Made by a program: the position numbers and the translations under genes. A DNA stretch of 64,000 nucleotides from Tenericutes bacterium HGW-Tenericutes-1 (GTDB lineage: Bacteria; Bacillota_I; Bacilli_A; Izemoplasmatales; Hujiaoplasmataceae), in NCBI GenBank assembly GCA_002839155.1, contig PGXM01000002.1, positions 121,586 through 185,585 of the forward strand, written 5' to 3'. The stretch's first letter is position 1, and every line of letters begins with the position of its first letter. Shown here piece after piece: positions 1-64,000 of this stretch. The notes beneath the pieces are model-generated. The model did not search any database. It saw nothing but the letters and a program-made list of their open reading frames with translations, and was not told where the DNA came from.

Positions 1-561
1 GCGATGTATTCAAATGATGGCTCAATGACAAATGAAATAGCGTTTTGGATTCGCTTTAAAGAGCATTTTTATTCGAACAATCCACAATTAGAAGTTGAAT
101 TTGAACGCTTTTATGAAAAAGAATTTGATAAGGTTAAAGCATCAACAATGACACATCCTTTATCAAATAAAATCATTCAAATTTTAAAGGATAAAGGATA
201 TACCATTGCTTTAGCCACAAATCCTTTATTTCCCCCAATAGCGACCAAAAAACGGATTGAATGGGCGGGGATGAATCCATCTGATTTTGCATTTGTGACA
301 ACCTATGACAATAGTTCATGGACAAAACCACATCAAGAGTATTACCAATTTGTCTTAAATCAAATTCATAAGATTCCTTGTGAATGCATGATGATTGGCA
401 ATGATGCGAGTGAAGATATGGCCGCTGAAAAGTTGGGTATATCGACATATCTCCTCACCCATAATTTGATTAACTCTAAGAATAAAGACATTCAGAAGTA
501 TCGACACGGTGACTTTGAAGATTTATATCAAATGATCTTGGAATTACCCAATATAAAATAA
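1..561 (+). CDS. HAD-family hydrolase, 5' truncated by window edge
   Basis: This is the C-terminal part of a haloacid-dehalogenase-superfamily hydrolase, a cytoplasmic phosphatase-like enzyme. The reading frame is open from base 1, and the N-terminal DxDGT nucleophile motif is missing, so the true start lies upstream of the window. Visible family motifs are a motif II region (IALATNPLFP), the motif III lysine in TKPHQEYY, and the acidic motif IV in GNDASEDMAA. The substrate cannot be told from the sequence. The gene converges on the minus-strand gene that follows, with a shared terminator between them. Confidence 0.8.
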   Translation, partial: AMYSNDGSMTNEIAFWIRFKEHFYSNNPQLEVEFERFYEKEFDKVKASTMTHPLSNKIIQILKDKGYTIALATNPLFPPIATKKRIEWAGMNPSDFAFVTTYDNSSWTKPHQEYYQFVLNQIHKIPCECMMIGNDASEDMAAEKLGISTYLLTHNLINSKNKDIQKYRHGDFEDLYQMILELPNIK

Positions 562-567
562 TAATTA

Positions 568-608
568 AAAAAGGTCATCTTGTGAATTTATCACTTGATG
601 GCCTTTAA
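568..608. terminator. Bidirectional intrinsic terminator
   Basis: The stem AAGGTCATC / GATGGCCTT (one G:T pair) is flanked by an A-run on the left and T/A-rich sequence on the right. It lies between the convergent genes ending at 561 and 611. Confidence 0.7.
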
Positions 609-610
609 AA

Positions 611-1522
611 TTATTCTAGTGTAATCGTTCGTTTTTCTTCTGATTTCACTTTTCTAATAATGGATGGAAGTGCAAACACGCTCATCAACAACCCAAGTCC
701 GAGTCCCTCAAATAAGATACCATTGATTTCTGGGTCGGTATAAACAATGATATAATTTTCTAATACGAGAGCTCCATCTGCCAAATAGATGATATAGGAA
801 GCAAAAAAGATATTGGTGAAAATAACACCGATGATGGTCGCAATAGCGATAATGTACTTCGCAGTTATATTGAGAGGACCTCCAAACTTCTTATAAGCAA
901 AGAAAGCAGAAAATCCGATGAGCATTCCTAATATGGCAGCGTAAAAGCCAACATAGAGTTCAACTAAAATCCAAGGAATTGTTCCAACTAATGCGCCAAT
1001 TAATGCGCCAATAACCCCACCAACATAATTGGGTTTTTCAACGGGTTTTGACGTTTCAACTTGTTTGAGTTCTTCTATTTTTTCTCTTTTACACTCTTCA
1101 TGAGCTTTAAACATAATAATGCCATTGACTTTTGCAATGGTTGTTGGATCTTCTTTTCCACAAAGTCCACAAACGTTATTTGGAAGGATATCTAGTCTTT
1201 CAAATTGGTTCGTAATATTTTCGATTAAATCATTCAATATACTTGAATTCATTGTCCCAAAATTATGATTCCATACAACTCTTACCACAAATCCTTTAAT
1301 CTCAAAAGAAAGAATTTTAAGTGGTTTCTTATTTTGTTTAAAATAGGCAAATAATGATTCGATTTTGGTTGTAGTAATCTCACTTATTAAAAAGTAAATG
1401 ATCATCGTACTTTCTGATAAAGTTTCTTCAACTGTAAAATCAAATCCTAGTTTTTGGCCATATGCATGCGGTTTTTTATATTCATAATTCAATTCTGATG
1501 CAATATTCACTAATTTTGCCAT
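611..1522 (-). CDS. Membrane protein with a zinc-knuckle-like motif, unknown function
   Basis: I do not recognise this 303-residue protein. Residues 1-110 look like a soluble alpha/beta domain. They are followed by a putative metal-binding motif C118-x2-C121-x19-H141-x2-C144 and then about four hydrophobic helices between residues 165 and 295, including a glycine-rich GGVIGALIGALVG segment. The start has a good ribosome-binding site (AGGAG, six bases before ATG). A cytoplasmic sensor-like domain tethered to a small membrane domain is the visible plan. No function can be assigned. It is monocistronic, with terminators or promoters on both sides. Confidence 0.75.
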   Translation of the reverse strand: MAKLVNIASELNYEYKKPHAYGQKLGFDFTVEETLSESTMIIYFLISEITTTKIESLFAYFKQNKKPLKILSFEIKGFVVRVVWNHNFGTMNSSILNDLIENITNQFERLDILPNNVCGLCGKEDPTTIAKVNGIIMFKAHEECKREKIEELKQVETSKPVEKPNYVGGVIGALIGALVGTIPWILVELYVGFYAAILGMLIGFSAFFAYKKFGGPLNITAKYIIAIATIIGVIFTNIFFASYIIYLADGALVLENYIIVYTDPEINGILFEGLGLGLLMSVFALPSIIRKVKSEEKRTITLE

Positions 1523-1640
1523 TTTTTTCTCCTATCAATTGATATATTTAATAGCTCACTTGATTATTATACGAGACATATATAAAAAAGTAAATATCAT
1601 AAAAATTTTATAAATGATTTTTATTGATGATGAAGGTATA

Positions 1641-1668
1641 TTTACTTTGCGAATGTCTATGATATAAT
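1641..1668 (+). promoter_or_regulatory. Probable sigma-A promoter
   Basis: A TATAAT -10 at 1663-1668 is preceded by a weak TTTACT -35 at 1641-1646 with a 16-bp spacer. It lies 31 bases upstream of the start at 1700 and would drive the two-gene unit that follows. Confidence 0.55.
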
Positions 1669-1699
1669 CATATCTGTGATTGTTCTTCGGAGGATTTGT

Positions 1700-2485
1700 A
1701 TGGTGCTTGAATGGTTAAAAAAGTTTTTCTTATATTTTAATGACAATGGCTATGTATCAACCTTTAGTGATGGTTTAGGTGAAGGCGCATTTGGAGGCCG
1801 ACATTTCATTTGGATGGGTATTGTTCTGTTTCTTTCAATTGGTGGGTTCTATTTTTTTAAGAAGTATCCGAACTATGAGAAAAAAATGGTTTTAATCATC
1901 GTTCTATCATTATTTTTTGTGCGATTATTCCATCAAACAACGCGTGCAATTATCGGAGTTGAATCTCCTTGGACTCAAGCATTTCCCTTTCATATGTGTA
2001 CAGTCCTTACTTTTTTACTCCCATTAACCGTTATCTTTCATTGGGATATAATCAAAACCCCTGTCTATGTATTATCTATCATGGGAGGAGTCATCACTTT
2101 ATTGATGGGTGATTATTTTGGCGATCGATTTTTAACCTTTTGGACTTTAGAAGGCATGTCGGCTCATACGATATTAATTATTGTACCTATTTATGAAATC
2201 GCAGCTAATAAATTCGAACTCAATATAAAAAAATCATGGCAAGTCTTTATCGGAATATTAATTTTAATGGGTTGGGCAACTTTAGCGAATGAAGTTTTCT
2301 ATGTCGATTTAGACCCCAATTACATGTACTTAAAAGAAAATGCATTACCCTTTGGAAATGACCAAAACTTCTTTTTATTTTACGTTTTAATCTTTTTTTT
2401 ATTCTTTGGATTCATCTATGGCATTCCGATACTATCAAAACAGATAAAACACCCTCCATTAGTTAAATCGGAGTCTGTCAAATGA
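1700..2485 (+). CDS. YwaF/TIGR02206-like integral membrane protein
   Basis: This is a polytopic membrane protein of about 261 residues with six to seven predicted helices. The spacing of aromatic and histidine residues in helix segments, notably the FPFHMCTVLTFLLPL region and the later SAHTIL segment, resembles the TIGR02206/YwaF family of unknown function. A longer frame opens at a GTG at 1676, but GGAGGA at 1689-1694 sits correctly in front of the ATG at 1700, so I choose that start. The stop overlaps the next gene's start in an ATGA, indicating translational coupling. The family assignment is from recall. Confidence 0.6.
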   Translation: MVLEWLKKFFLYFNDNGYVSTFSDGLGEGAFGGRHFIWMGIVLFLSIGGFYFFKKYPNYEKKMVLIIVLSLFFVRLFHQTTRAIIGVESPWTQAFPFHMCTVLTFLLPLTVIFHWDIIKTPVYVLSIMGGVITLLMGDYFGDRFLTFWTLEGMSAHTILIIVPIYEIAANKFELNIKKSWQVFIGILILMGWATLANEVFYVDLDPNYMYLKENALPFGNDQNFFLFYVLIFFLFFGFIYGIPILSKQIKHPPLVKSESVK

Positions 2486-3402
2486 AAAAACTCGGTCATA
2501 TTGCGGGATTAACATTCGCAACCATCTTTGGATTTTCATTTCTCTTTTCAAAAATCGCTTTAGACTATGTTAGCCCCGTTGGGTTAATTGCCTACCGATT
2601 TTTGATTGGCTTTATTGGTTTTGAACTATTGAGACGTTTTAAAGTAGTACATATCCGTTTTGAAAAAAAGTATGTGAAACTTTGGTTAGCCGTCGCTTTT
2701 TTCCAACCAATCCTTTATTTTCTTTTTGAAACCTATGGCTTATCTTATACAACTTCTGGTGAAGCCGGTATGATGATTGCCTTAATTCCTATTATTGTCA
2801 GTATCTTAGGAGCATTAATACTTAAAGAAGCTCCCCATAAGTCACAATACTTCTTTATCTTATTAAGTGTTCTTGGAATTGTTTTTATTCAAATCATGAA
2901 ACCTAGTAATACCAGCGGTGTATTCATTGGTTTCGTTCTACTCTTCTTAGCCGTTGTATCCGCTGGATTATATAATATAGCTTCTAGAAATGCATCCAGA
3001 CATATTAAACCGTATGAAGTCACCTATTTTATGATGTTAGTCGGGGCAGTCGGATTTAATTTTATCTATCTTATTCAATTAGCTTTCGGTGATGGAATTA
3101 AGACTTATTTAACAAATTTAAGCCAAATTCAATTGTTGCTACCATTACTTTATCTTGGCGTTATAGCTTCAATTGGTGGTTTCTTCATGATGAATTTTGC
3201 CTTAAGCAGGTTACCGGCTCATGTCTCTAGCGTTTACTCTAATTTATCGACGATTGTCGCTATTATTGCCGGAGCGTTGATTTTAAGAGAACAACTTTAT
3301 TGGTATCACTATGTTGGTAGTGTCATGATCATTGTGGGGGTTTATGGTACTGTTCGTCTCAATAATATCAATCGTCAAAAAGAAGAGGTTAGCCCATTAT
3401 GA
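2482..3402 (+). CDS. EamA/DMT-superfamily transporter
   Basis: A 306-residue permease with ten predicted membrane helices in two repeated five-helix halves. It has the typical EamA features: GFSFLFSKIAL near the start, the SGEAGMMIALIPI segment, and VLLFLAVVSAGLYNIASRN opening the second half. Members export small metabolites or amino acids across the cytoplasmic membrane, and this one's substrate is unknown. Translation is coupled to the upstream YwaF-like gene by ATGA. Its last codons form the left arm of the downstream terminator. Confidence 0.85.
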   Translation: MKKLGHIAGLTFATIFGFSFLFSKIALDYVSPVGLIAYRFLIGFIGFELLRRFKVVHIRFEKKYVKLWLAVAFFQPILYFLFETYGLSYTTSGEAGMMIALIPIIVSILGALILKEAPHKSQYFFILLSVLGIVFIQIMKPSNTSGVFIGFVLLFLAVVSAGLYNIASRNASRHIKPYEVTYFMMLVGAVGFNFIYLIQLAFGDGIKTYLTNLSQIQLLLPLLYLGVIASIGGFFMMNFALSRLPAHVSSVYSNLSTIVAIIAGALILREQLYWYHYVGSVMIIVGVYGTVRLNNINRQKEEVSPL

Positions 3403-3423
3403 GCTAACCTCTTTAGTTTTTAC
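3383..3423. terminator. Strong intrinsic terminator overlapping two stop codons
   Basis: Perfect arms AGAGGTTAGC (3384-3393) and GCTAACCTCT (3403-3412) are followed by a T-rich run. The stem overlaps the 3' ends of both convergent genes and probably acts in both directions. Confidence 0.85.
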
Positions 3424-4077
3424 TTTTTTGATTGAGAGAATGATGCCTAAAGCAATCGATAAGTACGCAGCCATGAGAACACGGTAGTTTTCGGGGAGTA
3501 AAAAAGTGATGGTATGCGCGGGAATCCAAAAAAACGGAATTGATTTTAAAACAATGACATGAAAGAATCGTTGCCAATCAATTTTATCGATGACAGTTGA
3601 TAATTTGACTTTAAAGAGATTCTTTATCTTTCCAGAAGATTCAGCGATATATCCATCGGTTATTCGATGCAATATCATGAAAGAAGGCGCAAATGATAAA
3701 TTCATTGTCAAACTGATAAGAAAAGCCGTTAACAGTGATGATAAAAATCCAGTTTGTTCAATCACTAGCAATAGTCCCATCGATTGAGCAGTAGCGACAC
3801 CAGAAGCATATATTTTAAAAATCAAGACAAAAACCATTCCTAACAATCCCCAAACAAACCATTTCAATACATGACCAGTTCCATAAAAATATTGTTTGTT
3901 TTGGATTCTAGAAACCAATAATTCTCCCATCAAAGCTAAAATACTTGTTTTTAGAAACCCTAATAAATATGGAAATTGTGCATTAATATTCTCATAAAGG
4001 TTTCGGGTATAAGGTATCACAAAAATAGATGTAATTCCACAAAGGATTAATATCCATATGAAGTCTTGCTTTTTCAT
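3397..4077 (-). CDS. Conserved integral membrane protein, unknown function
   Basis: This protein of about 226 residues has roughly five to six hydrophobic helices. An early segment reads LKTSILALMGELLVSRI. A later stretch (FLISLTMNLSFAPSFMILHRITDGYI) is followed by an amphipathic region and two more helices. The pattern loosely recalls Mpv17/PMP22-like or other small conserved membrane proteins, but I cannot name a family. A GTG at 4098 would extend the frame. AAGGAG six bases before the ATG at 4077 marks the likelier start. The gene shares a terminator with the convergent EamA gene. Confidence 0.65.
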   Translation of the reverse strand: MKKQDFIWILILCGITSIFVIPYTRNLYENINAQFPYLLGFLKTSILALMGELLVSRIQNKQYFYGTGHVLKWFVWGLLGMVFVLIFKIYASGVATAQSMGLLLVIEQTGFLSSLLTAFLISLTMNLSFAPSFMILHRITDGYIAESSGKIKNLFKVKLSTVIDKIDWQRFFHVIVLKSIPFFWIPAHTITFLLPENYRVLMAAYLSIALGIILSIKKVKTKEVSS

Positions 4078-4270
4078 GTACTTCTCCTTAGTTGGCACAA
4101 CGAAGTAATAAAACTTCTTTAAAATAATGATTGATTAGCAGGCAATTTAATTCTTTCATCGATAAAATCCAATGAGTAAATAGTCAACCAAATACAAAGG
4201 ATTACACTAAAATGACTGGTGTAAAAAAATCTTAGGATGCTTTAAAAACCAAAGTGTTCGGTATTCAATC

Positions 4271-5770
4271 TTACAATTGATAAAGTTTTGAGTATTTTTC
4301 AATCAAATAATCGACGTAGTAGTTCGGATTAAAATCTTCGCCCGTCGCTAATTTAAGGATTTCTTTCGGTGGTTTTGAAGATCCATACTTATGGATATGT
4401 TCTTTTAACCAATCGGCGATTTTTCGAAGATTTTCATCATTAATCGATTGGTTAATGTCGATATCTTTTGACATCGCATGATAGATTTGAGCTGCATAAG
4501 CAGAGCCTAATGCATATGTAGGAAAATACCCAAAGGAACCTTGAGACCAATGGACATCTTGTAAGATACCAACTTGATCATTAGGAACAGTGACACCTAA
4601 ATACTTTTTATAGAGTTTATTCCATACAGTTGGTAATGTTTCTAAATCAATGTTCTTATTAAAAATCATTTTTTCCATTTCATAGCGAACCATGATATGA
4701 AGTGCATATGTGAGTTCATCCGCTTCAGTACGAATAAAACCACGAGAAACGGTGTTCACATATTTGATAAAATCATCAACACTTGTATTCTTGAGTTCTT
4801 TAGGGAATAGTTCAAGTAATTTTGGATAATGCCGTTGCCAAAAGACATCACTACGTCCAATCATATTTTCCATCATTCGTGATTGGCTCTCATGCATTGC
4901 CATGGAAGCTCCGCTACCTGACATTGTATCATCGAGTTCTTTTGACACTTGAAGTTCATAAAGACCATGACCCATTTCATGGATGGCAGAAAAAATGGCA
5001 CTTTGTAAATTATCCGCATGATAATGCGTTGTAATTCTCACATCTGACGTTCCATTGTTCGTTGTAAAAGGATGTTCACTTTCTTTAACGACAGTTCGGT
5101 TCGGATCAAAACAAAAGACATCTCTCAAATAGTTCGCAAAGATTCTTTGCTTGTCGACTGAAAAAGATTTCTTAGTGAATGATTTATTATAATTTGATTT
5201 TAATTTAGAAACTGCCTTTGCAAAAGGAACGAGTCTTTCTTTTAATGTGTTAAAAAACAGATCGTACTCTGCAATTGAGAAACCTGATTCAAATTCGTCT
5301 AAGAAAATATTATAACCTTTCATGTCACTGGTTTTTACCCATTGTAAGTATTTCTTTTTAAAATCAATGACTTTTAATAAATAGGGTTTATAAAGTTCAT
5401 AATTGCTTGAACGCTTCGCATCAACATAGACTTGATAGGCTTGTGTCATTAATTCTTGATATTTGACATATTCTTCTACTGGTATTTTTTTTGTTTTGAC
5501 TATTTCTTTACGTCTTTCAACCACTTCATGCGATAAGACAGAGTCTAATTGGTCCTTATTTTGATATAAGGTCTCAATGGCTTGTTCATACGCTGGATCT
5601 GTAGAGATACGGTAATACATTTCAGATAAAACCCCTAATTGTTTTGAACGGTACTCCATGGCGTCATGGGGAGCTTCTGTTGATGAATCCCAACCATGTA
5701 AAAACATCACGAGGTAAAATGCTTTGAGCTTTTGATTTGTTTCTTGGTATAACTTTAATGCCTTTTCCAT
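4271..5770 (-). CDS. M32-family metallocarboxypeptidase
   Basis: This is a 499-residue zinc carboxypeptidase of the M32 (Taq/YpwA) family, cytoplasmic, releasing C-terminal amino acids from peptides. The HEXXH zinc motif is H264-E-M-G-H268. The third ligand glutamate is in the family motif HESQSR (H293, E294). The C-terminal part carries the typical YALGSAYAAQ segment. Length and full alpha-helical composition match the family. The nearest Shine-Dalgarno is 26 bases from the ATG, with a palindrome between them (separate entry). Stops precede the ATG in frame, so no earlier start exists. It lies 43 bases after the Rieske gene and may be cotranscribed with it. Confidence 0.92.
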   Translation of the reverse strand: MEKALKLYQETNQKLKAFYLVMFLHGWDSSTEAPHDAMEYRSKQLGVLSEMYYRISTDPAYEQAIETLYQNKDQLDSVLSHEVVERRKEIVKTKKIPVEEYVKYQELMTQAYQVYVDAKRSSNYELYKPYLLKVIDFKKKYLQWVKTSDMKGYNIFLDEFESGFSIAEYDLFFNTLKERLVPFAKAVSKLKSNYNKSFTKKSFSVDKQRIFANYLRDVFCFDPNRTVVKESEHPFTTNNGTSDVRITTHYHADNLQSAIFSAIHEMGHGLYELQVSKELDDTMSGSGASMAMHESQSRMMENMIGRSDVFWQRHYPKLLELFPKELKNTSVDDFIKYVNTVSRGFIRTEADELTYALHIMVRYEMEKMIFNKNIDLETLPTVWNKLYKKYLGVTVPNDQVGILQDVHWSQGSFGYFPTYALGSAYAAQIYHAMSKDIDINQSINDENLRKIADWLKEHIHKYGSSKPPKEILKLATGEDFNPNYYVDYLIEKYSKLYQL

Positions 5771-5779
5771 TGGTTTTGT

Positions 5780-5801
5780 GTATGTTTAAAACATACCCTC
5801 C
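5780..5801 (-). promoter_or_regulatory. Shine-Dalgarno separated from start codon by a hairpin
   Basis: The Shine-Dalgarno GGAGG (5797-5801) of the M32 gene is 26 bases from its ATG, far beyond normal spacing. The intervening bases 5780-5796 form a palindrome with 8-bp arms (GTATGTTT / AAACATAC, one central base). If this folded, the effective spacing would be nine bases, which is optimal. The palindrome is seen directly. The bridging role is inference. Confidence 0.5.
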
Positions 5802-5813
5802 TTTTAATTATAT

Positions 5814-6143
5814 TTAAAGAACAAAGTAAACTTTGTCATTTTCAACAAAAAGTTCATAGGTTTTAATCGTATGTTCTGATTCATCCATTCTTAAAGCAGC
5901 TGCTTTTAACGGATTAACGATTTTTCCGGTTCGAACATCGATTTGCAATCCATGTTCTTTGCATGCAATTATTCCATTATCATATTTGCCAGTAAATAAT
6001 GAGTATCCTTGGTGTGGACACTTATCAGCGATGGCAAAAGGTAAGCCATCAGATATCACTAGTAACACAGGGCGATTGTTAATCATTAAACGAACTTTAT
6101 TTTTACTTTGGAGAGTGGACAAATCACAGGCATACTGTAACAT
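5814..6143 (-). CDS. Rieske [2Fe-2S] domain protein (copy 1)
   Basis: A 109-residue stand-alone Rieske ferredoxin-like protein. Cluster ligands are C42-P-H44 and C61-K-E-H64, in CPHQG and CKEHG boxes as in soluble dioxygenase-type and NirD-like Rieske proteins. There is no signal peptide, so it is cytoplasmic. It is likely a small electron-transfer protein, and no partner oxygenase or reductase lies beside it. A second copy at 31196-31519 has its ligands at identical residue positions. It lies upstream of the M32 carboxypeptidase on the same strand. Confidence 0.88.
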   Translation of the reverse strand: MLQYACDLSTLQSKNKVRLMINNRPVLLVISDGLPFAIADKCPHQGYSLFTGKYDNGIIACKEHGLQIDVRTGKIVNPLKAAALRMDESEHTIKTYELFVENDKVYFVL

Positions 6144-6210
6144 TTTATCACCCTTTCTGTTAAGACTATAGAAGAATTGTACAACGAAAAACGAATTTAA
6201 ACAATCGTAA

Positions 6211-6843
6211 TTATTGATTAACGTCGTTTTCTATCAAGATTGCGCGGACAGGTAAAGCTTCAACTGCATCAATTTTAAGAGGCAAACAGATAAAATCATA
6301 GGTTTTAGCACTAATATTGTTTAATCTTAATCCTTCTAAAATGACGATATTTTGGCTTAAAAGTGTATCATGCGTTGGATGATTGGCTTGATTTCTTTCA
6401 ATCCCAAGCGAATCAATTCCCACTCCACGAATCTTCTTTTTAGATAGGTATTTCGCTGCACTTAAATCAACATAAATAAACTCAAAATCAAATGACTCAG
6501 ACTCACTATTTTTTGTTTTAAATAAAACGAAATCATTTTCTTTGATATCCAGCGGTAGTAAATCACTCTCAGAAATATGATCATTGACATGCAATAAATC
6601 AAAGACTTTCGCGATACCCAAAAACGTTTCTAACTCATATTGGTTTGAATTAACTCCATTTTGAATGGTATGTAATGGAAAATCAATATGCGTTCCCGTA
6701 TGAAGATTCATTGAAAGTTTTGTTTCAAATACACCTTCTTTTTCAAAACTCGCTGCGTTAATCAGTTCAGGACGCTTGTTATCGCGATTCTTGTAAACAG
6801 TCATTGAGGGATTGATACTCATTGAGATATCATGAATAATCAT
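6211..6843 (-). CDS. Cyclase-family metal-dependent hydrolase
   Basis: A 210-residue protein of the cyclase/kynurenine-formamidase-like family (PF04199). The metal-binding motif is clear: H48-x-G-T-H52-x-D54-x-P-x-H58. Members hydrolyse amides, lactones or related bonds using divalent metal. It is the last gene of a three-gene operon whose stop/start codons overlap (ATGA) with zwf. That suggests a job in the oxidative pentose phosphate pathway rather than tryptophan breakdown, for which no other gene is seen. A role as a replacement for 6-phosphogluconolactonase is a hypothesis only. Confidence 0.85.
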   Translation of the reverse strand: MIIHDISMSINPSMTVYKNRDNKRPELINAASFEKEGVFETKLSMNLHTGTHIDFPLHTIQNGVNSNQYELETFLGIAKVFDLLHVNDHISESDLLPLDIKENDFVLFKTKNSESESFDFEFIYVDLSAAKYLSKKKIRGVGIDSLGIERNQANHPTHDTLLSQNIVILEGLRLNNISAKTYDFICLPLKIDAVEALPVRAILIENDVNQ

Positions 6844-8201
6844 AATGTTTCCTCCTTGATTATTGAATTAACGATTGCCAAAAAGCCTTCAAAGTCTTGA
6901 TAAATAACGGGTTCGATAACGTGATTTTTAATAGAATCTATGATTTTCCATGCGGCTTCGATTTCATCCCATCGTGTAAATAAAGTTGAATTCCCTCTGA
7001 TAAAATCTAAGAGTAACCGTTCATATGCTTCAGGTTTGTTTCCAACCACATTACAGTCATGACAATAATCCATTTCAACTTTTTGAATCATGTTTGACAA
7101 CCCATGTTCTTTTACATTCATACGAAATGTTACACCCTCATCAGGTGCGACTCTAATGACTAATTGGTTTTTGACAATTTCTTGGTTCGGCCATAAAGAT
7201 TCTTGGACGGTATTATCTTCGAAATCAATGATTATTTCGGAGCGTTTTTCATTGAATTTTTTCCCCGTTAAGAAAATAAATGGAACGCCTTTCCAACGGG
7301 GTGTCTCAAAATAAACTTTCATAAAGACTGCAGTTTCAGTTTTAGAATTGAGTTGGATATTCTTTTCACTTAGATACCCGTTATATTGTCCAGTAATTAC
7401 AGCTTTGTGATCAACCTTTATTTGTTTTAAGACTTTCACTTTTTCTTCTCTGATACCATCGACATCAAAACTCTTTGGAACTTCCATCGCAATTAAAGCC
7501 GCCATTTGAAGTAAATGACTTTGAATCATGTCTTTTAGTGCGCCAACATGGTCATAATAATTTCCACGGTTCATAACGCCTTCCGTTTCTTTGGCGATGA
7601 TGGTGACCTTTTCAATAGCTAATGAATTCCAATTGTTTTCGAAAAGTTTGTTGGCAAAACGCATGACTAAAATATTTTGAATCATTTCTTTGCCTAGGTA
7701 ATGATCAACGCGATATATTTGTGATTCATCAAAATATTTCCAAAGCATCGTATTAATCGCTTTTGCAGTCTTTAAATCTTCGCCAAAAGGTTTTTCAAAA
7801 ACAATTCTGCCAAAGGCGTCATTTTTTGTAATCAATTGAACTGAACTGATTCCTTCTGCAATGATAGGAAATAATTCAGGAGCAACTGCTAAATAAAACA
7901 AACGCTTGGAATCGCCATTTCCATTCATATAGGTCTTGAGGTTATTGTAAGAATCAACTTGATCAAATTCCATTCGAAAATACTCTAATATTGGTGACAA
8001 TTTATCCCAATTGATAGGGGAATGTATTTGTGTTTTTGCAGTTTCTATATAACTTTCTAATGTATGATTGGCTCGACCGATACAAAGAATTTTTGTTTCT
8101 AAATCGAGTAAATTATTTGATTGTAAGGCAGCGATTGCAGGTAACAATTTTTTATACATCAAATTCCCAGTCGCGCCAAATATTGCTAAATAGGTTCTCA
8201 T
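6840..8201 (-). CDS. zwf: Glucose-6-phosphate 1-dehydrogenase
   Basis: Oxidises glucose 6-phosphate to 6-phosphoglucono-lactone, the first step of the oxidative pentose phosphate pathway, in the cytoplasm. The 453-residue protein has the N-terminal nucleotide-binding GATGNL (residues 9-14), the EKPFG motif (136-140) and the active-site signature RVDHYLGKE (164-172). It is slightly shorter than typical 480-500-residue enzymes but covers both domains. Its start overlaps the gnd stop, and its stop overlaps the cyclase-family gene start, so the three genes are translationally coupled. No 6-phosphogluconolactonase lies in the operon. Confidence 0.95.
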   Translation of the reverse strand: MRTYLAIFGATGNLMYKKLLPAIAALQSNNLLDLETKILCIGRANHTLESYIETAKTQIHSPINWDKLSPILEYFRMEFDQVDSYNNLKTYMNGNGDSKRLFYLAVAPELFPIIAEGISSVQLITKNDAFGRIVFEKPFGEDLKTAKAINTMLWKYFDESQIYRVDHYLGKEMIQNILVMRFANKLFENNWNSLAIEKVTIIAKETEGVMNRGNYYDHVGALKDMIQSHLLQMAALIAMEVPKSFDVDGIREEKVKVLKQIKVDHKAVITGQYNGYLSEKNIQLNSKTETAVFMKVYFETPRWKGVPFIFLTGKKFNEKRSEIIIDFEDNTVQESLWPNQEIVKNQLVIRVAPDEGVTFRMNVKEHGLSNMIQKVEMDYCHDCNVVGNKPEAYERLLLDFIRGNSTLFTRWDEIEAAWKIIDSIKNHVIEPVIYQDFEGFLAIVNSIIKEETL

Positions 8202-9097
8202 GATTTCTTATAGACTGCGTGCCCACCAAATTCATTACGGATTGCAGCCACTACTTTCTCAGAAAATTTATTTTCATCTTTTGACTTGTATCTTGCATAA
8301 AGTGATTGAGTAATCACAGGCAATGCAACCTTATATTTTAATGCAGTTTCAACCATCCACTGACCTTCACCAGAATCATCGACTTTTCCTTCAATCATGG
8401 CTAATTTAGCATCTTTAGAGAAAGCATCTTGCATGTTTTTCATTAACAAACCTTCAATGATGGAACCATGAGACCATACTTTAGCAACTTGATGGTAATC
8501 AATATCAAATTCACTACTTTTCATCAATTCAAATCCTTCACCAATCGCTTGCATCATGCCATATTCAATGCCGTTATGAACCATTTTGACAAAATGACCG
8601 CTTCCAGGTTGGCCGATATAAGCATACCCATCTTTTTGAGCAATGGCGATAAATAAAGTTTCAATCGATTTCACGACTTCGCTTTCTCCACCAACCATTA
8701 AACATGCGCCATTTCTAGCGCCGTTAATGCCACCAGAAGTTCCACAATCAACAAAATTGATTCCTTTTTCTTTTAGTGATTGATATCTTCGAATCGAATC
8801 AAGGTACATTGAGTTACCGCCATCGATTAAAATATCGCCTTGCGATAATAAAGTAGAGAGTTGATTGATAACACCTTCAACGATTTTACCTGAAGGTACC
8901 ATCAACCATATGACTCTGGGTTGAGGTAATGTAGCTACTAATGATTCGTAGGAGTCGACGGTTTTGACGCCTTCAGATGCCATTTGGGTTAATGCTTTTT
9001 TTTGCACATCATAAGTAATGACATCAATTCCTTTATCTTTCATGTTTAAAGCAAGATGGTAACCCATTTTCCCTAGTCCAATTAATCCTATTTTCAT
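8198..9097 (-). CDS. gnd: 6-phosphogluconate dehydrogenase, short (decarboxylating) form
   Basis: Converts 6-phosphogluconate to ribulose 5-phosphate and CO2. The roughly 299-residue length marks the short, usually NAD-dependent class rather than the 470-residue NADP enzyme. Visible motifs are the Rossmann GLIGLGKMG, LIDGGNS, DCGTSGGINGARNGACLMVGG, and the HNGIEYGMMQ substrate-binding segment. A longer frame starts at 9112, but GGAGG eight bases before the ATG at 9097 supports the shorter start. It is the first gene of the gnd-zwf-cyclase operon. Confidence 0.93.
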   Translation of the reverse strand: MKIGLIGLGKMGYHLALNMKDKGIDVITYDVQKKALTQMASEGVKTVDSYESLVATLPQPRVIWLMVPSGKIVEGVINQLSTLLSQGDILIDGGNSMYLDSIRRYQSLKEKGINFVDCGTSGGINGARNGACLMVGGESEVVKSIETLFIAIAQKDGYAYIGQPGSGHFVKMVHNGIEYGMMQAIGEGFELMKSSEFDIDYHQVAKVWSHGSIIEGLLMKNMQDAFSKDAKLAMIEGKVDDSGEGQWMVETALKYKVALPVITQSLYARYKSKDENKFSEKVVAAIRNEFGGHAVYKKS

Positions 9098-9205
9098 ATT
9101 AAATACCTCCATTGATAATTAATTTTATTATACCATATTCCAATGTTATTGTTCTTTCGATGCTTAAAATTGCTTCTATATAAATTTATGATATCTTGAT
9201 TATCA

Positions 9206-9234
9206 TTGACTTTGTCACGTTCTAATACTATAAT
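9206..9234 (+). promoter_or_regulatory. Sigma-A promoter
   Basis: TTGACT (9206-9211), a 17-bp spacer and TATAAT (9229-9234) form a near-consensus promoter, 45 bases upstream of the lipoprotein start at 9280. Confidence 0.8.
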
Positions 9235-9279
9235 TCAAAAGTGTGAGATTTATAATTCAAATGACAGGAGAAAATTGCG

Positions 9280-9765
9280 ATGATTTTATCTAAAAGAAGT
9301 CTTTTACTATTATTACTATTTATTTTATCGATTACACTCATTGGATGTACAGATCATTCTGACAAAGAATTAATCTACGACAATGAAGAACTTCAAATTG
9401 AAATTGCGGATTCTTACACCTATTCATTGAGAGATGATGAAAGCGAAAACGTTGTGAATCAAATCGATTTATCATTCCGAGGTTTTATTGGTAGAGATAC
9501 GATTTGGACGATTGATGTTACTGAAAACACGGAAATTGACATCACTTATATTTCTGAACTTCGAAGCGGACAATTTAAAGTTGTTTTGATCACTCCAGAT
9601 AATGAAGTACATTCAGTCCTTACCATGACAGATCAAGGTTCTGAAACTGTGGCTTTCCCCGAAGGAAAATACTATATTAAACTCATTGGTATCAATGCAT
9701 TTGGGAGTATTTCAATGAACATCGAGAATGTTCAAGGTGTAACAATCACAAAACTTGAAAAATAG
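9280..9765 (+). CDS. Small putative lipoprotein
   Basis: A 161-residue secreted lipoprotein with a hydrophobic signal peptide and the lipobox LIGC (Cys23). The mature part is all-beta in appearance and acidic. A C-terminal half (WTIDVTENTEIDI ... FPEGKYYIKLIGINAFGSISMNIENV) resembles a small jelly-roll or pre-peptidase-like sandwich. I cannot name a family. Unlike the glycan-related lipoproteins of this window it lacks a poly-threonine linker. It has its own near-consensus promoter, an AGGAG ribosome-binding site and a terminator, so it is monocistronic. Confidence 0.8.
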   Translation: MILSKRSLLLLLLFILSITLIGCTDHSDKELIYDNEELQIEIADSYTYSLRDDESENVVNQIDLSFRGFIGRDTIWTIDVTENTEIDITYISELRSGQFKVVLITPDNEVHSVLTMTDQGSETVAFPEGKYYIKLIGINAFGSISMNIENVQGVTITKLEK

Positions 9766-9772
9766 AATTGAA

Positions 9773-9803
9773 AAAGGCTAACTTCTCATGGAAGTTAGCC
9801 TTT
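9773..9803. terminator. Bidirectional intrinsic terminator
   Basis: Perfect 13-bp arms AAAGGCTAACTTC and GAAGTTAGCCTTT (5-base loop) are flanked by T/A runs on both strands. It serves the lipoprotein gene and the convergent DsbA-family gene. Confidence 0.88.
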
Positions 9804-10452
9804 ATTTTTGTTTTATTGAATCAATATAAGCAGTGTTTAGTGCATTGATAAAATCATCAATGGTAATGACTCCTGAAATGGCGTATTCGCGATCAATCGC
9901 AAAAAAGGGAACGGTTTCTACATCTAGTTGATCTGCTAGTTCAATATCCTTTAACACATCAGCTTTATATAAGTTGCTTTTTAAGATTTTTTTAACTTCA
10001 TGAGTATCTAGACCGATTTCTTTTGCAAGCATGACTAGCGTTTCATGGTTACCAATAAATAACCCTTCAGTAAAACTCGCTTTCATCAGTCGTTCTGTCC
10101 ATAATCCTTCTTTTCCAAATAGAAAAGCATATTTTCCAATTCGATGTGCATCAAACGTATTCACATCAAATCTTGAATTTAAATCTTTATATTCAAGTCC
10201 TAATTTCGCTGCCTGTTTCGTAAGTCTAAGATTCTCTGCTTGAATATCTTCAAAATTCATGTTATATTTCTTCACTAACATGTCATTAACTAATTCTGGT
10301 TTTTCATGATTTGCATCGGGGCTAAGCACATAACTACGATAGATGATTTCAACCTCATCACGATGCTCAAATTCTTTTAAAGCAAGATCCATCGTTCTTT
10401 TCCCCTTATAACAATAAGGGCAAATATAATCTGACCAAACCTCTAATTTCAT
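9802..10452 (-). CDS. DsbA-family/FrnE-like thiol oxidoreductase (copy 1)
   Basis: A 216-residue DsbA-like protein of the FrnE group. The thioredoxin-fold active site C11-P-Y-C14 follows the opening WSDYICPYC, and the cis-proline loop is in VETVPFF. There is no signal peptide, which fits the cytoplasmic FrnE group (disulfide isomerase or polyketide-oxidoreductase-like) rather than periplasmic DsbA. A second member lies at 29052-29750 with a CPFC active site. The gene has its own AGGTG ribosome-binding site and shares a terminator with the lipoprotein gene. Confidence 0.88.
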   Translation of the reverse strand: MKLEVWSDYICPYCYKGKRTMDLALKEFEHRDEVEIIYRSYVLSPDANHEKPELVNDMLVKKYNMNFEDIQAENLRLTKQAAKLGLEYKDLNSRFDVNTFDAHRIGKYAFLFGKEGLWTERLMKASFTEGLFIGNHETLVMLAKEIGLDTHEVKKILKSNLYKADVLKDIELADQLDVETVPFFAIDREYAISGVITIDDFINALNTAYIDSIKQK

Positions 10453-10558
10453 ATTTCACACCTCAATGTCATCATAATCATACAACAAAATCAATTATTT
10501 ATCATGGAATTTGCTCATATTTTTAAAGGTATGATCGATATATATTATTGTTGAAATA

Positions 10559-10588
10559 TAAAAGACGTTAAAAAAATAACGTCTTTTT
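10559..10588. terminator. Intrinsic terminator of the RsgA-type gene
   Basis: Arms AAAGACGTTA and TAACGTCTTT around a short A-run loop are followed by T/A-rich sequence, immediately after the stop at 10591 on the minus strand. Confidence 0.8.
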
Positions 10589-10590
10589 TA

Positions 10591-11601
10591 TTACTTATGA
10601 GGTCTAGATTTCTCTTTCAATTGTTTTCTTTGCTTCGTTTCTTGGTGTTTGGCCTCTTTCAACATTTTTTGATAGTTTTTTAGTCTTTCATTTGAAATAG
10701 TGCCATTTTCAATCGCGTCTTTGACTGCACAAGATGGTTCAAAAGTGTGGGTGCAATCATTAAATTTACAGTGAGTCGACAATGATTCAATATCAGAAAA
10801 TGATAGAGAGAAATCAGTTTGATCAAGTTGTAATTCTCGCATCCCAGGCGTATCAATAATGATATAACCTTCTTCAGTGACAAATAGAGATCTTGAAGTA
10901 GTGATATGTCTTCCTTTAGCCATTTTCCCTACTTCAAACGTATCCATAACAACATCATTAAGTAAGGCATTGACCAAAGTTGATTTTCCAACACCCGATG
11001 AACCAATAAATGCATACGTTTTCGATTTTTGCATGATTGATTTGACTTGTGAATATCCATTTTCTTCAACGGATGAGCTTTTTAAAATCTGGACGTTTGA
11101 AGCGCATTTTTCAACTTCCTTGTAAAGCAAATCAAATTGATCGGTTAAGTCAGATTTTGTCAATAAAATGATTGGTGTTGCGCCACTTGCAAAGACAACT
11201 GCTAAATATCTCTCTAATCGTCTAAGATTGAAATTTTGATTGAGGGACATGCAGATGAAGACAACATCTAAATTAGTGGCGATGATTTGTCCTTCTGAAG
11301 TAACTCCAGCACTTTTGCGTTCTAATACACTTTTTCTAGGTAAAATATGATGAATGATGGATATAGAGTCGTTATATTCCATTGCGACCCAATCACCCAC
11401 TGCTGGATAGTCATTAAATGACATAGCCTCATACATCATTTTACCTGAAATTCGGGCTTGGTGAGTCCCCATACTCGAAATGACGGTATAGAGATCTTTT
11501 TGTTGGTAAGTAATTCTCGCTAATTGATAGCGGCCGTAAACTGAAAAAGCGTTCATAGTAGCTTCATCGAGTCCGACCTTTATTAGTTCTGTTTGATTCA
11601 A
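10591..11601 (-). CDS. rsgA: RsgA/YjeQ-type ribosome-associated GTPase, TTG start
   Basis: A 336-residue circularly permuted GTPase that matures or checks the 30S subunit. Motifs appear in the order G4 LTKSD (147-151), G1 GSSGVGKST (200-208), G2 region GRHITTS and G3 DTPGM (250-254). The C-terminal zinc knuckle is C278, C283, H285, C291. An N-terminal OB-like region precedes them. The start is a TTG five bases after a strong GGAGGT, with no better ATG. A 19-codon leader ORF and competing hairpins lie directly upstream (separate entries), which is unusual for this gene. It may be a second, regulated paralogue rather than the housekeeping rsgA, and the window cannot decide this. Confidence 0.88.
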   Translation of the reverse strand: MNQTELIKVGLDEATMNAFSVYGRYQLARITYQQKDLYTVISSMGTHQARISGKMMYEAMSFNDYPAVGDWVAMEYNDSISIIHHILPRKSVLERKSAGVTSEGQIIATNLDVVFICMSLNQNFNLRRLERYLAVVFASGATPIILLTKSDLTDQFDLLYKEVEKCASNVQILKSSSVEENGYSQVKSIMQKSKTYAFIGSSGVGKSTLVNALLNDVVMDTFEVGKMAKGRHITTSRSLFVTEEGYIIIDTPGMRELQLDQTDFSLSFSDIESLSTHCKFNDCTHTFEPSCAVKDAIENGTISNERLKNYQKMLKEAKHQETKQRKQLKEKSRPHK

Positions 11602-11606
11602 TTTTT

Positions 11607-11643
11607 ACCTCCTTCTTTGGAGGGCTAAATCATGTACCCCTCC
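11607..11643 (-). promoter_or_regulatory. Putative translational attenuator of the RsgA-type gene
   Basis: Read on the minus strand, three short segments compete. GGAGGGG (11643-11637) lies inside the leader ORF, CCCTCC is at 11624-11619, and the Shine-Dalgarno GGAGG is at 11612-11608. The middle segment can pair with either flanking one. Pairing with the leader segment frees the Shine-Dalgarno, and pairing with the Shine-Dalgarno blocks translation. The sequence arrangement is direct observation. The switching mechanism is inferred by analogy to Bacillota leader-peptide attenuators. Confidence 0.55.
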
Positions 11644-11684
11644 GGTATGATATGTAACAATAATACAATGATTTCCTTTTTCAT
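11625..11684 (-). CDS. Putative 19-residue leader peptide
   Basis: A short ORF, MKKEIIVLLLHIIPEGYMI, starts with ATG about ten bases after AAAGGA. It ends with TAG 23 bases before the TTG start of the RsgA-type gene. The peptide is hydrophobic, and its last codons overlap the GGAGGGG arm of the attenuator. It could sense ribosome stalling. No such leader is known to me for rsgA, so coding and function are both tentative. Confidence 0.5.
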   Translation of the reverse strand: MKKEIIVLLLHIIPEGYMI

Positions 11685-11734
11685 ATTACATCAGTCCTTT
11701 CAGGGAATAATTGCCAAAGTTTTAGGCTATCTTT

Positions 11735-11763
11735 ATTATACAGTACTTAACTAACAAGATAAA
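11735..11763 (-). promoter_or_regulatory. Probable promoter of the leader-RsgA transcript
   Basis: A perfect TATAAT -10 (11740-11735) has a weak TTTATC -35 (11763-11758) at 17-bp spacing. It is about 50 bases upstream of the leader ATG. Confidence 0.5.
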
Positions 11764-11777
11764 GTTAAATTTTGTTG

Positions 11778-11805
11778 TAAAAAAAGAATGTCATATCGAC
11801 ATTCT
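11778..11805 (-). terminator. Intrinsic terminator of the GNAT gene
   Basis: Arms AGAATGTC / GACATTCT (5-base loop), followed on the minus strand by seven T residues. The stem overlaps the stop codon of the GNAT gene. Confidence 0.8.
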
Positions 11806-12346
11806 ATCTAGATATACTATAAACCGCCATATGAAAATCTTGATGCTTATTTTGGCCTTTTTCGATGATAATTTTTTCTCTATGAAAATTCAATTTTTCC
11901 AGAAGATGAATCGAACGAAGATTGTTGATTTCAGTATACGCTTCTAATACTTTTAAATTCATTGTGTCTAATCCAAAGTGTATGACAGGTATTAACGCTT
12001 CTTGCATATAGCCTTTTCTTTGAAAATCAGGATGTAATCCGTATCCTAACTCTCCGCTATTTGCTAATTCATCTAGGCTCCATATACAAACAGTTCCAAT
12101 CAATTTTTTAATGGATTTTAGCTCAATACCCCAGAAGAAAAAGATTTGCTCACTGAATCCTTTATGAATTCTCGAAATATAATTTGAAGCTTGAATGCTA
12201 AGTGTATCTGGTAAAGTATCGGTGAACAGGTGCATCATTGGATGTGATCTCATTGAAAAAATATCTTCAGAGTCGTACTGTTCGATTCTTCTTATCAGTA
12301 AACGTTCTGTTTCTAGCGTGGGAAAAGGTTCAAATGGTTTATTCAT
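11804..12346 (-). CDS. GNAT-family N-acetyltransferase (RimJ/RimL-like)
   Basis: A protein of about 180 residues in the acetyltransferase_3 (RimJ/RimL/YdaF-like) group. It opens with LETERLLIRRIEQYDSEDIF. The acetyl-CoA-binding segment is ELGYGLHPDFQRKGYMQEAL, and the later LEAYTEINNLRSIHLLEKLNF is the family's N-R-S signature. It probably acetylates a protein N-terminus or a small amine, and the substrate is unknown. A GTG at 12355 would extend it by three residues. AGGTG six bases before the ATG at 12346 favours the ATG. It follows the GGDEF gene by a few bases and is probably cotranscribed with it. Confidence 0.88.
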   Translation of the reverse strand: MNKPFEPFPTLETERLLIRRIEQYDSEDIFSMRSHPMMHLFTDTLPDTLSIQASNYISRIHKGFSEQIFFFWGIELKSIKKLIGTVCIWSLDELANSGELGYGLHPDFQRKGYMQEALIPVIHFGLDTMNLKVLEAYTEINNLRSIHLLEKLNFHREKIIIEKGQNKHQDFHMAVYSISR

Positions 12347-12359
12347 CAAAGGCACCTAG

Positions 12360-13280
12360 TTACTTTTCAATTTCGTAAAGATAATGATTTTTGCCTGCGT
12401 TTTTTACTTTATACAAAACTTCATCGGCTTTGCGAATGAGATCTTCTGCTTGAATCGCTTTTACAATCCCAATTGACACTGACACTCTTTCATGAAATTT
12501 ATCAGAGTGAATTGATTTCGTTTTGGAAATAATGGTTTCCGCGATATGTCTAACCGTCTTTTCATCTTCGAAAAATAGACCAACAAATTCATCGCCACCC
12601 AAGCGATAAAAGCGATTATAGTCTGATTCCAACTCTTTTAATATATGAGAAAACAAGATTAGAAACTCATTACCTGCCGCATGACCTTCCTTATCATTGA
12701 TTGATTTGAAATCATCTAAATCCATATAAATAGCGTGAAGGTTTTTCCATTGATGCCTTAAACCATAATGATAATCAAATGAATATCGATTTAATAGACC
12801 AGTCAATGAATCTTTATGCGTTTTTTCATAGATTAACTCTTCAGCATTCATTAAATCTGTCACATTCATCATGATAAACAAACAAATATTGGGATTTTTC
12901 TCTAACGGATATTTGTTAATCCGCAACCAAATTCGGTTGTTATTCACGCTAACGGGGAATGTTATGTCTGTTTCGGTATTGAAACGAGTTAACGCTGATG
13001 TTACGTACGTGAAATATTCTTTCTTTCCAGCAATCTCTGCGTATTTGTTTTGATGATCAAATTTAGCTAATATATCTTGAAAGTGAAGCGAATCATGCGA
13101 TTCAAATCCCAGTAAAGACAAATCACCAGAAATTAGGTTTAATTGAATATTAGTGGGATTAGTAACATCACCATATAAAAGAACTCGGTCTTTTTTACCA
13201 AGTAAAACATCTTTAATAATATCAATATGATACTTTTCTCTTAACTCATTACTTGCGACATCAAAATGGTTGTTTAACAT
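12360..13280 (-). CDS. PAS-GGDEF diguanylate cyclase
   Basis: A 306-residue soluble signalling protein. Residues 40-145 form a PAS-like sensor (ending in the typical FIMMNVTDLMNAEELIYEKTHKD linker). A GGDEF domain follows, with DSLTGLLNR (157-165), MDLDDFKSINDKEGH (186-200) and an intact G228-G-D-E-F active site, so it should make cyclic di-GMP. No RxxD inhibitory site precedes GGDEF. There are no membrane helices, so the signal is cytosolic. An extended -10 promoter precedes it, and the GNAT gene follows closely. No cyclic di-GMP phosphodiesterase or receptor is seen in the window. Confidence 0.92.
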   Translation of the reverse strand: MLNNHFDVASNELREKYHIDIIKDVLLGKKDRVLLYGDVTNPTNIQLNLISGDLSLLGFESHDSLHFQDILAKFDHQNKYAEIAGKKEYFTYVTSALTRFNTETDITFPVSVNNNRIWLRINKYPLEKNPNICLFIMMNVTDLMNAEELIYEKTHKDSLTGLLNRYSFDYHYGLRHQWKNLHAIYMDLDDFKSINDKEGHAAGNEFLILFSHILKELESDYNRFYRLGGDEFVGLFFEDEKTVRHIAETIISKTKSIHSDKFHERVSVSIGIVKAIQAEDLIRKADEVLYKVKNAGKNHYLYEIEK

Positions 13281-13313
13281 AACTTTCCCCCATCTTTATT
13301 AACACTCAATAAT

Positions 13314-13322
13314 AGTATACCA
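13314..13322 (-). promoter_or_regulatory. Extended -10 promoter of the GGDEF gene
   Basis: TGG followed by TATACT (13319-13314) matches the TGnTATAAT extended -10. No clear -35 is present. Confidence 0.5.
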
Positions 13323-13421
13323 TTTTTATTCAATTCATAAAAAAAAATGTAAAATGTCGTTATCAAGTAATATTCCCTCGCTATTATCATTGATAAAACT
13401 ATTAGGCATCCTAATAAACAA

Positions 13422-13445
13422 GAAAAAAAGCCAATATAATTGGCT
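13422..13445 (-). terminator. Intrinsic terminator of the MarR-pirin-FMN reductase operon
   Basis: AGCCAAT / ATTGGCT arms with a three-base loop, followed on the minus strand by a run of seven T. It lies 12 bases after the FMN-reductase stop. Confidence 0.85.
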
Positions 13446-13457
13446 ATAATTCTTAAT

Positions 13458-14000
13458 TTATCGAATCGTCTTTAAAGCTTTACTCCACTTGATTAACTGG
13501 TCGAGCATCGTATTGACATTCTTTGCATGAAGTGCCATTGGTTTAAATTGACCCGATGCGTCAAAGTCAGTGAATAAAGATAGTAAAACTTGAGTTCTGA
13601 CGTCTGCGATTTGTAGTTCTCCTAAAATTCCCCTTAAATGCTCTGCAGCTCTTGCACCATAAGCCGAACCATAACTTACAATTCCTGCAGCCTTGTTGTT
13701 CCAAGCATCTTTAGCCAAATCTAATGCGTTCTTAAGCGATCCAGAAATTGAATGATTATATTCTGAAGTAACAAAGACAAAACCATCAAGGCTTGCTAAT
13801 TTTGCATTCCATTTCATAATCCCATCCATATCAGAACTTGTTCCTAAGAATGGTAAGTTATAATCTTTAATGTCGACAATTTCAAATGTAGCTTCTTCTC
13901 TTTGACTCGCTATCGATTTGAACCATTCACCGATTTGTGGACTGACTCTTCCTTCGCGAGTACTTCCTAAAATGATACCTATTGTTAATTTATTTTCCAT
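13458..14000 (-). CDS. NADPH-dependent FMN reductase family protein
   Basis: A flavodoxin-fold quinone/FMN/azo reductase-like protein of about 180 residues. The FMN phosphate loop is GSTREGRVSPQIGEW near the start, and the second FMN contact is VFVTSEYNHSISGSLKNALD. These enzymes reduce quinones, FMN or nitro/azo compounds with NADPH. A longer frame starts at 14051, but AAAGGAG precedes the ATG at 14000 at normal spacing, so that start is used. It is the third gene of the MarR-pirin-reductase operon, which points to electrophile or quinone detoxification. Confidence 0.9.
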   Translation of the reverse strand: MENKLTIGIILGSTREGRVSPQIGEWFKSIASQREEATFEIVDIKDYNLPFLGTSSDMDGIMKWNAKLASLDGFVFVTSEYNHSISGSLKNALDLAKDAWNNKAAGIVSYGSAYGARAAEHLRGILGELQIADVRTQVLLSLFTDFDASGQFKPMALHAKNVNTMLDQLIKWSKALKTIR

Positions 14001-14025
14001 TTTTTTATTCTCCTTTAATCTATTT

Positions 14026-14727
14026 TTATTTTTTATAAGCCATTTCAACAACTAAATAATGCGATTTTCCAATTGACTTAATATGAATCGCTTCTTCTTT
14101 TATCTCGAGTGCATCTCGCATTGATAATGAAATATCATTTATCAGTGCTTCACCTTCGATAAGCACAAGATATGCTTGTCTGTCTTGATTAACCTGTAAA
14201 GTGAGTTCTTGTTGATCTGATAATTCAGTGACATAAATATGAACATCTTGATTGATTTTAATCGGTGCATTCCCAGTTTTTGAAGAAACGACTTCTAACC
14301 ATTGATTTTGTCTTAATTCTTCTTCAAAATGATAATCACCATAACTAGGTTGATGATTCTTAAGATTAGGTATAATCCATAACTGAAGAAATCTTAATGT
14401 ATCTTTACCTAAATTGTGCTCACTGTGAATAACGCCTGTGCCCGCACTCATATACTGAATGTCACCCCGTTTTACCGAACGTTGGTTCCCAAGATTATCT
14501 CCATGGGTAAGTTGACCATTAACTACATAAGAGATGATTTCCATATCACGATGAGGATGAGGATCAAATCCAGTATTGGGTTGAACTAAATCATCATTGA
14601 GTACACGCAAAACGCCAAAATTCATATTTTGAGGATTATAATACTCTGAAAACGAGAAATGGAAAACACTTTTTAACCATCCATGATGACTTCTTCCCAT
14701 TTGAGAGGACTGTATTTTTTTAATCAT
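14026..14727 (-). CDS. Pirin-family protein
   Basis: A bicupin pirin of about 233 residues. Metal-binding histidines are visible in GFDPHPHRDMEIISYVVNG and in SAGTGVIHSEHN, the two conserved pirin boxes. Bacterial pirins such as YhhW act as quercetin/quinone dioxygenase-like or redox-sensing proteins. The start is uncertain: GTG 14736, ATG 14733 and ATG 14727 are in frame, and AGGAAG sits best before the ATG at 14727. The chosen start overlaps the marR stop by a few bases, so translation is probably coupled. The context is an electrophile-stress operon. Confidence 0.9.
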   Translation of the reverse strand: MIKKIQSSQMGRSHHGWLKSVFHFSFSEYYNPQNMNFGVLRVLNDDLVQPNTGFDPHPHRDMEIISYVVNGQLTHGDNLGNQRSVKRGDIQYMSAGTGVIHSEHNLGKDTLRFLQLWIIPNLKNHQPSYGDYHFEEELRQNQWLEVVSSKTGNAPIKINQDVHIYVTELSDQQELTLQVNQDRQAYLVLIEGEALINDISLSMRDALEIKEEAIHIKSIGKSHYLVVEMAYKK

Positions 14728-15169
14728 TTCCATCACTTCCTGTAAGATCGCAAATCGATTTTTGCATATCCTTTAGATTTTGAATTAATTCTACTTTTCG
14801 AGTAGCTTCAATAGAATTAAACAAATATGATAAGTACTCAACATGTGCTGGAAATACTTGTTTGATTAATTCTTTGCCTAATTCGCTTAATTCAACATAA
14901 GTTATTCTTTTATCCTCTAAACATTTTTTTCGAATAACATACTCTTTTTTAACTAATTGATCAATGACATAAGTCACGGTTCCGCTTGTGACAAGGATCT
15001 TTTCCGCAATTTTCTGTACGGGCTGTTTTCCCTTATGATACAACATTTCAAGAACCCCAAACTCAGTCAAACTCAAATCAAATTCAAACACTTGGTCTGA
15101 TAATTTCTTAAATAACAAATTATATGTTTTAGCCAATGCAATGACTAATTTTAAATCTGAATTATCCAT
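14720..15169 (-). CDS. MarR-family regulator, MhqR-like
   Basis: A winged-helix repressor of about 149 residues. The HTH is in KQPVQKIAEKILVTSGTVTYVIDQLVKKEYVIRKK, and the wing reads CLEDKRITYVELSELGKEL with the DKR signature of the MarR family. AGAGGTG before the ATG at 15169 selects this start over a GTG seven codons upstream. The gene leads an operon with pirin and FMN reductase. A perfect 18-bp palindrome covers its own -35 region, so autorepression released by quinone-like electrophiles is likely, as for Bacillus MhqR. It has one cysteine (C132 in CLEDKR of the longer frame is near the wing). No thiol-switch claim is made. Confidence 0.9.
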   Translation of the reverse strand: MDNSDLKLVIALAKTYNLLFKKLSDQVFEFDLSLTEFGVLEMLYHKGKQPVQKIAEKILVTSGTVTYVIDQLVKKEYVIRKKCLEDKRITYVELSELGKELIKQVFPAHVEYLSYLFNSIEATRKVELIQNLKDMQKSICDLTGSDGND

Positions 15170-15195
15170 AAAATCACCTCTTCTTATCACAACGT

Positions 15196-15224
15196 ATTAT
15201 AGAACAAAATTATCTTGAATTCAA
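15196..15224 (-). promoter_or_regulatory. Promoter of the marR operon
   Basis: TTGAAT -35 (15224-15219), 17-bp spacer, TATAAT -10 (15201-15196). The operator palindrome covers the -35. Confidence 0.75.
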
Positions 15225-15228
15225 GATA
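15211..15228. promoter_or_regulatory. MhqR-type operator palindrome
   Basis: TATCTTGAATTCAAGATA is a perfect 18-bp inverted repeat over the -35 of the marR promoter. It closely resembles the MhqR box I recall from Bacillus/Staphylococcus (TATCTCGA...TCGAGATA). Confidence 0.8.
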
Positions 15229-15312
15229 TTTGCTTAACAATCTAATAATTCATTAATTTTTATATTTTTTATTTAATTTCGCTAGATATCTTTTATATTT
15301 TCTATTCAGTGG

Positions 15313-15318
15313 TATAAT
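15313..15318 (+). promoter_or_regulatory. -10 element of the small basic protein gene
   Basis: A perfect TATAAT lies about 95 bases upstream of the start at 15414. No convincing -35 is visible. The roughly 90-base leader shows no clear riboswitch fold by eye. Confidence 0.45.
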
Positions 15319-15413
15319 ATTAGTGGCCATCAATGATGACTATTCAGTTCAATGGAAGATTTTTAGCTTCAAACAACAATAATCGACTCGTCGATAATAA
15401 AGGAGCATTAAAA

Positions 15414-15548
15414 ATGGACAAGAACGATAAGAAGCACAATGACAAAAGCAATATGAAGAAGCCAAAAGCAAAACTTGAACAAGCTGCTTTAGCTCCTGGT
15501 GAAGTCGCAAAATCATCGTCCCAAAAAAAAGCCAAAAAAACTTACTAA
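15414..15548 (+). CDS. Small lysine-rich protein, unknown
   Basis: A 44-residue, strongly basic protein (many K, with acidic residues near the start) and no hydrophobic segment. I do not recognise it. A longer frame begins at 15333, but AGGAG seven to eight bases before the ATG at 15414 indicates the true start. The composition (MDKNDKKHNDK..., then KKPKAKLEQAALAPGEVAKS) suggests a disordered, nucleic-acid- or ribosome-associated small protein. That is inference from composition alone. It has its own promoter and terminator, which supports it being a real gene. Confidence 0.65.
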   Translation: MDKNDKKHNDKSNMKKPKAKLEQAALAPGEVAKSSSQKKAKKTY

Positions 15549-15564
15549 AATTATCAAAGATAAA

Positions 15565-15593
15565 AAGTGTGCCAAATAATTGGTACACTTTTT
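15565..15593. terminator. Bidirectional intrinsic terminator
   Basis: Arms AAAGTGTGCCA / TGGTACACTTT (one G:T pair, 5-base loop) flanked by T and A runs. It serves the small basic protein gene and the convergent MATE gene. Confidence 0.85.
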
Positions 15594-15603
15594 CTATTAT
15601 GAT

Positions 15604-17019
15604 TTAAGTTAATTGCGGACTGTTTTGATATCTCAAATCTAAGTATCCGTAATGTTTTACTCTTCGGTAAAATAAGTATATAAATATTATCGCAACCAAA
15701 GCAGTTGAAGTGTTGGATACAAACATGACATAACCTAAAGCAACAGGACCAATGCCAAAATGAATAAACAATAAAAGTACCGGGATTCTAAACACATAGA
15801 TTCTTAGTAAATTAAGAATTAATGTTACTTTAGATATTTTAAATCCAATGAATAATGCCGCAACAATACTCGTGGTCGCTCCCGTCACAATTGAAAACTT
15901 CTCAAACGCAAAGATTTGTTTCGCTAATGTGGCAAATTCAGGTGAACTGTTCGATGTAAACCACGGAATCATCGTATCAATTGATAGTACTACGATAAAC
16001 ATGCCAATAAATCCAACAATAACCGCTTGCGTATTCGCTGCTAAATAGGCTTTAAAAGACCGTTTCAAATGACCTGCGCCGATGTTTTGGCTGGCAATGG
16101 ACGCCGTTGATTCTTCAAAGATTCCTGCAATCGCTCCTGGACCACCGGCTAATTTAGAAGCAAGTCCAAATGCAGCGATTGCTATGGTCCCATAAATAGC
16201 GGCGATACCGTTGACAATAACTCTGCCTAAACTAAAGAAGAATTTACCACCAATAACCGGAATTGCGACGATTAATATGGCTTTCATAATCGTTTTATCA
16301 GGTTTTAAATCTTTAAGCCGTATCGCGATGGAGTTTTTCTTATTAAACAAGATGATGATGCCCAAAACCATTAAAAACAATTGTGCAATTAACGTCGCAT
16401 AACCAACAAAGATAATCCCCTTATGCAATACTAAAACAAATACTGTCGACAAAATCAATTTGATGATCATCGCAATGATGTTGAGTAACATGACCATTGT
16501 TGTATTTCCTTTAGAACGTTCAATTCCCATATAGACCGAATTAACCGCAATAACGACTGTTGAGGCCATTTGTACGAGATAATATCCTAACCCTGTAGCT
16601 ATAATTTCATCAGGCGCATTAAATAGTTTTAAGATAGGCAATGCTAAAAGCATGACAAGTATAGCGATGATGATGCTTATACTTAATGCCAATACTAAAG
16701 TCTGCCCCGCGTTTTTTCTCGCAGATTCTAAATCATTCGCCCCATAGTGCCGGGCAACAAAAACAGCTCCACCGATCGCAATGCCACCACCAATGGCTGA
16801 AATAGTACCTTTAATGTCTTCTATAAAAAAGACGGTCGCGACGTCAGCTGTGCCCATCGTTGAAACTAATAAGAAATCGATAAAACCATAAAAATAGTTA
16901 AAAAGCGCATATATCGCTAAAGGCGTGGTTATCCAAAATACCGTTTTCCATAAATTTCCATTGAGAATCATGGTTCTTCTTTTAGATTCTCGAATTGATA
17001 AATTAGAGGTCGCTGCCAT
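15604..17019 (-). CDS. MATE-family efflux transporter
   Basis: A 471-residue multidrug and toxin extrusion (MatE, NorM/DinF-like) antiporter with twelve predicted helices in two halves. Characteristic segments are ATPLAIYALFNYFYGFIDFLLVSTMGTADVA near the N-terminus and FGLASKLAGGPGAIAGIFEESTASIASQNIGAGHLKRS at the start of the second half. It exports cationic drugs or metabolites using sodium or proton gradients. AAAGGAG precedes the ATG. A TATAAT on the minus strand (17074-17069) is a possible promoter. The gene stands alone. Confidence 0.92.
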   Translation of the reverse strand: MAATSNLSIRESKRRTMILNGNLWKTVFWITTPLAIYALFNYFYGFIDFLLVSTMGTADVATVFFIEDIKGTISAIGGGIAIGGAVFVARHYGANDLESARKNAGQTLVLALSISIIIAILVMLLALPILKLFNAPDEIIATGLGYYLVQMASTVVIAVNSVYMGIERSKGNTTMVMLLNIIAMIIKLILSTVFVLVLHKGIIFVGYATLIAQLFLMVLGIIILFNKKNSIAIRLKDLKPDKTIMKAILIVAIPVIGGKFFFSLGRVIVNGIAAIYGTIAIAAFGLASKLAGGPGAIAGIFEESTASIASQNIGAGHLKRSFKAYLAANTQAVIVGFIGMFIVVLSIDTMIPWFTSNSSPEFATLAKQIFAFEKFSIVTGATTSIVAALFIGFKISKVTLILNLLRIYVFRIPVLLLFIHFGIGPVALGYVMFVSNTSTALVAIIFIYLFYRRVKHYGYLDLRYQNSPQLT

Positions 17020-17183
17020 AAATCTCCTTTAAATCGGTAGAATTGATTCAAACAAAAAGTCAAAAATGATTATAATATCAACTTTAAACAACTGATTTTC
17101 GACAGTCAACATTGTATGCTAAAACTGATAATATTTCAACTAATATGTGCTATCTCATCTAAAATAACATTGAAGTTAAAATA

Positions 17184-17216
17184 AATTAAAAAATCACGAT
17201 AGAATTATCGTGATTT
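17184..17216 (-). terminator. Intrinsic terminator of the AmmeMemoRadiSam-methyltransferase operon
   Basis: Perfect 11-bp arms AAATCACGATA / TATCGTGATTT with a 4-base loop, followed on the minus strand by a T-run. It comes directly after the methyltransferase stop at 17221. Confidence 0.88.
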
Positions 17217-17220
17217 CACC

Positions 17221-18354
17221 TTATTTCAACGGCGGTTTTGGTCCGTAATATTGGAAATAATGCGTTTCAATATTGCCATTATATAGTTTTCTTTCACGGT
17301 CCAGTTTTCGTTTTATTAAATTGGGAAAATTGGTATTTGATGTAATCACATAGATCGACCACGTGCTTAAAGTATCGATAAGTTTCCCAAAATCCTGATA
17401 CAGTTGATTGATTTGATAATTTTCTTCAGTTAACCGATCGCCATAAGGAGGGTTCGTGACTAAAACAGCATAAGGTATAGCATAATCAACCGCTTTAAAA
17501 TCTGAAACTTGGAATTCAATGCAATCGATAACCCCTGCCTCTTCAGCATTTTCTTTTGCTGCTTCTATACTTGAAGCGTCGATATCACTTGCATAGATTT
17601 TGATATTCGATTCATGATCAATCGCCTGAAAAGCATTTTTAATTTCAGCTTTCCAAACTTCTTCGCCGATCCAAGACCAATGCTTAGCCGCAAAATCGCG
17701 GTAGAGTCCAGGCGCAATGTTTTTAGCAATCATTGCAGCTTCAATCGGGATGGTTCCGGATCCGCAAAATGGGTCAAATAATACTCTTTCTTTATTCCAG
17801 TAACTGAGCATAATCATTGACGCTGCTAAAGTTTCTTTTAAAGGTGCTGTTACAGCGTTTTGACGATATCCACGCTTATGTAAAGCAACGCCACTCGTAT
17901 CAAGTGTAATCGTCGCAATATCGTTGACCATCGACACTTTAATGATGTATTCATCCCCAGTTTCAGGGAACCAAGCAACATCATAATGTTGTTTTAATCG
18001 TTCAACGATGGCTTTTTTTACAAGAGCTTGGCAATCAGAAATGCTAAATAACGTCGATTTAACAGAACTACCATTCACTGGAAAAATAGCGTCTTTAGGC
18101 AAATATTCTTCCCATGGGATCATAGCGGTCTGATTAAATAATTGATCAAACGTCATTGCTTTGAATTCTGCGACCTTTAACAAGACACGATCAACACTTC
18201 TTAACCATAAATTCGCTTTGGCAATGCCAGAGATATCACTTAAAAAAGTGACTTTTCCATTCTCTGTTCTTAAAATTTCAAAACCAAGATTGATGAGTTC
18301 CCGTTTGGCTACGGCTTCAATACCAAAGGTGGTCGTTGCGATTAATTCATACAT
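17221..18354 (-). CDS. THUMP-domain class I RNA methyltransferase (YpsC/RlmL-like)
   Basis: A roughly 377-residue SAM-dependent RNA N2-guanine methyltransferase. The N-terminal half (ELIATTTFGIEAVAKRELINLGFE) is the ferredoxin-like/THUMP RNA-binding part. The C-terminal Rossmann half has motif I in DPFCGSGTIPIEAAMIA and the catalytic N-P-P-Y box in LVTNPPYGDRL. This matches Bacillus YpsC and the N-terminal part of E. coli RlmKL, which methylates 23S rRNA G2445. A longer frame opens at 18372. AAAGGAT in front of the ATG at 18354 decides the start. It is the third gene after amrS and the Memo-AMMECR1 fusion. Confidence 0.9.
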   Translation of the reverse strand: MYELIATTTFGIEAVAKRELINLGFEILRTENGKVTFLSDISGIAKANLWLRSVDRVLLKVAEFKAMTFDQLFNQTAMIPWEEYLPKDAIFPVNGSSVKSTLFSISDCQALVKKAIVERLKQHYDVAWFPETGDEYIIKVSMVNDIATITLDTSGVALHKRGYRQNAVTAPLKETLAASMIMLSYWNKERVLFDPFCGSGTIPIEAAMIAKNIAPGLYRDFAAKHWSWIGEEVWKAEIKNAFQAIDHESNIKIYASDIDASSIEAAKENAEEAGVIDCIEFQVSDFKAVDYAIPYAVLVTNPPYGDRLTEENYQINQLYQDFGKLIDTLSTWSIYVITSNTNFPNLIKRKLDRERKLYNGNIETHYFQYYGPKPPLK

Positions 18355-18380
18355 AATAAGGGATCCTTTCAAGGGTGTAT

Positions 18381-19766
18381 TTAATCATGTCTAATGACTT
18401 CAAAACGTTGAATAGTATAGGGATCTTTTGGATTGATATTGGCTTTTCTTAATGCAATTTGAAGTTGTTCTTCTACAGTATCGACGCCTTCAAGATTTGG
18501 CAGTAATAACCCACTCTTATATTGATATTTGACGATAACACCGTAACGTATTGGATTTAAGTCTTCTAAGGATTGAATGGGTTCAACGTTTCCTAATACA
18601 TCAACGCTATATGATAATTTGTTGAGTTCGTTGAAACCAATGGGCATGAAACGGGGATCTTTTGTTCCAGCACTAATGGCATTTTGAATTATCTCTGATG
18701 CTATATTTATGGTCGTTGGTCCAGTTGTTCCGATACACCCCCGAAGTTCACCCGCAATCTTTAATGATACGAATACGCCTGCTTTTTGATTGATTAGTTC
18801 ATCAGGTAGATTACTAGGAGTCTTCATTGCTTGATGATGAGTCACAAAATATTCTAACGATTCACGCGCTAATTTAACATAGATATCTTCATTATTTTTT
18901 TTGATTATCGCATGATCGATAATCGCCTTTTCATATTTTGGTAAAAGCTTGCGAGATTCATCTTCTCTTAGTGTATTAAATTCAGCTAAAGCGTATCCCA
19001 CACCAAATGGACCTTCATAAGACAATAAATTCGAATGAACAAAATACCCATCAAAAATACCAGCCATAATGATAAAGGAACGTCTTCCGCATTCTGCGGC
19101 TTTTGAACAAAACTCTTCTTCGAGGGTTAGGAAACGAAGAAAATCACCGGAACTCATTGCTTCTGTGATGTCTTTGTCAAATAAGGGACCTTCTTTGATA
19201 TACCCGTAAGGACCGGTTGTTTTTAGTTTATGCGATAAATCTCCCGATGCAATAATGACAACCTTTTTCTTTTGATCTTTGATTACTGCTTGGATGGATT
19301 GACTTAATTTGTAATGCTGTTCAGTTGAAAGACCCGACAATGGAATTTTTACGAGTTGGTAATCCGTGTAATACTGATTGATAAAATAGAGTGGAACCAT
19401 TGTCCCATGGTCTAATGAATCTTCTTTCACAGAGTGAGAATAGACATCACTATTAAATTCATTTGATTTGAGAACGATTTGGCGAATAAATTCTTGATCA
19501 ACAGAAACCGCCATATGAACATCAGATGCACCAAAATCGCGAAACGATCCTTTAGCAGATTCAGATATTGGCATATAAAAACAATCAGAGTATGCTTTAG
19601 CGTGAGGAGAGATGATGATAATAGTATCAGGTTTGATTTCTGCGATTTTTTGTGCGATTTGATGAAAAGACTTCACCGTTAAGTCAATCTTTCGTTCTTC
19701 TCCCCTTCCAATTTCTGGAATGATAATGGGTGGATGAGGAACGATAAATGCCGTTAAATTCAACAT
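18381..19766 (-). CDS. AmmeMemoRadiSam system: Memo-like/AMMECR1 fusion protein
   Basis: A 461-residue fusion. Residues 1-265 are a Memo/LigB-like extradiol-dioxygenase fold domain with putative metal or active-site residues in VPHPPIIIPEIGRGEE, SPHA, DHGTMVPL and ASGDLSHK. Residues 290-461 are an AMMECR1 domain with VFVSLKIAGELRGCIGT, the DPRFMPI box and SVDVLGNVEPI. This joins the A and B components of the AmmeMemoRadiSam system, while the radical SAM component is the adjacent upstream gene (12 bases between them). The biochemical role is unsettled. A redox or protein/RNA-modification role has been proposed for the family. No signal peptide is present. Confidence 0.9.
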   Translation of the reverse strand: MLNLTAFIVPHPPIIIPEIGRGEERKIDLTVKSFHQIAQKIAEIKPDTIIIISPHAKAYSDCFYMPISESAKGSFRDFGASDVHMAVSVDQEFIRQIVLKSNEFNSDVYSHSVKEDSLDHGTMVPLYFINQYYTDYQLVKIPLSGLSTEQHYKLSQSIQAVIKDQKKKVVIIASGDLSHKLKTTGPYGYIKEGPLFDKDITEAMSSGDFLRFLTLEEEFCSKAAECGRRSFIIMAGIFDGYFVHSNLLSYEGPFGVGYALAEFNTLREDESRKLLPKYEKAIIDHAIIKKNNEDIYVKLARESLEYFVTHHQAMKTPSNLPDELINQKAGVFVSLKIAGELRGCIGTTGPTTINIASEIIQNAISAGTKDPRFMPIGFNELNKLSYSVDVLGNVEPIQSLEDLNPIRYGVIVKYQYKSGLLLPNLEGVDTVEEQLQIALRKANINPKDPYTIQRFEVIRHD

Positions 19767-19778
19767 TATTTCACTTCC

Positions 19779-20651
19779 TTACCAAACGTTTCCAAGATGG
19801 ATTGTTGTTAGTCCAGCTTGTCGACCAATTTTTTGAGCTAATTCAAGAGAAGAAATCGGGGTTATTTTTGAGTTTATCATTTTCCATGCTGGGAAGAACC
19901 TTGAAATATGCCAGGGAATATCTTTATCTAACTTTTGCACAATAAAGTTGGTAATTCGTTCAAAATCCTGAACTGTATCGTTGACGTTTGGAATAACAAG
20001 TGTCGTAATTTCAATGTGAACTTTAGCTTGATATAGTTTTATTAAGTTACGTTCAATTATGTCAATTGATCCCCCACAAAGAATTCGGTAGTTTTCTTCA
20101 TTACCTTTATAATCAATATTAATTGCGTCCAAATAAGGAATAATTAAATCTAAGGTTTGTTCTGACATAAATCCATTAGAAACCCAAATATTTTTTAGCC
20201 CTTGTGCTTTCGCTAATTTCATCGTTTTTAAAGCATACTCTAAAAAAATAGTGGGTTCTGAATAAGTGTAAGAGATGGAAGGACAATGAAGTTTGATCGC
20301 TTTAGCCACATGCTCTTCAGGCGTGATTTCAACGCCTTCAATTTCAGCTTTGGGTTTCGGCGATTGTGAAATATCAAAATTTTGGCACCAAGGACATGCC
20401 ATATTACATCCAACGGTCGCCAATGAATAGGTTTTTGTGTGCGGTAAGAAATGATAGAGTGGTTTTTTTTCTATGGGGTCGACAGCACATGATATCGTGA
20501 TGCCATCATTGAGTGCGTATAAAGTTCCTTGCCTATTTTCACGAACACCGCAAATACCTCTATGGTGATCATGAATTAGACAATGGTGTTCACAAACATG
20601 ACATTGGACAACGAGATTATCTAATTTTTCATATAAGAGTGCTTCATTCAT
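19779..20651 (-). CDS. amrS: AmmeMemoRadiSam system radical SAM enzyme
   Basis: A 290-residue radical SAM protein related to pyruvate-formate-lyase-activating enzymes. The [4Fe-4S] motif is C82-N-M-A-C86-P-W-C89 (CxxxCxxC). An N-terminal cysteine-rich segment (C17, C20, C24, C34) is typical of this group. The protein otherwise shows the radical SAM TIM-barrel landmarks (SYTYSEPTIFLEYA, GLKNIWVSNGFMS). It generates a 5'-deoxyadenosyl radical under anaerobic conditions, with target unknown. It is first in an operon with the Memo-AMMECR1 fusion and an rRNA methyltransferase, driven by an extended -10 promoter. Confidence 0.93.
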   Translation of the reverse strand: MNEALLYEKLDNLVVQCHVCEHHCLIHDHHRGICGVRENRQGTLYALNDGITISCAVDPIEKKPLYHFLPHTKTYSLATVGCNMACPWCQNFDISQSPKPKAEIEGVEITPEEHVAKAIKLHCPSISYTYSEPTIFLEYALKTMKLAKAQGLKNIWVSNGFMSEQTLDLIIPYLDAINIDYKGNEENYRILCGGSIDIIERNLIKLYQAKVHIEITTLVIPNVNDTVQDFERITNFIVQKLDKDIPWHISRFFPAWKMINSKITPISSLELAQKIGRQAGLTTIHLGNVW

Positions 20652-20693
20652 AAGATCATCTCATTTCATTTAAAGAACCATTATTCCAAGTCT

Positions 20694-20702
20694 ATTATAC
20701 CA
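20694..20702 (-). promoter_or_regulatory. Extended -10 promoter of the amrS operon
   Basis: TGG plus TATAAT (20699-20694) is a full extended -10. It lies about 43 bases upstream of the amrS ATG. Confidence 0.65.
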
Positions 20703-20723
20703 TTTAAGTCGCTAAATAGTCAT

Positions 20724-20745
20724 AAAAAAATCCGCAATGCGGATT
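20724..20745 (-). terminator. Intrinsic terminator of the gtrA-family gene
   Basis: AATCCGC / GCGGATT arms with a 3-base loop and a following T-run on the minus strand, directly after the stop at 20752. Confidence 0.82.
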
Positions 20746-20751
20746 CTCATA

Positions 20752-21285
20752 TTAATTTGAAATGGTTGGGATTTTTTCATGCTTTTTTTGTCTCATGATG
20801 ACATATTTATTCATTGGGAATTGAATTAAAAATGATAATGTCATATTAATATTTTTCAAAATAAAATCTGCCCAGTTATCGCCAGTAAACCTCGATAATC
20901 CTTCTCTTAACAATTGCGGTATCCATAATTGTAAGAAAAATACCGTTAAGACCATTAAACCATACATGAATCCACTATATACTAAGTTATTATTCGCAGA
21001 AAACGTAACCTTTCTTTGAATAAAGAAATTAAAAGTTTGCGATAATACAAAGGAAATTTCGAACGCAAGAAATGCACATAGCCCACCGGCTAAGACATCA
21101 TAATTAAACACCCAAAAATGAAACGGAGTTGATTTTAAGGGGATCAGTATTACGTAATTTAACAATGAAAATGATCCTAAATCAACGAGAGTAGTTAGCA
21201 AGCTTAAAAGCGTAAACATGATGAACTGCCATAATGTTTTCTTGTTTTGTTTTAATTGATTTGACGTGTCCCTTAGTTTACTCAT
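20752..21285 (-). CDS. GtrA-family membrane protein
   Basis: A 177-residue, four-helix membrane protein of the GtrA/DPMS family. The signature is FVLSQTFNFFIQRKVTFSANN after the second helix. GtrA proteins flip or assist undecaprenyl/polyprenyl-phosphate sugars for surface glycosylation. No glycosyltransferase lies beside it here, so it is an orphan in this window. The gene is longer than the 120-140-residue minimum because of an N-terminal basic tail and a longer loop before the last helix. It has its own terminator. Confidence 0.82.
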   Translation of the reverse strand: MSKLRDTSNQLKQNKKTLWQFIMFTLLSLLTTLVDLGSFSLLNYVILIPLKSTPFHFWVFNYDVLAGGLCAFLAFEISFVLSQTFNFFIQRKVTFSANNNLVYSGFMYGLMVLTVFFLQLWIPQLLREGLSRFTGDNWADFILKNINMTLSFLIQFPMNKYVIMRQKKHEKIPTISN

Positions 21286-21376
21286 TTGTATATCACCAAT
21301 ACATTCTATAGAAATCCAATTTTAGATGACTATAAAAAATTGTATTCGATAAGGTTTTAAAAGTCAATGAACTATC

Positions 21377-21409
21377 AAAAGAAAACGTCATACCGATTGA
21401 TATGACGTT
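21377..21409 (-). terminator. Intrinsic terminator of the EIIC gene
   Basis: AACGTCATA / TATGACGTT arms with an 8-base loop and T-rich tail on the minus strand, immediately after the EIIC stop. Confidence 0.75.
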
Positions 21410-21416
21410 ATAATTA

Positions 21417-22430
21417 TTATTTTTTGATATCCGATAAGGCTAAATCTCCTAATCGAATCCAACCCTTCTTTCGAAATATCAAGTCGACACCCAAGACTAA
21501 GACAAGCGGAAGTAAAAAATGCATTAATCCGATAATTAATAAGACGTTAAGCGATGATCCCATCGCTTCAATCGTCGCAAATTGACCAACGAGTCCAGCT
21601 GTTCCCATTCCTGATCCCGAATAGTTGGTTTCCATTTGAAATAACACAGTGGAAACAGGGCCTAATATAGCACTTACAAGGATGGTAGGTAACCAAATAA
21701 TCGGTTTTTTTAAGATGTTTTTAAATTGAAGCATTGAGGTACCAATTCCTATCGATATAACCGTACCAATCGAATTATCTTTACGGGACATAACCGCAAA
21801 TCCGATCATTTGTACTGCGCCACCTATAACCGCTGCTCCGCCAGCAATACCCCCTAATTGAATCGCGATTGCGATAGCTGCAGAGGAGACAGGCGCTGTC
21901 AATAATAGTCCCATAACAACCGCGATAATGATGCCCATCAAAAATGGTTGTACTGTCGTAGCTGCTTGAATCATCAGTCCAATCGATTGCATAAATGCAG
22001 CCACAGGAGGTCCGACAAGCCAAGCAACCCCATAAGCAAATAAAGTGCCAAATAAGGGAATGATGATAATATCAACCGGCGTGGGTTTACGGAATACTAA
22101 TCTTAAAAACTCAATGGTTAAAACTGTTGTAAGGTAAGCGACCATTGGATCTGGAGCGACAACCTTGGTCGCAATACCACCAGCGACGGCACCAACAATC
22201 AGTTTTAACCCAGATAGATTTAAACTATAGGCGACACCTAGACCTATTCCAATTCCCATTAAAGAACTTAAAATCGTTGCTAAATCGCCTAAAAAGACGA
22301 ATCCCGTTAATAATCCGATTCGACGAATGATAACCCCAATAATTAAAGTTGAAAACAGCCCATAAGCCATTCCGTTTAAGGTTTTAATCAAGTAATCAAG
22401 TAATTTTTTATTCCATTTAACTTTTTCCAT
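21417..22430 (-). CDS. PTS EIIC-type membrane protein (PfoR/PTS_EIIC_2-like)
   Basis: A roughly 337-residue glycine-rich polytopic protein with about nine to ten helices. It resembles the PTS_EIIC_2/PfoR family: long Gly/Ala-rich helices such as IIGGAVQMIGFAVMS and GSGMGTAGLVGQFATIEAMG. No EIIA or EIIB domain or gene accompanies it. Members may therefore act as orphan sugar permeases or regulators, and the substrate is unknown. A frame from 22460 exists, but AGAAGG before the ATG at 22430 marks the start. It lies next to, but is separately terminated from, the transaldolase gene. Confidence 0.72.
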   Translation of the reverse strand: MEKVKWNKKLLDYLIKTLNGMAYGLFSTLIIGVIIRRIGLLTGFVFLGDLATILSSLMGIGIGLGVAYSLNLSGLKLIVGAVAGGIATKVVAPDPMVAYLTTVLTIEFLRLVFRKPTPVDIIIIPLFGTLFAYGVAWLVGPPVAAFMQSIGLMIQAATTVQPFLMGIIIAVVMGLLLTAPVSSAAIAIAIQLGGIAGGAAVIGGAVQMIGFAVMSRKDNSIGTVISIGIGTSMLQFKNILKKPIIWLPTILVSAILGPVSTVLFQMETNYSGSGMGTAGLVGQFATIEAMGSSLNVLLIIGLMHFLLPLVLVLGVDLIFRKKGWIRLGDLALSDIKK

Positions 22431-22506
22431 GAGATACCTTCTTCTGTCAAAGTTTAACAAATACTATTCTCTCATATTTCTGATTGATAAGCAAAAGATA
22501 TGAAAG

Positions 22507-22543
22507 AAAAAAAGTCGGATTCCCTCAAGATAAGGAGTCCGAC
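22507..22543 (-). terminator. Intrinsic terminator of the transaldolase gene
   Basis: Ten-base arms GTCGGATTCC / GGAGTCCGAC (one G:T) with a 10-base loop and seven T on the minus strand. Confidence 0.88.
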
Positions 22544-22558
22544 AATTGTATAATTTAT

Positions 22559-23197
22559 TTATTTCGCGTTTCTAAAAATCTCTAACCCTTTTGTGGTCAA
22601 TGGATGTTCAATCATCTGCGTAAACACTTTAAACGGAACGGTCGCAATATCTGAACCGGCTAAAGCCGCTTGTTCAATGTGTTTTGGATGTCTAATGGAA
22701 GCAGCGATAATTTCAGTTTCGATGCCATAGTTGTCATAAGCAATACGAATGTCTTCAAGTAAACTATAACCCGCTTCAGGATCATTTGTGTAATCATCAA
22801 GTCTTCCCATAAAAGGTGATACAAAAGTCGCTCCTGCACTCGCAGCCATCATCGCTTGTGCAACTGAGAAACATAAGGTAACATTCGTTTTTATGTTGTG
22901 GGATGAAAGAATGCTTGTCGCTTTAATGCCTTCAAAAGTCATCGGTATTTTAATGACGATATTAGGATGCATTTCAGCGTAAGTAAAGGCTTCTTTCACC
23001 ATGTCTTCGGCGTTACCCTCTTGAACTTCTGCGCTGATCGGTCCATCAACGAGCGTCGTGATCTCTTTAATAACATCAACGAGTTTTCTTCCTTCTTTCG
23101 CAATTAAAGATGGATTCGTCGTAACACCTACAATAATACCCCATTGACTTGCGACTTTAATTTCTTCTAAATTAGCTGTATCAATAAAAAATTTCAT
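22559..23197 (-). CDS. fsa: Transaldolase, small FSA/TalC type
   Basis: A class I aldolase of about 212 residues of the transaldolase/fructose-6-phosphate aldolase subfamily. The Schiff-base lysine is K83 in IVIKIPMT. Other family blocks are [58 protein letters not shown] and [26 protein letters not shown]. It links erythrose 4-phosphate/sedoheptulose 7-phosphate to glycolysis, complementing gnd/zwf in this window. True FSA activity cannot be separated from transaldolase by eye. AGGAGG six bases before the ATG at 23197 sets the start. A TATAAT lies about 30 bases upstream. Confidence 0.9.
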
Positions 23198-23304
23198 AAA
23201 TTTCCTCCTCAATATCTCTATCAATATTATATCGGATATCGCATTAAATTGAAAGTTAAAAGATTTAGTTTAGAAATAATGGTTTCGTATTTTAAAGTGA
23301 ATTA

Positions 23305-23334
23305 TGACAAAATTCATAAGGGATATCGTATAAT
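23305..23334 (+). promoter_or_regulatory. Probable promoter of the MFS gene
   Basis: TATAAT at 23329-23334 with a TGACAA -35-like element at 23305-23310 (18-bp spacer). It lies 28 bases upstream of the ATG. Confidence 0.55.
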
Positions 23335-23362
23335 AGAAATAGTTCATTTCTAGGAGACTTAC

Positions 23363-24577
23363 ATGCGCAAAAAAATAGTATTATTAATCTCCTTCTTCTT
23401 TATCGAAGGCATTATCCATAATCTCGGTCACCCTGTAACGCCTGCCATGGTTCGGGGAATGGAAATATCAGACTATATGTTTGGTGTCTTTTTTGCGTTA
23501 ATGAGTTTAGGGATGATGATTGGCGCACCCCTTTGGGGAATAATAGGCGACCGAGGAAAGAAGAAATACTATATTGTCATCGGGCTAATCATGTATAGTA
23601 TTGGCCAATATTTCTTCGCATATAGTGGAAACGCAATCTTAATGGTCTTCTTTCGCTTTTTCAGTGGTTTTGGAGTCGCTGCTCCTTTGACGCTTCTGAC
23701 GAGCAACGTCATTGAAGTTTCTACTAAATTATCGCGTACGAAAAATCTTGCCTATATCGGTGCGGCAACCACCTTAGGGACATCGATTGGTTACTGGTTA
23801 GGTGGTTTTATATCAACGAATACCTATTTGACAACCTTACTAGGCACAACTGACTTGCGAATCGTTTTTTTAATCCAAGCTTTGATTAATTTAGTTTATG
23901 TTCTATATATCGTTTTAACATTCAAAGATGAAGTGACTAAAACAATCACTTCAAGTCATCCATCCATGTTTTCAAGTTTAAAATCGATTACGAAAATCGA
24001 TTCAAGCTTGTTGATCTTCTTCTTGTCATTATTTTTTATCACTCTTGGCAACACCAACTTAAACAAATACATCGATGTCCATTTTGACGCCTTAGGATAT
24101 GATTCTTTAGAACTAGGAACCTTTGTGATGGTCACGGGTTTTGTATCCTTAGCGACCAGTATCTTTTTAGTTCCTTTATTCGCAAAAGCAAGAAAACAGT
24201 TAACCTTAATTTCAATCATTCAAATCATTTCAGCGATTATTGTATTTATTGTCTTTCGTTCAAATCAGTTTATCATCTTCGTTTATTCCATCTATATGAT
24301 TTACATTGTATTTAAAACAATTTATCAACCGCTTGAACAAAATTATATTTCTTCACATGCCAGTGAAGGAAAATTTGGTAGTATTATGGGTATTAGGCAT
24401 TCTTTTGTCTCGCTAGGCATGTTTGTAGGTCCTTTGGTAGGTGGATTACTCTACAGCATCAAACCGCTTTGGTTGTTCGATTTTAGTGCTCTTTCATTCA
24501 TTATCGGCGTGTTCATGCTTGGAATTGTCTTTTTACTTCAAAAAAAGAAGATTGCCCCCAAGGACAATCTACATTAA
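23363..24577 (+). CDS. MFS transporter
   Basis: A 404-residue, twelve-helix major facilitator superfamily permease. The loop 2-3 motif A is visible as PLWGIIGDRGKKK, and the central cytoplasmic loop is around TFKDEVTKTITSSHPS. The second half has GSIMGIRHSFVSLGMFVGPLVGGLL. This organisation is that of drug/metabolite exporters of the MFS_1 group, and the substrate is unknown. AGGAG precedes the ATG. The gene is monocistronic and converges on the aldo/keto reductase. Confidence 0.9.
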   Translation: MRKKIVLLISFFFIEGIIHNLGHPVTPAMVRGMEISDYMFGVFFALMSLGMMIGAPLWGIIGDRGKKKYYIVIGLIMYSIGQYFFAYSGNAILMVFFRFFSGFGVAAPLTLLTSNVIEVSTKLSRTKNLAYIGAATTLGTSIGYWLGGFISTNTYLTTLLGTTDLRIVFLIQALINLVYVLYIVLTFKDEVTKTITSSHPSMFSSLKSITKIDSSLLIFFLSLFFITLGNTNLNKYIDVHFDALGYDSLELGTFVMVTGFVSLATSIFLVPLFAKARKQLTLISIIQIISAIIVFIVFRSNQFIIFVYSIYMIYIVFKTIYQPLEQNYISSHASEGKFGSIMGIRHSFVSLGMFVGPLVGGLLYSIKPLWLFDFSALSFIIGVFMLGIVFLLQKKKIAPKDNLH

Positions 24578-24600
24578 TCAATCTATAAGAATGGTTTTCT

Positions 24601-25518
24601 TTATGGTAGCAAAGCACCACTTGCGAGATAAAGGTCATACCATTCTTTTTTTTCGAGTTGAAAGGTAGTACTTTCACACGCTTCAATGATATGATGCGAA
24701 CTAACGCTGCCGATGACAGGTTGAATCTTAGCGGGATGTCTAAGAAGCCAAGCAATCGCAATGGCAGTTTTTGAAACATGATATTTGTCACCCAGTTTTT
24801 GCATGACTTCATTCAATTTTACATAGTCAGGATGGTCAATAAAAACGCCCTTAAAAAATCCAAATTGAAAAGGACTCCATGCTTGAATTCGGATGTCATT
24901 CAACCTGCAATAATCGATTAATCCGCCATCACGGTTGATAGCTTCATCATTTAAGGTGTTCACATTGATGCCAGCACTAATCATCGGGGAAGTAGCTAAA
25001 CTCATTTGCATTTGATTGGCGATGATAGGATATTGAACATCCTTCTTTAATAGTTCAATTTGACCTGGATTATGATTAGAAACTCCAAATGCTTTTACTT
25101 TTCCTTTCGTATATAATTCTTCAAATGCCTCTGCAACTTCTTTAGGCTCGACTAAGGCGTCTGGACGGTGAATAAGTAAAATATCTAAATAATCTGTATC
25201 AAGTCGTTTCAAGATTTGGTCAACGGAAGATAAAATATAATCTTTGCTAGAATCATACCATCCTCTCCGAATACCACATTTGGATTGTAAAACGACTTCT
25301 TTACGATCAATTCCGAGATTTTTCAACGCTTTAGCAAACTTAATTTCGCACTCACCATTCCCATAAATATCCGCATGATCAAAGAAGTTGATCCCTTGAT
25401 TCAATGCAGTTCTAACCGCTAAATCTACATGTTCTTGATCTAAAGACGCAAAACGCATACATCCTAAAGCGATAATAGATACAGAAGTATCAATTCCAGG
25501 ATAATTAATGTAGTTCAT
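24601..25518 (-). CDS. Aldo/keto reductase (YdhF/YcsN-like)
   Basis: A 305-residue NADPH-dependent TIM-barrel oxidoreductase. The catalytic tetrad region is visible: FFDHADIYGNGECE (Asp, Tyr), the lysine in VLQSKCGIR, and LLIHRPD (His). The cofactor-binding C-terminal part is IQPVIGSVSSHHIIEACEST. It is likely a general carbonyl reductase, with substrate unknown. It starts 12 bases after the stop of the Imm5-like gene with its own GGAGG, so the two form a unit. Confidence 0.92.
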   Translation of the reverse strand: MNYINYPGIDTSVSIIALGCMRFASLDQEHVDLAVRTALNQGINFFDHADIYGNGECEIKFAKALKNLGIDRKEVVLQSKCGIRRGWYDSSKDYILSSVDQILKRLDTDYLDILLIHRPDALVEPKEVAEAFEELYTKGKVKAFGVSNHNPGQIELLKKDVQYPIIANQMQMSLATSPMISAGINVNTLNDEAINRDGGLIDYCRLNDIRIQAWSPFQFGFFKGVFIDHPDYVKLNEVMQKLGDKYHVSKTAIAIAWLLRHPAKIQPVIGSVSSHHIIEACESTTFQLEKKEWYDLYLASGALLP

Positions 25519-25530
25519 AGTGCCTCCAAA

Positions 25531-26043
25531 TTAGTTTTCTTCTTTTAATAAAAATGGTGCCCACATTCGATAGTCGCTGACATGATTTTCCCAGTAAAGC
25601 AATTTTTGGTAAAACCATTCGACTCTCTCTTTAATGATCTCATTTGGGTCAATGGTGGGTTTTTGTCTTAAAAATGCTGTAACGCCATAAATGACAATTC
25701 CTATCGCATGCGTTCTAACATGGATGGTTGAGATGCCTTGTCCAATCGCTCGCGCTAAGGCACAAGCAACTAAATTGTCTTGGTGTTCAGTTGCGCTTTG
25801 ATGCGCTTCTAAAATAGCCTTTTTAGCTTCAGGCATTTTTATAGTACCCGATGCCCAAAGATACCCTTTTTCTATCGCTATTCTAGGTCTTAAATCTGCC
25901 TTATATTCATTTTCAAAAAGCATTAACAAATCATTTGCACAATCAAGTGCCCACAAAATTAAAACTTTATGAGTTGATTTTTTTATAAGTAATTGTAAGT
26001 TATTCAGCTCAATAGCATCTGGTTTAATTAACATTTTCCTCAT
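25531..26043 (-). CDS. Imm5-like domain protein
   Basis: A 170-residue helical protein whose central segment (ILWALDCANDLLMLFENEYKADLRPRIAIEKGYLWASGTIKMPEAKKAI, then AHQSATEHQDNLVACALARAIGQGISTIHVRTHAIGI) resembles the Imm-5-like putative immunity domain in pattern: W-A-x-D-C-A, RP-x-x-AIE, a basic helix, a conserved H-x-x-T-H. The assignment is from recall and not certain. No polymorphic toxin gene lies nearby, so an actual immunity role is doubtful. Many homologues are stand-alone proteins. It precedes an aldo/keto reductase in a likely two-gene operon. The start at 26043 has only a weak AGGT, and ATG 26034 is an alternative. Confidence 0.55.
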   Translation of the reverse strand: MRKMLIKPDAIELNNLQLLIKKSTHKVLILWALDCANDLLMLFENEYKADLRPRIAIEKGYLWASGTIKMPEAKKAILEAHQSATEHQDNLVACALARAIGQGISTIHVRTHAIGIVIYGVTAFLRQKPTIDPNEIIKERVEWFYQKLLYWENHVSDYRMWAPFLLKEEN

Positions 26044-26082
26044 TTGAACGACCTACTCTTCATAAATTATAGTTCGATACTC

Positions 26083-28881
26083 TTATAACAGCGGAATCTC
26101 AATCTTTGTAAACGTATTTGCTTGAACTTTGGTTTGATAAACAAAAGCAGAATTGTTATAAAATTGAATCGTTTGTTCACTCGATGTTGGATTCCATACC
26201 ATTGCATAAATACTTCCATCGTCATTCATATAAATCGTTGAAGCAACTAAATTATTTGAATGCATTTTTACGGTATCAGTTCTAATCCCTAACGATGATA
26301 AGGCATTAATCATCCAATACGCTCCTGATAATTCAGAAGGATAATCGTCATTAAGTATCTTCGATGCATCGAAAGCTGCTATTGCACTCTCTGGATTGTA
26401 AATGGCGAGGACACTCCACATATTTGAATACCATGTATCAATGACATTATTTTTTGCATCAAGATAATCTTCAAATATTAATTGGAGTTTGGCTAAATCA
26501 TCAGCGTTAATACCATAATTGGTTAAATATTCGCCATTTGGTAACCATTGGATGCCATAGATAAACGTTGGATTCGCACCAAACCATGTAGCGTAATCAA
26601 ACTTCCCGCCCCATACCATACCAGCTACACTGGCATAAGTTGAATAATCTTCACTCCAGTTTTCTTCATCGTAATCAAACCAATATTCACGGATTGCGGA
26701 AAACTCAGTCACAAATCCATAAATGGCTGCGTCAATTCTTGCTTGATCTTGCGTCGCCAAAGCCCATAAATATCCACCAACCCACGAATTTAACGCTTCA
26801 CTTGTTGATTCTAAGTTGTTACCTTCCGCAAAACTGCCGAAGCCATGCGCCCAAGAGTGACCTGCCCATGAATCAAAGGAACGTAAATAGGCATAATTCG
26901 AATCGCCTTTCACTGGATACATATAATCATTGAGTAAGACATCGACCATTTCCCCATATTCAGAGATAAATGATGGATCATACATCGCTAAAACCGCTGA
27001 TGCATAGATTAAATATCCGTGAGTAAAAGCATGGTCTGATAATTCACCGGCGGTATTAAATTCATTGTCAGAGTAATAAACTGAACCCCAAGGTTTGTTA
27101 TAATAAAGATATTTTGTATCAGTAGCACCTGAATACGTATACCAATCGGTTAAGAGATATCGTAATTTTGTAATATAATCGGCTTTCAAACTCGTATTGT
27201 TCGTTTGATCAGCGATGATGAGTCCTTGTGATAACGGATATAATGCTTTACTATTCCAATAAGGCGCATCCGCATTCAAGAAATTTTCAGTATCTGTTAC
27301 TAAAGTTCTCGTGTTTAAATCGTTTAAATAAGTGGTGATGGAAGATAAGGAAAATTCTTCATTTTCAGGAAGCGTAAATCCTGGAAGCATTCCATTAAAC
27401 TCAATTTCAGTTTGGAATGCATTGTTTTCCATCAGTTTTAGAGACCCACGAACCGTTCTGACTTCATGATTGGTTAATAAAGCATTTGAATACTGATATT
27501 GATGAGGCATCAAGGCGATAAGGGCTGATTTTTGAATAGAACCCATGGTTTGAACGTTCATGCGGTAATCGGTCGTTACGACACTGTTATGATGATTCAC
27601 ATCATAAGATACAGTTCCGCGAGTAACGAATGCATCTGCGTGAGAATGATAAAATGCGGCTTCTGTTAAAGATGGAATCGCAGAAACAGAAAGATAATTC
27701 CCTGTTCCTAAGTCCATCGTTATTTTATTATTAAGTCCAAATGGGTGATTCCCTGAACTGATTGTGAAATCTGTATTATTCGGTGTACTAATTAAGAAAT
27801 AACGGTCCGCATATAAAGGCATTCCAACATTCGCTGGTGGGGTGCATTCATAGCCGATATGGCGTCTAACCATTTTTAGAATGATGGCATTGCCTGTATA
27901 CGATAATGTATTGATTTTAGTGCCTGACAAATCATAATATTCATAATTATCAACGCCATTGGTTCCGGCAATGATTGTTACATTTTCTTTTTGAGCAACT
28001 TCAGCGAAAATATAAGGCGATCCTTGTGCAAACGTCACGACCATTTTATCTTCACTCGAACTATTATTTCTCATTGCGACTTTAACAGAGGTATCAGAAT
28101 AATCAATGACTTTAGTCGTATACCCTAGCGATAATGAATCGGTCTTTAAGAATAAATCTTTTAAAGAGATAGAATATTGAGCCATGGTCTGTAATCCTCC
28201 CGGATTCCAGTATTGCACAAATCCTTCTCCTACGTTGGTAATTTCTACCCCTTCGTTACTAAAAGAAGATTTCAGTGGATTGGTATAAATTCCATTTGAG
28301 TTTCCATAATTTCCAACTAACAACGTCGTCCACCATGAATTTGAAGGAACAGCTCTAGAGAGTAAATCCGCTTCAATAAAAGCGGGATTGATAGGGTGTG
28401 TTAATGAACTTTCAGTTCCAGTTCGGTAGGATCCTTCATCTAAAACAATGGTTTCAGATCCCCCCGTAGGCCTTGATCCTGTGGGAGCGACATAAGTTCC
28501 CTCTGCGACAGTGATGGTTCTTGTTTCTTGAAAAACATCACCAAAATAGTCCATCGAATAGACTAAATCATAAGTTCCAACCGTGCCATAATCGACACTA
28601 CCAGAGATAGTGATATAAGAAGTAATGTCTTCACCAGTTGAAGATAAAGCTTGAACCCCTTTTAATACATGAAAATAATGATTTTTTATAACAGTTTCAT
28701 CTTCTAGCCCTGTTACTTCACCAATCAAAGGTGTTTGGGTTGTTAAGGTTGTGGTTGTTGTATCATTAGTCGTTACTGTATTTGTTCCTTGCGGTAAAGT
28801 CGTTGTCGTCGTCACTTGAGTACAACCCGTAAAGATAAATAAAATCACAACTGATAGAGTAAGTAATCGTTTTATCGTCAT
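26083..28881 (-). CDS. GH81 endo-beta-1,3-glucanase lipoprotein
   Basis: A 932-residue surface lipoprotein predicted to cut laminarin/curdlan-type beta-1,3-glucans. It has a signal peptide with lipobox FTGC (Cys20), then a poly-Thr linker (residues 22-50). An Ig-like bacterial surface domain follows (about 54-126), and then the GH81 domain (about 150-930). Family motifs are visible: the putative acid Asp616 in SDHAFTHGYLIYA, FDSWAGHSWAHGFGSF (669-684), and NNLESTSEALNSW with E691/E695, the base region. A consensus promoter and a perfect cre site precede it, so catabolite control is expected. It lies outside the mannan operon but shares its lipoprotein style. Confidence 0.92.
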   Translation of the reverse strand: MTIKRLLTLSVVILFIFTGCTQVTTTTTLPQGTNTVTTNDTTTTTLTTQTPLIGEVTGLEDETVIKNHYFHVLKGVQALSSTGEDITSYITISGSVDYGTVGTYDLVYSMDYFGDVFQETRTITVAEGTYVAPTGSRPTGGSETIVLDEGSYRTGTESSLTHPINPAFIEADLLSRAVPSNSWWTTLLVGNYGNSNGIYTNPLKSSFSNEGVEITNVGEGFVQYWNPGGLQTMAQYSISLKDLFLKTDSLSLGYTTKVIDYSDTSVKVAMRNNSSSEDKMVVTFAQGSPYIFAEVAQKENVTIIAGTNGVDNYEYYDLSGTKINTLSYTGNAIILKMVRRHIGYECTPPANVGMPLYADRYFLISTPNNTDFTISSGNHPFGLNNKITMDLGTGNYLSVSAIPSLTEAAFYHSHADAFVTRGTVSYDVNHHNSVVTTDYRMNVQTMGSIQKSALIALMPHQYQYSNALLTNHEVRTVRGSLKLMENNAFQTEIEFNGMLPGFTLPENEEFSLSSITTYLNDLNTRTLVTDTENFLNADAPYWNSKALYPLSQGLIIADQTNNTSLKADYITKLRYLLTDWYTYSGATDTKYLYYNKPWGSVYYSDNEFNTAGELSDHAFTHGYLIYASAVLAMYDPSFISEYGEMVDVLLNDYMYPVKGDSNYAYLRSFDSWAGHSWAHGFGSFAEGNNLESTSEALNSWVGGYLWALATQDQARIDAAIYGFVTEFSAIREYWFDYDEENWSEDYSTYASVAGMVWGGKFDYATWFGANPTFIYGIQWLPNGEYLTNYGINADDLAKLQLIFEDYLDAKNNVIDTWYSNMWSVLAIYNPESAIAAFDASKILNDDYPSELSGAYWMINALSSLGIRTDTVKMHSNNLVASTIYMNDDGSIYAMVWNPTSSEQTIQFYNNSAFVYQTKVQANTFTKIEIPLL

Positions 28882-28916
28882 ATTAGTATCTCCTTTTGTA
28901 GCCTATTGTAATGAAA

Positions 28917-28931
28917 ATGGAACCGTTTACT
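28917..28931. promoter_or_regulatory. cre (CcpA-binding) site or LacI-type operator
   Basis: ATGGAACCGTTTACT matches the Bacillota cre consensus WTGNAANCGNWNNCW at every defined position. It starts six bases downstream of the -10 of the GH81 promoter, a position where CcpA or a LacI-family repressor would block transcription. Confidence 0.75.
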
Positions 28932-28936
28932 CATTG

Positions 28937-28965
28937 ATTATAACGTTAAAAAGACAAAATGTAAA
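28937..28965 (-). promoter_or_regulatory. Promoter of the GH81 gene
   Basis: TTTACA -35 (28965-28960), 17-bp spacer, TATAAT -10 (28942-28937). It is followed by the cre site and then an AGGAG ribosome-binding site. Confidence 0.82.
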
Positions 28966-28981
28966 CATGAGATGCTTTGTT

Positions 28982-29023
28982 TAAAAACAAAACAGCTTTA
29001 CTCTTGTTAAGAATATAGCTGTT
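28982..29023 (-). terminator. Intrinsic terminator of the second DsbA-family gene
   Basis: AACAGCT / AGCTGTT outer arms with further internal pairing (TACTCTT / AAGAATA) and a T-rich tail on the minus strand. It separates the DsbA gene from the GH81 promoter. Confidence 0.78.
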
Positions 29024-29051
29024 ATTTTATTAATAATTGAATGTTAATGAA

Positions 29052-29750
29052 TTATAAATCGCAGTCTTCGCCAGTGCAATACGTTGTTTTTGCATCTTCT
29101 TCAGGAATAGTTGGGTGATCTTCATCCCATATTTGATTTAATGCAGCTAAGAAATAAGCTTCTTGTTGCGCTCCTGAAATACCATACTTGCGATTAACCA
29201 CAAAGAAAGGAACTCCTTGAACGCCAATTTTCTTTGCTTCACTGATTTCATTTCGAACATCATTTGAAAATTGATTTTCTTCTAATACTTTTCTTGCTGT
29301 ATCTTTGTCTAATCCGACTTCATCTGCCAACTTGACAAGCGTCTCAATATTAGCTAAATTATACCCATCCGTAAAATATGCTTTCATAAGACGATCCGTG
29401 AACTTGGGCTCGAGTTCAAAAAGATTTGCCCATTTTGCAAGGCGGTGAGCGTCAAAGGTATTTGTCATTTGAATTAAATCATAACGAAAATCTAGTCCGA
29501 CAGACTTTGCATTTTGGACTGTATTTTCAAAACGTTTTTTTGTTTCTTCAATCGATATTTGATGACTTTTCGCAAACGTCTCATAGGCATTTTTATCGGT
29601 ATTTTTTTCTGCACTTGGATTGAGTTGATAAGCTTTAAATACAACCTCAACTTGATCCTTATGGATAAAATCAGATAATGCCCTTTCAAAACGTTTCTTA
29701 CCTATATAACAAAAAGGACAACTAAAATCTGACCATATTTCAATTTTCAT
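29052..29750 (-). CDS. DsbA-family/FrnE-like thiol oxidoreductase (copy 2)
   Basis: A roughly 232-residue FrnE-group thioredoxin-fold protein. Its active site is C11-P-F-C14 (WSDFSCPFC), and the cis-Pro loop is GVQGVPFFVVN. There is no signal peptide. It differs from copy 1 (9802-10452) in the active-site dipeptide and in a C-terminal extension ending CTGEDCDL with two further cysteines. Those cysteines could bind metal or form a second redox pair. A longer frame starts at 29765. GGGGGATT before the ATG at 29750 decides the start. It is monocistronic. Confidence 0.88.
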   Translation of the reverse strand: MKIEIWSDFSCPFCYIGKKRFERALSDFIHKDQVEVVFKAYQLNPSAEKNTDKNAYETFAKSHQISIEETKKRFENTVQNAKSVGLDFRYDLIQMTNTFDAHRLAKWANLFELEPKFTDRLMKAYFTDGYNLANIETLVKLADEVGLDKDTARKVLEENQFSNDVRNEISEAKKIGVQGVPFFVVNRKYGISGAQQEAYFLAALNQIWDEDHPTIPEEDAKTTYCTGEDCDL

Positions 29751-29863
29751 AAATAATCCCCCCATTTATGTTACTTGTATTATCCTAAAAGTCGGGAAAA
29801 AACTCAAGTCATTTGCTTACACATGCTTTTTATTAAAAACTATCACTTTTAAATGAGAAATAT

Positions 29864-29892
29864 TTGAAGTTATTTACGAATGAAAGTATAAT
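29864..29892 (+). promoter_or_regulatory. Promoter of the M29 aminopeptidase gene
   Basis: TTGAAG (29864-29869), 17-bp spacer, TATAAT (29887-29892), 31 bases before the ATG. Confidence 0.75.
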
Positions 29893-29923
29893 ATGAATAG
29901 ATAATTTGATGGAGGATTCTAGA

Positions 29924-31156
29924 ATGAAACAAACCTTATTAGAAAAATATGCAAAAGTCGCTGTTCAAATTGGTGCGAATGTACAAAAAGGCCAACGCTT
30001 AATTGTAAACTCATCAACCGAGACGAGAGAACTTGCAAGAGAAATTGCGAAACAAGCATATTTAGTTGGCGCAAAGAATGTAGAAATTTTATGGAATGAT
30101 GCTTATGTGTCTCGTTATGGATATTTATACCAAAGCGATGAAGAATTAACAACGATTCCAAAGTGGTTTATTGACCGTTATCAACATTATGTCGATGATG
30201 GAGCTTGCTTAATCAGCATTACTTCTCCAATTACTGGTATCAATGAAGGATTAGATGCATCGAAAATTCAAAAGGCAAACGTAGCGACTTCAAAAGCCAT
30301 TTCATTCTTTAGAAATCATACAATGGGCAATCACACCCAGTGGTGTGTCATTGCCGCTCCAAATGCAGTATGGGCAAGTAAAGTATTTCCTAAACTAGCA
30401 AAAGATGAAGCAGTTGAAGCATTATGGAATGCAATACTACAAGCGAGCCGTATTAGCGAAACCAATGATCCCGTCGCTGAATGGGAAAAACATAACGAAA
30501 TATTATCAAAACATAATATTATCTTAAATGACTATCAATTTGATGCGTTAAGATTTAAAAACAGTCTTGGAACAGATGTTGAAGTCAAATTAGTCAAAAA
30601 TCATATTTGGGCTGGCGGCTCGGAAAATTCTTCTAAAGGCATAGAATTTAATGCCAATATTCCAACAGAAGAAACCTTCACCATGCCTCATAAATACGGT
30701 GTGAATGGAAAAGTTGTCGCAACGAAACCTTTAGATTTCCAAGGGAATTTAATTGAAAACTTCTGGTTAGAATTTAAAGACGGTAAAGTTATCTCTTATG
30801 GCGCAGAAAAACAAGAAGAAACCCTTAAGAACTTGTTAAATTCTGATGAAGGCAGCTCTCGACTTGGCGAAATTGCATTAATATCACATGATTCACCCAT
30901 TTCTAATTCTGGTATTTTATTCTTAAATACGTTATTTGATGAAAATGCAAGTTGTCATATGGCATTAGGAAGAGCGTATCCGATTAACGTTAAGGGTGGT
31001 GTGGATATGAATGAGGAAGAACTTGAAAAGATTGGGTACAATTCATCCTTAGTTCATTGCGACTTTATGTTTGGTAGTGCGGATATGTCTATCATCGGTG
31101 TCACTCCAGATGGAAAACAAGTACAAATCTTTAAAAACGGAAATTTCATCATCTAA
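29924..31156 (+). CDS. M29-family aminopeptidase (AmpS/PepS-like)
   Basis: A roughly 410-residue cytoplasmic metallo-aminopeptidase of family M29 that trims N-terminal residues from peptides. Family blocks are visible: LLEKYAKVAVQIGANVQKGQRLIVN at the start, the metal-ligand Glu region in NIPTEETFTMPHKYGVNG, GSSRLGEIALISHDSPIS, and HMALGRAYP followed by SLVHCDFMFGSADMSIIGV with the His/Asp ligands. GGAGG precedes the ATG at 29924, and an earlier in-frame ATG at 29906 has no good ribosome-binding site. It has its own promoter and terminator. Together with the M32 enzyme it suggests active peptide scavenging. Confidence 0.93.
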   Translation: MKQTLLEKYAKVAVQIGANVQKGQRLIVNSSTETRELAREIAKQAYLVGAKNVEILWNDAYVSRYGYLYQSDEELTTIPKWFIDRYQHYVDDGACLISITSPITGINEGLDASKIQKANVATSKAISFFRNHTMGNHTQWCVIAAPNAVWASKVFPKLAKDEAVEALWNAILQASRISETNDPVAEWEKHNEILSKHNIILNDYQFDALRFKNSLGTDVEVKLVKNHIWAGGSENSSKGIEFNANIPTEETFTMPHKYGVNGKVVATKPLDFQGNLIENFWLEFKDGKVISYGAEKQEETLKNLLNSDEGSSRLGEIALISHDSPISNSGILFLNTLFDENASCHMALGRAYPINVKGGVDMNEEELEKIGYNSSLVHCDFMFGSADMSIIGVTPDGKQVQIFKNGNFII

Positions 31157-31162
31157 AAATCA

Positions 31163-31192
31163 AAGTGGAAGGCTTATAATTGCCTTCCACTT
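31163..31192. terminator. Bidirectional intrinsic terminator
   Basis: Perfect 11-bp arms AAGTGGAAGGC / GCCTTCCACTT with an 8-base loop, between the convergent aminopeptidase and Rieske genes. Confidence 0.85.
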
Positions 31193-31195
31193 ATT

Positions 31196-31519
31196 TTATA
31201 TTTCTACATAAACTTTCTTATCAGTAATGGTTACTTCAAACATCTTTGCTTTTTTTGTTGGCATTTTGACAAATCCGAGATGGGCTTTTTCTAAAATATC
31301 TCCGGTTGAAATATCAATTTTCGCTCCATGTGATTTACAAGTGACAATCCCATCATCATATGTCCCTTTCATTAGGGAAGTGCCTAAATGGGGACATTTA
31401 TCCGCAATCGCATAAACCTTTGAATCTTTTAAGGCTAGTAAAATTCGAACCCCATCTTGTTCAAACAGTATGGGTTGATTAGGTGTAAATGCCTCTAGAC
31501 TGGCAACGAAATATTTCAT
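31196..31519 (-). CDS. Rieske [2Fe-2S] domain protein (copy 2)
   Basis: A 107-residue stand-alone Rieske protein. Its ligands C42-P-H44 and C61-K-S-H64 are at the same residue numbers as in the copy at 5814-6143, and flanking segments (IADKCPH, TCKSHG, TYDDGIV) are closely similar, so the two are paralogues. It is cytoplasmic, a likely small electron carrier or redox sensor. GGAGGG precedes the ATG. It is monocistronic and convergent with the M29 gene. No oxygenase or reductase partner is adjacent. Confidence 0.88.
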   Translation of the reverse strand: MKYFVASLEAFTPNQPILFEQDGVRILLALKDSKVYAIADKCPHLGTSLMKGTYDDGIVTCKSHGAKIDISTGDILEKAHLGFVKMPTKKAKMFEVTITDKKVYVEI

Positions 31520-31585
31520 ATGTAACCCTCCTTATAATTTATACTTTAATTATACGCCGAATTAAACCATACGAATAGTACATAC

Positions 31586-31620
31586 GAAAAAAAAGCATCA
31601 TCTGTTTAAGATCATGCTTT
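31586..31620 (-). terminator. Intrinsic terminator of the J-domain/zinc-ribbon unit
   Basis: AAAGCATCATC / GATCATGCTTT arms (one mismatch) with an A-run that becomes a long T-tail on the minus strand. Confidence 0.82.
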
Positions 31621-31626
31621 GAATTT

Positions 31627-32034
31627 CTATTTAATTCTTACGCTAAACTCATTAAAGCAGTTTGGGCAATCAACTGTATGAGGTCCTTTAATCTTTTTAA
31701 GTCTTAATGTCGCTTTACAGTTAGGGCAATGTTTATATACATGGGTCTTGCGATCCTTAAATCTCCTTATACTTCTTGGAATGAAACCAAACAATTTTTT
31801 TGTGATTTTTAAGTAAAGAGCATTTTCTTTTCTTCTAGTGATGATATTTTTTGAGAATGTTCGCATGATAGAAAGCAACAAAACGACCATAGCCGCAATC
31901 CACAAAGCGATTTGAGGGACAAAAATATTGATAACTAATAAAATAAGGGAAAGAAAAATCAAAAATCGGTATAATGAATCGATCCCATATCTTCCCATCA
32001 TAAAACGCTGTAATTTATTCTTAAATTGACTCAT
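31627..32034 (-). CDS. Small membrane protein with C-terminal zinc ribbon
   Basis: A 135-residue protein with two hydrophobic helices (about residues 20-58), a very basic middle (RRKENALYLKITKK ... RSIRRFKDRK) and a C-terminal zinc ribbon with two C-P-N-C knuckles (HCPNCKATLRLKK and DCPNCFNEFSV). The ribbon and basic stretch suggest nucleic-acid or ribosome contact at the membrane, though this is inference. It follows the J-domain gene by 23 bases, so the two probably work together. I do not recognise a named family. Confidence 0.75.
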   Translation of the reverse strand: MSQFKNKLQRFMMGRYGIDSLYRFLIFLSLILLVINIFVPQIALWIAAMVVLLLSIMRTFSKNIITRRKENALYLKITKKLFGFIPRSIRRFKDRKTHVYKHCPNCKATLRLKKIKGPHTVDCPNCFNEFSVRIK

Positions 32035-32057
32035 GTTCTTTCCTTCTTTCTATCAGG

Positions 32058-32627
32058 TTATCCAAATAACCAAGTAGAGATTAATCTCCCTAAAAATTGA
32101 AACAAATAAATATAGAATATCATCTTTAAAATCCAAGGGATTCTAAAACCACTTCTTTGAGTTGATGAACCGGTACTCCGGTTTAATTGCGAATAAAAGA
32201 ACCGATATTCTTGATTATAAGGTTCCATCCGAATTGCTTCATTAATGTCATACATCGCTTGATTTCGGTCATTGAGACCTGCATGAGCAATGGACGATAG
32301 AAAATACCATCTCGAAGTACGATTCGTTATTTGACATAATAAAATCCATGCTTCTTGGTATCTTCTTTCAGTAATCAAGATTTCAACGGATGTTAAATCG
32401 ACTCCATAGGATTGATAAGTGGAATACGAGTCTTGTTGAGTTGATCCATTTCTAATAGATTGAATCGTATCGTACGCTTGGTTAACTTCTTTCATCTTTT
32501 TTTCTGCGATTGGATCATTGGGATGAAGATCAGGATGATATTTTTTCGCAAGTGAACGATAAGCTTTTGTTATTTCATCATCCGTTGCATTTGGAGAAAT
32601 ATTGAGTGTTTGATAAGGATTAAGCAT
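32058..32627 (-). CDS. Membrane-anchored J-domain protein
   Basis: A 189-residue DnaJ-like co-chaperone. The J-domain (residues 3-65) has the intact HPD motif in YHPDLHPND, so it can stimulate DnaK. A TPR-like helical repeat follows (about residues 78-140), and then a C-terminal hydrophobic helix near 168-185 that would anchor it in the membrane. There is no G/F region or zinc finger, so it is a class III J protein. The neighbouring membrane zinc-ribbon protein is probably its partner. GGAGG precedes the ATG. Confidence 0.9.
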
Positions 32628-32828
32628 CTTGACCTCCTAACGCCATTTGGCAATTATTATCGCATTTAATTGTGATGATTTAATAGTTTTTTTGTGTGAT
32701 ATCCTTAAAAAAGGAAAAAACTGTTTTATTATCTTTTATTATCATATCATTGATACCTTTATTTCACAAACAAAAAGCACGATGTAAACACTTTCTTTAT
32801 CGTCAAATCAAAGGTATTGATGCATATT

Positions 32829-32837
32829 TGTTATAAT
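32829..32837 (+). promoter_or_regulatory. Extended -10 promoter of the FTR1 gene
   Basis: TGT plus TATAAT (32832-32837) forms an extended -10, 60 bases before the FTR1 start. The 270-base divergent region 32628-32897 holds this promoter and, presumably, that of the J-domain gene. It also holds an imperfect inverted repeat (ATTGATACCTTT near 32748 and AAAGGTATTGAT near 32811), for which I can assign no regulator. Confidence 0.6.
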
Positions 32838-32897
32838 ATAACTACAACTATTGAAGTTGATAACAGTACTGCCACGTACTTAAAATAGGAGATTAAC

Positions 32898-33755
32898 ATG
32901 TTTGGTATTGATTATATCCCTGGTTTAGTCATGGGCTTAAGGGAAGGTCTAGAAGCTTTTTTAATCATCGCAATTATGTTAGAATACCTCAATAAAACTA
33001 ACAAAAAAAGCGATAAAAAATATGTTTTTCAAGGGTTCGGTTATGGTGTATTAACATCACTTGTTTTTGGATTACTCATGGGGCTCATATCTATTCTCAT
33101 TGGAGCTTCAAGTGATAATATCATTAAATTATGGGAATCGATTGCTTCTTTAGTCGCTTTAATATTAATCACGACATTTATTTTTTGGATGATGAAACAC
33201 CGTTATACGATTGTCTCTGATATTCACGATAAAATGGCAGTTACATTTTCAAAAACCGGCATTATCTTGTTAGCTTTAGTTATGGTCGCTCGTGAAGGAG
33301 CAGAAATTGTGCTCTTTGTGTTTGCATCCGTCAATCGTTTATCTTATTTTTCAGGCACATTAACTGGTGTTTTACTAGCGGGTCTATTAACTTTCTTAAT
33401 TTATAAATCATTGATTAAAGTAAATTTAAAAGTCTTGTTTAACATTACTTTGTTTTACCTTATTTTACAAGCAGGATTTATGGTTGGTTACTCGATTCAT
33501 GAACTCTTAAGTTACTTTAAAGCTGAAGCAATCCTTGACGCTAATCTCTGGGTCTATACTAAATTATTCGACTTATCAGGTACTTTCATTGATCATAAGG
33601 AATCCCCTTTAGGAATTGCACTCTACGCCGGCATTGGTTGGTACTCAAAACCGGAGATTATCCAATTTATTGCGCAATATCTCTATACGGGTGTTTTATT
33701 GTTCTTCTTCTTTAAACCAAGATCCAATCAACAAAAATCAGTCATCCAGGAATAA
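32898..33755 (+). CDS. FTR1-family iron permease
   Basis: A 285-residue, seven-helix permease of the FTR1/EfeU family. Both iron-coordinating REGxE motifs are intact: REGLE at residues 15-19 and REGAE at 132-136. It imports iron (or lead) across the cytoplasmic membrane. No EfeO/EfeB-like partner, ferroxidase or cupredoxin lies beside it, so it is a stand-alone permease. GGAGA precedes the ATG. Iron regulation is plausible, but I cannot find a convincing Fur or DtxR box. Confidence 0.92.
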   Translation: MFGIDYIPGLVMGLREGLEAFLIIAIMLEYLNKTNKKSDKKYVFQGFGYGVLTSLVFGLLMGLISILIGASSDNIIKLWESIASLVALILITTFIFWMMKHRYTIVSDIHDKMAVTFSKTGIILLALVMVAREGAEIVLFVFASVNRLSYFSGTLTGVLLAGLLTFLIYKSLIKVNLKVLFNITLFYLILQAGFMVGYSIHELLSYFKAEAILDANLWVYTKLFDLSGTFIDHKESPLGIALYAGIGWYSKPEIIQFIAQYLYTGVLLFFFFKPRSNQQKSVIQE

Positions 33756-33757
33756 AT

Positions 33758-33792
33758 AAAGAAGTTTGGTTAACCCAAACTTCTTTTTCTTT
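33758..33792. terminator. Bidirectional intrinsic terminator
   Basis: Perfect 12-bp arms AAAGAAGTTTGG / CCAAACTTCTTT with a short loop and T-tail, between the convergent FTR1 and esterase genes. Confidence 0.85.
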
Positions 33793-35296
33793 AGAGTTTT
33801 ATTTTAAAAGGTAATAAAGGTAGATCGTTTTTTGAATAAATGTCAATCACCGGATTACTCGTAAAACCATAACTGATGACTTTGTAACTAGGAAGATATG
33901 GGATATTAATTGTTTTATCTCTTATCTTTACATCATTAATTTCAATGAGTGTTGAATCATCCGTAAATGCATAAAATCCATGATTTTGTTGAGACTTTGA
34001 TATTAATGGAAGGTCATTATTTTTCGTATGTATCTCTATCAATTGATTTTTAATAAAATATGTATCAAACTGTGGTGACAATGAATAACTCCCTTTTTGA
34101 TATAGATACTCTAATAAAATGTTCGATATTCTTTTTGAAACTACTTTTTTATCTTTTGGATGGATATTATTAGCTTCACCTAAATCAATCGCGCTCACCA
34201 TATATATCAAATCTTTAGGATTCATACACCGAGTTTGTGCATCTCTTACTTCAGCTATTGGATGATTAATTGTACCTGGATATAAATAATTGGCAACTTG
34301 GACGTACACAAAAGGTAATTTTGGGTTTTTAAATGATTTTCTCCACGATTGAATCATGGTCTTAAATGCAACTTCATAGAGATCTTTATTTTGATGATCT
34401 GATTCACCCTGATAATAAAGCGCTGCTTTGATTGAGAGTGGAACAACCTTTTGAACCATCATATCAAAACATCCCGAAGGACGGTTATAATGTTTCGGTC
34501 CCATAGGAATATATGGATCTGGATAATACTTAAAAGCCATTTCATGGGCTTTATCAGAACTTAGTCCTTCTTTAATTCCTTTGTCTATTTGACCGTAAAA
34601 CTCCATGAGTCTTGGGAGTTGTATATGGTATCGTTCGTTGTATTCTTCAACAGAACGGTATTTGTCAATTTCATTTTGATAGAAATCTAAATATGGTTTT
34701 AATGATTCTTGATCAAAAAGCGATGCTTTATCAATCCATGAAAATACAGAAGTGTCTCCCATATTACATGAAATGATACCGATGGGTCGTTTCAATTGTT
34801 CAAAAAGCGACGTAGCCACAAAATAACCAACCGCAGAAAAGTTTTTCACTTCTGCTTTTGTGCAGGAAAACCAATGCGGATTGGATGAATAAAAATATGG
34901 AAATTCAATATGAGCGTCAACGTAAGGTAATTTAGGAACTTCATAAAATCGAATTAAGGGATTATCTTCTATTGGTTCATCTAAAGATTCTTTCATCGTA
35001 AATTGCATATTGGATTGTCCTGATGCAATGAACAAATCACCAAAAATACAATCTTGTATAACAATTGAATCTTCTTTTGATTGTATCGTTATATCAAAAG
35101 ATTCGAGAGTGAAGTCAAACGCAGGTAATTCAATTAAAAACGTCGTGCCATCAAAATTAAAATCAAATGTTTTATTAAATACTGTAACTGTAATTGTTGT
35201 ATTTGTTTCACAACTTCCAAAAATTCGAATCGGTGCGTCTGCTTGAAACATCATATGATCTTGGAATATTTCCGCTAGTTTTAAGTTGTTTGCCAT
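33791..35296 (-). CDS. SASA/SGNH-type carbohydrate acetylesterase
   Basis: A roughly 501-residue esterase of the sialate-O-acetylesterase-like (SASA) family. The nucleophile is Ser95 in GQSNM, followed by ALYYQGESD and the catalytic Asp-His in DLGEANNIHPKDK. It has no signal peptide, so it acts inside the cell, probably removing acetyl groups from imported oligosaccharides. Beta-mannans are often O-acetylated, which fits the adjoining locus. GGAGG before the ATG at 35296 sets the start. A strong terminator separates it from the large lipoprotein gene upstream, so it may depend on read-through or on a promoter I do not see. Confidence 0.88.
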   Translation of the reverse strand: MANNLKLAEIFQDHMMFQADAPIRIFGSCETNTTITVTVFNKTFDFNFDGTTFLIELPAFDFTLESFDITIQSKEDSIVIQDCIFGDLFIASGQSNMQFTMKESLDEPIEDNPLIRFYEVPKLPYVDAHIEFPYFYSSNPHWFSCTKAEVKNFSAVGYFVATSLFEQLKRPIGIISCNMGDTSVFSWIDKASLFDQESLKPYLDFYQNEIDKYRSVEEYNERYHIQLPRLMEFYGQIDKGIKEGLSSDKAHEMAFKYYPDPYIPMGPKHYNRPSGCFDMMVQKVVPLSIKAALYYQGESDHQNKDLYEVAFKTMIQSWRKSFKNPKLPFVYVQVANYLYPGTINHPIAEVRDAQTRCMNPKDLIYMVSAIDLGEANNIHPKDKKVVSKRISNILLEYLYQKGSYSLSPQFDTYFIKNQLIEIHTKNNDLPLISKSQQNHGFYAFTDDSTLIEINDVKIRDKTINIPYLPSYKVISYGFTSNPVIDIYSKNDLPLLPFKIKL

Positions 35297-35312
35297 GATG
35301 TCCTCCATTTTA

Positions 35313-35348
35313 TAAAAAAGACGGAGGAAAGGGATTCCCTTCCCTCCG
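35313..35348 (-). terminator. Strong terminator at the end of the mannan-type operon
   Basis: Twelve-base arms CGGAGGAAAGGG / CCCTTCCCTCCG (one mismatch, 3-base loop), followed on the minus strand by TCTTTTTT. It lies just after the 1572-residue lipoprotein gene. Confidence 0.88.
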
Positions 35349-35361
35349 CGTGAGTCAATTA

Positions 35362-38300
35362 CTATTTGATGACGATATTATCTAATGTTAATACGCCTGT
35401 ATTACCCGATGAAACGTTAATCATGAAAGATACAGAAGTCGTTGTATCAAGTAAACTACTTACTGCTACATAGACGTAAGTTCCTTCATCAGCATAACCA
35501 ATCGTTCCATATGTTGTTAGTTGTTGGAAAGAAGAATCATATGAGAATGCTTGGAAAGAGATTGTTCCAGCTAATTCTGCAGATGTTTTAACGTAAATTC
35601 CAACATATTCAGCTCCAAGTGCTTGTAATTGAGCTTTTGTAACGTTAATGCGAATACCATTGGTTCCAGTTCCATAATTTGATTGTAAAACATTATCTTC
35701 ACCAAGAGTCACTAGTTGACCATTGGCTGGGAGCCAAGAACTTCCACTAACTCTAAAGCCTACAAATGAGAATCCAGCTTTAAAGGCTGCATCGTCAGCA
35801 TATGCTTCAAAATCATTCAATACAGAAACGATTGATAATTTGATAACATAAGGTGTTGCGGCTTGTCCTTGCGAATCAGAGAAATTAACGGTAATGTCAT
35901 AAGAACCCATCAATGGAGCGGCTGCATTAAGACTGCCAATATTAAGCATAGCTTCTGTCGCAGCGATAACACCATCTTCAGCGTCATTAATTTGAATCAT
36001 GGAAAGTAATGAAGTTAATAATGCTTCAACGGATTCTCCAGCTTTTAACGTCATTCCAGCAATCGTTGCTTTATCAGCAACACTCATTGTGATAACTGGA
36101 GCTTCGTTCGGAGGTAATTGGATTTCTACTGGATATTTTTGAACTGAAGCAACATCTTTAACTGCTAGAAACTCATAAATCGTTAAAGAGCCTGTGCAAA
36201 CATTCCAAGTTTGGTTATCAAATCCAATTGCAAGGTCAGTAACTTGAGATGGTAATTTCCCTGCTGTAGATTGTGTATTGATGGTAACCCATCCGGATTC
36301 ACCGATTGCTGGTAAGTTCACGGTGTAAGCCATTTGGCTTCCAGACCAGTAAATCCAAACACTCATAGTTGTTTTATTTGTATTATTGGTAACATAGAAT
36401 GCTAGATTTGTGAATTCATCAGTGACACCTAATGATGACAAGGAAGCATATCTTCTTGCTAAGTACCAACCAGTTTGAGTAGCAGGTAATTCAAAGATGA
36501 ATCCGCCGTTTAAAGTATCAAGACCAAATAATGCGATTGGAGCTGTTTGGTTAACACCATTAATACGGTTGATCCATGTAGCTTCTAAAGCTGCTTCATC
36601 AGCATAATCAAATCCATCAACTTGAACATAATCTTCACCTTCAACAAGTGGATAGTAGACATGTTCAATTGCTAAATCTTTGATATAAATGGTATTTTCA
36701 GTATCGGATAAGAATCCATAGTCAAATTCCATTTTAGCACTATTTGCAGAAACGAATGACTCTTTGTCAACTGTGAAGTAAACATAATAAGTGACATACT
36801 CAGTTGTAATTCCAAAGCGGTTAACGCCACCTTCGAAATTGTCAATCCAAGGATCTGCAGCTAAAGTCGTACCGATTCTAACTTTTAAGTCAGTCGCTGT
36901 TGTTGCTTTAGCGACAACTTTAACACGGTATGTTTCACCAAATGTTAATACTGTGTTATCAAACATATTAGTTACTCTACCAACCATCCAGTCATAAGTA
37001 TAAGCTGGGATATTAGTAATTAAATAAGCATCTTCAACAGCATCATAAGCAATCGTAGAATTAGAAATTGTTCCAACAAGTGTCGTTTCACCAGTTAAAT
37101 CTTTTGCAGCTTCAACGATTGGTTGTTGTTCTTGAACTAAATCGAAATATTTAATATAGATATTGTTTGTAGCATCGGTTGGTAAGTATCCATACATAAA
37201 TTGGAATTTAGCGTTGCCATTAACCATTTCTTTGTCAACTGTAAATACTACTTGATAAGTAATATATTCAGTAGAAACAGCGATTGTAGTTAAGCCACCG
37301 TCAAAATTATCAATCCATGGATCTACCCATAACGTTGCACCAACACGGAAATAAATGTCAGTAGCTACATCGGCTTTCACTTGAATTTCAAATTTGTAAG
37401 TTTGTCCGAATACTAATTCAGATCCTGCATTGAAATAATATACCCATCTTGCATGATCCCATGGATCAACGTTAATGTCGATATTTGAAATCACATAAGC
37501 ACCTTCTACTGCATCAAATGCAACGGTAGAATGTGTTGGGCCTTCATCTGGAGTTCCAAGTGGAGTTCTTGAATCTTCATCCCAAATAATGTCAGTTACT
37601 GTGACTGTAACTGTTTTAGAAGATGAATTTCCTAAAGCATCGACGACTGTATAAGTTATTTCGAAACTACCTGAAGTCGTTGCAATTCCTTCTGCTGTGA
37701 AAGCATCAAGACCCGTAATAACAACGGATGAATTAGCAATTGTTCCATCAACATTGTCAACGACAGTTAATCCTTGTAAACCATCAAATGCATCGCCAAC
37801 ATTAATTACAAAGTCACCAACATTAATTGTAGGACCTTGTTTGTCTACGATTGTAACGTCAACTGCTAAAACTGTGATATTACCTGATAAGTCATAAACG
37901 GTATAAGTAACCGTATAAACACCAGCTACATTAAAGTTTAAGCCACCATTATCAACCATTTCTGGTAGAACAGCTATCTCACCATCAACAGCGTCGACTG
38001 CAGTCACTAATGTAGTTAAATCAACAGTCACATTCGTGAATTGGTCTAAGGTTGTTGGTACGCCTTCTTTAGGCGTAATAACTGGTCCAGTAACGTCAGC
38101 GTTAGCTGATGTTGAGACAGTTATTGTTAAGGTATAAGTAGTTGTATTATCACGTGAATCGGTTGCAGTATAAACAACATCATAAGATCCAGCAACTGCC
38201 ATATTAACAGCAGAAGCATCGATTGTAGGTGTTAATAACATATTTGACATATCATAGAAAGAAACATAGTCAGCCCATGTAGGAGCAGCGTCACCTTCTG

Positions 38301-40080
38301 TGAATTTCGTTGGAAGATTTGCGCCAACATGTTGAACATAGGTTGGAGGATCAAATTCAGTTACAACTTTGTACATTGCAACATCTTTAAATGTTGTAAC
38401 AGCGCCTGTTCCTGGCATATTCCAATTGGTATTTTGACCTAAGTTCAATTCAATTGTAAATTCAGATGAACCATTAGATGATACTAATGAATCTAACTTG
38501 AAGTAGTAATTGAATGTTTGATATTCGCTATTGATGTTTAATGAAATACTATTTCTTCCATCAAAATCATCAATCCATCCATTAGCTTGGTCAGTTACAA
38601 GACCCATTCTGAATCCCATTTGACGAGCGATCGCTGTTTTTACAGTAAATGTAAATAAATACCATTGATCAACTTCAAGATTAGCAGATGATTCTTTATA
38701 ATAAGTTCCTGCAGCTGATAACCAGTCCCCAAGTTTAATAACAGTAATGTTCATCGTACCTTCTGTTGCATTGTAAGTGATATCTACTTCACCATTATTA
38801 CTCTTTTCATTCCATAAGCCATCGCCTAAATTTTGGAATGTAGGATCAGTTAAGACACCAGCATCAACCAAGTTACCTACGATAACAGTTCTTTCAGCAG
38901 TGGTTTCATTACCACCATCATCGGTTACAGAATAAGTAACAACTTGTTCGCCAACAACATTAATATCAAAAGTACCCCATTCAATGATAATACTTGAAGT
39001 GATGTTCCCATCGATGTTGTCAACAGCTGTCGCTCGTGAAAGAAGTTGTGCTTCAAGTTCTTCTAAAGATCTTCCAACCGGATGAACTGCATCAGTTGCA
39101 GGTACGTTTAATACAGGAGCAACCATGTCGCGAACTTCTGCGAAAGCATAATCCACAGTTAAGTTTTCAACCGTTAAATCATTGGTATCAATAGCGATAA
39201 CTGCGTCAACTAATTCATCAACTAATACGAAGTACACTGTATATTCAGCGACTGTTGAAGTTAAGGCAAGCTCTCCTAAACTAGGTACTGCTGATCCTAA
39301 TGCCACTGAAATGTTTCCAGCAGCTGTAGCACTAGCACTAATTACCACTTTTAAATAAGTGAAATTAGCGATGGCTTCATTGATAATGCCGCCTGAGAAG
39401 ACTGGTGAAGACATAATTCCTGCTGCAGTTGTAAAGTTTTCTGCAGGGATATTAACTTCATCACCAAACACGAAATCGCCAAATGAAACTGTAATTACTC
39501 TAGTTGCAGTAGCATCATTACCAGCTTCATCTTCTGCGGTGTAAGTTAGAGTATAGGATCCTTCTTCCCAAATATTGACTGATCCTTCGACTGTTACATC
39601 AACTGATCCATCAACGGTATCAGTAGCACTGACACCGGTAAGAGGATTGAAACTTTCACCGACGTAAATCGTTTTGTTCGCTGTTCCGGTAATCAAAGGT
39701 GCTGCCGTGTCAGTAAATACGACCGTGACTGTTCTTTCTTCAACAGTAACATTGCCATCGCTATCCGTGACGGTATACGTTGCTGTATAAGTGCCAACAG
39801 CATTCGGATTGACATTCCCTGAGTACTGAACTTCGCTTGTTAAATCGCCATCTTCAACGTCTGTAGCTGTTACGCCTTGTAAAGGAACGAACACAGAGTT
39901 TTTCTCGATGGTAACATCGTCAACACCTAAAATAACAGGATCGTTATCAGTAGGAATTTGTGATGTCGTTGTGGTTGTACTAGTGGTTGTTTGAGTCGTT
40001 GTCGTTGTTGTTTTTTCAACGCAACCAATCAAAATAACCGATAGTAACATAAAACTTATTACCAACATTACTTTTTTCAT
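35362..40080 (-). CDS. Giant multidomain carbohydrate-binding lipoprotein
   Basis: A 1572-residue surface lipoprotein. Its signal peptide has lipobox LIGC (Cys20), followed by a poly-Thr linker (24-40). Ig-like/DUF5011-type modules are at about 46-122, 126-199, 320-401, 575-656, 665-745, 748-829 and 1325-1417. Between them lie six beta-sandwich modules of carbohydrate-binding type at about 203-315, 405-575, 835-985, 995-1143, 1150-1308 and 1420-1572. Three of these share a W-I-D-x-F motif (W502, W922, W1078). No catalytic motif is seen. The probable role is to hold polysaccharide at the cell surface for the ABC system, like SusE/F in function but unrelated. It is last in the long operon. Confidence 0.85.
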   Translation of the reverse strand: MKKVMLVISFMLLSVILIGCVEKTTTTTTQTTTSTTTTTSQIPTDNDPVILGVDDVTIEKNSVFVPLQGVTATDVEDGDLTSEVQYSGNVNPNAVGTYTATYTVTDSDGNVTVEERTVTVVFTDTAAPLITGTANKTIYVGESFNPLTGVSATDTVDGSVDVTVEGSVNIWEEGSYTLTYTAEDEAGNDATATRVITVSFGDFVFGDEVNIPAENFTTAAGIMSSPVFSGGIINEAIANFTYLKVVISASATAAGNISVALGSAVPSLGELALTSTVAEYTVYFVLVDELVDAVIAIDTNDLTVENLTVDYAFAEVRDMVAPVLNVPATDAVHPVGRSLEELEAQLLSRATAVDNIDGNITSSIIIEWGTFDINVVGEQVVTYSVTDDGGNETTAERTVIVGNLVDAGVLTDPTFQNLGDGLWNEKSNNGEVDITYNATEGTMNITVIKLGDWLSAAGTYYKESSANLEVDQWYLFTFTVKTAIARQMGFRMGLVTDQANGWIDDFDGRNSISLNINSEYQTFNYYFKLDSLVSSNGSSEFTIELNLGQNTNWNMPGTGAVTTFKDVAMYKVVTEFDPPTYVQHVGANLPTKFTEGDAAPTWADYVSFYDMSNMLLTPTIDASAVNMAVAGSYDVVYTATDSRDNTTTYTLTITVSTSANADVTGPVITPKEGVPTTLDQFTNVTVDLTTLVTAVDAVDGEIAVLPEMVDNGGLNFNVAGVYTVTYTVYDLSGNITVLAVDVTIVDKQGPTINVGDFVINVGDAFDGLQGLTVVDNVDGTIANSSVVITGLDAFTAEGIATTSGSFEITYTVVDALGNSSSKTVTVTVTDIIWDEDSRTPLGTPDEGPTHSTVAFDAVEGAYVISNIDINVDPWDHARWVYYFNAGSELVFGQTYKFEIQVKADVATDIYFRVGATLWVDPWIDNFDGGLTTIAVSTEYITYQVVFTVDKEMVNGNAKFQFMYGYLPTDATNNIYIKYFDLVQEQQPIVEAAKDLTGETTLVGTISNSTIAYDAVEDAYLITNIPAYTYDWMVGRVTNMFDNTVLTFGETYRVKVVAKATTATDLKVRIGTTLAADPWIDNFEGGVNRFGITTEYVTYYVYFTVDKESFVSANSAKMEFDYGFLSDTENTIYIKDLAIEHVYYPLVEGEDYVQVDGFDYADEAALEATWINRINGVNQTAPIALFGLDTLNGGFIFELPATQTGWYLARRYASLSSLGVTDEFTNLAFYVTNNTNKTTMSVWIYWSGSQMAYTVNLPAIGESGWVTINTQSTAGKLPSQVTDLAIGFDNQTWNVCTGSLTIYEFLAVKDVASVQKYPVEIQLPPNEAPVITMSVADKATIAGMTLKAGESVEALLTSLLSMIQINDAEDGVIAATEAMLNIGSLNAAAPLMGSYDITVNFSDSQGQAATPYVIKLSIVSVLNDFEAYADDAAFKAGFSFVGFRVSGSSWLPANGQLVTLGEDNVLQSNYGTGTNGIRINVTKAQLQALGAEYVGIYVKTSAELAGTISFQAFSYDSSFQQLTTYGTIGYADEGTYVYVAVSSLLDTTTSVSFMINVSSGNTGVLTLDNIVIK
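36652..37578 (-). repeat. Tandem duplication of a carbohydrate-binding module
   Basis: This segment encodes residues 835-985 and 995-1143 of the giant lipoprotein. The two copies align along their length, sharing WIDNF, FGxTY, a TEY-x-TY block and FTVDKE. A more diverged third copy is encoded at about 38362-38862. Confidence 0.8.
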
Positions 40081-40106
40081 TGTAGCCTCCTAAATATATT
40101 TTTATT

Positions 40107-40121
40107 CTAAGCTGAGCTTAG
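40107..40121. other. Intergenic hairpin before the giant lipoprotein gene
   Basis: CTAAGCT / AGCTTAG arms around one base lie between the permease stop and the ribosome-binding site of the giant lipoprotein gene. There is no T-run on the transcribed strand. It could stabilise or process the mRNA to raise lipoprotein output. Confidence 0.5.
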
Positions 40122-40135
40122 GTAATTCCCTTTTT

Positions 40136-41095
40136 TTAGTTACCAGCGATGCCTGATCGGTCAACGCCTTCTACGAACCATTTTTGTGCAAATAAATAAA
40201 CGAGTAATAAAGGAGCAATTGAGATAAGTGTCATGGCATATTGAACCCCTGTATTATAAATACTATTGACGGTATCAAGTGTCACTTGACCTTGTGAATA
40301 CATTGAACGATACATATTGATATAACTTTCTAAACTCATTGGTAATGTCGTATAAACACTGCCAAAATAAAGTCTTGCTAAAGAAGTTTCATTCCAGTAC
40401 CAGACAAAGGAATATAATCCACAAATGAGAAATGCTGGCGCAGCCATCGGAATGGCAATCGTAATAAACGTTCTTAACGGACCGGACCCATCCATTTCTG
40501 CTGCTTCAAACAATTCATGTGGAATAATTCGGAAAAACTGGTAGAAGATTAATATAAAGATTGTTTGTCTTATGCCATTGCCAAAGAGAGCAGGTACCCA
40601 AAATGCTCTAATTGAATCCATGAGTTGTAAATCAATGCCAAAGATCGATAAATCGCGGTAAAGAACTGTGGTAGGAATATACGTCAATACCGTTGGAATC
40701 AAGAACATCGCTAACATCATACCCATCAGTACTTTTTTACCAAAGAATTGATAATGACCAAATCCATAGCCGATGAGTGCAGAGGATATCACAGTTGCGA
40801 GCGTTGGATAGACGGAAACTTTTAAAGAATCCGAAAATGCTTCAAAGAAATTCATCCACTCAAACGCATTAACATAATTCAAAATCGTAAAATTTCTCGG
40901 AATCCAGGATATCGATGTGTCGATTAAGTCTTCTAAACTCATGATTGACATCGATAACATCGATAACAAAGGATATAAGAAGATAAAACTTATGCCAGTT
41001 AATAAGATATAAAGCACAATTTTAAATAAGAGTCCATCATTGCCTTTTCTGCCTAAGAGTACACGTTTTAGATTCATTGATTTAAGTGAATTCAT
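40136..41095 (-). CDS. Carbohydrate ABC transporter permease, MalG-type (pair A)
   Basis: A 319-residue inner-membrane permease with six helices. The EAA loop that docks the ATPase is ELFEAAEMDGSGPLRTFITIAIPMAAPAF. It is the MalG/CUT1-like member of permease pair A and follows its MalF-type partner by nine bases. The substrate is probably a mannan- or glucan-derived oligosaccharide, from context. No ATPase gene is present in the window. AGGAGG precedes the ATG. Confidence 0.92.
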   Translation of the reverse strand: MNSLKSMNLKRVLLGRKGNDGLLFKIVLYILLTGISFIFLYPLLSMLSMSIMSLEDLIDTSISWIPRNFTILNYVNAFEWMNFFEAFSDSLKVSVYPTLATVISSALIGYGFGHYQFFGKKVLMGMMLAMFLIPTVLTYIPTTVLYRDLSIFGIDLQLMDSIRAFWVPALFGNGIRQTIFILIFYQFFRIIPHELFEAAEMDGSGPLRTFITIAIPMAAPAFLICGLYSFVWYWNETSLARLYFGSVYTTLPMSLESYINMYRSMYSQGQVTLDTVNSIYNTGVQYAMTLISIAPLLLVYLFAQKWFVEGVDRSGIAGN

Positions 41096-41104
41096 CGTAT
41101 CCTC

Positions 41105-42172
41105 CTATTCATACCGTCTTGAAGCGAGTTTAATAACCAGTGTATACCCGCCGATGACCGTTAATTCAATAGCGAATAAAATCCATGAGAGCGCCGCTGA
41201 ATACGCTCGTCCGTAATTGACTTCATCGGCCAATGTACCTGCTAAAGACCCTGAAGCATCTGAACTGGAGTTAATGATGGAAACAATCGCATTGTTTGAT
41301 AAATTTGAATAGACAATCGTTGTATAGATAATGTTGATGTACATTAGAGGGATTAATGCAGGTAATGTAATTTTCCAAAACAATTCCCACATGGAAGCTC
41401 CATCAATCTCTGCGGCTTCATACGTCGAAGCATCCATTTTTTGTAATCCTGCTAGGAAGATTAAAATTTGAACCCCAGAAAGCCAAAGAATTAAAACGAT
41501 CTTTTCAAATGCTTGAGCGACAATTTCCGAAAATATCGCTGGAAAATAGTCGGTTAGAAAGGATGTAATTGTTCCATTCGCAATTGCCGGAACCGTTAAT
41601 AATCCGTTAGACTGGAAGTTCGCTAACATGTTTCCTGAAAGCAAAATAACCGGGATAAAGAAAATGGTTCTAAAGATGGCTCTTCCTTTTAATTTTTGGT
41701 TGAGCATTAATGCTAGGATTAATGCAAATATGACAACGAGCGGTACGACTAATGATACATCTTTTAACGTATCTAATATTTGTGTAAGATGGTAAGGCTC
41801 ATCGGAGAAAATGCGTTTAAACTGGGTGAAATCATACCAATTGCCTGTGATTTGCCAACCTTGATTGACAATATAATAGTATTTGTCGGACAAGGCCATT
41901 CGAATTGATTTCGCTAAAATTGGAATACCAATCGCAATCATACCAATCAACCAAGGCAAGATAAACAAGATGCCATAAATCGCTTTTTTAATTTTATTTG
42001 GTAAGCGATTCAATTGTTTTTTAACCCATAACAATCCTGTATACTTCAAAATAATTAAGATGATTGGGTTAACTTTTTTCTTGAAGAATGTTTTAATCGG
42101 TGTCCAAATTTTAACTAAAAATAATTTTACTTTTAAAAGGATAGATACGATATTATTTATAATTTTTTTCAT
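41105..42172 (-). CDS. Carbohydrate ABC transporter permease, MalF-type (pair A)
   Basis: A roughly 355-residue permease. An unusually long, basic N-terminal extension (about 60 residues rich in Lys, with a hydrophobic helix) precedes the six-helix core. The EAA loop is TYEAAEIDGASMWELFWKITLPALIP. The DUF5696 gene's TGA overlaps this gene's ATG (TGATG at 42174-42170), so translation is coupled. A GTG one codon earlier is possible. It pairs with the MalG-type gene downstream. A solute-binding protein specific to this pair is not adjacent. Confidence 0.92.
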   Translation of the reverse strand: MKKIINNIVSILLKVKLFLVKIWTPIKTFFKKKVNPIILIILKYTGLLWVKKQLNRLPNKIKKAIYGILFILPWLIGMIAIGIPILAKSIRMALSDKYYYIVNQGWQITGNWYDFTQFKRIFSDEPYHLTQILDTLKDVSLVVPLVVIFALILALMLNQKLKGRAIFRTIFFIPVILLSGNMLANFQSNGLLTVPAIANGTITSFLTDYFPAIFSEIVAQAFEKIVLILWLSGVQILIFLAGLQKMDASTYEAAEIDGASMWELFWKITLPALIPLMYINIIYTTIVYSNLSNNAIVSIINSSSDASGSLAGTLADEVNYGRAYSAALSWILFAIELTVIGGYTLVIKLASRRYE

Positions 42173-44499
42173 CACGGTTTCACCACCCTATAAGTATTCG
42201 GTGCGACCGCAATTCCAACATCGACAACTTGAACGAGATTGGTGTAATTCACATAAACTTTTGTGCCATTTTGATAAATACTTTCAGAGACTCCTTGATG
42301 AATATAACGGTGAGATATCATTTCTTGTCCACCGATATCATTTAAGACCGCTTGTGTTTTCATCCCTATATCAAGAATAATGTCATCCCATAAATCATAT
42401 TGTGAAGTATAAATATATTGAGAGTTGGTATAACGAAGTTTATGGGTGGATTCCTTGGTAATTAAGAATGAAGGTTCCATGCCATATTCAATGAGTCTTA
42501 AAGCTAATAAGTCATAATCACTCACATAATTAACATAGGAAGAAACGAGTCTAGAGGATCCATTAAGAACAAGTTGAACAAAAGGAATTGAATCAGTAAT
42601 ATAAGCATATTTGTTGGATTCAACAGGTGCTTGATAATACGTATCAGTTGATTTCCATAAATAGCTGTTGGGTTGATAAAGTCCCATTTGATAAGCAGCT
42701 AATGCTTCTATTTCACCTTGGATGATAGATAAAGCTTGGTTTCGGTAATAATTGATTTGATTATCACGGTAAGAGAATAAGGAAGAACCTACCGTTGATA
42801 GAGCAAGAGAGTCAATACCAAGATTTTCATACAATCTACTAAATTTTAATACCTTATCTGCGACTTCTTCAGGATTCGTATAATACGTGTAAGCGAATAA
42901 AGAAGATCTCGTAGCGGAAGTCGCAAAGGAAGACAAAGTAATTTTTTTAACAACCCCTGAACCCAGGGTAGCTTGATAAGAAATCAATGGATTTGATTGA
43001 AAATAAATGTCAACCGAATTCTCGTTTAAATAAGACATCATTTCAAGAAAATCGCGTTTTCCACCGAGCTTTGAACTGGTAACAGGTTTCATTAATTCAT
43101 TATCGTAATAACCACCTTTATTCCAACCGGTGTAAACAATGTTTAACCCATTTACGCCAAGTGTTTTTAATTCCGATGCAATTGTAACGACATCATCGTA
43201 AGTGGTCATCGGTACATAGTTCTTACCAAATAATCCCCCTTTATAATCCATTCCAAGTAACGTTAAATTGAGACCTGATCCTTCTTTTGTTTCCCGGTCA
43301 AGCGTTAAAACATCTTTGTACACTTGGGCCATACCCGAGTAACTAGCGTCCGTATTTGAAATAAAATAATACGTCACCACATAATCAGTGGGATAAGGAT
43401 CAGTATTAATCAATTGGAAAGAATCAGACGAATTTGAAGAGGTTTGAATGGTATAACGTTCTCTGACGATGAATTTAAAGAACGTTGTATTGAGTGGATA
43501 AGCATTATATCCATACGGATATGAATGAATTTCAGCAAAACTATCGCCTTCAGTCATCACCGCTAAGAAAGCTGCTTGTTGATATCCGTGATTAACGCCA
43601 AAAGCTGGATAACTCGCCGTTAATTCATTTTGAAGATAATAGGTTGATGATTCTGCCTTAAAGGCTGAAATGCCTTCATCAACGCCATATATTCGTTTAG
43701 TATAAGCGGTGGATGAACGCACGTTTGTATAGCGAATAAGTGCGCCTGATCCATCGGGAATCATGGAATAACCATTGATTTCATAGTTATTAGATCCGAA
43801 GTAAGGAAAAACATAAACTGATTTTAAACGGTAAGACGTTGTTTTAATCGTAGTGGTTCCATCAATATTTAAAACCGGTTTTTCGATGTCACCTTCAACC
43901 AATGAATCGATAGGTAACGTTACTTTTAACTGTCCTTCTTCAATATAAACCATTACATCAAATTCAATAGCTTGATCTTTGAAATTGAGATGGGCTTTAA
44001 ATCCTTGTTCAACTGATTCATAATCATAATCAACTTCAACGTTATATTTGGTTCCTGATACATAACTTTTTGAGTCTTCAACCAAGATATTGTCAAGGTT
44101 ATAATATTCAATAATAACGCCTGATTCAACGAAGAATCTTGAGGTTCCTGAGAGTCCTAATTGTAGGTAATCCGGATAAACTGAATACCAGATATATCCA
44201 CTTGCTTTATCAAGAACTGCAATTTGGAAATAACGTTCTTTGACATAAAGTTTTAGTTCATCCGTTTCGCTAACCGCTTGATATCCAAGTCCGAGCAATT
44301 TTATCTCTGGAGCAGCGTCAATTTCAACGGGAGTCGTATTTTCAGCTTGACCAAAGAAATTTGAATCGGTTGATAAATTGTAAGTCGATTGCTGTAATAA
44401 TCCTGTGATATTTTTGTTTTTCGCTTGAATCATTGGAATGATTAAAAACAAAGAGAGTGAAGTGATAACTAATCCTAGCAACCAAAATTTCTTATTCAC
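42172..44499 (-). CDS. DUF5696-like membrane-anchored extracellular protein
   Basis: A 775-residue protein with an N-terminal signal-anchor helix (about residues 5-25) and an extracellular body. Residues 60-330 look like a beta-supersandwich. Residues 400-650 alternate helices and strands like a TIM barrel (LGVNGLNIVYTGWNKGG, LGIDSLALSTVGSSLFSYRD, IPFVQLVLNGSSRL). This plan is shared by several glycoside-hydrolase clans, so it may be an unassigned glycosidase. No catalytic residue can be proven. It resembles the DUF5696 family as I recall it. It starts at GTG 44499 after AAGGAAG, overlaps the YIP1 gene by eight bases and is coupled to permease pair A. Confidence 0.7.
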   Translation of the reverse strand: MNKKFWLLGLVITSLSLFLIIPMIQAKNKNITGLLQQSTYNLSTDSNFFGQAENTTPVEIDAAPEIKLLGLGYQAVSETDELKLYVKERYFQIAVLDKASGYIWYSVYPDYLQLGLSGTSRFFVESGVIIEYYNLDNILVEDSKSYVSGTKYNVEVDYDYESVEQGFKAHLNFKDQAIEFDVMVYIEEGQLKVTLPIDSLVEGDIEKPVLNIDGTTTIKTTSYRLKSVYVFPYFGSNNYEINGYSMIPDGSGALIRYTNVRSSTAYTKRIYGVDEGISAFKAESSTYYLQNELTASYPAFGVNHGYQQAAFLAVMTEGDSFAEIHSYPYGYNAYPLNTTFFKFIVRERYTIQTSSNSSDSFQLINTDPYPTDYVVTYYFISNTDASYSGMAQVYKDVLTLDRETKEGSGLNLTLLGMDYKGGLFGKNYVPMTTYDDVVTIASELKTLGVNGLNIVYTGWNKGGYYDNELMKPVTSSKLGGKRDFLEMMSYLNENSVDIYFQSNPLISYQATLGSGVVKKITLSSFATSATRSSLFAYTYYTNPEEVADKVLKFSRLYENLGIDSLALSTVGSSLFSYRDNQINYYRNQALSIIQGEIEALAAYQMGLYQPNSYLWKSTDTYYQAPVESNKYAYITDSIPFVQLVLNGSSRLVSSYVNYVSDYDLLALRLIEYGMEPSFLITKESTHKLRYTNSQYIYTSQYDLWDDIILDIGMKTQAVLNDIGGQEMISHRYIHQGVSESIYQNGTKVYVNYTNLVQVVDVGIAVAPNTYRVVKP

Positions 44500-46600
44500 G
44501 TAAAATCACTTCCTTTATGATGTCTGTGACAAAGTTCGTCACTTGAATGACCATTAAATACACCATAATGAGGACAACAATAATAATAACCATCATTAAA
44601 ATTGTTAAAATGAAATTAACAATCGTTTGTCCAACGCTATAGTTATGCGTTTCTTTAATGTTGAAGAATAATAAAATCCCTACCCAAGCAAGCATGACAA
44701 CATTGCCCATTGAAAATAAGAACGCCTCATTCAACGTGATAAAATTAGAAATGATAATAACGAAAGGATAAATAATAAAGACAGGCATTAATGCACCAAC
44801 GGTATTAATGAAGGTTGCTTTAAACGTCCCTTCTCCTTCCATCAATGAGGACATCAAGTAGTTCGCGATGATAAATATCAAGATGGGTAATAATAACGTT
44901 AAGCTTTCTTTGAAGAGAATTGTTTCTTCAGGAATGACGTTATTAAAGATAAATCCAGTAAATAAAATTGCAAGTATATGTAATACAAATAATCCACCCA
45001 GAATAATCCAAGCTGTTAAAAATGAAGCTTTCTTTTTAGCCTTGACTTCGTAACAAGCATCAGCTGGATGTTTGATAAACCGAAACATAAAACTTATTTC
45101 TCGAGGGATTCGGTATTTTTTGACTTGACCGATTGTTTCACCAACATGGGTCAAATAATGATACTTTTTATTGGTCAAGTTAACGGTGATAAGCACTGCT
45201 GCTAAACCAAGAACAACATAAAGTAGCATAGAGACATTTTGCGTCATCCATAAATTTCTGATTTCCCAGTAAGCTTCAGAATAATCGGCTTGATCATAAG
45301 CAATTTTGAACTGTTCTAACGCCAGTTCATATTCTTCATTCATTAAATAACCTAAACCAATTCCACGGTAAGCCATATCGAGCATCGAGTTATATCTTAA
45401 TACTTCTTGCCACACTTCAATGCTTTCGACGTACCTTGCTTGATTGAATAAATCTAAAGCTTCATGCACTTGAAAAGCAAAAGGTGTTTCACGAAATACT
45501 TGAATGGAGTTACGGCTGGTATGGTCATCGAGTACATAGATATTGTTATTGGAGTCTGTCGCAATCGATGAAGCTGATAAGAACAAGCCTAATTTATCAT
45601 TACCTGTTCCTTTTCCCCCCCATAAAAACAAGAGGTTTCCTTGACTATCATATTCTGCTAAAAATCCTGCTGAAGTGACAGTATAAATGTTTCCAACGTC
45701 CCCTGCCCAAGCATCAACGATATCCGCATACACAAACATTTCTTCTGAGAAATAATTGGTTCCGCCGATATTCACTTTTTTCAAGTTATCGCCTAATGCT
45801 GAGTCAAGTGGCTTTTGAGTAACAGTATAGAAATAGCCCTTGTTATCTAAGGTGATATTTGTTACAGGAGCTGGGATATTTTTCGTCAAATAAACGTTAT
45901 CATTATTGGCATAGATAATTCTTTGAATTCTTTCCCATAAGGTGATATCAATGTTGTTAGATGCAAAGTAATCGATGAAACGATTGCTTGCATTAATCAT
46001 CAACACACCAGAGGTGGTACCTTCATTGATGACGTACATCGTAAAGTTTTGATCAACCGCAATTTTTAACGGTCTAAAAATAAATCCATCCGTTTCTAAA
46101 ATTGGACTGCTGGGTGTTGATAAAACATCCACTAATTCAATTGCTTCTTCTAAGGTATCTTTTGACTTATCAAAATGCCAAATGTAGATACTACCTATAT
46201 CAGTATTCGCTTGGCCAACGCCATAATCAGCGACATAGATATAATCTTCAACGACGAAGATACCTAACGGTTTGATGAGTAAATCTGAACCAAAAGTATA
46301 AACTACTTGTAAATCTGAATCTAAGATGACGACACGTTTATTGCCAGTATCAGCGATATACATATAATCATCAGAATCGATAAACATATCTTTAGCGCCA
46401 TTCAACTTCGAACCATCGGATAACGTTCTAACCATGTATACAGCTTCGTACGCTTCATTGGTTTCCGATAATTGATGGTTTCTATCTACGGTATATGTTT
46501 TATAAGCTGATGCAGCTTCTACGGTGGGTGATAGGAATGTTATCGCCCCAAATATAATAAATGTTAATAATAGTAATAAGACATATTTTTTATGGTTCAT
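44492..46600 (-). CDS. NHL-propeller/TPR/YIP1 membrane protein
   Basis: A 702-residue protein of unusual make-up. A signal peptide (residues 1-29) leads into an extracellular NHL/beta-propeller (about 65-370, with the NHL motif IADTGNKRVVILD at 82-94). TPR-like helices follow (about 380-445, ALDLFNQARYVESIEVW and YELALEQFKIAY), then a membrane helix near 460 and a C-terminal YIP1-type five-helix domain (about 500-695). NHL propellers bind proteins, RNA or glycans. The role of bacterial YIP1 domains is unknown. It lies between the two permease pairs and overlaps the DUF5696 gene, implying it assembles with the transporter. Confidence 0.8.
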   Translation of the reverse strand: MNHKKYVLLLLLTFIIFGAITFLSPTVEAASAYKTYTVDRNHQLSETNEAYEAVYMVRTLSDGSKLNGAKDMFIDSDDYMYIADTGNKRVVILDSDLQVVYTFGSDLLIKPLGIFVVEDYIYVADYGVGQANTDIGSIYIWHFDKSKDTLEEAIELVDVLSTPSSPILETDGFIFRPLKIAVDQNFTMYVINEGTTSGVLMINASNRFIDYFASNNIDITLWERIQRIIYANNDNVYLTKNIPAPVTNITLDNKGYFYTVTQKPLDSALGDNLKKVNIGGTNYFSEEMFVYADIVDAWAGDVGNIYTVTSAGFLAEYDSQGNLLFLWGGKGTGNDKLGLFLSASSIATDSNNNIYVLDDHTSRNSIQVFRETPFAFQVHEALDLFNQARYVESIEVWQEVLRYNSMLDMAYRGIGLGYLMNEEYELALEQFKIAYDQADYSEAYWEIRNLWMTQNVSMLLYVVLGLAAVLITVNLTNKKYHYLTHVGETIGQVKKYRIPREISFMFRFIKHPADACYEVKAKKKASFLTAWIILGGLFVLHILAILFTGFIFNNVIPEETILFKESLTLLLPILIFIIANYLMSSLMEGEGTFKATFINTVGALMPVFIIYPFVIIISNFITLNEAFLFSMGNVVMLAWVGILLFFNIKETHNYSVGQTIVNFILTILMMVIIIVVLIMVYLMVIQVTNFVTDIIKEVILRE

Positions 46601-46601
46601 A

Positions 46602-47558
46602 TTATTTAATCCCCGAGTAAGCCATGGTATTCATCACACTATTTTGTAAGATGATGAAGAGTAAAATATTTGGTAAGAACATGATTAAGCTGGCAGCTGC
46701 ACTCATTCCTTGCGCAGCGATAGCCGATGTTCCCATTGTTAAGGTTGAGAAATAATAGGGTAATGTTTTTAATGCCTCACTATTGACATATAAATCTGAA
46801 GTTTCAATATTGTTCCAACTGTTTTGGAAGGCTAATATCGCCACCGTTGCGAGTGCTGGTTTAACTAAAGGCATGACGACTTTTAAGTAAATTTGCCACT
46901 TATTAGCACCATCGATAACCGAAGCTTCATAGAGTTCTCTTGGTACTTGGTCCATAAACTGTTTCATTAAGAAGACCCCCACTGGCATCGCAAGTAACGG
47001 AATAATATGAGCGAAGATGGTGTTGGTAATCCCCAGTGAATTCATTACGATAAATCTAGGAACCGATATTGCGACAGGAACAATCATGATCGCAATTTGA
47101 TTGAGGGTAAACAACGTCTTTTTAACCCGATACTTTAAGAATGAGAATGAGTAAGCCGCAAGTGATCCAATCAAAATTGATAAGAAAATCACTGAAGCAC
47201 TTGAGATAATACTGTTAAATAAATATCGTGCAAAATGAACTCCTGTTTGTGAAGCAGCTAAAAAGAGATTTTGAAAATTATCAAAAGTGATTCTTGACGC
47301 AAAGATTCTAGGTGGGTAAGCATACAGTTCATCCAGTGGTTTAAAAGCATGTGAAATAATATAAATTAACGGTAATAAAGTGACAATTAAGAATGGAATC
47401 AAGATTAACAAAAACTTCAGTTGACTGACATGAAATCTTGAAGGATTAATCATCGTTCCTTGGAACTTCGATTTGCGGTTCTTCCGCATTTTTTTATACT
47501 TGAACATGGCTTTCTCGGTCTTCGTCATGTTCTTCTTTTTATGGAGTAGTTTCATCAT
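46602..47558 (-). CDS. Carbohydrate ABC transporter permease, MalG-type (pair B)
   Basis: A 318-residue CUT1 permease with a basic N-terminal tail of about 45 residues and six helices. The EAA loop is ELYEASVIDGANKWQIYLKVVMPLVKPAL. Its ATG overlaps the stop of the partner permease gene (ATGA), so the two are translationally coupled. With the upstream MalF-type gene it forms pair B, directly downstream of two solute-binding protein genes. The substrate is inferred from the locus to be a beta-mannan or beta-glucan oligosaccharide. Confidence 0.92.
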   Translation of the reverse strand: MMKLLHKKKNMTKTEKAMFKYKKMRKNRKSKFQGTMINPSRFHVSQLKFLLILIPFLIVTLLPLIYIISHAFKPLDELYAYPPRIFASRITFDNFQNLFLAASQTGVHFARYLFNSIISSASVIFLSILIGSLAAYSFSFLKYRVKKTLFTLNQIAIMIVPVAISVPRFIVMNSLGITNTIFAHIIPLLAMPVGVFLMKQFMDQVPRELYEASVIDGANKWQIYLKVVMPLVKPALATVAILAFQNSWNNIETSDLYVNSEALKTLPYYFSTLTMGTSAIAAQGMSAAASLIMFLPNILLFIILQNSVMNTMAYSGIK

Positions 47559-48472
47559 TTTTTCTCACCAAACAACTTATGAGAAATTTTGTTAAATGAC
47601 AATACAATGATTAACAAGATAACAGACATGGCCGAGGCATATCCCATTTCATAACGTGCAAATCCATAATCATTCATATGGTCAACGATCAACCAACCAG
47701 CAAATTGTGGCGGTGGTACTGACCCTGATAAAGCTGAAGCTAATCCGGAAGCATTAAATGTTCCTACGATGGCCATCACAGCGCCGAATAACATTTGCGG
47801 TTTCATCGACGGAATGGTAATGTAAAAGATTTCTTGCCATCTTGATTTCATGCCATCGACGTAAGCAGCTTCATATAAATCTTTGTTAATGTTTAAAATA
47901 CCTGATAACATCGCTAAGAAACCAACACTCATAGAAGACCAAATTCCAACGAATATCATAATTCCAAATATCATATCAGAATTCTGAAGCCATTGAATGG
48001 GTTCGTTAATAATCCCTAGAGTTAATAAATAATAATTCAAATAACCCCTTGTATCACCAGAGAAAACAACTTTCCAAATAACAGACATTAGCACTCCGTT
48101 GGTTAATGATGGAGAGTATAAAATAATGGCGATTAAAGTTCTTAATTTATGCGTGATTTGCGATAATATCCAAGCCATTAAAAACGATAAACCATAACTT
48201 CCTGGACCAATGATTAAAGCATATTTAATCGTTGTAGGTAAGGCATATTGCATAAAATCGGTATCTTGTGTAAATAATGCAACGTAGTTATCGAGTCCAA
48301 TCCATGTTGGAAAATTAATCGTATCATAATACGTCAATGATAAAACAACGGAGATTACAATTAATATAACGACCAAAGTGAAGAAGACAACCATGTATGG
48401 TAATGCAAATAAATAGGATGTATTAAACTTCTTTTTAACAGGACGCGCTTGTAATGCTTGACTAGTCATCAT
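47555..48472 (-). CDS. Carbohydrate ABC transporter permease, MalF-type (pair B)
   Basis: A 305-residue CUT1 permease with six helices. The EAA loop is DLYEAAYVDGMKSRWQEIFYITIPSMKPQM. It overlaps the end of the giant solute-binding protein gene by 11 bases, and its ribosome-binding site (AAAGGAGG) lies inside that gene. Its stop overlaps the start of the MalG-type partner. The order SBP-MalF-MalG is standard for CUT1 importers. The ATPase is missing from the locus. Confidence 0.92.
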   Translation of the reverse strand: MMTSQALQARPVKKKFNTSYLFALPYMVVFFTLVVILIVISVVLSLTYYDTINFPTWIGLDNYVALFTQDTDFMQYALPTTIKYALIIGPGSYGLSFLMAWILSQITHKLRTLIAIILYSPSLTNGVLMSVIWKVVFSGDTRGYLNYYLLTLGIINEPIQWLQNSDMIFGIMIFVGIWSSMSVGFLAMLSGILNINKDLYEAAYVDGMKSRWQEIFYITIPSMKPQMLFGAVMAIVGTFNASGLASALSGSVPPPQFAGWLIVDHMNDYGFARYEMGYASAMSVILLIIVLSFNKISHKLFGEKK

Positions 48473-51452
48473 CGCCGTATGCCTCCTTTATCCAATGATT
48501 AATATTCGAATTCATCGGAACAAAGTAAACTTCACCATTAGGATTCGTCGATGTTGCATAACCAAATTCATCGAATTTTCGGTTTAATTCTCGTGTTACC
48601 CGTGGAATTGATTCATTGATTGCCACAGAGGGATTCATCAAATCAATGACAATCTTGTTCCAAATGGAAGAAAGTTCACGTTCAACAATGTAACTGCCTG
48701 GAGTAACCGCTGGAATTCTTGACCATTTCGCTTGATTGATGATTTGTTCTTTTATCCCTGAATCCCATACAGAAGCTTCTAAGGCATTCATATTCGCAGA
48801 TAAAATTAAGAACTTTTCACCTAATCCCGTTTTAATGTTTTGCATAAATTTGATTTGTGTCTCAACGGAATTCCACCATTTAATTAGCTGCCAGCCTTCG
48901 TCCATCATATCGGAGTTTTCAAATAAGATAGAAGCTTTTCCGTAGGTTGTCGACCATCTTTCTATGGTGCCGTCATCATTGGAATCTCTTCCAGGAACAA
49001 CAGTAACTCCCCACTGACCAGACAATTCCGGAGCGGCATATTTTAATTGTAGATAGAGGTCAATCGTCGATATTCCGATTGGCATGTCACCGCTCCGGAA
49101 ATGTTCGAAAAAGGAGGAAACTTGTAAAGGTAAATTATAAATCGTAAAGAGTTCGGTCATAAACTTAATGGCTTCGACCGTCGTTGGATCTTTCAACGTC
49201 GAAGATATTCCGTTTTCAGTGAATATTTCGCCGCCAAATTGATAAATTAAGGAACTCGTATACCCATAGCCTTTAAAAGCAGCGTCGCCACCTAAAGGAT
49301 GGTAAAAGTTCATTTGATGACTTTGTAATATTGGTAACATGTTCAAGACATCCGTCCAGGTATTGGGAACATCTAAATCTAAATAATTTAAAATATCTTT
49401 TCGGTAGAATAATAAGAACACGCTTTGTGTTTCTGGGATTGCATAAACGCCTTCTTCAAATATGACGGGCGTAAAGTTATTTGCATAATAATTAGAAGTC
49501 ACTTCATCAAAATCATCGTACTCAGATAGATCTTTTAACATGCCTCTTAAAGCATAAGCATAAGGATTCCAGTTGTCGATGGATAAGACAACATCTGGAT
49601 TATCGTTGGTTGCGTTGGATAAAACGATTTTTGAAGTATTACTTAAAATGGATGCTTTAACTTTTATACCAGTTTCGGTCGTAAAGTCTTGATCAATCAT
49701 GCTTTGTAAAATATCTAAATACAAACTTGATTGTCCAACCCATACTTCTAACGTCCCTTCTTCAATCGCGGCATCATTATATCTTGTATCGAAGAATGAA
49801 TAAAAGAAACTTCTAATTCCATCCCAAATGCGACTAAAGAACGATCCATTGGGTTTTGGTAAAGTAACATCATTATATATATAGATTGCATCAATATTGA
49901 GCGGTTGTGATAATAAAGCCGCAATCGCATTACCTATGAGTTGATAAGCAGAGCCGCTACCTTCGGAAAACTCAGCTAATTTCGAACCAATACGGTTCGG
50001 TGTTTTCGCAACTCGTCTTAATTGTTTTGCGGCGACATTGAGCGTCGAAATTTCCGCAGCAGACGTTGTTCCTTCATCAAAAAGACTTAACGTTTCATAA
50101 ATTGATTCGAGTTTTTCGGCGTAGGAGAGTAAATCTGCTTCGAGTGTTGGAATATATTTAAGAATATCCCAGTCGATGGCATCATCAGGATTTCCACCGG
50201 TAATAGTTTGAACTAACAAACTGATGGAACTGATTTCATCCATTATTGTATTAAGTTCATCGATTGCTTCCATATACTGACTAACGGTTGATTCAATTGA
50301 AATCGTGTGATGACCTTCCGTCAAGTAGAAACGATATTCCGCTTCTCCACCCAGAGTCACATTCGTCCATTTCTTCATCGTGTCAAAGGTTAATGCACTG
50401 AGTTCAGAGAATAATATTTCTCCATCAATATAGATGTTCTTTCCAGCAGCAACACCGGTATTTGCATTTTTTAACGCTTTAAAAGCAATTTGATAATACC
50501 CCGTTTTATCAACATCAAATTCATAGGTTACTAACGTTCCCCCTCTTGACATTGATCCACCATCTAATTGATTTAAAACCGTGTTTTTATAGGAATAAGG
50601 CGTCATAGCTGTTTCTTTGTAATAACTTGATTTGATTTCCAAATCGTTTTTTGTGGTAAAACTTTCACCTTGGATTGTAATGATTTCTCCTTCTGTATTA
50701 GAAGGCAAATCATTTGTTGAGGATAAATATGTATCGTAATCTATCAATGATTCATGACCTTTAACATACAGATTGCCAATATAAATCGGTAAATTTAAGG
50801 CCCTGATCGTAATAGAATTATTGCCTGAGTTTAATAAGAATTTGTAATTATCAATAGAATAGCCATTATAGTCATCGGCATAATACTTTTGCCAAGACTG
50901 AATTGATTCGCTTTTTGGCAGCAATTCATTGCCATAACGGTTATATCTTAATGCTTCTTCAAGTGGGACAATTTCCCACAATACTTCTAATTCTAAATCA
51001 TCCATCTCGTTGTATTGAGAAGCATCATTAATTAAAATTTGAACGGATGGAATTGTATAGTAGGCTTCTGGCATGAAAAAATCAAAACCAATCTCATAGA
51101 GTCCCGTTTCACTGACATTGACTTCTAACGTGATTTCTTCACCATTGTCTAATGAAGCAACATCATTGGTATACTCACTAGACGTCACAAAATCAACATT
51201 CGGATTCGCATTTTTGAATGTTGAAATTAAGATGGTTTGTTCCTCAAGTGAGATATAATTATAAGTCTTCAACCAAGTATTCAATTTTCTGTAGTATGTG
51301 GCGTTTCTAAAAGCACTCATATCATAGGTGTCTTCAATATCAACATCTACTTCTTCAGTATCATAAATCATTGAAGATACATAAGCGATACGGTGAATAC
51401 CAATCAGTGTAAGCAACATACTCAGTGATAAAAAAGCCAGTAATTTTTTCAT
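48462..51452 (-). CDS. Giant membrane-anchored solute-binding protein fusion
   Basis: A roughly 996-residue protein. The N-terminal hydrophobic segment (about residues 2-30) has no lipobox cysteine and is probably a signal anchor. Two beta-sandwich domains follow at about 90-225 and 255-390. The second has CBM6/35-like features (YEFDVDKTGYYQIAFKA, GHHTISIES). Next come a helical linker (390-520) and then a family-1-type solute-binding domain (about 565-970: GTLEVWVGQSSLYLDILQSM, DNPDVVLSIDNWNPYAYALRGML). Normal SBPs are about 400-450 residues. AAGGGG before the ATG at 51452 decides the start. It probably hands oligosaccharides to permease pair B. Confidence 0.82.
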   Translation of the reverse strand: MKKLLAFLSLSMLLTLIGIHRIAYVSSMIYDTEEVDVDIEDTYDMSAFRNATYYRKLNTWLKTYNYISLEEQTILISTFKNANPNVDFVTSSEYTNDVASLDNGEEITLEVNVSETGLYEIGFDFFMPEAYYTIPSVQILINDASQYNEMDDLELEVLWEIVPLEEALRYNRYGNELLPKSESIQSWQKYYADDYNGYSIDNYKFLLNSGNNSITIRALNLPIYIGNLYVKGHESLIDYDTYLSSTNDLPSNTEGEIITIQGESFTTKNDLEIKSSYYKETAMTPYSYKNTVLNQLDGGSMSRGGTLVTYEFDVDKTGYYQIAFKALKNANTGVAAGKNIYIDGEILFSELSALTFDTMKKWTNVTLGGEAEYRFYLTEGHHTISIESTVSQYMEAIDELNTIMDEISSISLLVQTITGGNPDDAIDWDILKYIPTLEADLLSYAEKLESIYETLSLFDEGTTSAAEISTLNVAAKQLRRVAKTPNRIGSKLAEFSEGSGSAYQLIGNAIAALLSQPLNIDAIYIYNDVTLPKPNGSFFSRIWDGIRSFFYSFFDTRYNDAAIEEGTLEVWVGQSSLYLDILQSMIDQDFTTETGIKVKASILSNTSKIVLSNATNDNPDVVLSIDNWNPYAYALRGMLKDLSEYDDFDEVTSNYYANNFTPVIFEEGVYAIPETQSVFLLFYRKDILNYLDLDVPNTWTDVLNMLPILQSHQMNFYHPLGGDAAFKGYGYTSSLIYQFGGEIFTENGISSTLKDPTTVEAIKFMTELFTIYNLPLQVSSFFEHFRSGDMPIGISTIDLYLQLKYAAPELSGQWGVTVVPGRDSNDDGTIERWSTTYGKASILFENSDMMDEGWQLIKWWNSVETQIKFMQNIKTGLGEKFLILSANMNALEASVWDSGIKEQIINQAKWSRIPAVTPGSYIVERELSSIWNKIVIDLMNPSVAINESIPRVTRELNRKFDEFGYATSTNPNGEVYFVPMNSNINHWIKEAYGDDD

Positions 51453-51458
51453 CTTATA

Positions 51459-51492
51459 CCCCTTGTAGGGGGCCGCCATTTTCATGACGGCC
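51459..51492 (-). other. Intergenic hairpins between the two SBP genes
   Basis: A stem GGCCGTCAT / ATGGCGGCC (51492-51471, one wobble pair, 4-base loop) is followed by a small CCCC / GGGG hairpin whose G arm overlaps the ribosome-binding site of the giant SBP gene. There is no T-run on the transcribed strand, so it is more likely an mRNA stabiliser or expression divider than a terminator. Confidence 0.55.
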
Positions 51493-51502
51493 ATCAATTT
51501 TT

Positions 51503-53023
51503 TTAGTCTAGTAAATCTTCAATCAGTTGATCTAAAGTTTCTCTTGCAGCCGTCATGGCTTGCATTGCTTCTGTTTGTAAAATATCTTTTACTGCAGCGT
51601 AAGTCGTTTCTCCGACCATCGTTTGATAGAGATATTGATATGCAACGGAGTCAGCTTCATCCCATCCAACCACTTCTTTATTGACCCAGTAAGCGCCATT
51701 CTTCAGTGATTCGATGAATTCTGGAGAAGTAAAACCAGGTGCAGTAATTCCATAAGGAATCGTTTCCCAGACTGCATTGACGCCTTGTCCATCAATACCG
51801 TAATCAACGATTGGATAACCGTAGTTGTTTGCTGAGATATAGACTTGATCTGAGTAATCTTCAAACAGTTGATATCTCGTGAGCAAACCATCTTCACTAT
51901 AAGACATAAACTTTAAGAATTGATAAGCAGCGGCTTTATGTTGGCTCGTTGAAGCGATTCCGGCGATATCTGTGTTACCACCTGTTACGCCATTTGGTCC
52001 TGGGTAAATGTCCCAGTTAAAGAGCATTTGACTAAAATAGTTTTTAGCACTCCAAGAAGCATCTCTCCATAACGCAACTTTACCGTTTGCGGTTGGAACA
52101 AAGGCAGGATCTAAATACCATTCTTCTAAAGTCTCAGCACTGAGAGCGTCAACGCAGTAACCGCCATTGACTGCTTCAGTTAAATAGGTCATGGCTGATA
52201 AGAAGACCGGATCGTCGAAATTAAATTTTGTACCGTCAAATGAATAAGATTGCCATAATTTTGCAATCGCGATTTCTTCTTCTGTGGTCGCAGCTGCTAA
52301 TTTTAAGACTTTTGGTAATTCACGGTTGAAGAACGAACAACCATACATGCCAAGAATGTGTAAGTTTTCATTGGTTGTTGCTTGAGCAATCGATTGCATT
52401 TGTTCAAACGTCCAATCATAAGAAGGAATAGCAACGCCTGCAGCTTCCAAAATATCAAGATTGACAATCCACATCGTTGGATAAATAAAAGTTGGAATGG
52501 CATATCTTGTATCTTTATACATTCCTAAATCATGAACTGAATCAAAGATATAATCTGTATCAGGATCATTTTCAAAATATTCTGTGATATCCGCCAAAAT
52601 GTTATAAGGTAAGAAACTTGCTAAACGGTTGACTAAGAAAACGTCAGGTAATGTTCCTGATTCTGCAGCCGCTACGAAGTTTGAATCCCATTCTTCGCTA
52701 GATGCACCCATCATTTGAATATTGACGGTGATATTGGGATATTTTTCCATAAATGCATTGACCATCAATGATTCAATCGTTACGATATCCGCACTGGTAT
52801 GTTGCCAAGTTGAATACGTCAATGTGATTTCTTCTTCAGTCCAATCTTCAATGCCATTCGCATCTTGATCCCAATAAGTTGGGGTTAATGGTTTGGTCGT
52901 TGTTGAATTTGAACTTGAGGTCGATTGCGTTGAAGAAACAGTTGTTGTCGTGGTTTTTTCAGTACAAGCAACCATTGAAAATATAACGCCGAGTAGTAAA
53001 AAACTTAGTAAATATTTTTTCAT
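51503..53023 (-). CDS. Sugar ABC transporter solute-binding lipoprotein
   Basis: A 506-residue extracellular solute-binding protein. It has a signal peptide, lipobox MVAC (Cys20), a Thr/Ser-rich linker (24-47), then a family-1 SBP fold with the opening TLTYSTWQHTSADIVTIESLMVNAFMEKYPNITVNIQMMG. It should capture oligosaccharides at the cell surface for a CUT1 importer, with pair B the nearest. A strong AAGGAG ribosome-binding site is present. The hairpin after its stop could allow higher expression than the permeases. Confidence 0.92.
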   Translation of the reverse strand: MKKYLLSFLLLGVIFSMVACTEKTTTTTVSSTQSTSSSNSTTTKPLTPTYWDQDANGIEDWTEEEITLTYSTWQHTSADIVTIESLMVNAFMEKYPNITVNIQMMGASSEEWDSNFVAAAESGTLPDVFLVNRLASFLPYNILADITEYFENDPDTDYIFDSVHDLGMYKDTRYAIPTFIYPTMWIVNLDILEAAGVAIPSYDWTFEQMQSIAQATTNENLHILGMYGCSFFNRELPKVLKLAAATTEEEIAIAKLWQSYSFDGTKFNFDDPVFLSAMTYLTEAVNGGYCVDALSAETLEEWYLDPAFVPTANGKVALWRDASWSAKNYFSQMLFNWDIYPGPNGVTGGNTDIAGIASTSQHKAAAYQFLKFMSYSEDGLLTRYQLFEDYSDQVYISANNYGYPIVDYGIDGQGVNAVWETIPYGITAPGFTSPEFIESLKNGAYWVNKEVVGWDEADSVAYQYLYQTMVGETTYAAVKDILQTEAMQAMTAARETLDQLIEDLLD

Positions 53024-53057
53024 AAAAAATCTCCTTCTTTTATATAATAATTTTTAA

Positions 53058-54932
53058 TTATTTTCTAAGAATAAATGCATAATCTTCCGTAATTGATAAT
53101 CCGCTTAATACAAATGATTGGTTTGATATTGTGACTAAAGTATCAGAAACAATTTCTCCCGTATCAGTATTAAATATGAGTAATTGATACTCGCCATTCG
53201 CCATTCCAATTGCAATATTTACGTTTTGAATGGTTGCGGGCAATCGATTCCAGTAATTCCAGTTATTGTTATAAATATAGCCGTATATACTATCTTCTAA
53301 TAAATAACCCATGGCCTTTACATTTGTATCAGAGATTTGAATTCCTGAAGATTGTAATGCGGTAAAGGTTTTACCTGTGAGATCCAAATACTCAGCGTAG
53401 ACGCCAGCACCTTTAAATCGGTACCACATATCATATTTCGCAATCCAGGAATCCCACCACCAGTGATTAGCGCTACCAGCTCCACTCATCATGCCACCCC
53501 AAGCACCTTGCTTGATAGTAACACCTGTGAAATCCGTATGATACGTTGAGGTACCCGATTGCCAATCAATGCCGATTTCGCCAAATAAGACGGGTTTTTG
53601 ATAATTATTCCACAAGCTGGTTTGTTCACCAACAAGTTTTTCATAGAATTTAACATCGTTATAGGCATAACTGTGAACGGCAACGAAATCAATTGAATCA
53701 AGCGCATATGCAGCTGTACCAAAAGTGTATTTGTATGACGTTGTCACTAGATGATTGTACGGATCATTATCATGAAGAAATTTTGCCATTTCATTGTGCC
53801 AATTGGTGACTGCGATGGTACTGTATCCGTCAACCCAATCAACTTCATTGAATAGTTCCCATGCAAAGATGTTTTGAGAATATCCGTAACGACTGATAAT
53901 GTATCTCAACTCGTTTTTATAAGCCGCTTTCGCTTCAGCGTTATAGAAAAACTGAATGGGATATTCTAACATACCACCGTTTTTCTCATTATAGACATTC
54001 TCACTCCACTCCGGATTGGTGTTCGCTGAAAATTGTCCATGATTGATTAACGTTAACATAATATAAACATCGTGTTCTTTTGCGGTTTCAAATAAATGAT
54101 CAAGCCGAATTGCAGTACTTTGTCTAGTGTCGAAATTCGTATAGGAATCTTTATGAAGTGAAAATGACCAATTTGATAACCAGATTCTTGCATAGTTTGC
54201 ATTATTTTCATTCATATGTTTAAACCAATTAGCATAGTCATGAGAAGATAATGTCGTTGACCACCAAGCTAAGTTGAGTCCTAACGGTGTATATCCTTCG
54301 CCCGAATCAAAGACAAATGTTTTTTTGTTGACTTGATCGACTCGGATATAACCATCATCAGTTTGAGTAGGTTCAGCAACGGTAAAACTACCTTGCATTG
54401 ATTGAACGATGGCCCCTTCAACGGTCAAGTTCATGACGTAAGTCCAATTGCCCGCTTCCGTCGGATTAATTCTAACCATGTAATGACTAAAACCATTATC
54501 TAACCAACGAACCAATTCTTGCCCTGCGGTATAAAAACCATCTTCATCGATAACTTCACCAATTAAAGTTAAGTCCCGATATTGTTTATACCAAAATGCA
54601 CTTTGTTTTAAATTTGATCCTGATGGCGTATTAAAGATCACGTCAACAGAGATTTGTGAATAATCATATGGATTGTATAATGTTGATATTTTCAAGTTGT
54701 TTTCCGGCTCGTAAACTGCTAATTCAAGCAATTCTCCAACCATTGGAGTATCTGTGATTAATTCGATTTTATCAATCAAATTTACTTGTGTCGTGGTCGT
54801 AGTAGTATCCATGGTAGTCACCGTCGTTTCTGTGGTATTATTTGAAGTCGTAGTTGTAGTTACAGTACAGGCGATTGTTAGCAAAAAAAGCGATACAATG
54901 ATGCCAACACGAATTATATTTCTATTCCTCAT
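53058..54932 (-). CDS. DUF5060/GH-A glycoside hydrolase lipoprotein (copy 1)
   Basis: A 624-residue surface lipoprotein. It has a signal peptide, lipobox TIAC (Cys22), a long Thr-rich linker (23-49), a DUF5060-type beta domain (about 60-190) and a clan GH-A TIM barrel (about 200-520) resembling GH5. Probable acid/base is Glu363 in WELFNEVDW and nucleophile Glu452 in VLFGEIG. It likely attacks the beta-linked backbone of the locus polysaccharide, possibly beta-mannan, from context. The C-terminal 90 residues are a small beta domain. Its ATG overlaps the TGA of the upstream GH130 gene. Confidence 0.85.
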   Translation of the reverse strand: MRNRNIIRVGIIVSLFLLTIACTVTTTTTSNNTTETTVTTMDTTTTTTQVNLIDKIELITDTPMVGELLELAVYEPENNLKISTLYNPYDYSQISVDVIFNTPSGSNLKQSAFWYKQYRDLTLIGEVIDEDGFYTAGQELVRWLDNGFSHYMVRINPTEAGNWTYVMNLTVEGAIVQSMQGSFTVAEPTQTDDGYIRVDQVNKKTFVFDSGEGYTPLGLNLAWWSTTLSSHDYANWFKHMNENNANYARIWLSNWSFSLHKDSYTNFDTRQSTAIRLDHLFETAKEHDVYIMLTLINHGQFSANTNPEWSENVYNEKNGGMLEYPIQFFYNAEAKAAYKNELRYIISRYGYSQNIFAWELFNEVDWVDGYSTIAVTNWHNEMAKFLHDNDPYNHLVTTSYKYTFGTAAYALDSIDFVAVHSYAYNDVKFYEKLVGEQTSLWNNYQKPVLFGEIGIDWQSGTSTYHTDFTGVTIKQGAWGGMMSGAGSANHWWWDSWIAKYDMWYRFKGAGVYAEYLDLTGKTFTALQSSGIQISDTNVKAMGYLLEDSIYGYIYNNNWNYWNRLPATIQNVNIAIGMANGEYQLLIFNTDTGEIVSDTLVTISNQSFVLSGLSITEDYAFILRK

Positions 54933-55951
54933 TTTCCTAGCTCGCTGTCACGACCTACGGATTCATGATTTTCAATAATATAATCGACTAAGATATCGAC
55001 GGTTGTAAAGGCTAAAGCAACGTAGGAATCTGCAGCCCCATAATAAATCGCAATTCGACCGGTTAATGGGTCATGGAGCGTTGCACAAGGGAAGACAACA
55101 TTCGGAACAAAACCAGTTTCTTCATAAGGCATTTCAGGGGTTAAAATATAGTTTTTACAACGGTATTTAACTTTTGAAGGTTCATTGATGTCTAAGATAG
55201 CCGCACCCATGCTATAAACATAGCCGTTGCACGTATTCGCTACACCATGATAAAGCATCAACCAGCCAATCGAAGTTTCAATCGGTGCAGGTCCGCCCCC
55301 GATTTTAAGCCCTTGCCACCAACCATTGCCACCACGTTCCATGACATGACGATGTTTGCCCCAATACACTAAATCTGGGCTTTCTGATAAGAAGATATCA
55401 CCAAATGGCGTATGGCCATTATCGGATGCTCTTGATAAAATTTTATACATTCCGTTAATTTTTCTTGGGAATAAAACGCCATTGCGATTAAAAGGAATGA
55501 ATGGATTTTCAATACGAACGAAGGTTTTAAAATCGGTAGTTTTAGCAACTCCAATCGCTGGTCCATGAGCTTCAGTACACCATACGACATAATAAACATT
55601 GTCGATTTTAATGACTCGAGGATCATAAGCATAATAAGGGTTCCAAGATTTTCCCGATTCATCCACCATTTGTAATTGATGATCTTCAAAAATCCAGTGA
55701 ATGCCATCATCGCTTCTACCGACACGAAGGTGAGGTAAAGTTGCGACAGTTTCAGCGCGGAATACGCCAATGAAAGTCCCATCTTTCCACGATACAACGG
55801 CACTATTAAAGATTCTTGCAATGCCCTCTACGGGGTTTCTTTTGACGATGGGGTTAAAAGCATAACGCCATACAGGTGCTTTTGAACCAAGTTCACGATC
55901 TTGCCATGGCATGTTCTTGATTGGTTCAGAGAGTATAAGATATTTTGACAT
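54929..55951 (-). CDS. GH130-family phosphorylase (subfamily 2-like)
   Basis: A 340-residue five-bladed-propeller enzyme of GH130, without signal peptide, so cytoplasmic. Family blocks are visible: RIFNSAVVSWKDGTFIGVFRAE, YDPRVIKIDNVYYVVWCTEAHGPAIGVA, GGGPAPIETSIGWLMLYHGV and YYGAADSYVALA. The likely proton-donor Asp is in the YDPR block. It resembles the beta-1,4-mannooligosaccharide phosphorylase group (RaMP2-like), releasing mannose 1-phosphate from mannooligosaccharides. It lies three bases after the other GH130 gene and overlaps the next gene by ATGA. Confidence 0.88.
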   Translation of the reverse strand: MSKYLILSEPIKNMPWQDRELGSKAPVWRYAFNPIVKRNPVEGIARIFNSAVVSWKDGTFIGVFRAETVATLPHLRVGRSDDGIHWIFEDHQLQMVDESGKSWNPYYAYDPRVIKIDNVYYVVWCTEAHGPAIGVAKTTDFKTFVRIENPFIPFNRNGVLFPRKINGMYKILSRASDNGHTPFGDIFLSESPDLVYWGKHRHVMERGGNGWWQGLKIGGGPAPIETSIGWLMLYHGVANTCNGYVYSMGAAILDINEPSKVKYRCKNYILTPEMPYEETGFVPNVVFPCATLHDPLTGRIAIYYGAADSYVALAFTTVDILVDYIIENHESVGRDSELGK

Positions 55952-55954
55952 AAT

Positions 55955-57127
55955 TCACCTCGGGTTTTTATTTTGTTTAATTAAAGCAATTCTTTGTTTA
56001 ACAGAGTCAATGGATCTAAAGGCTTCTTGAGGATTGTTAAATACGTAATCTATTAAACGTTCAATCGTTGTTTTTGCGACATGAAGTTTGGTATCTGATG
56101 AACCATAATAAATATAAACATCTTCATTTTTATCAACGATTAATCCGTTACTAAATACAACATTGGAGACATCACCGATACGTTCATCGTTGATAGGAGC
56201 GAGTAAATATCCGGACGGTTTAGCGATGATTTTTGTCGGATCATTCAAATCAGTTGCGAAGGCATAAAGGACATATCTTAAACCCGCTGCGGTATTTCTC
56301 ACGCCATGAGCTATATGAATCCAACCTTTTGATGTCTTAATCGGGGAAGGTCCAGCTCCATTTTTCATTTCATAGATGGTGTGATACTTCTTTTCATCTA
56401 AGATATATTCATTATGTATCACTGGTGAATCGAATGATTGAACAAATCCATAAGCGATTCCACCCCCTGATCCCGTTTCAATGAACCCATCTTGGGGTCT
56501 AGTATAAAGGAGATACTGACCATTGACAAATTCAGGATGCAAAGTTACATTTCTTTGTTGCGGTGAAGGGGTGACTAAATGGGGTAATCTTTCAAAGTGA
56601 ACCATGTCTTTTGTTCTAATAATCCCTGCTTTCGCAACGGCTGAAGACGTATCACCTTTGTGAGCTTGTGGGTCTTTCGCTTCAGAACAAAATATTCCGT
56701 AAATATAACCATCATCGTGCAACGTTAAACGGATGTCATAAACATTAGTTTCTTCTGAATCAATATCCTCTAATAAAATCGGTTCTCCGATGAATTCAAA
56801 CTTTTCAGTAGGATTTTCACTTCTTGCAATTCCAAAGAACGATTTCCGGTCTCTACCTTCAATTCTAGCCATGAGATAGTAATGATTATTAAACTTAATT
56901 GCACCTGAATTGAAAACGGCGTTTACTCCTAATCTTTCAATACAGAACGGATTGGTTTCAACAAATTTATCATATCGCCATTCAAGTGGGATGTGATCAC
57001 TTGTTAAGACAGGGTAATCATAACGTGTTATCACACCGTCGTAAAAGGCAGAATTCACTTTATTTTTTCGGTTGATTAATAGATTGTGTTGGTTCTGAAG
57101 TTCGATAAACTTCGGATGTATTTGCAT
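55955..57127 (-). CDS. GH130 4-O-beta-D-mannosyl-D-glucose phosphorylase
   Basis: A 390-residue GH130 subfamily 1 enzyme, cytoplasmic. It matches known mannosylglucose phosphorylases closely from recall: [113 protein letters not shown]. It converts mannosyl-glucose plus phosphate to mannose 1-phosphate and glucose. The substrate is supplied by the adjacent 2-epimerase. AAAGGAT precedes the ATG, and the first 68 bases overlap the 3' end of the epimerase gene. Confidence 0.92.
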
Positions 57128-58292
57128 TTAAAGTCATCCTTTCTATCAGTTCAATCATCGCTCTGGAATTATGATAGGGAGTTTTCCATAATTCCGCTTC
57201 ACCACGATCATAGTTCGATTTGGCGTTTTCGTCACACGACCAAAACCATTCACCATTTTCACGAGGATCAACTATACATGATTTAATCGTTTCCCATATT
57301 TTTTCACAGGCATGAAGATACTTATAATCTTGTGTTTTTTGATAATGATTATAAAATCCAATCATTGATTCAGATTGAACCCACCAGATGATTTGAGCAT
57401 CTCGAGTTTCACCAATCCGGTGATTATGAACATATCGGCAAAAGAAACCATCATGATAGACTTGTTCAACTAAACTTGACGTTATTTTTTCAATCTCGGA
57501 ATCATGATACTCAATAATATCGCAAGCTTCATCTAACAACCAAGCAGCTTCAATATTGTGTCCATATGAAATAATGTTTCCAAGAGGTTGTAAGCTAGAA
57601 TCTAAGTAAGCGTGTAATGTTTTACCTTTTTCATCATAAAGATGGTTTTTGAAAAACTCCATTAAGGAAATGACACTTTGGCGTACCACTTCTAACTTTG
57701 AAGCATCATACAAATTCATGTAAGCTTCGAGCAAGTGCAATGTCGTATTTAACGTATATGCGGTATTTAAAACGCCATCACCTAAAATTAAACATTGTGT
57801 TTTTTGCCACTTTGAATCAAATTCTTCCCAATAGGCAAGCGTATCTTGATTCTTCGATTTTTCTTCAATCAAATAATATAACGAAATCGCTTCATCCAAA
57901 GCTTCTTGTTTTTTTGTGGCTTTAAAATACTCTGATAATCCATAAATGACAAAACCTTGTCCATAGGTAATTTTACGGTCATCAAGAATTTTGCCTTTAT
58001 AATCTGATAGCCAATAATATCCTAAATGATTTAAATCTTTGAGTGAATTCATTAAATAACGAAATGCAGATGTCATATAAGGGAGGTACTCTTTAGGTTT
58101 GAGATGATTTTGCATAGCAGAAAACGACCATAACATTCTAGCTTGTTGAACTAACCCTTTTGGGGCATGTTTTTTAATTTGTAATGATCGAGTATCAACA
58201 CTGCCATAAAAACCGTCATACTCATGATCTAGTAATTTCGTCCAAAATGGAATGATTTTTTTCTTGAGATGACGTTCAATTGTTTTTAACAT
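57060..58292 (-). CDS. Cellobiose/mannobiose 2-epimerase (AGE family)
   Basis: A 410-residue alpha/alpha-barrel epimerase, cytoplasmic. Active-site segments are [15 protein letters not shown] and [17 protein letters not shown], plus WFWSCDENA near the end, with the catalytic histidines of the cellobiose 2-epimerase group. In mannan catabolism it converts beta-1,4-mannobiose to mannosyl-glucose for the GH130 phosphorylase encoded next. Its last 22 codons (a poorly conserved tail) overlap the GH130 gene in another frame, and the overlap gives translational coupling. Confidence 0.92.
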
Positions 58293-58317
58293 AGTAACTC
58301 TTCTTTCGTTATTGTAA

Positions 58318-60705
58318 TTAGTTTATCGGTTCTGCAATTAACGCAATATCTACGCTAAATGTTGGTAATGTTAAGGTTAATGATCCATCATTTTCATGGA
58401 CTACGGTCGATTGATTCATCAATTCGCCTGTTAGGGTATTATAAAAACTGATTTGATAAGTTCCTGCATCAATCGATGGAACAGTGAAAGTAACATTCGA
58501 TTTCGTTGAAGCAAACTGATTATTTAAGGTGTATCCTGTGTCATATAAATAGGCATAGATGCGATTATCAACAATGTAACCCATATAATCAACAACCGCC
58601 ATCGAAACGTTCGCAATATGGTAATCCGAATCGTTTTCAGCCATGACAATGTATTCATTGCCAATCAAATTGACATGGGATAAATAGTTGGCTACACCGG
58701 TAAACTCATCATAAGCATCATGGGGTTCAATCCATGATTCCCACCACCAGTTCATACCCGTACCGCCGCCGCCACCCATCGCTCCAGCCCATAATTCTTG
58801 TTTTAATGTCACGTTATATGGGTCTCTAGCGTATTGATCAGAGCCGCTATTGCCGCTGTATCCAACTTCATTGTACATAATCGGTTTTTCAAAGACTTCA
58901 AATCCGTTATTTTGTTTTGTTGGCAAGGTTGATAAGTGATTATAAATGCCATAACTATGGACATTGACATAATCGATTTCATCTAGGTCAAACACTTTAT
59001 AAATATTGGATAAGAATGAATCGCTCTTAACTGAAGTGGTAACCATATGTGAATTTGGATCATTTGATTTGATATAAGAGGCCATTTCTTGATGCCAAGC
59101 CGTTCCAGAAACAGCTGAGTAAGATTCAATCCAATCAACTTCATTGAATAATTCAAAGCTCATGATGTTATCAGAATATCCCCATCGAGCAATGATATAA
59201 CTCAATTGGTTTTTAAAACTTTCTTTTGCGACTTCTGCTGTAAAGAATTGTCCCGGACTTGAGAGATGTTCTGCGTATGGATTAGACCCATATTTAGAGG
59301 TATACCATGTATTTGTACTGTTCGGCCACATCGGATTAACCGTTGCCGAAAACATTCCGTGATGTAAGAGGCATAATTGAATGTAGATATCATTATCATC
59401 GGCGATTTCAATGGTGCGATCCAATGATTTCATGTTACTTTGTCTCGCATCATAATTATAAACATCATTCCAAAAAATTGAAAATCCCCAGGCAGCCATC
59501 CACACACGTGCGTAATTCATATTGGCTTCGCCCATTTTGTCAAACCAGTTTTGATAATCATAGTATTTACGGTCTACAGAGGTATACCAAGCAACGTTTT
59601 GACCGACTGGAATATAACTTTTACCAGAATCAAAGACAAAATGGCGTTGATTCGAGGTATCGACTTGTATGAAACCTAAATAATCTTCAGATGTGCTTAA
59701 TACCGTAAAGGATTTGTCAATCGTTTGAATAATTCGACCGTCGACTTCGACGACAAATTCTGTTTGATATTCGCCTTCAAGTTTAGGTAAATATCGCATA
59801 CGATATTGCGGATTCGCTGACTTAATATATCTTAAAACTAAGTCATAATCATCAATGGTATTAGCAACAGTTCCTTCTAAATTAAGACTTTGATTCACAT
59901 TTGTATAAGTGATTGATTCATCAAATTCTTGAAACCAAAATGCACTGACTTTTGAGACAGTTTCATCGGGTGCGGTAAATAATCCATAAATATGAATTTC
60001 TGAATAATCATAGACATTATCTATTTCTTCGAGAAAAGTGGCTAAATCAGCTTGCGTGAGCATGAATTCTACTTTTTCGCCAGCTTCAACGATTTCACTG
60101 ATCAAAACAACGTCAGCGAACAAAGAAGCCGATTGTTTTTCGCTTAAAATATAGATTTCAAAACCATAAGCGATATCTTCATATTCAAATTGAACGATTT
60201 GTGAACCGGTCAATTCTGGGTCGAATTCGATAATCATATCCGATGTAATTGAAATTGTATTAATTAAAACATCATCATTATCTCTTATTTCTAAAGATGC
60301 TCCAAACAAGTTTAAATTATCACCTAAAGAATACTGTGTCTTCTTGGGTGGAATGACAGTGTAGCCATCTGAAACAGTCACATCAAGGGTGACATAAATG
60401 TCTTCATTGTACCGAATGGTAATGACACAGTCACCTGCTGAAATACCAGAGATTAAACCTAGCGCAGTGACTTCTGCGATAGTGTCATCAGATGATTGAA
60501 ACGTCACAACCGTATTATCAGAAGATGAATTGCCTGTTAATGTATAAACTATTTGGTAAGTACTGTCAATGGCCATGATTAAACTGTCTTTGTTTGTTTC
60601 TAAAATGATATTTTCTTTTGAAGTGGTGGTTGTTTTGTCAACGCAACCATAAATAGGCAGAAACAAACTGAGTATCGTTAAAACTAAAAGTAATTTCTTT
60701 TTCAT
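58318..60705 (-). CDS. Big2/DUF5060/GH-A glycoside hydrolase lipoprotein (copy 2)
   Basis: A roughly 795-residue surface lipoprotein, numbered from the ATG at 60705, which follows GAGGAG. It has a signal peptide with Cys21 in IYGC, a short Thr linker, a Big2 domain (about 33-113), a second Ig-like domain (about 115-190), a DUF5060-type domain (about 200-335) and a clan GH-A barrel (about 345-660). Probable acid/base is Glu522 in FELFNEVDW and nucleophile Glu613 in MYNEVGY. It is a paralogue of the 624-residue enzyme (53058-54932) with extra N-terminal Ig modules. It lies directly downstream of the LacI gene. Confidence 0.85.
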   Translation of the reverse strand: MKKKLLLVLTILSLFLPIYGCVDKTTTTSKENIILETNKDSLIMAIDSTYQIVYTLTGNSSSDNTVVTFQSSDDTIAEVTALGLISGISAGDCVITIRYNEDIYVTLDVTVSDGYTVIPPKKTQYSLGDNLNLFGASLEIRDNDDVLINTISITSDMIIEFDPELTGSQIVQFEYEDIAYGFEIYILSEKQSASLFADVVLISEIVEAGEKVEFMLTQADLATFLEEIDNVYDYSEIHIYGLFTAPDETVSKVSAFWFQEFDESITYTNVNQSLNLEGTVANTIDDYDLVLRYIKSANPQYRMRYLPKLEGEYQTEFVVEVDGRIIQTIDKSFTVLSTSEDYLGFIQVDTSNQRHFVFDSGKSYIPVGQNVAWYTSVDRKYYDYQNWFDKMGEANMNYARVWMAAWGFSIFWNDVYNYDARQSNMKSLDRTIEIADDNDIYIQLCLLHHGMFSATVNPMWPNSTNTWYTSKYGSNPYAEHLSSPGQFFTAEVAKESFKNQLSYIIARWGYSDNIMSFELFNEVDWIESYSAVSGTAWHQEMASYIKSNDPNSHMVTTSVKSDSFLSNIYKVFDLDEIDYVNVHSYGIYNHLSTLPTKQNNGFEVFEKPIMYNEVGYSGNSGSDQYARDPYNVTLKQELWAGAMGGGGGTGMNWWWESWIEPHDAYDEFTGVANYLSHVNLIGNEYIVMAENDSDYHIANVSMAVVDYMGYIVDNRIYAYLYDTGYTLNNQFASTKSNVTFTVPSIDAGTYQISFYNTLTGELMNQSTVVHENDGSLTLTLPTFSVDIALIAEPIN

Positions 60706-60721
60706 TGCAAAGCTCCTCATG

Positions 60722-61732
60722 CTATATTTTTAGGGTTTTTACAGAACTTCTCTCGATGATGGTGCCTGGAATTAGTATTCGGTCATAGGTTCTTTGTGGG
60801 TTAGCGATTTTCTTCACAATCACCTTGACTGCTGTAGAAACCATTTTATCAATATTATTATCTACGGTTGTTATTTGGGGATCGGTAATGGTTGAGAAAA
60901 TCGAATTATCAAATCCAACGACGGAACAATCCGTTGGTATTTTTTTTCCGATTTTTCTTAACTCGTTCACAAGTGAATAAGCGACGCGGTCACAGTTACA
61001 TACAAACGCTGTTGGTAAATCAGTGGGAAGTTGTAAATCAATAAACCGACCTTGTTCATCTCTATCTTCAATAACATAATCCGTTCTTAAAGGAACTTGG
61101 TTTTCGATTAATGACTTATAGTATCCTAAATACCGGTCTTGAATTGAAGAGGTTGCCATGACTGAACCAACATATGCAATTTTTTTATGTCCTCTTGCGA
61201 TTAATAAATTCGTTAAGGCATAACCAGAGAAAAAGTTATCAGCGACGATTGAGTCAGTTTTTGAATCTTTGACATAGAAATCAAAGAATACAACAGGTAG
61301 ATTAATATCTTCAATCATTTTTAAGTATTCAGATCTTAATTGTCCTAAAACGATAATGCCATCGACTTTTTTCTCATTATAAACGCGTGGTGGCACACAG
61401 TTTTTTTCAGCTTGATAATTGATGATTTCCATAATGCCAGAAATGCCATAATCATCGAGCTTACGAATAATTTCACCTGAGACAGAAAAATAGTAAGCTT
61501 CTTTATCAAGAATAAACTTTTCTGAAATGAGGATTCCGATGTTGAACTGACGGTTCGTTTTTAAACTTCGAGCAGAATTATTGATTCGATAACCTTTTTG
61601 CATCGCAAGTTCTTTAACTTTTGTTCTCAGTTCTTCTGAAACGCCTTCTTTGTCTGACAATGCTTTAGATACCGAAACTTTTGAGATTCCGAGTTCTTTC
61701 GCAAGATCTGACATGCTTATCTTTTCACCCAT
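60722..61732 (-). CDS. LacI-family transcriptional regulator
   Basis: A 336-residue LacI/GalR repressor. The N-terminal HTH and hinge read ISMSDLAKELGISKVSVSKALSDKEGVSEELRTKVKELAMQKGYRINNSARSLKT in overlapping blocks. The periplasmic-binding-like effector domain follows (NIGILISEKFI, KVDGIIVLGQL, HKKIAYVGSV). It is embedded in the locus between beta-mannosidase and a GH-A lipoprotein and probably senses a mannan-derived sugar. A GGGGGGG ribosome-binding site precedes the ATG. I find no operator palindrome inside this operon. The real target may lie upstream of the window end, and the cre-like site at 28917 is a possible target. Confidence 0.92.
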   Translation of the reverse strand: MGEKISMSDLAKELGISKVSVSKALSDKEGVSEELRTKVKELAMQKGYRINNSARSLKTNRQFNIGILISEKFILDKEAYYFSVSGEIIRKLDDYGISGIMEIINYQAEKNCVPPRVYNEKKVDGIIVLGQLRSEYLKMIEDINLPVVFFDFYVKDSKTDSIVADNFFSGYALTNLLIARGHKKIAYVGSVMATSSIQDRYLGYYKSLIENQVPLRTDYVIEDRDEQGRFIDLQLPTDLPTAFVCNCDRVAYSLVNELRKIGKKIPTDCSVVGFDNSIFSTITDPQITTVDNNIDKMVSTAVKVIVKKIANPQRTYDRILIPGTIIERSSVKTLKI

Positions 61733-61760
61733 TGTAAATCCCCCCTATTTATTTCTAGGT

Positions 61761-64000
61761 TTAATATGTATCAAATAATGATCTGATTTTAAGAGAAGAT
61801 TGAACTTCCTCTTCTGATTTTTGAGTTGATAATTGTATTTTTTTTGGCTGATTCGGGATTAAGAAGAAGTAATTATCTGAAAATATTTCATCGGATTCAT
61901 CAAAACTTAATTCAACGTACTTGGCGTACCTATCAGATTTAAGTGTGATGATAAATTCTTCATTAATCATTTCAACCTTGAATTCAATGGTTGGTTTCTT
62001 GAATAATAAGTGTTTGTCTGGTACAAATGAAACTTGATTTTCTGTAACTATCTCACCTGCAACAACGAAATTACAGTAAAGCACTGTATCCATTAATGCG
62101 TGATGGTCTAAATTTGTTTCAATATGCGCATATTTCTCGGCTGATTGAGCTTTTATCGATACATTGATAGACTCAGTCAGTGTTACATGTCCTTCAAAAT
62201 TCATTAGCTTATAAGTGATTGTTCCAGATATGTCTTTTAACGTATCGTTTGTTAGGTATATGTCAGCTTCATTTTTATTTTCTTGAATCGATATCAGGAT
62301 TGGTTGATAGAATTTTTTACTATGATAGTGAAGTGCTTTCCATCGGTGGTAATAATCGATGCTCGACCAAGAGGCGACGGGCCAACAATCATTAAGTTGC
62401 CAATAAAGCGCCCCCATGCATCTTCCATAGTTTCTGCGCCAATGTTCAACGCCATATCTGACTCCTTCAGCTTGAATAAGTTGCGATACATATAGTAACG
62501 ATTCGAAATCTTTAGGATACCTAAACATCTTACCGACGTAATTGAGTATCTTGTCATTCGCCGTATTATTCTTTTGATGTTGTTCCATGATATAGGAGAA
62601 GATATTTAAATCTTCCTCTCGAGCAAAAGTTTTGACTGTTTTAATCGATGGGAACGATTGAATTCCAAATTCACTCATAAATCGTGGATAGTAATGACGG
62701 TAATAACTAATCGGTTCGTTATTATGCCATACACCCCAGTAATGCATGTCCCCATAATTATCTGAATTAGAATCTTTAAACGTTGTTCCTGAGGAAGGAG
62801 ATGATGGCCAGTAATCTATTTGTGGAAAATATTCTGCTACAATCTCTGGGATAATTTCATTATACTGTTCAATATAAAACTCTTTTGACACTTCAACGGA
62901 AGGAACATGCCAAAATTCAATGGCGGTTTCATTTTCGTTATTACCACAAATTAAAGCAATCGAAGGATGATGACGCATCCGAATAAGATTGTCTTTAATT
63001 TCTAACTTCATTGTTTCTACCCAATCAAGATCTGTCATATCATAGACTGAACAAGCAAACATCATGTCTTGCCAAACAAGAAGGCCAAGTTCATCACAAA
63101 TATTAAAGAAATAATCGCTTGGATAGATACCGCCACCCCAAACACGGACCATATTATGATTGGCTTGTATAGCGGCTTGAAGCAATTTTCTTGTCAATTC
63201 TTCATTGGTTCTTCCAAGTAAATTATCTTCTGGGATGTAGTCTGCACCTTTTCCAAAGACTTTAATGCCATTAATCACAAAGGTGAATGATTGTCCATAC
63301 TGATCATTTTCTCTTAAAACCGTTGCCGTTCTAAGTCCGATTCTCACTTGTTTTTCATCAAGGAGCAAATCATGACTTACTAACGATATTTTAAGTGTAT
63401 AAAGTGGTTGTTTGCCATATCCGATTGGATACCACTTCTTTGCATCAAAGATGGTGTGATTTAAATGTAATTTGTCTTTTAAAGTACTAATATGCTGGTA
63501 AATTATTTTCCCATTCGAATCAATGATTTCACATTCGAGATTGATAGGTTCGTCTTTATAAAAAATTTGAGATGTAATATCACATTCAAGTTCTACAGAA
63601 TCATTAAGATGATGATGTTGTTTGATGAGTATGTCATCTATTCGAGCTTTTTCGATGAGTTCAATATAAATATCTCGCCAAATACCTGCATCAGGTAATT
63701 GTGGACCCCAGTCCCATCCAAACATTGATGAGCCCTTACGTAAGTGCGTATATCCCTTAACGGCATCTCTTGCTTGGTAGAGTGGGTACTGACATGCTTC
63801 GCTTTTTTTAGATATATACTCTAAAGGTGATTTTAAAAAGACCTCAATACTATTAGTCCCTTCATGCAGTAACTTCGATAAATCAAAACGCCATGTCCGA
63901 TGCATATTATCAGTATTGGCAATCAATACGTTATTGATATAAATGTCTGATAAGGTATCGATGCCTTCACAAACCAAGACAAATTTATGAAAATCTTTTA
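61761..64000 (-). CDS. GH2 beta-mannosidase, 5' truncated by window edge
   Basis: The frame is open to base 64000 (upstream codons continue KDFHKFVLVCEG), so the start lies outside. The apparent TTG start at 63977 is internal. The protein shows the beta-mannosidase plan. The GH2 sugar-binding jelly roll includes EGIDTLSDIYINN and DNMHRTWRFD. The TIM barrel has KGADYIPEDNL, MVRVWGGGIYPSDYFFNICDELGLLVWQDMMFACSVY, the acid/base Glu in CGNNENETAIEFW and the nucleophile Glu in FMSEFGIQSFPS. It removes terminal beta-mannose residues. No signal peptide can be judged. It heads the visible part of the operon. Confidence 0.92.
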   Translation of the reverse strand, partial: KDFHKFVLVCEGIDTLSDIYINNVLIANTDNMHRTWRFDLSKLLHEGTNSIEVFLKSPLEYISKKSEACQYPLYQARDAVKGYTHLRKGSSMFGWDWGPQLPDAGIWRDIYIELIEKARIDDILIKQHHHLNDSVELECDITSQIFYKDEPINLECEIIDSNGKIIYQHISTLKDKLHLNHTIFDAKKWYPIGYGKQPLYTLKISLVSHDLLLDEKQVRIGLRTATVLRENDQYGQSFTFVINGIKVFGKGADYIPEDNLLGRTNEELTRKLLQAAIQANHNMVRVWGGGIYPSDYFFNICDELGLLVWQDMMFACSVYDMTDLDWVETMKLEIKDNLIRMRHHPSIALICGNNENETAIEFWHVPSVEVSKEFYIEQYNEIIPEIVAEYFPQIDYWPSSPSSGTTFKDSNSDNYGDMHYWGVWHNNEPISYYRHYYPRFMSEFGIQSFPSIKTVKTFAREEDLNIFSYIMEQHQKNNTANDKILNYVGKMFRYPKDFESLLYVSQLIQAEGVRYGVEHWRRNYGRCMGALYWQLNDCWPVASWSSIDYYHRWKALHYHSKKFYQPILISIQENKNEADIYLTNDTLKDISGTITYKLMNFEGHVTLTESINVSIKAQSAEKYAHIETNLDHHALMDTVLYCNFVVAGEIVTENQVSFVPDKHLLFKKPTIEFKVEMINEEFIITLKSDRYAKYVELSFDESDEIFSDNYFFLIPNQPKKIQLSTQKSEEEVQSSLKIRSLFDTY

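Follow-up and report, generated by a model that had tools for sequence, protein, structure and literature searches.

The window analysed here, 64,000 nucleotides of a contig from Tenericutes bacterium HGW-Tenericutes-1, contains a block of eight co-oriented open reading frames that follow one another nearly without gaps on the minus strand. Read along that strand, they encode a CUT1-type extracellular solute-binding protein (SBP) with a lipobox-like VAC motif (the SBP lipoprotein, 51503..53023), a giant SBP (48462..51452), permeases F1 (47555..48472, MalF/UgpA-like) and G1 (46602..47558, MalG/UgpE-like), an NHL/TPR/YIP1 membrane protein (44492..46600), a membrane-anchored DUF5696 protein (42172..44499), and permeases F2 (41105..42175) and G2 (40136..41095). 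These are the genes and domains named in the original prediction, confirmed by the open reading frames and by Pfam, with TPR above the Pfam cut-off only in orthologues. For the giant SBP, whose full frame is 48462-51497, the most likely start codon is the ATG at 51452, giving the 996 aa predicted originally and leaving a spacing of ~50 bases to the SBP lipoprotein gene. The block had been called mostly overlapping, which holds for four of its seven junctions (overlaps of 4, 8, 4 and 11 bases) and not for the others; gene overlap alone is not proof of fixed stoichiometry or of a single physical machine.

Both binding proteins have relatives among known SBPs. The lipoprotein matches Pfam SBP_bac_1 (59.5 bits) and PDB 22hh (SBP family 1, 1e-24). 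The window's giant SBP itself matches no Pfam family; of its 26 orthologues, 20 match SBP_bac_1 and three match CBM35. Its AlphaFold model (pLDDT 86) consists of an N-terminal anchor, beta-rich parts at residues ~70-240 and ~257-390, a helical part at ~392-515 and a MalE-like SBP domain at ~561-960. This C-terminal domain matches 5ci5, CbpB and Lin1841 (structure 5ysb, 1e-24), and so resembles SBPs that bind beta-glycans. The extracellular binding protein of a CUT1 importer is thus represented by the lipoprotein, the giant-SBP orthologues and the MalE-like fold.

All four permeases match Pfam BPD_transp_1 above the cut-off (F1 40.6, G1 64.2, F2 27.7 and G2 55 bits), and their best NCBIfam relatives are GlcU, UgpA/UgpE and MalF/MalG, every one below the equivalog cut-off. 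Like the MalF/MalG-type permeases of CUT1 systems, each carries an ATPase-docking EAA loop: E and G are present in 72/72 orthologues of F1 and 71/71 of G2, D-G in 73/73 of G1, and E in 69 and G in 62 of the 70 F2 sequences. Decay of the second pair was rejected, because the loops are kept in the alignment and the losses returned by a regular expression for F1, F2 and G2 are mostly pattern artefacts. The genome has one OB_MalK match, above the cut-off, which supplies the MalK-type ATPase of a CUT1 system. Its gene lies ~2 kb downstream of a second copy of the module, and the module in the window contains none; in Paenibacillus mangrovi (L089), MalK lies directly upstream of the giant SBP. Sugar uptake by the module is predicted to be driven by ATP.

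Beta-1,4-mannan catabolic genes, identified by Pfam and PDB matches, occupy 53058..63977, also on the minus strand. They encode a DUF5060/GH5-like protein (53058-54932; PDB matches to the DUF5060 protein 9gmj and GH5 mannanases), two GH130 enzymes (54929-55951 and 55955-57127), a cellobiose/mannobiose 2-epimerase (57060-58292; 292 bits to cellobiose 2-epimerase in the PDB), a secreted Big_2 protein resembling the DUF5060 protein (58318-60720), a LacI regulator (60722-61732) and a GH2 mannosidase-like protein cut by the window end (61761-63977). PDB matches of the mannan genes also include mannosylglucose phosphorylase 5ay9 (524 bits), TM1225 (471 bits) and mannooligosaccharide phosphorylase (377 bits). 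Downstream of G2, on the same strand, is a giant surface lipoprotein with six Ig-like domains (35362..40080; Bact_surface_Ig-like, 175 bits in 6 stretches), and large proteins follow G2 in mannan-clade relatives too. Judged by these neighbours, the substrate of the module in this genome is most likely beta-1,4-mannan fragments.

Conservation and variation of the module

The module, seven or eight genes long, was compared across 84 loci, ~76 of them non-identical, in relatives of Izemoplasma and Acholeplasma, in Paenibacillus, Cohnella and Herbinix, and in other Clostridia. As far as the contigs reach, the order SBP, giant SBP, F1, G1, NHL/TPR/YIP1, DUF5696, F2, G2 is the same in 84/84 loci, so the eight-gene arrangement is not due to chance. 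YIP1 precedes DUF5696 in every locus, and F2 and G2 come after DUF5696 wherever the contig continues. This bears out the proposal of one conserved module, since the neighbourhood search found YIP1 and DUF5696 together in all 84 loci, with dual permeases wherever the contig extends far enough. The Paenibacillus neighbourhoods that the original prediction had mentioned proved on locus comparison to be real and to hold the same module. Searches seeded with DUF5696 and YIP1 found neither a full-length DUF5696 protein outside the module nor an NHL-YIP1 protein unpaired or outside it. Shorter candidates for DUF5696 outside the module (L105-L110, ~600 aa) were rejected, being GH129-like enzymes with scores above the Pfam cut-off, and YIP1 genes without DUF5696 were likewise rejected, as by-eye comparison placed the apparent orphans only at contig ends or in genomes with at least three DUF5696 candidates listed.

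Core junctions are tight, with 92-100% within 20 bases, and the SBP lipoprotein gene is set off by a median gap of 45 bases. The lipoprotein is also the most divergent module protein (mean identity 28%), F1 being the most conserved (59%). This divergence and the gap suggest that the lipoprotein is likely to be an exchangeable specificity part. Two changes of architecture were seen: in most members of one deep clade NHL/TPR/YIP1 is encoded by two neighbouring genes, and F2 and G2 are fused into one polypeptide in another (L041, L099 and L100). The module families co-vary strongly (r 0.84-0.96), a range lifted for every pair by co-inheritance in an operon. Residual co-variation, which may partly mirror similar evolutionary rates, links F1 with G1 (0.55), F2 with G2 (0.49), and YIP1, DUF5696 and the SBPs among themselves, most strongly YIP1 with DUF5696 (0.66).

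In 23 loci the gene directly after G2 encodes GH144, a beta-1,2-glucan family confirmed here against 5gzh; in 19 loci it encodes GH16. Enzymes of the GH94/SOGP, GH3 and GH144 types occur near some modules. The substrate label follows the F1+G1 tree, with 12 changes compared with 31.8 when shuffled. GH144, GH16 and the mannan pathway support the earlier idea of a beta-glycan substrate, and the imported glycans may, as also proposed, be long. The deep clade in which YIP1 is mostly split adjoins GHL10, NAGPA, GH3 and GH84 genes, so a beta-glucan or mannan label may not fit all members.

The YIP1 and DUF5696 proteins

The NHL/TPR/YIP1 protein belongs to the YIP1 family by its match to PF04893 (35.7 bits, cut-off 28.6), which is shared by 31/31 orthologues. 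Its NHL match also exceeds the Pfam cut-off (30.5 against 20 bits); TPR is below the cut-off in the window protein, and TPR families match 16-21 of the 31 orthologues. Among PDB structures, the protein's profile matches TPRs as well as NHL propellers. Hydropathy gives a signal sequence, an extracellular part (25-454), a transmembrane helix (455-473), a basic cytosolic loop (474-531) and the Yip1 transmembrane domain. YIP1 had been said to have no known role in sugar uptake. That stands for sugars, but a role beside ABC transporters has been reported: YknW, a member of the Yip1 family, modulates how the ABC complex YknXYZ is assembled, a system that serves efflux (PMC4887032). A 2019 review still listed the role of bacterial YIP1 proteins as unreported (PMC6682643).

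The DUF5696 protein matches PF18952 with 451 bits (cut-off 25.6). Its AlphaFold model (pLDDT 86) has the N-terminal beta-sandwich and TIM barrel of GH129 and aligns with the GH129 structures 5opq, 8rzk and NagBb at target-normalised TM 0.70-0.73, with 0.70-0.71 for 5opq and 8rzk in the PDB comparison; hhalign to GH129-like enzymes gave 97.4% (E 1.4e-11). The reference catalytic pair is an Asp nucleophile and a Glu acid/base (D435/E478 in GH129-like alignment A10), with the acid/base column only approximately aligned. In the window protein these positions are S568 and Y608, and both are acidic in just 2 of 76 DUF5696 sequences. With the pair lost in nearly all sequences, DUF5696 is kept apart from the GH129 enzymes, and an active GH129-type enzyme was rejected as the general case; the two exceptions may be active. 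The model and alignment indicate that DUF5696 is most likely a glycan-binding pseudo-enzyme. It shares fold and profile similarity with the GH129/GH101 glycosidases NagBb, ZgGH129 and EngBF and differs from them in its unconserved nucleophile and acid/base positions and its N-terminal membrane anchor. A family of no known function thereby gains a predicted structural identity, a pseudo-enzyme of GH129 fold, and a genomic context.

Predicted mechanism, alternatives and known systems

We favour, with moderate confidence, the reading that the module is an accessory-rich CUT1-type importer of oligosaccharides from beta-linked polysaccharides, with fixed accessory subunits and the YIP1 protein as assembly factor. 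Surface enzymes, such as those of the neighbouring secreted GH-like genes, would cut the polymer, and the lipoprotein SBP, the anchored giant SBP and the DUF5696 barrel would hold the fragments at the membrane. The giant SBP, encoded beside F1/G1, would pass glycan to that pair, and F2/G2 could be a second translocation core or a second port of the same system. Both pairs would be powered by the sole MalK/MsmX-type ATPase found, encoded elsewhere. The membrane-spanning NHL/TPR/YIP1 protein may join the extracellular parts to the permeases, by analogy with YknW in YknXYZ assembly. Once inside the cell, mannobiose and longer mannooligosaccharides would be consumed by the epimerase and the pair of GH130 phosphorylases, whose genes are present, in a pathway known from related systems.

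The operon might instead hold two independent CUT1 importers for different fragments, the giant SBP with F1/G1 and the lipoprotein SBP with F2/G2, YIP1 and DUF5696 serving one of them. We regard this as a plausible contender, if short of probable. Each pair has full EAA loops, residual co-variation is higher within pairs than across them, and F2 and G2 fuse with each other while no fusion links both pairs. However, the pairs were never seen apart, YIP1-DUF5696 lies between them wherever a contig covers both, and no module with F1/G1 or F2/G2 only was seen in searches that were seeded with DUF5696 and YIP1 and are blind to versions lacking them. The idea of a single super-complex for the intake of large beta-glycan fragments, with YIP1 as the scaffold that links both permease pairs to two SBPs, a propeller and a pseudo-glycosidase receptor arrayed on the surface, is tentative and on balance unlikely.

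It is still more doubtful that NHL/TPR/YIP1 and DUF5696 are a surface sensor or substrate-retention unit, signalling to or feeding a conventional importer and not part of the transporter. The likeness of DUF5696 to a binding pseudo-enzyme, the common use of NHL propellers for binding and the strong YIP1-DUF5696 residual would suit such a unit, but Pfam scans found no signalling domain in either protein, the window locus already has a LacI regulator, and the strict position between two permease pairs points to a role in transport. It is improbable that DUF5696 works as a glycosidase by a catalytic arrangement unlike that of GH129: it has the GH129-type barrel, and an acid occupies the nucleophile position in 41% of sequences and the acid/base position in 21%, but besides the scarcity of both together, only columns 418 and 671 of the barrel half carry an acid in >80% of cases, with D and E interchanging in both columns. 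That F2/G2 and YIP1 form an exporter of a glycan or surface polymer, as the reported Yip1-ABC systems in efflux (PMC4887032) or bacteriocin clusters might suggest, is highly improbable, as F2/G2 belong to the type I importer permeases and carry EAA loops, neither an exporter ATPase nor a membrane fusion protein is encoded by the eight genes, and the nearby enzymes are degradative.

The favoured importer can be set against four known systems. Bacillus YknWXYZ likewise ties a Yip1-family membrane protein to an ABC transporter, but there the transporter, YknYZ, is an exporter of MacB type that has a membrane fusion protein, and the ABC parts of the module are type I importers, accompanied by a YIP1 protein that bears NHL and TPR domains outside; Pfam scans of the eight genes found neither a MacB-like permease nor a MacA-like membrane fusion protein. 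The Listeria innocua beta-1,2-glucan cluster has in Lin1841 a similar SBP domain and shares, near some modules, similar enzymes; the parts of its descriptions available to us (PMC12369401, PMC8861115) present an ordinary SBP with ABC genes and mention no YIP1, DUF5696 or second permease pair. No description of the module, whether by DUF5696 or by YIP1 with a sugar ABC transporter, was found in the open-access literature, and within that literature neither a DUF5696-type binding protein nor YIP1 has been described before as part of a sugar importer. Bacterial YIP1 proteins thus gain a candidate ABC importer partner that is open to experiment in culturable Paenibacillus or Cohnella.

The SusCD systems of Bacteroidota resemble the module by analogy only, in that surface glycan capture feeds a dedicated importer within a polysaccharide locus. 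The module uses ABC importers, and Pfam found no TonB-dependent channel or SusD lipoprotein among the eight genes and their flanks. If the YIP1-scaffolded super-complex were real, it would be a SusCD-like function of single-membrane bacteria built on ABC importers. In composition the module is also like CUT1 importers with a shared MsmX/MalK ATPase: these too combine an SBP with a MalF/MalG-like pair bearing EAA loops, lack an ATPase gene in their operon and go with just one MalK-type ATPase per genome. An ABC sugar importer is generally taken to require a single permease pair, a single SBP and an ATPase. The module departs from this by its two pairs of permeases, its two SBPs, of which one is giant and carries extra domains, and its constant YIP1-NHL and DUF5696 proteins; as both pairs, both SBPs, the pseudo-glycosidase and YIP1 are kept across distant Bacillota and several polysaccharides, the additional components must bring a benefit that outweighs their cost.

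Gene order and conservation of the module

The module (40136-53023, minus strand) encodes, in order of transcription, a solute-binding protein (SBP) lipoprotein, a giant SBP of 996 aa, the CUT1-type permease pair F1/G1, an NHL/TPR/YIP1 protein, a DUF5696 protein and a second permease pair, F2/G2. The domains originally predicted for the eight genes were borne out by ORF and domain annotation of the window. Genes overlap by 4-11 bases at four junctions and are separated by 1 and 9 bases at two; the lipoprotein SBP lies ~50 bases from the giant SBP if the latter starts at the ATG at 51452.

Of 61 relatives, 43 carry DUF5696 (PF18952), as do 24 of the 30 of high quality, with at most four copies per genome. 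We annotated 84 loci (~76 non-identical, as duplicate contigs are included): 30 from relatives, 40 from named GTDB records, including Paenibacillus, Cohnella, Herbinix, Lachnospiraceae, Defluviitaleaceae and Acholeplasma, and 14 that were divergent. DUF5696 directly follows YIP1 in 84/84 loci, and F2/G2, separate or fused, come next wherever the contig continues. Core junctions measure 20 bases or less in 92-100% of cases, and the SBP gene is more loosely placed (median gap 45 bases). In the reverse search the YIP1 protein was found in 48 genomes from a sample of 392, and when these were checked by eye against the DUF5696 matches, no unpaired YIP1 protein emerged among the matches listed (up to three scored candidates per genome), contig ends allowed for. 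The proposal of a single eight-gene module thus holds, with order conserved as far as the contigs of the 84 loci extend, and the module is real, widespread and tightly conserved.

Pairwise identities of the eight families are correlated at 0.84-0.96. With the common trend removed, residual links join F1 to G1 (0.55), F2 to G2 (0.49), YIP1 to DUF5696 (0.66) and DUF5696 to the two SBPs (0.57 and 0.55), a pattern consistent with two permease cores and a single extracellular assembly, although similar rates may explain part of it. L041, L099 and L100 have F2 and G2 as a single fused polypeptide of ~620 aa, good evidence for their pairing; as all three loci are in one clade, the fusions represent one event. 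In a deep clade of 11 modules (L091-L094, L096, L098, L101, L102, L023, L024 and L042), NHL-TPR and YIP1 are usually two adjoining genes. F2 of L095 (10853-13639) has a charged, coiled-coil-like N-terminal extension of several hundred residues, and no F2 of this length was found in the other loci examined.

Giant SBP, YIP1 and DUF5696 proteins

The AlphaFold model of the giant SBP (pLDDT 86) has a MalE-like C-terminal domain close to Tlet_1705, CbpB and Lin1841, the last of which binds beta-1,2-glucooligosaccharides. The N-terminal part, which bears an uncleaved-looking anchor, is rich in beta structure, and CBM35 is matched in 3/26 orthologues. In the YIP1 protein, a signal sequence is followed by an acidic extracellular part (propeller and TPR), a single TM segment, a loop that is probably cytosolic, since it is basic (12 K/R vs 4 D/E), and finally the Yip1 membrane domain.

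The DUF5696 model (pLDDT 86) best matches the GH129 enzymes 5opq, 8rzk and NagBb (TM ~0.7, target-normalised). Profile search found 8rzk at E 0.0006, and hhalign against a Bacillota GH129-like enzyme set gave 97.4% probability (E 1.4e-11). In the window protein, the residues aligned to the nucleophile and acid/base of the GH129-like enzymes are S568 and Y608. Among 76 DUF5696 sequences, 2 have acids at both catalytic positions, 43 at only one and 31 at neither, the acid/base column being the less securely aligned of the two. From model and alignments, DUF5696 is most likely a pseudo-glycosidase that would bind glycan, anchored in the membrane through its N-terminal helix. GH101/GH129-like proteins of ~600 aa in Bacillota (L105 8236-10059, L106 9053-10945, L107 8227-10017, L108 8359-10350, L109 8048-9943, L110 8620-10476) have an intact-looking catalytic pair (YLDVFTC...SSEE) and an unrelated gene context. 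They exceed the DUF5696 Pfam cut-off (two were scanned, scoring 64 and 41 bits), so the PF18952 annotation mixes two things.

Permeases, ATPase and neighbouring genes

All four permease families retain the EAA loop, the ATPase-docking loop, so there is no sign of degeneration in either pair. Conservation, as mean identity, is highest for F1 and G1 (59% and 55%), lower for F2 and G2 (39% and 42%) and lowest for the remaining four genes (28-36%). The draft genome assembly yielded a single OB_MalK-type ATPase; its gene lies ~2 kb downstream of the genome's second module copy (L021, G000:C11:30000-49500), four genes after G2 and on the same strand. The giant SBP gene of Paenibacillus mangrovi has a MalK gene immediately upstream. 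One ATPase common to several importers is the known MsmX arrangement.

The window module is preceded, in transcription order, by beta-1,4-mannan pathway genes: a mannosylglucose phosphorylase (524 bits to 5ay9), a mannooligosaccharide phosphorylase-like GH130 (471 bits to TM1225, 377 to 5ayd), a cellobiose/mannobiose 2-epimerase (292 bits), a DUF5060/GH5-like protein, LacI and a GH2 mannosidase-like gene (61761-63977) whose N-terminal part lies beyond the window end. Directly downstream is a 1572-aa surface lipoprotein (35362-40080) that contains six Ig-like domains and weakly resembles CBM4_9; giant proteins occupy a like position in the relatives L051-L053 and L061. In other loci G2 is immediately followed by GH144, an endo-beta-1,2-glucanase family (5gzh matched), in 23 cases and by GH16 in 19, and GH94, SOGP, GH35, GH30, GH5 and GH3 also occur near modules. 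Substrate labels require 12 changes on the F1+G1 tree vs 31.8 when shuffled, and a single genome can have modules from more than one clade. The deep clade in which YIP1 is mostly split neighbours GHL10, NAGPA, GH3, GH84, DUF4127 and DUF624 (checked in L042, L092, L098 and L101), which suggests a different substrate, speculatively an amino-sugar or cell-wall polymer.

Relation to known systems

On genomic evidence and structural prediction, the module most likely imports beta-glycans, with its accessory proteins as fixed subunits; that it forms a single machine with two channels is a plausible hypothesis. The open-access papers searched yielded no mention of DUF5696 and no tie between YIP1 and a sugar importer, and according to a 2019 review prokaryotic Yip1 relatives had no reported function (PMC6682643). 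Yip1 genes do occur in bacteriocin clusters alongside ABC genes. The module has the sequence features of CUT1 importers, but these lack its added parts. Its YIP1 protein has its nearest precedent in YknW, a modulator of the assembly of the YknXYZ ABC complex (PMC4887032).
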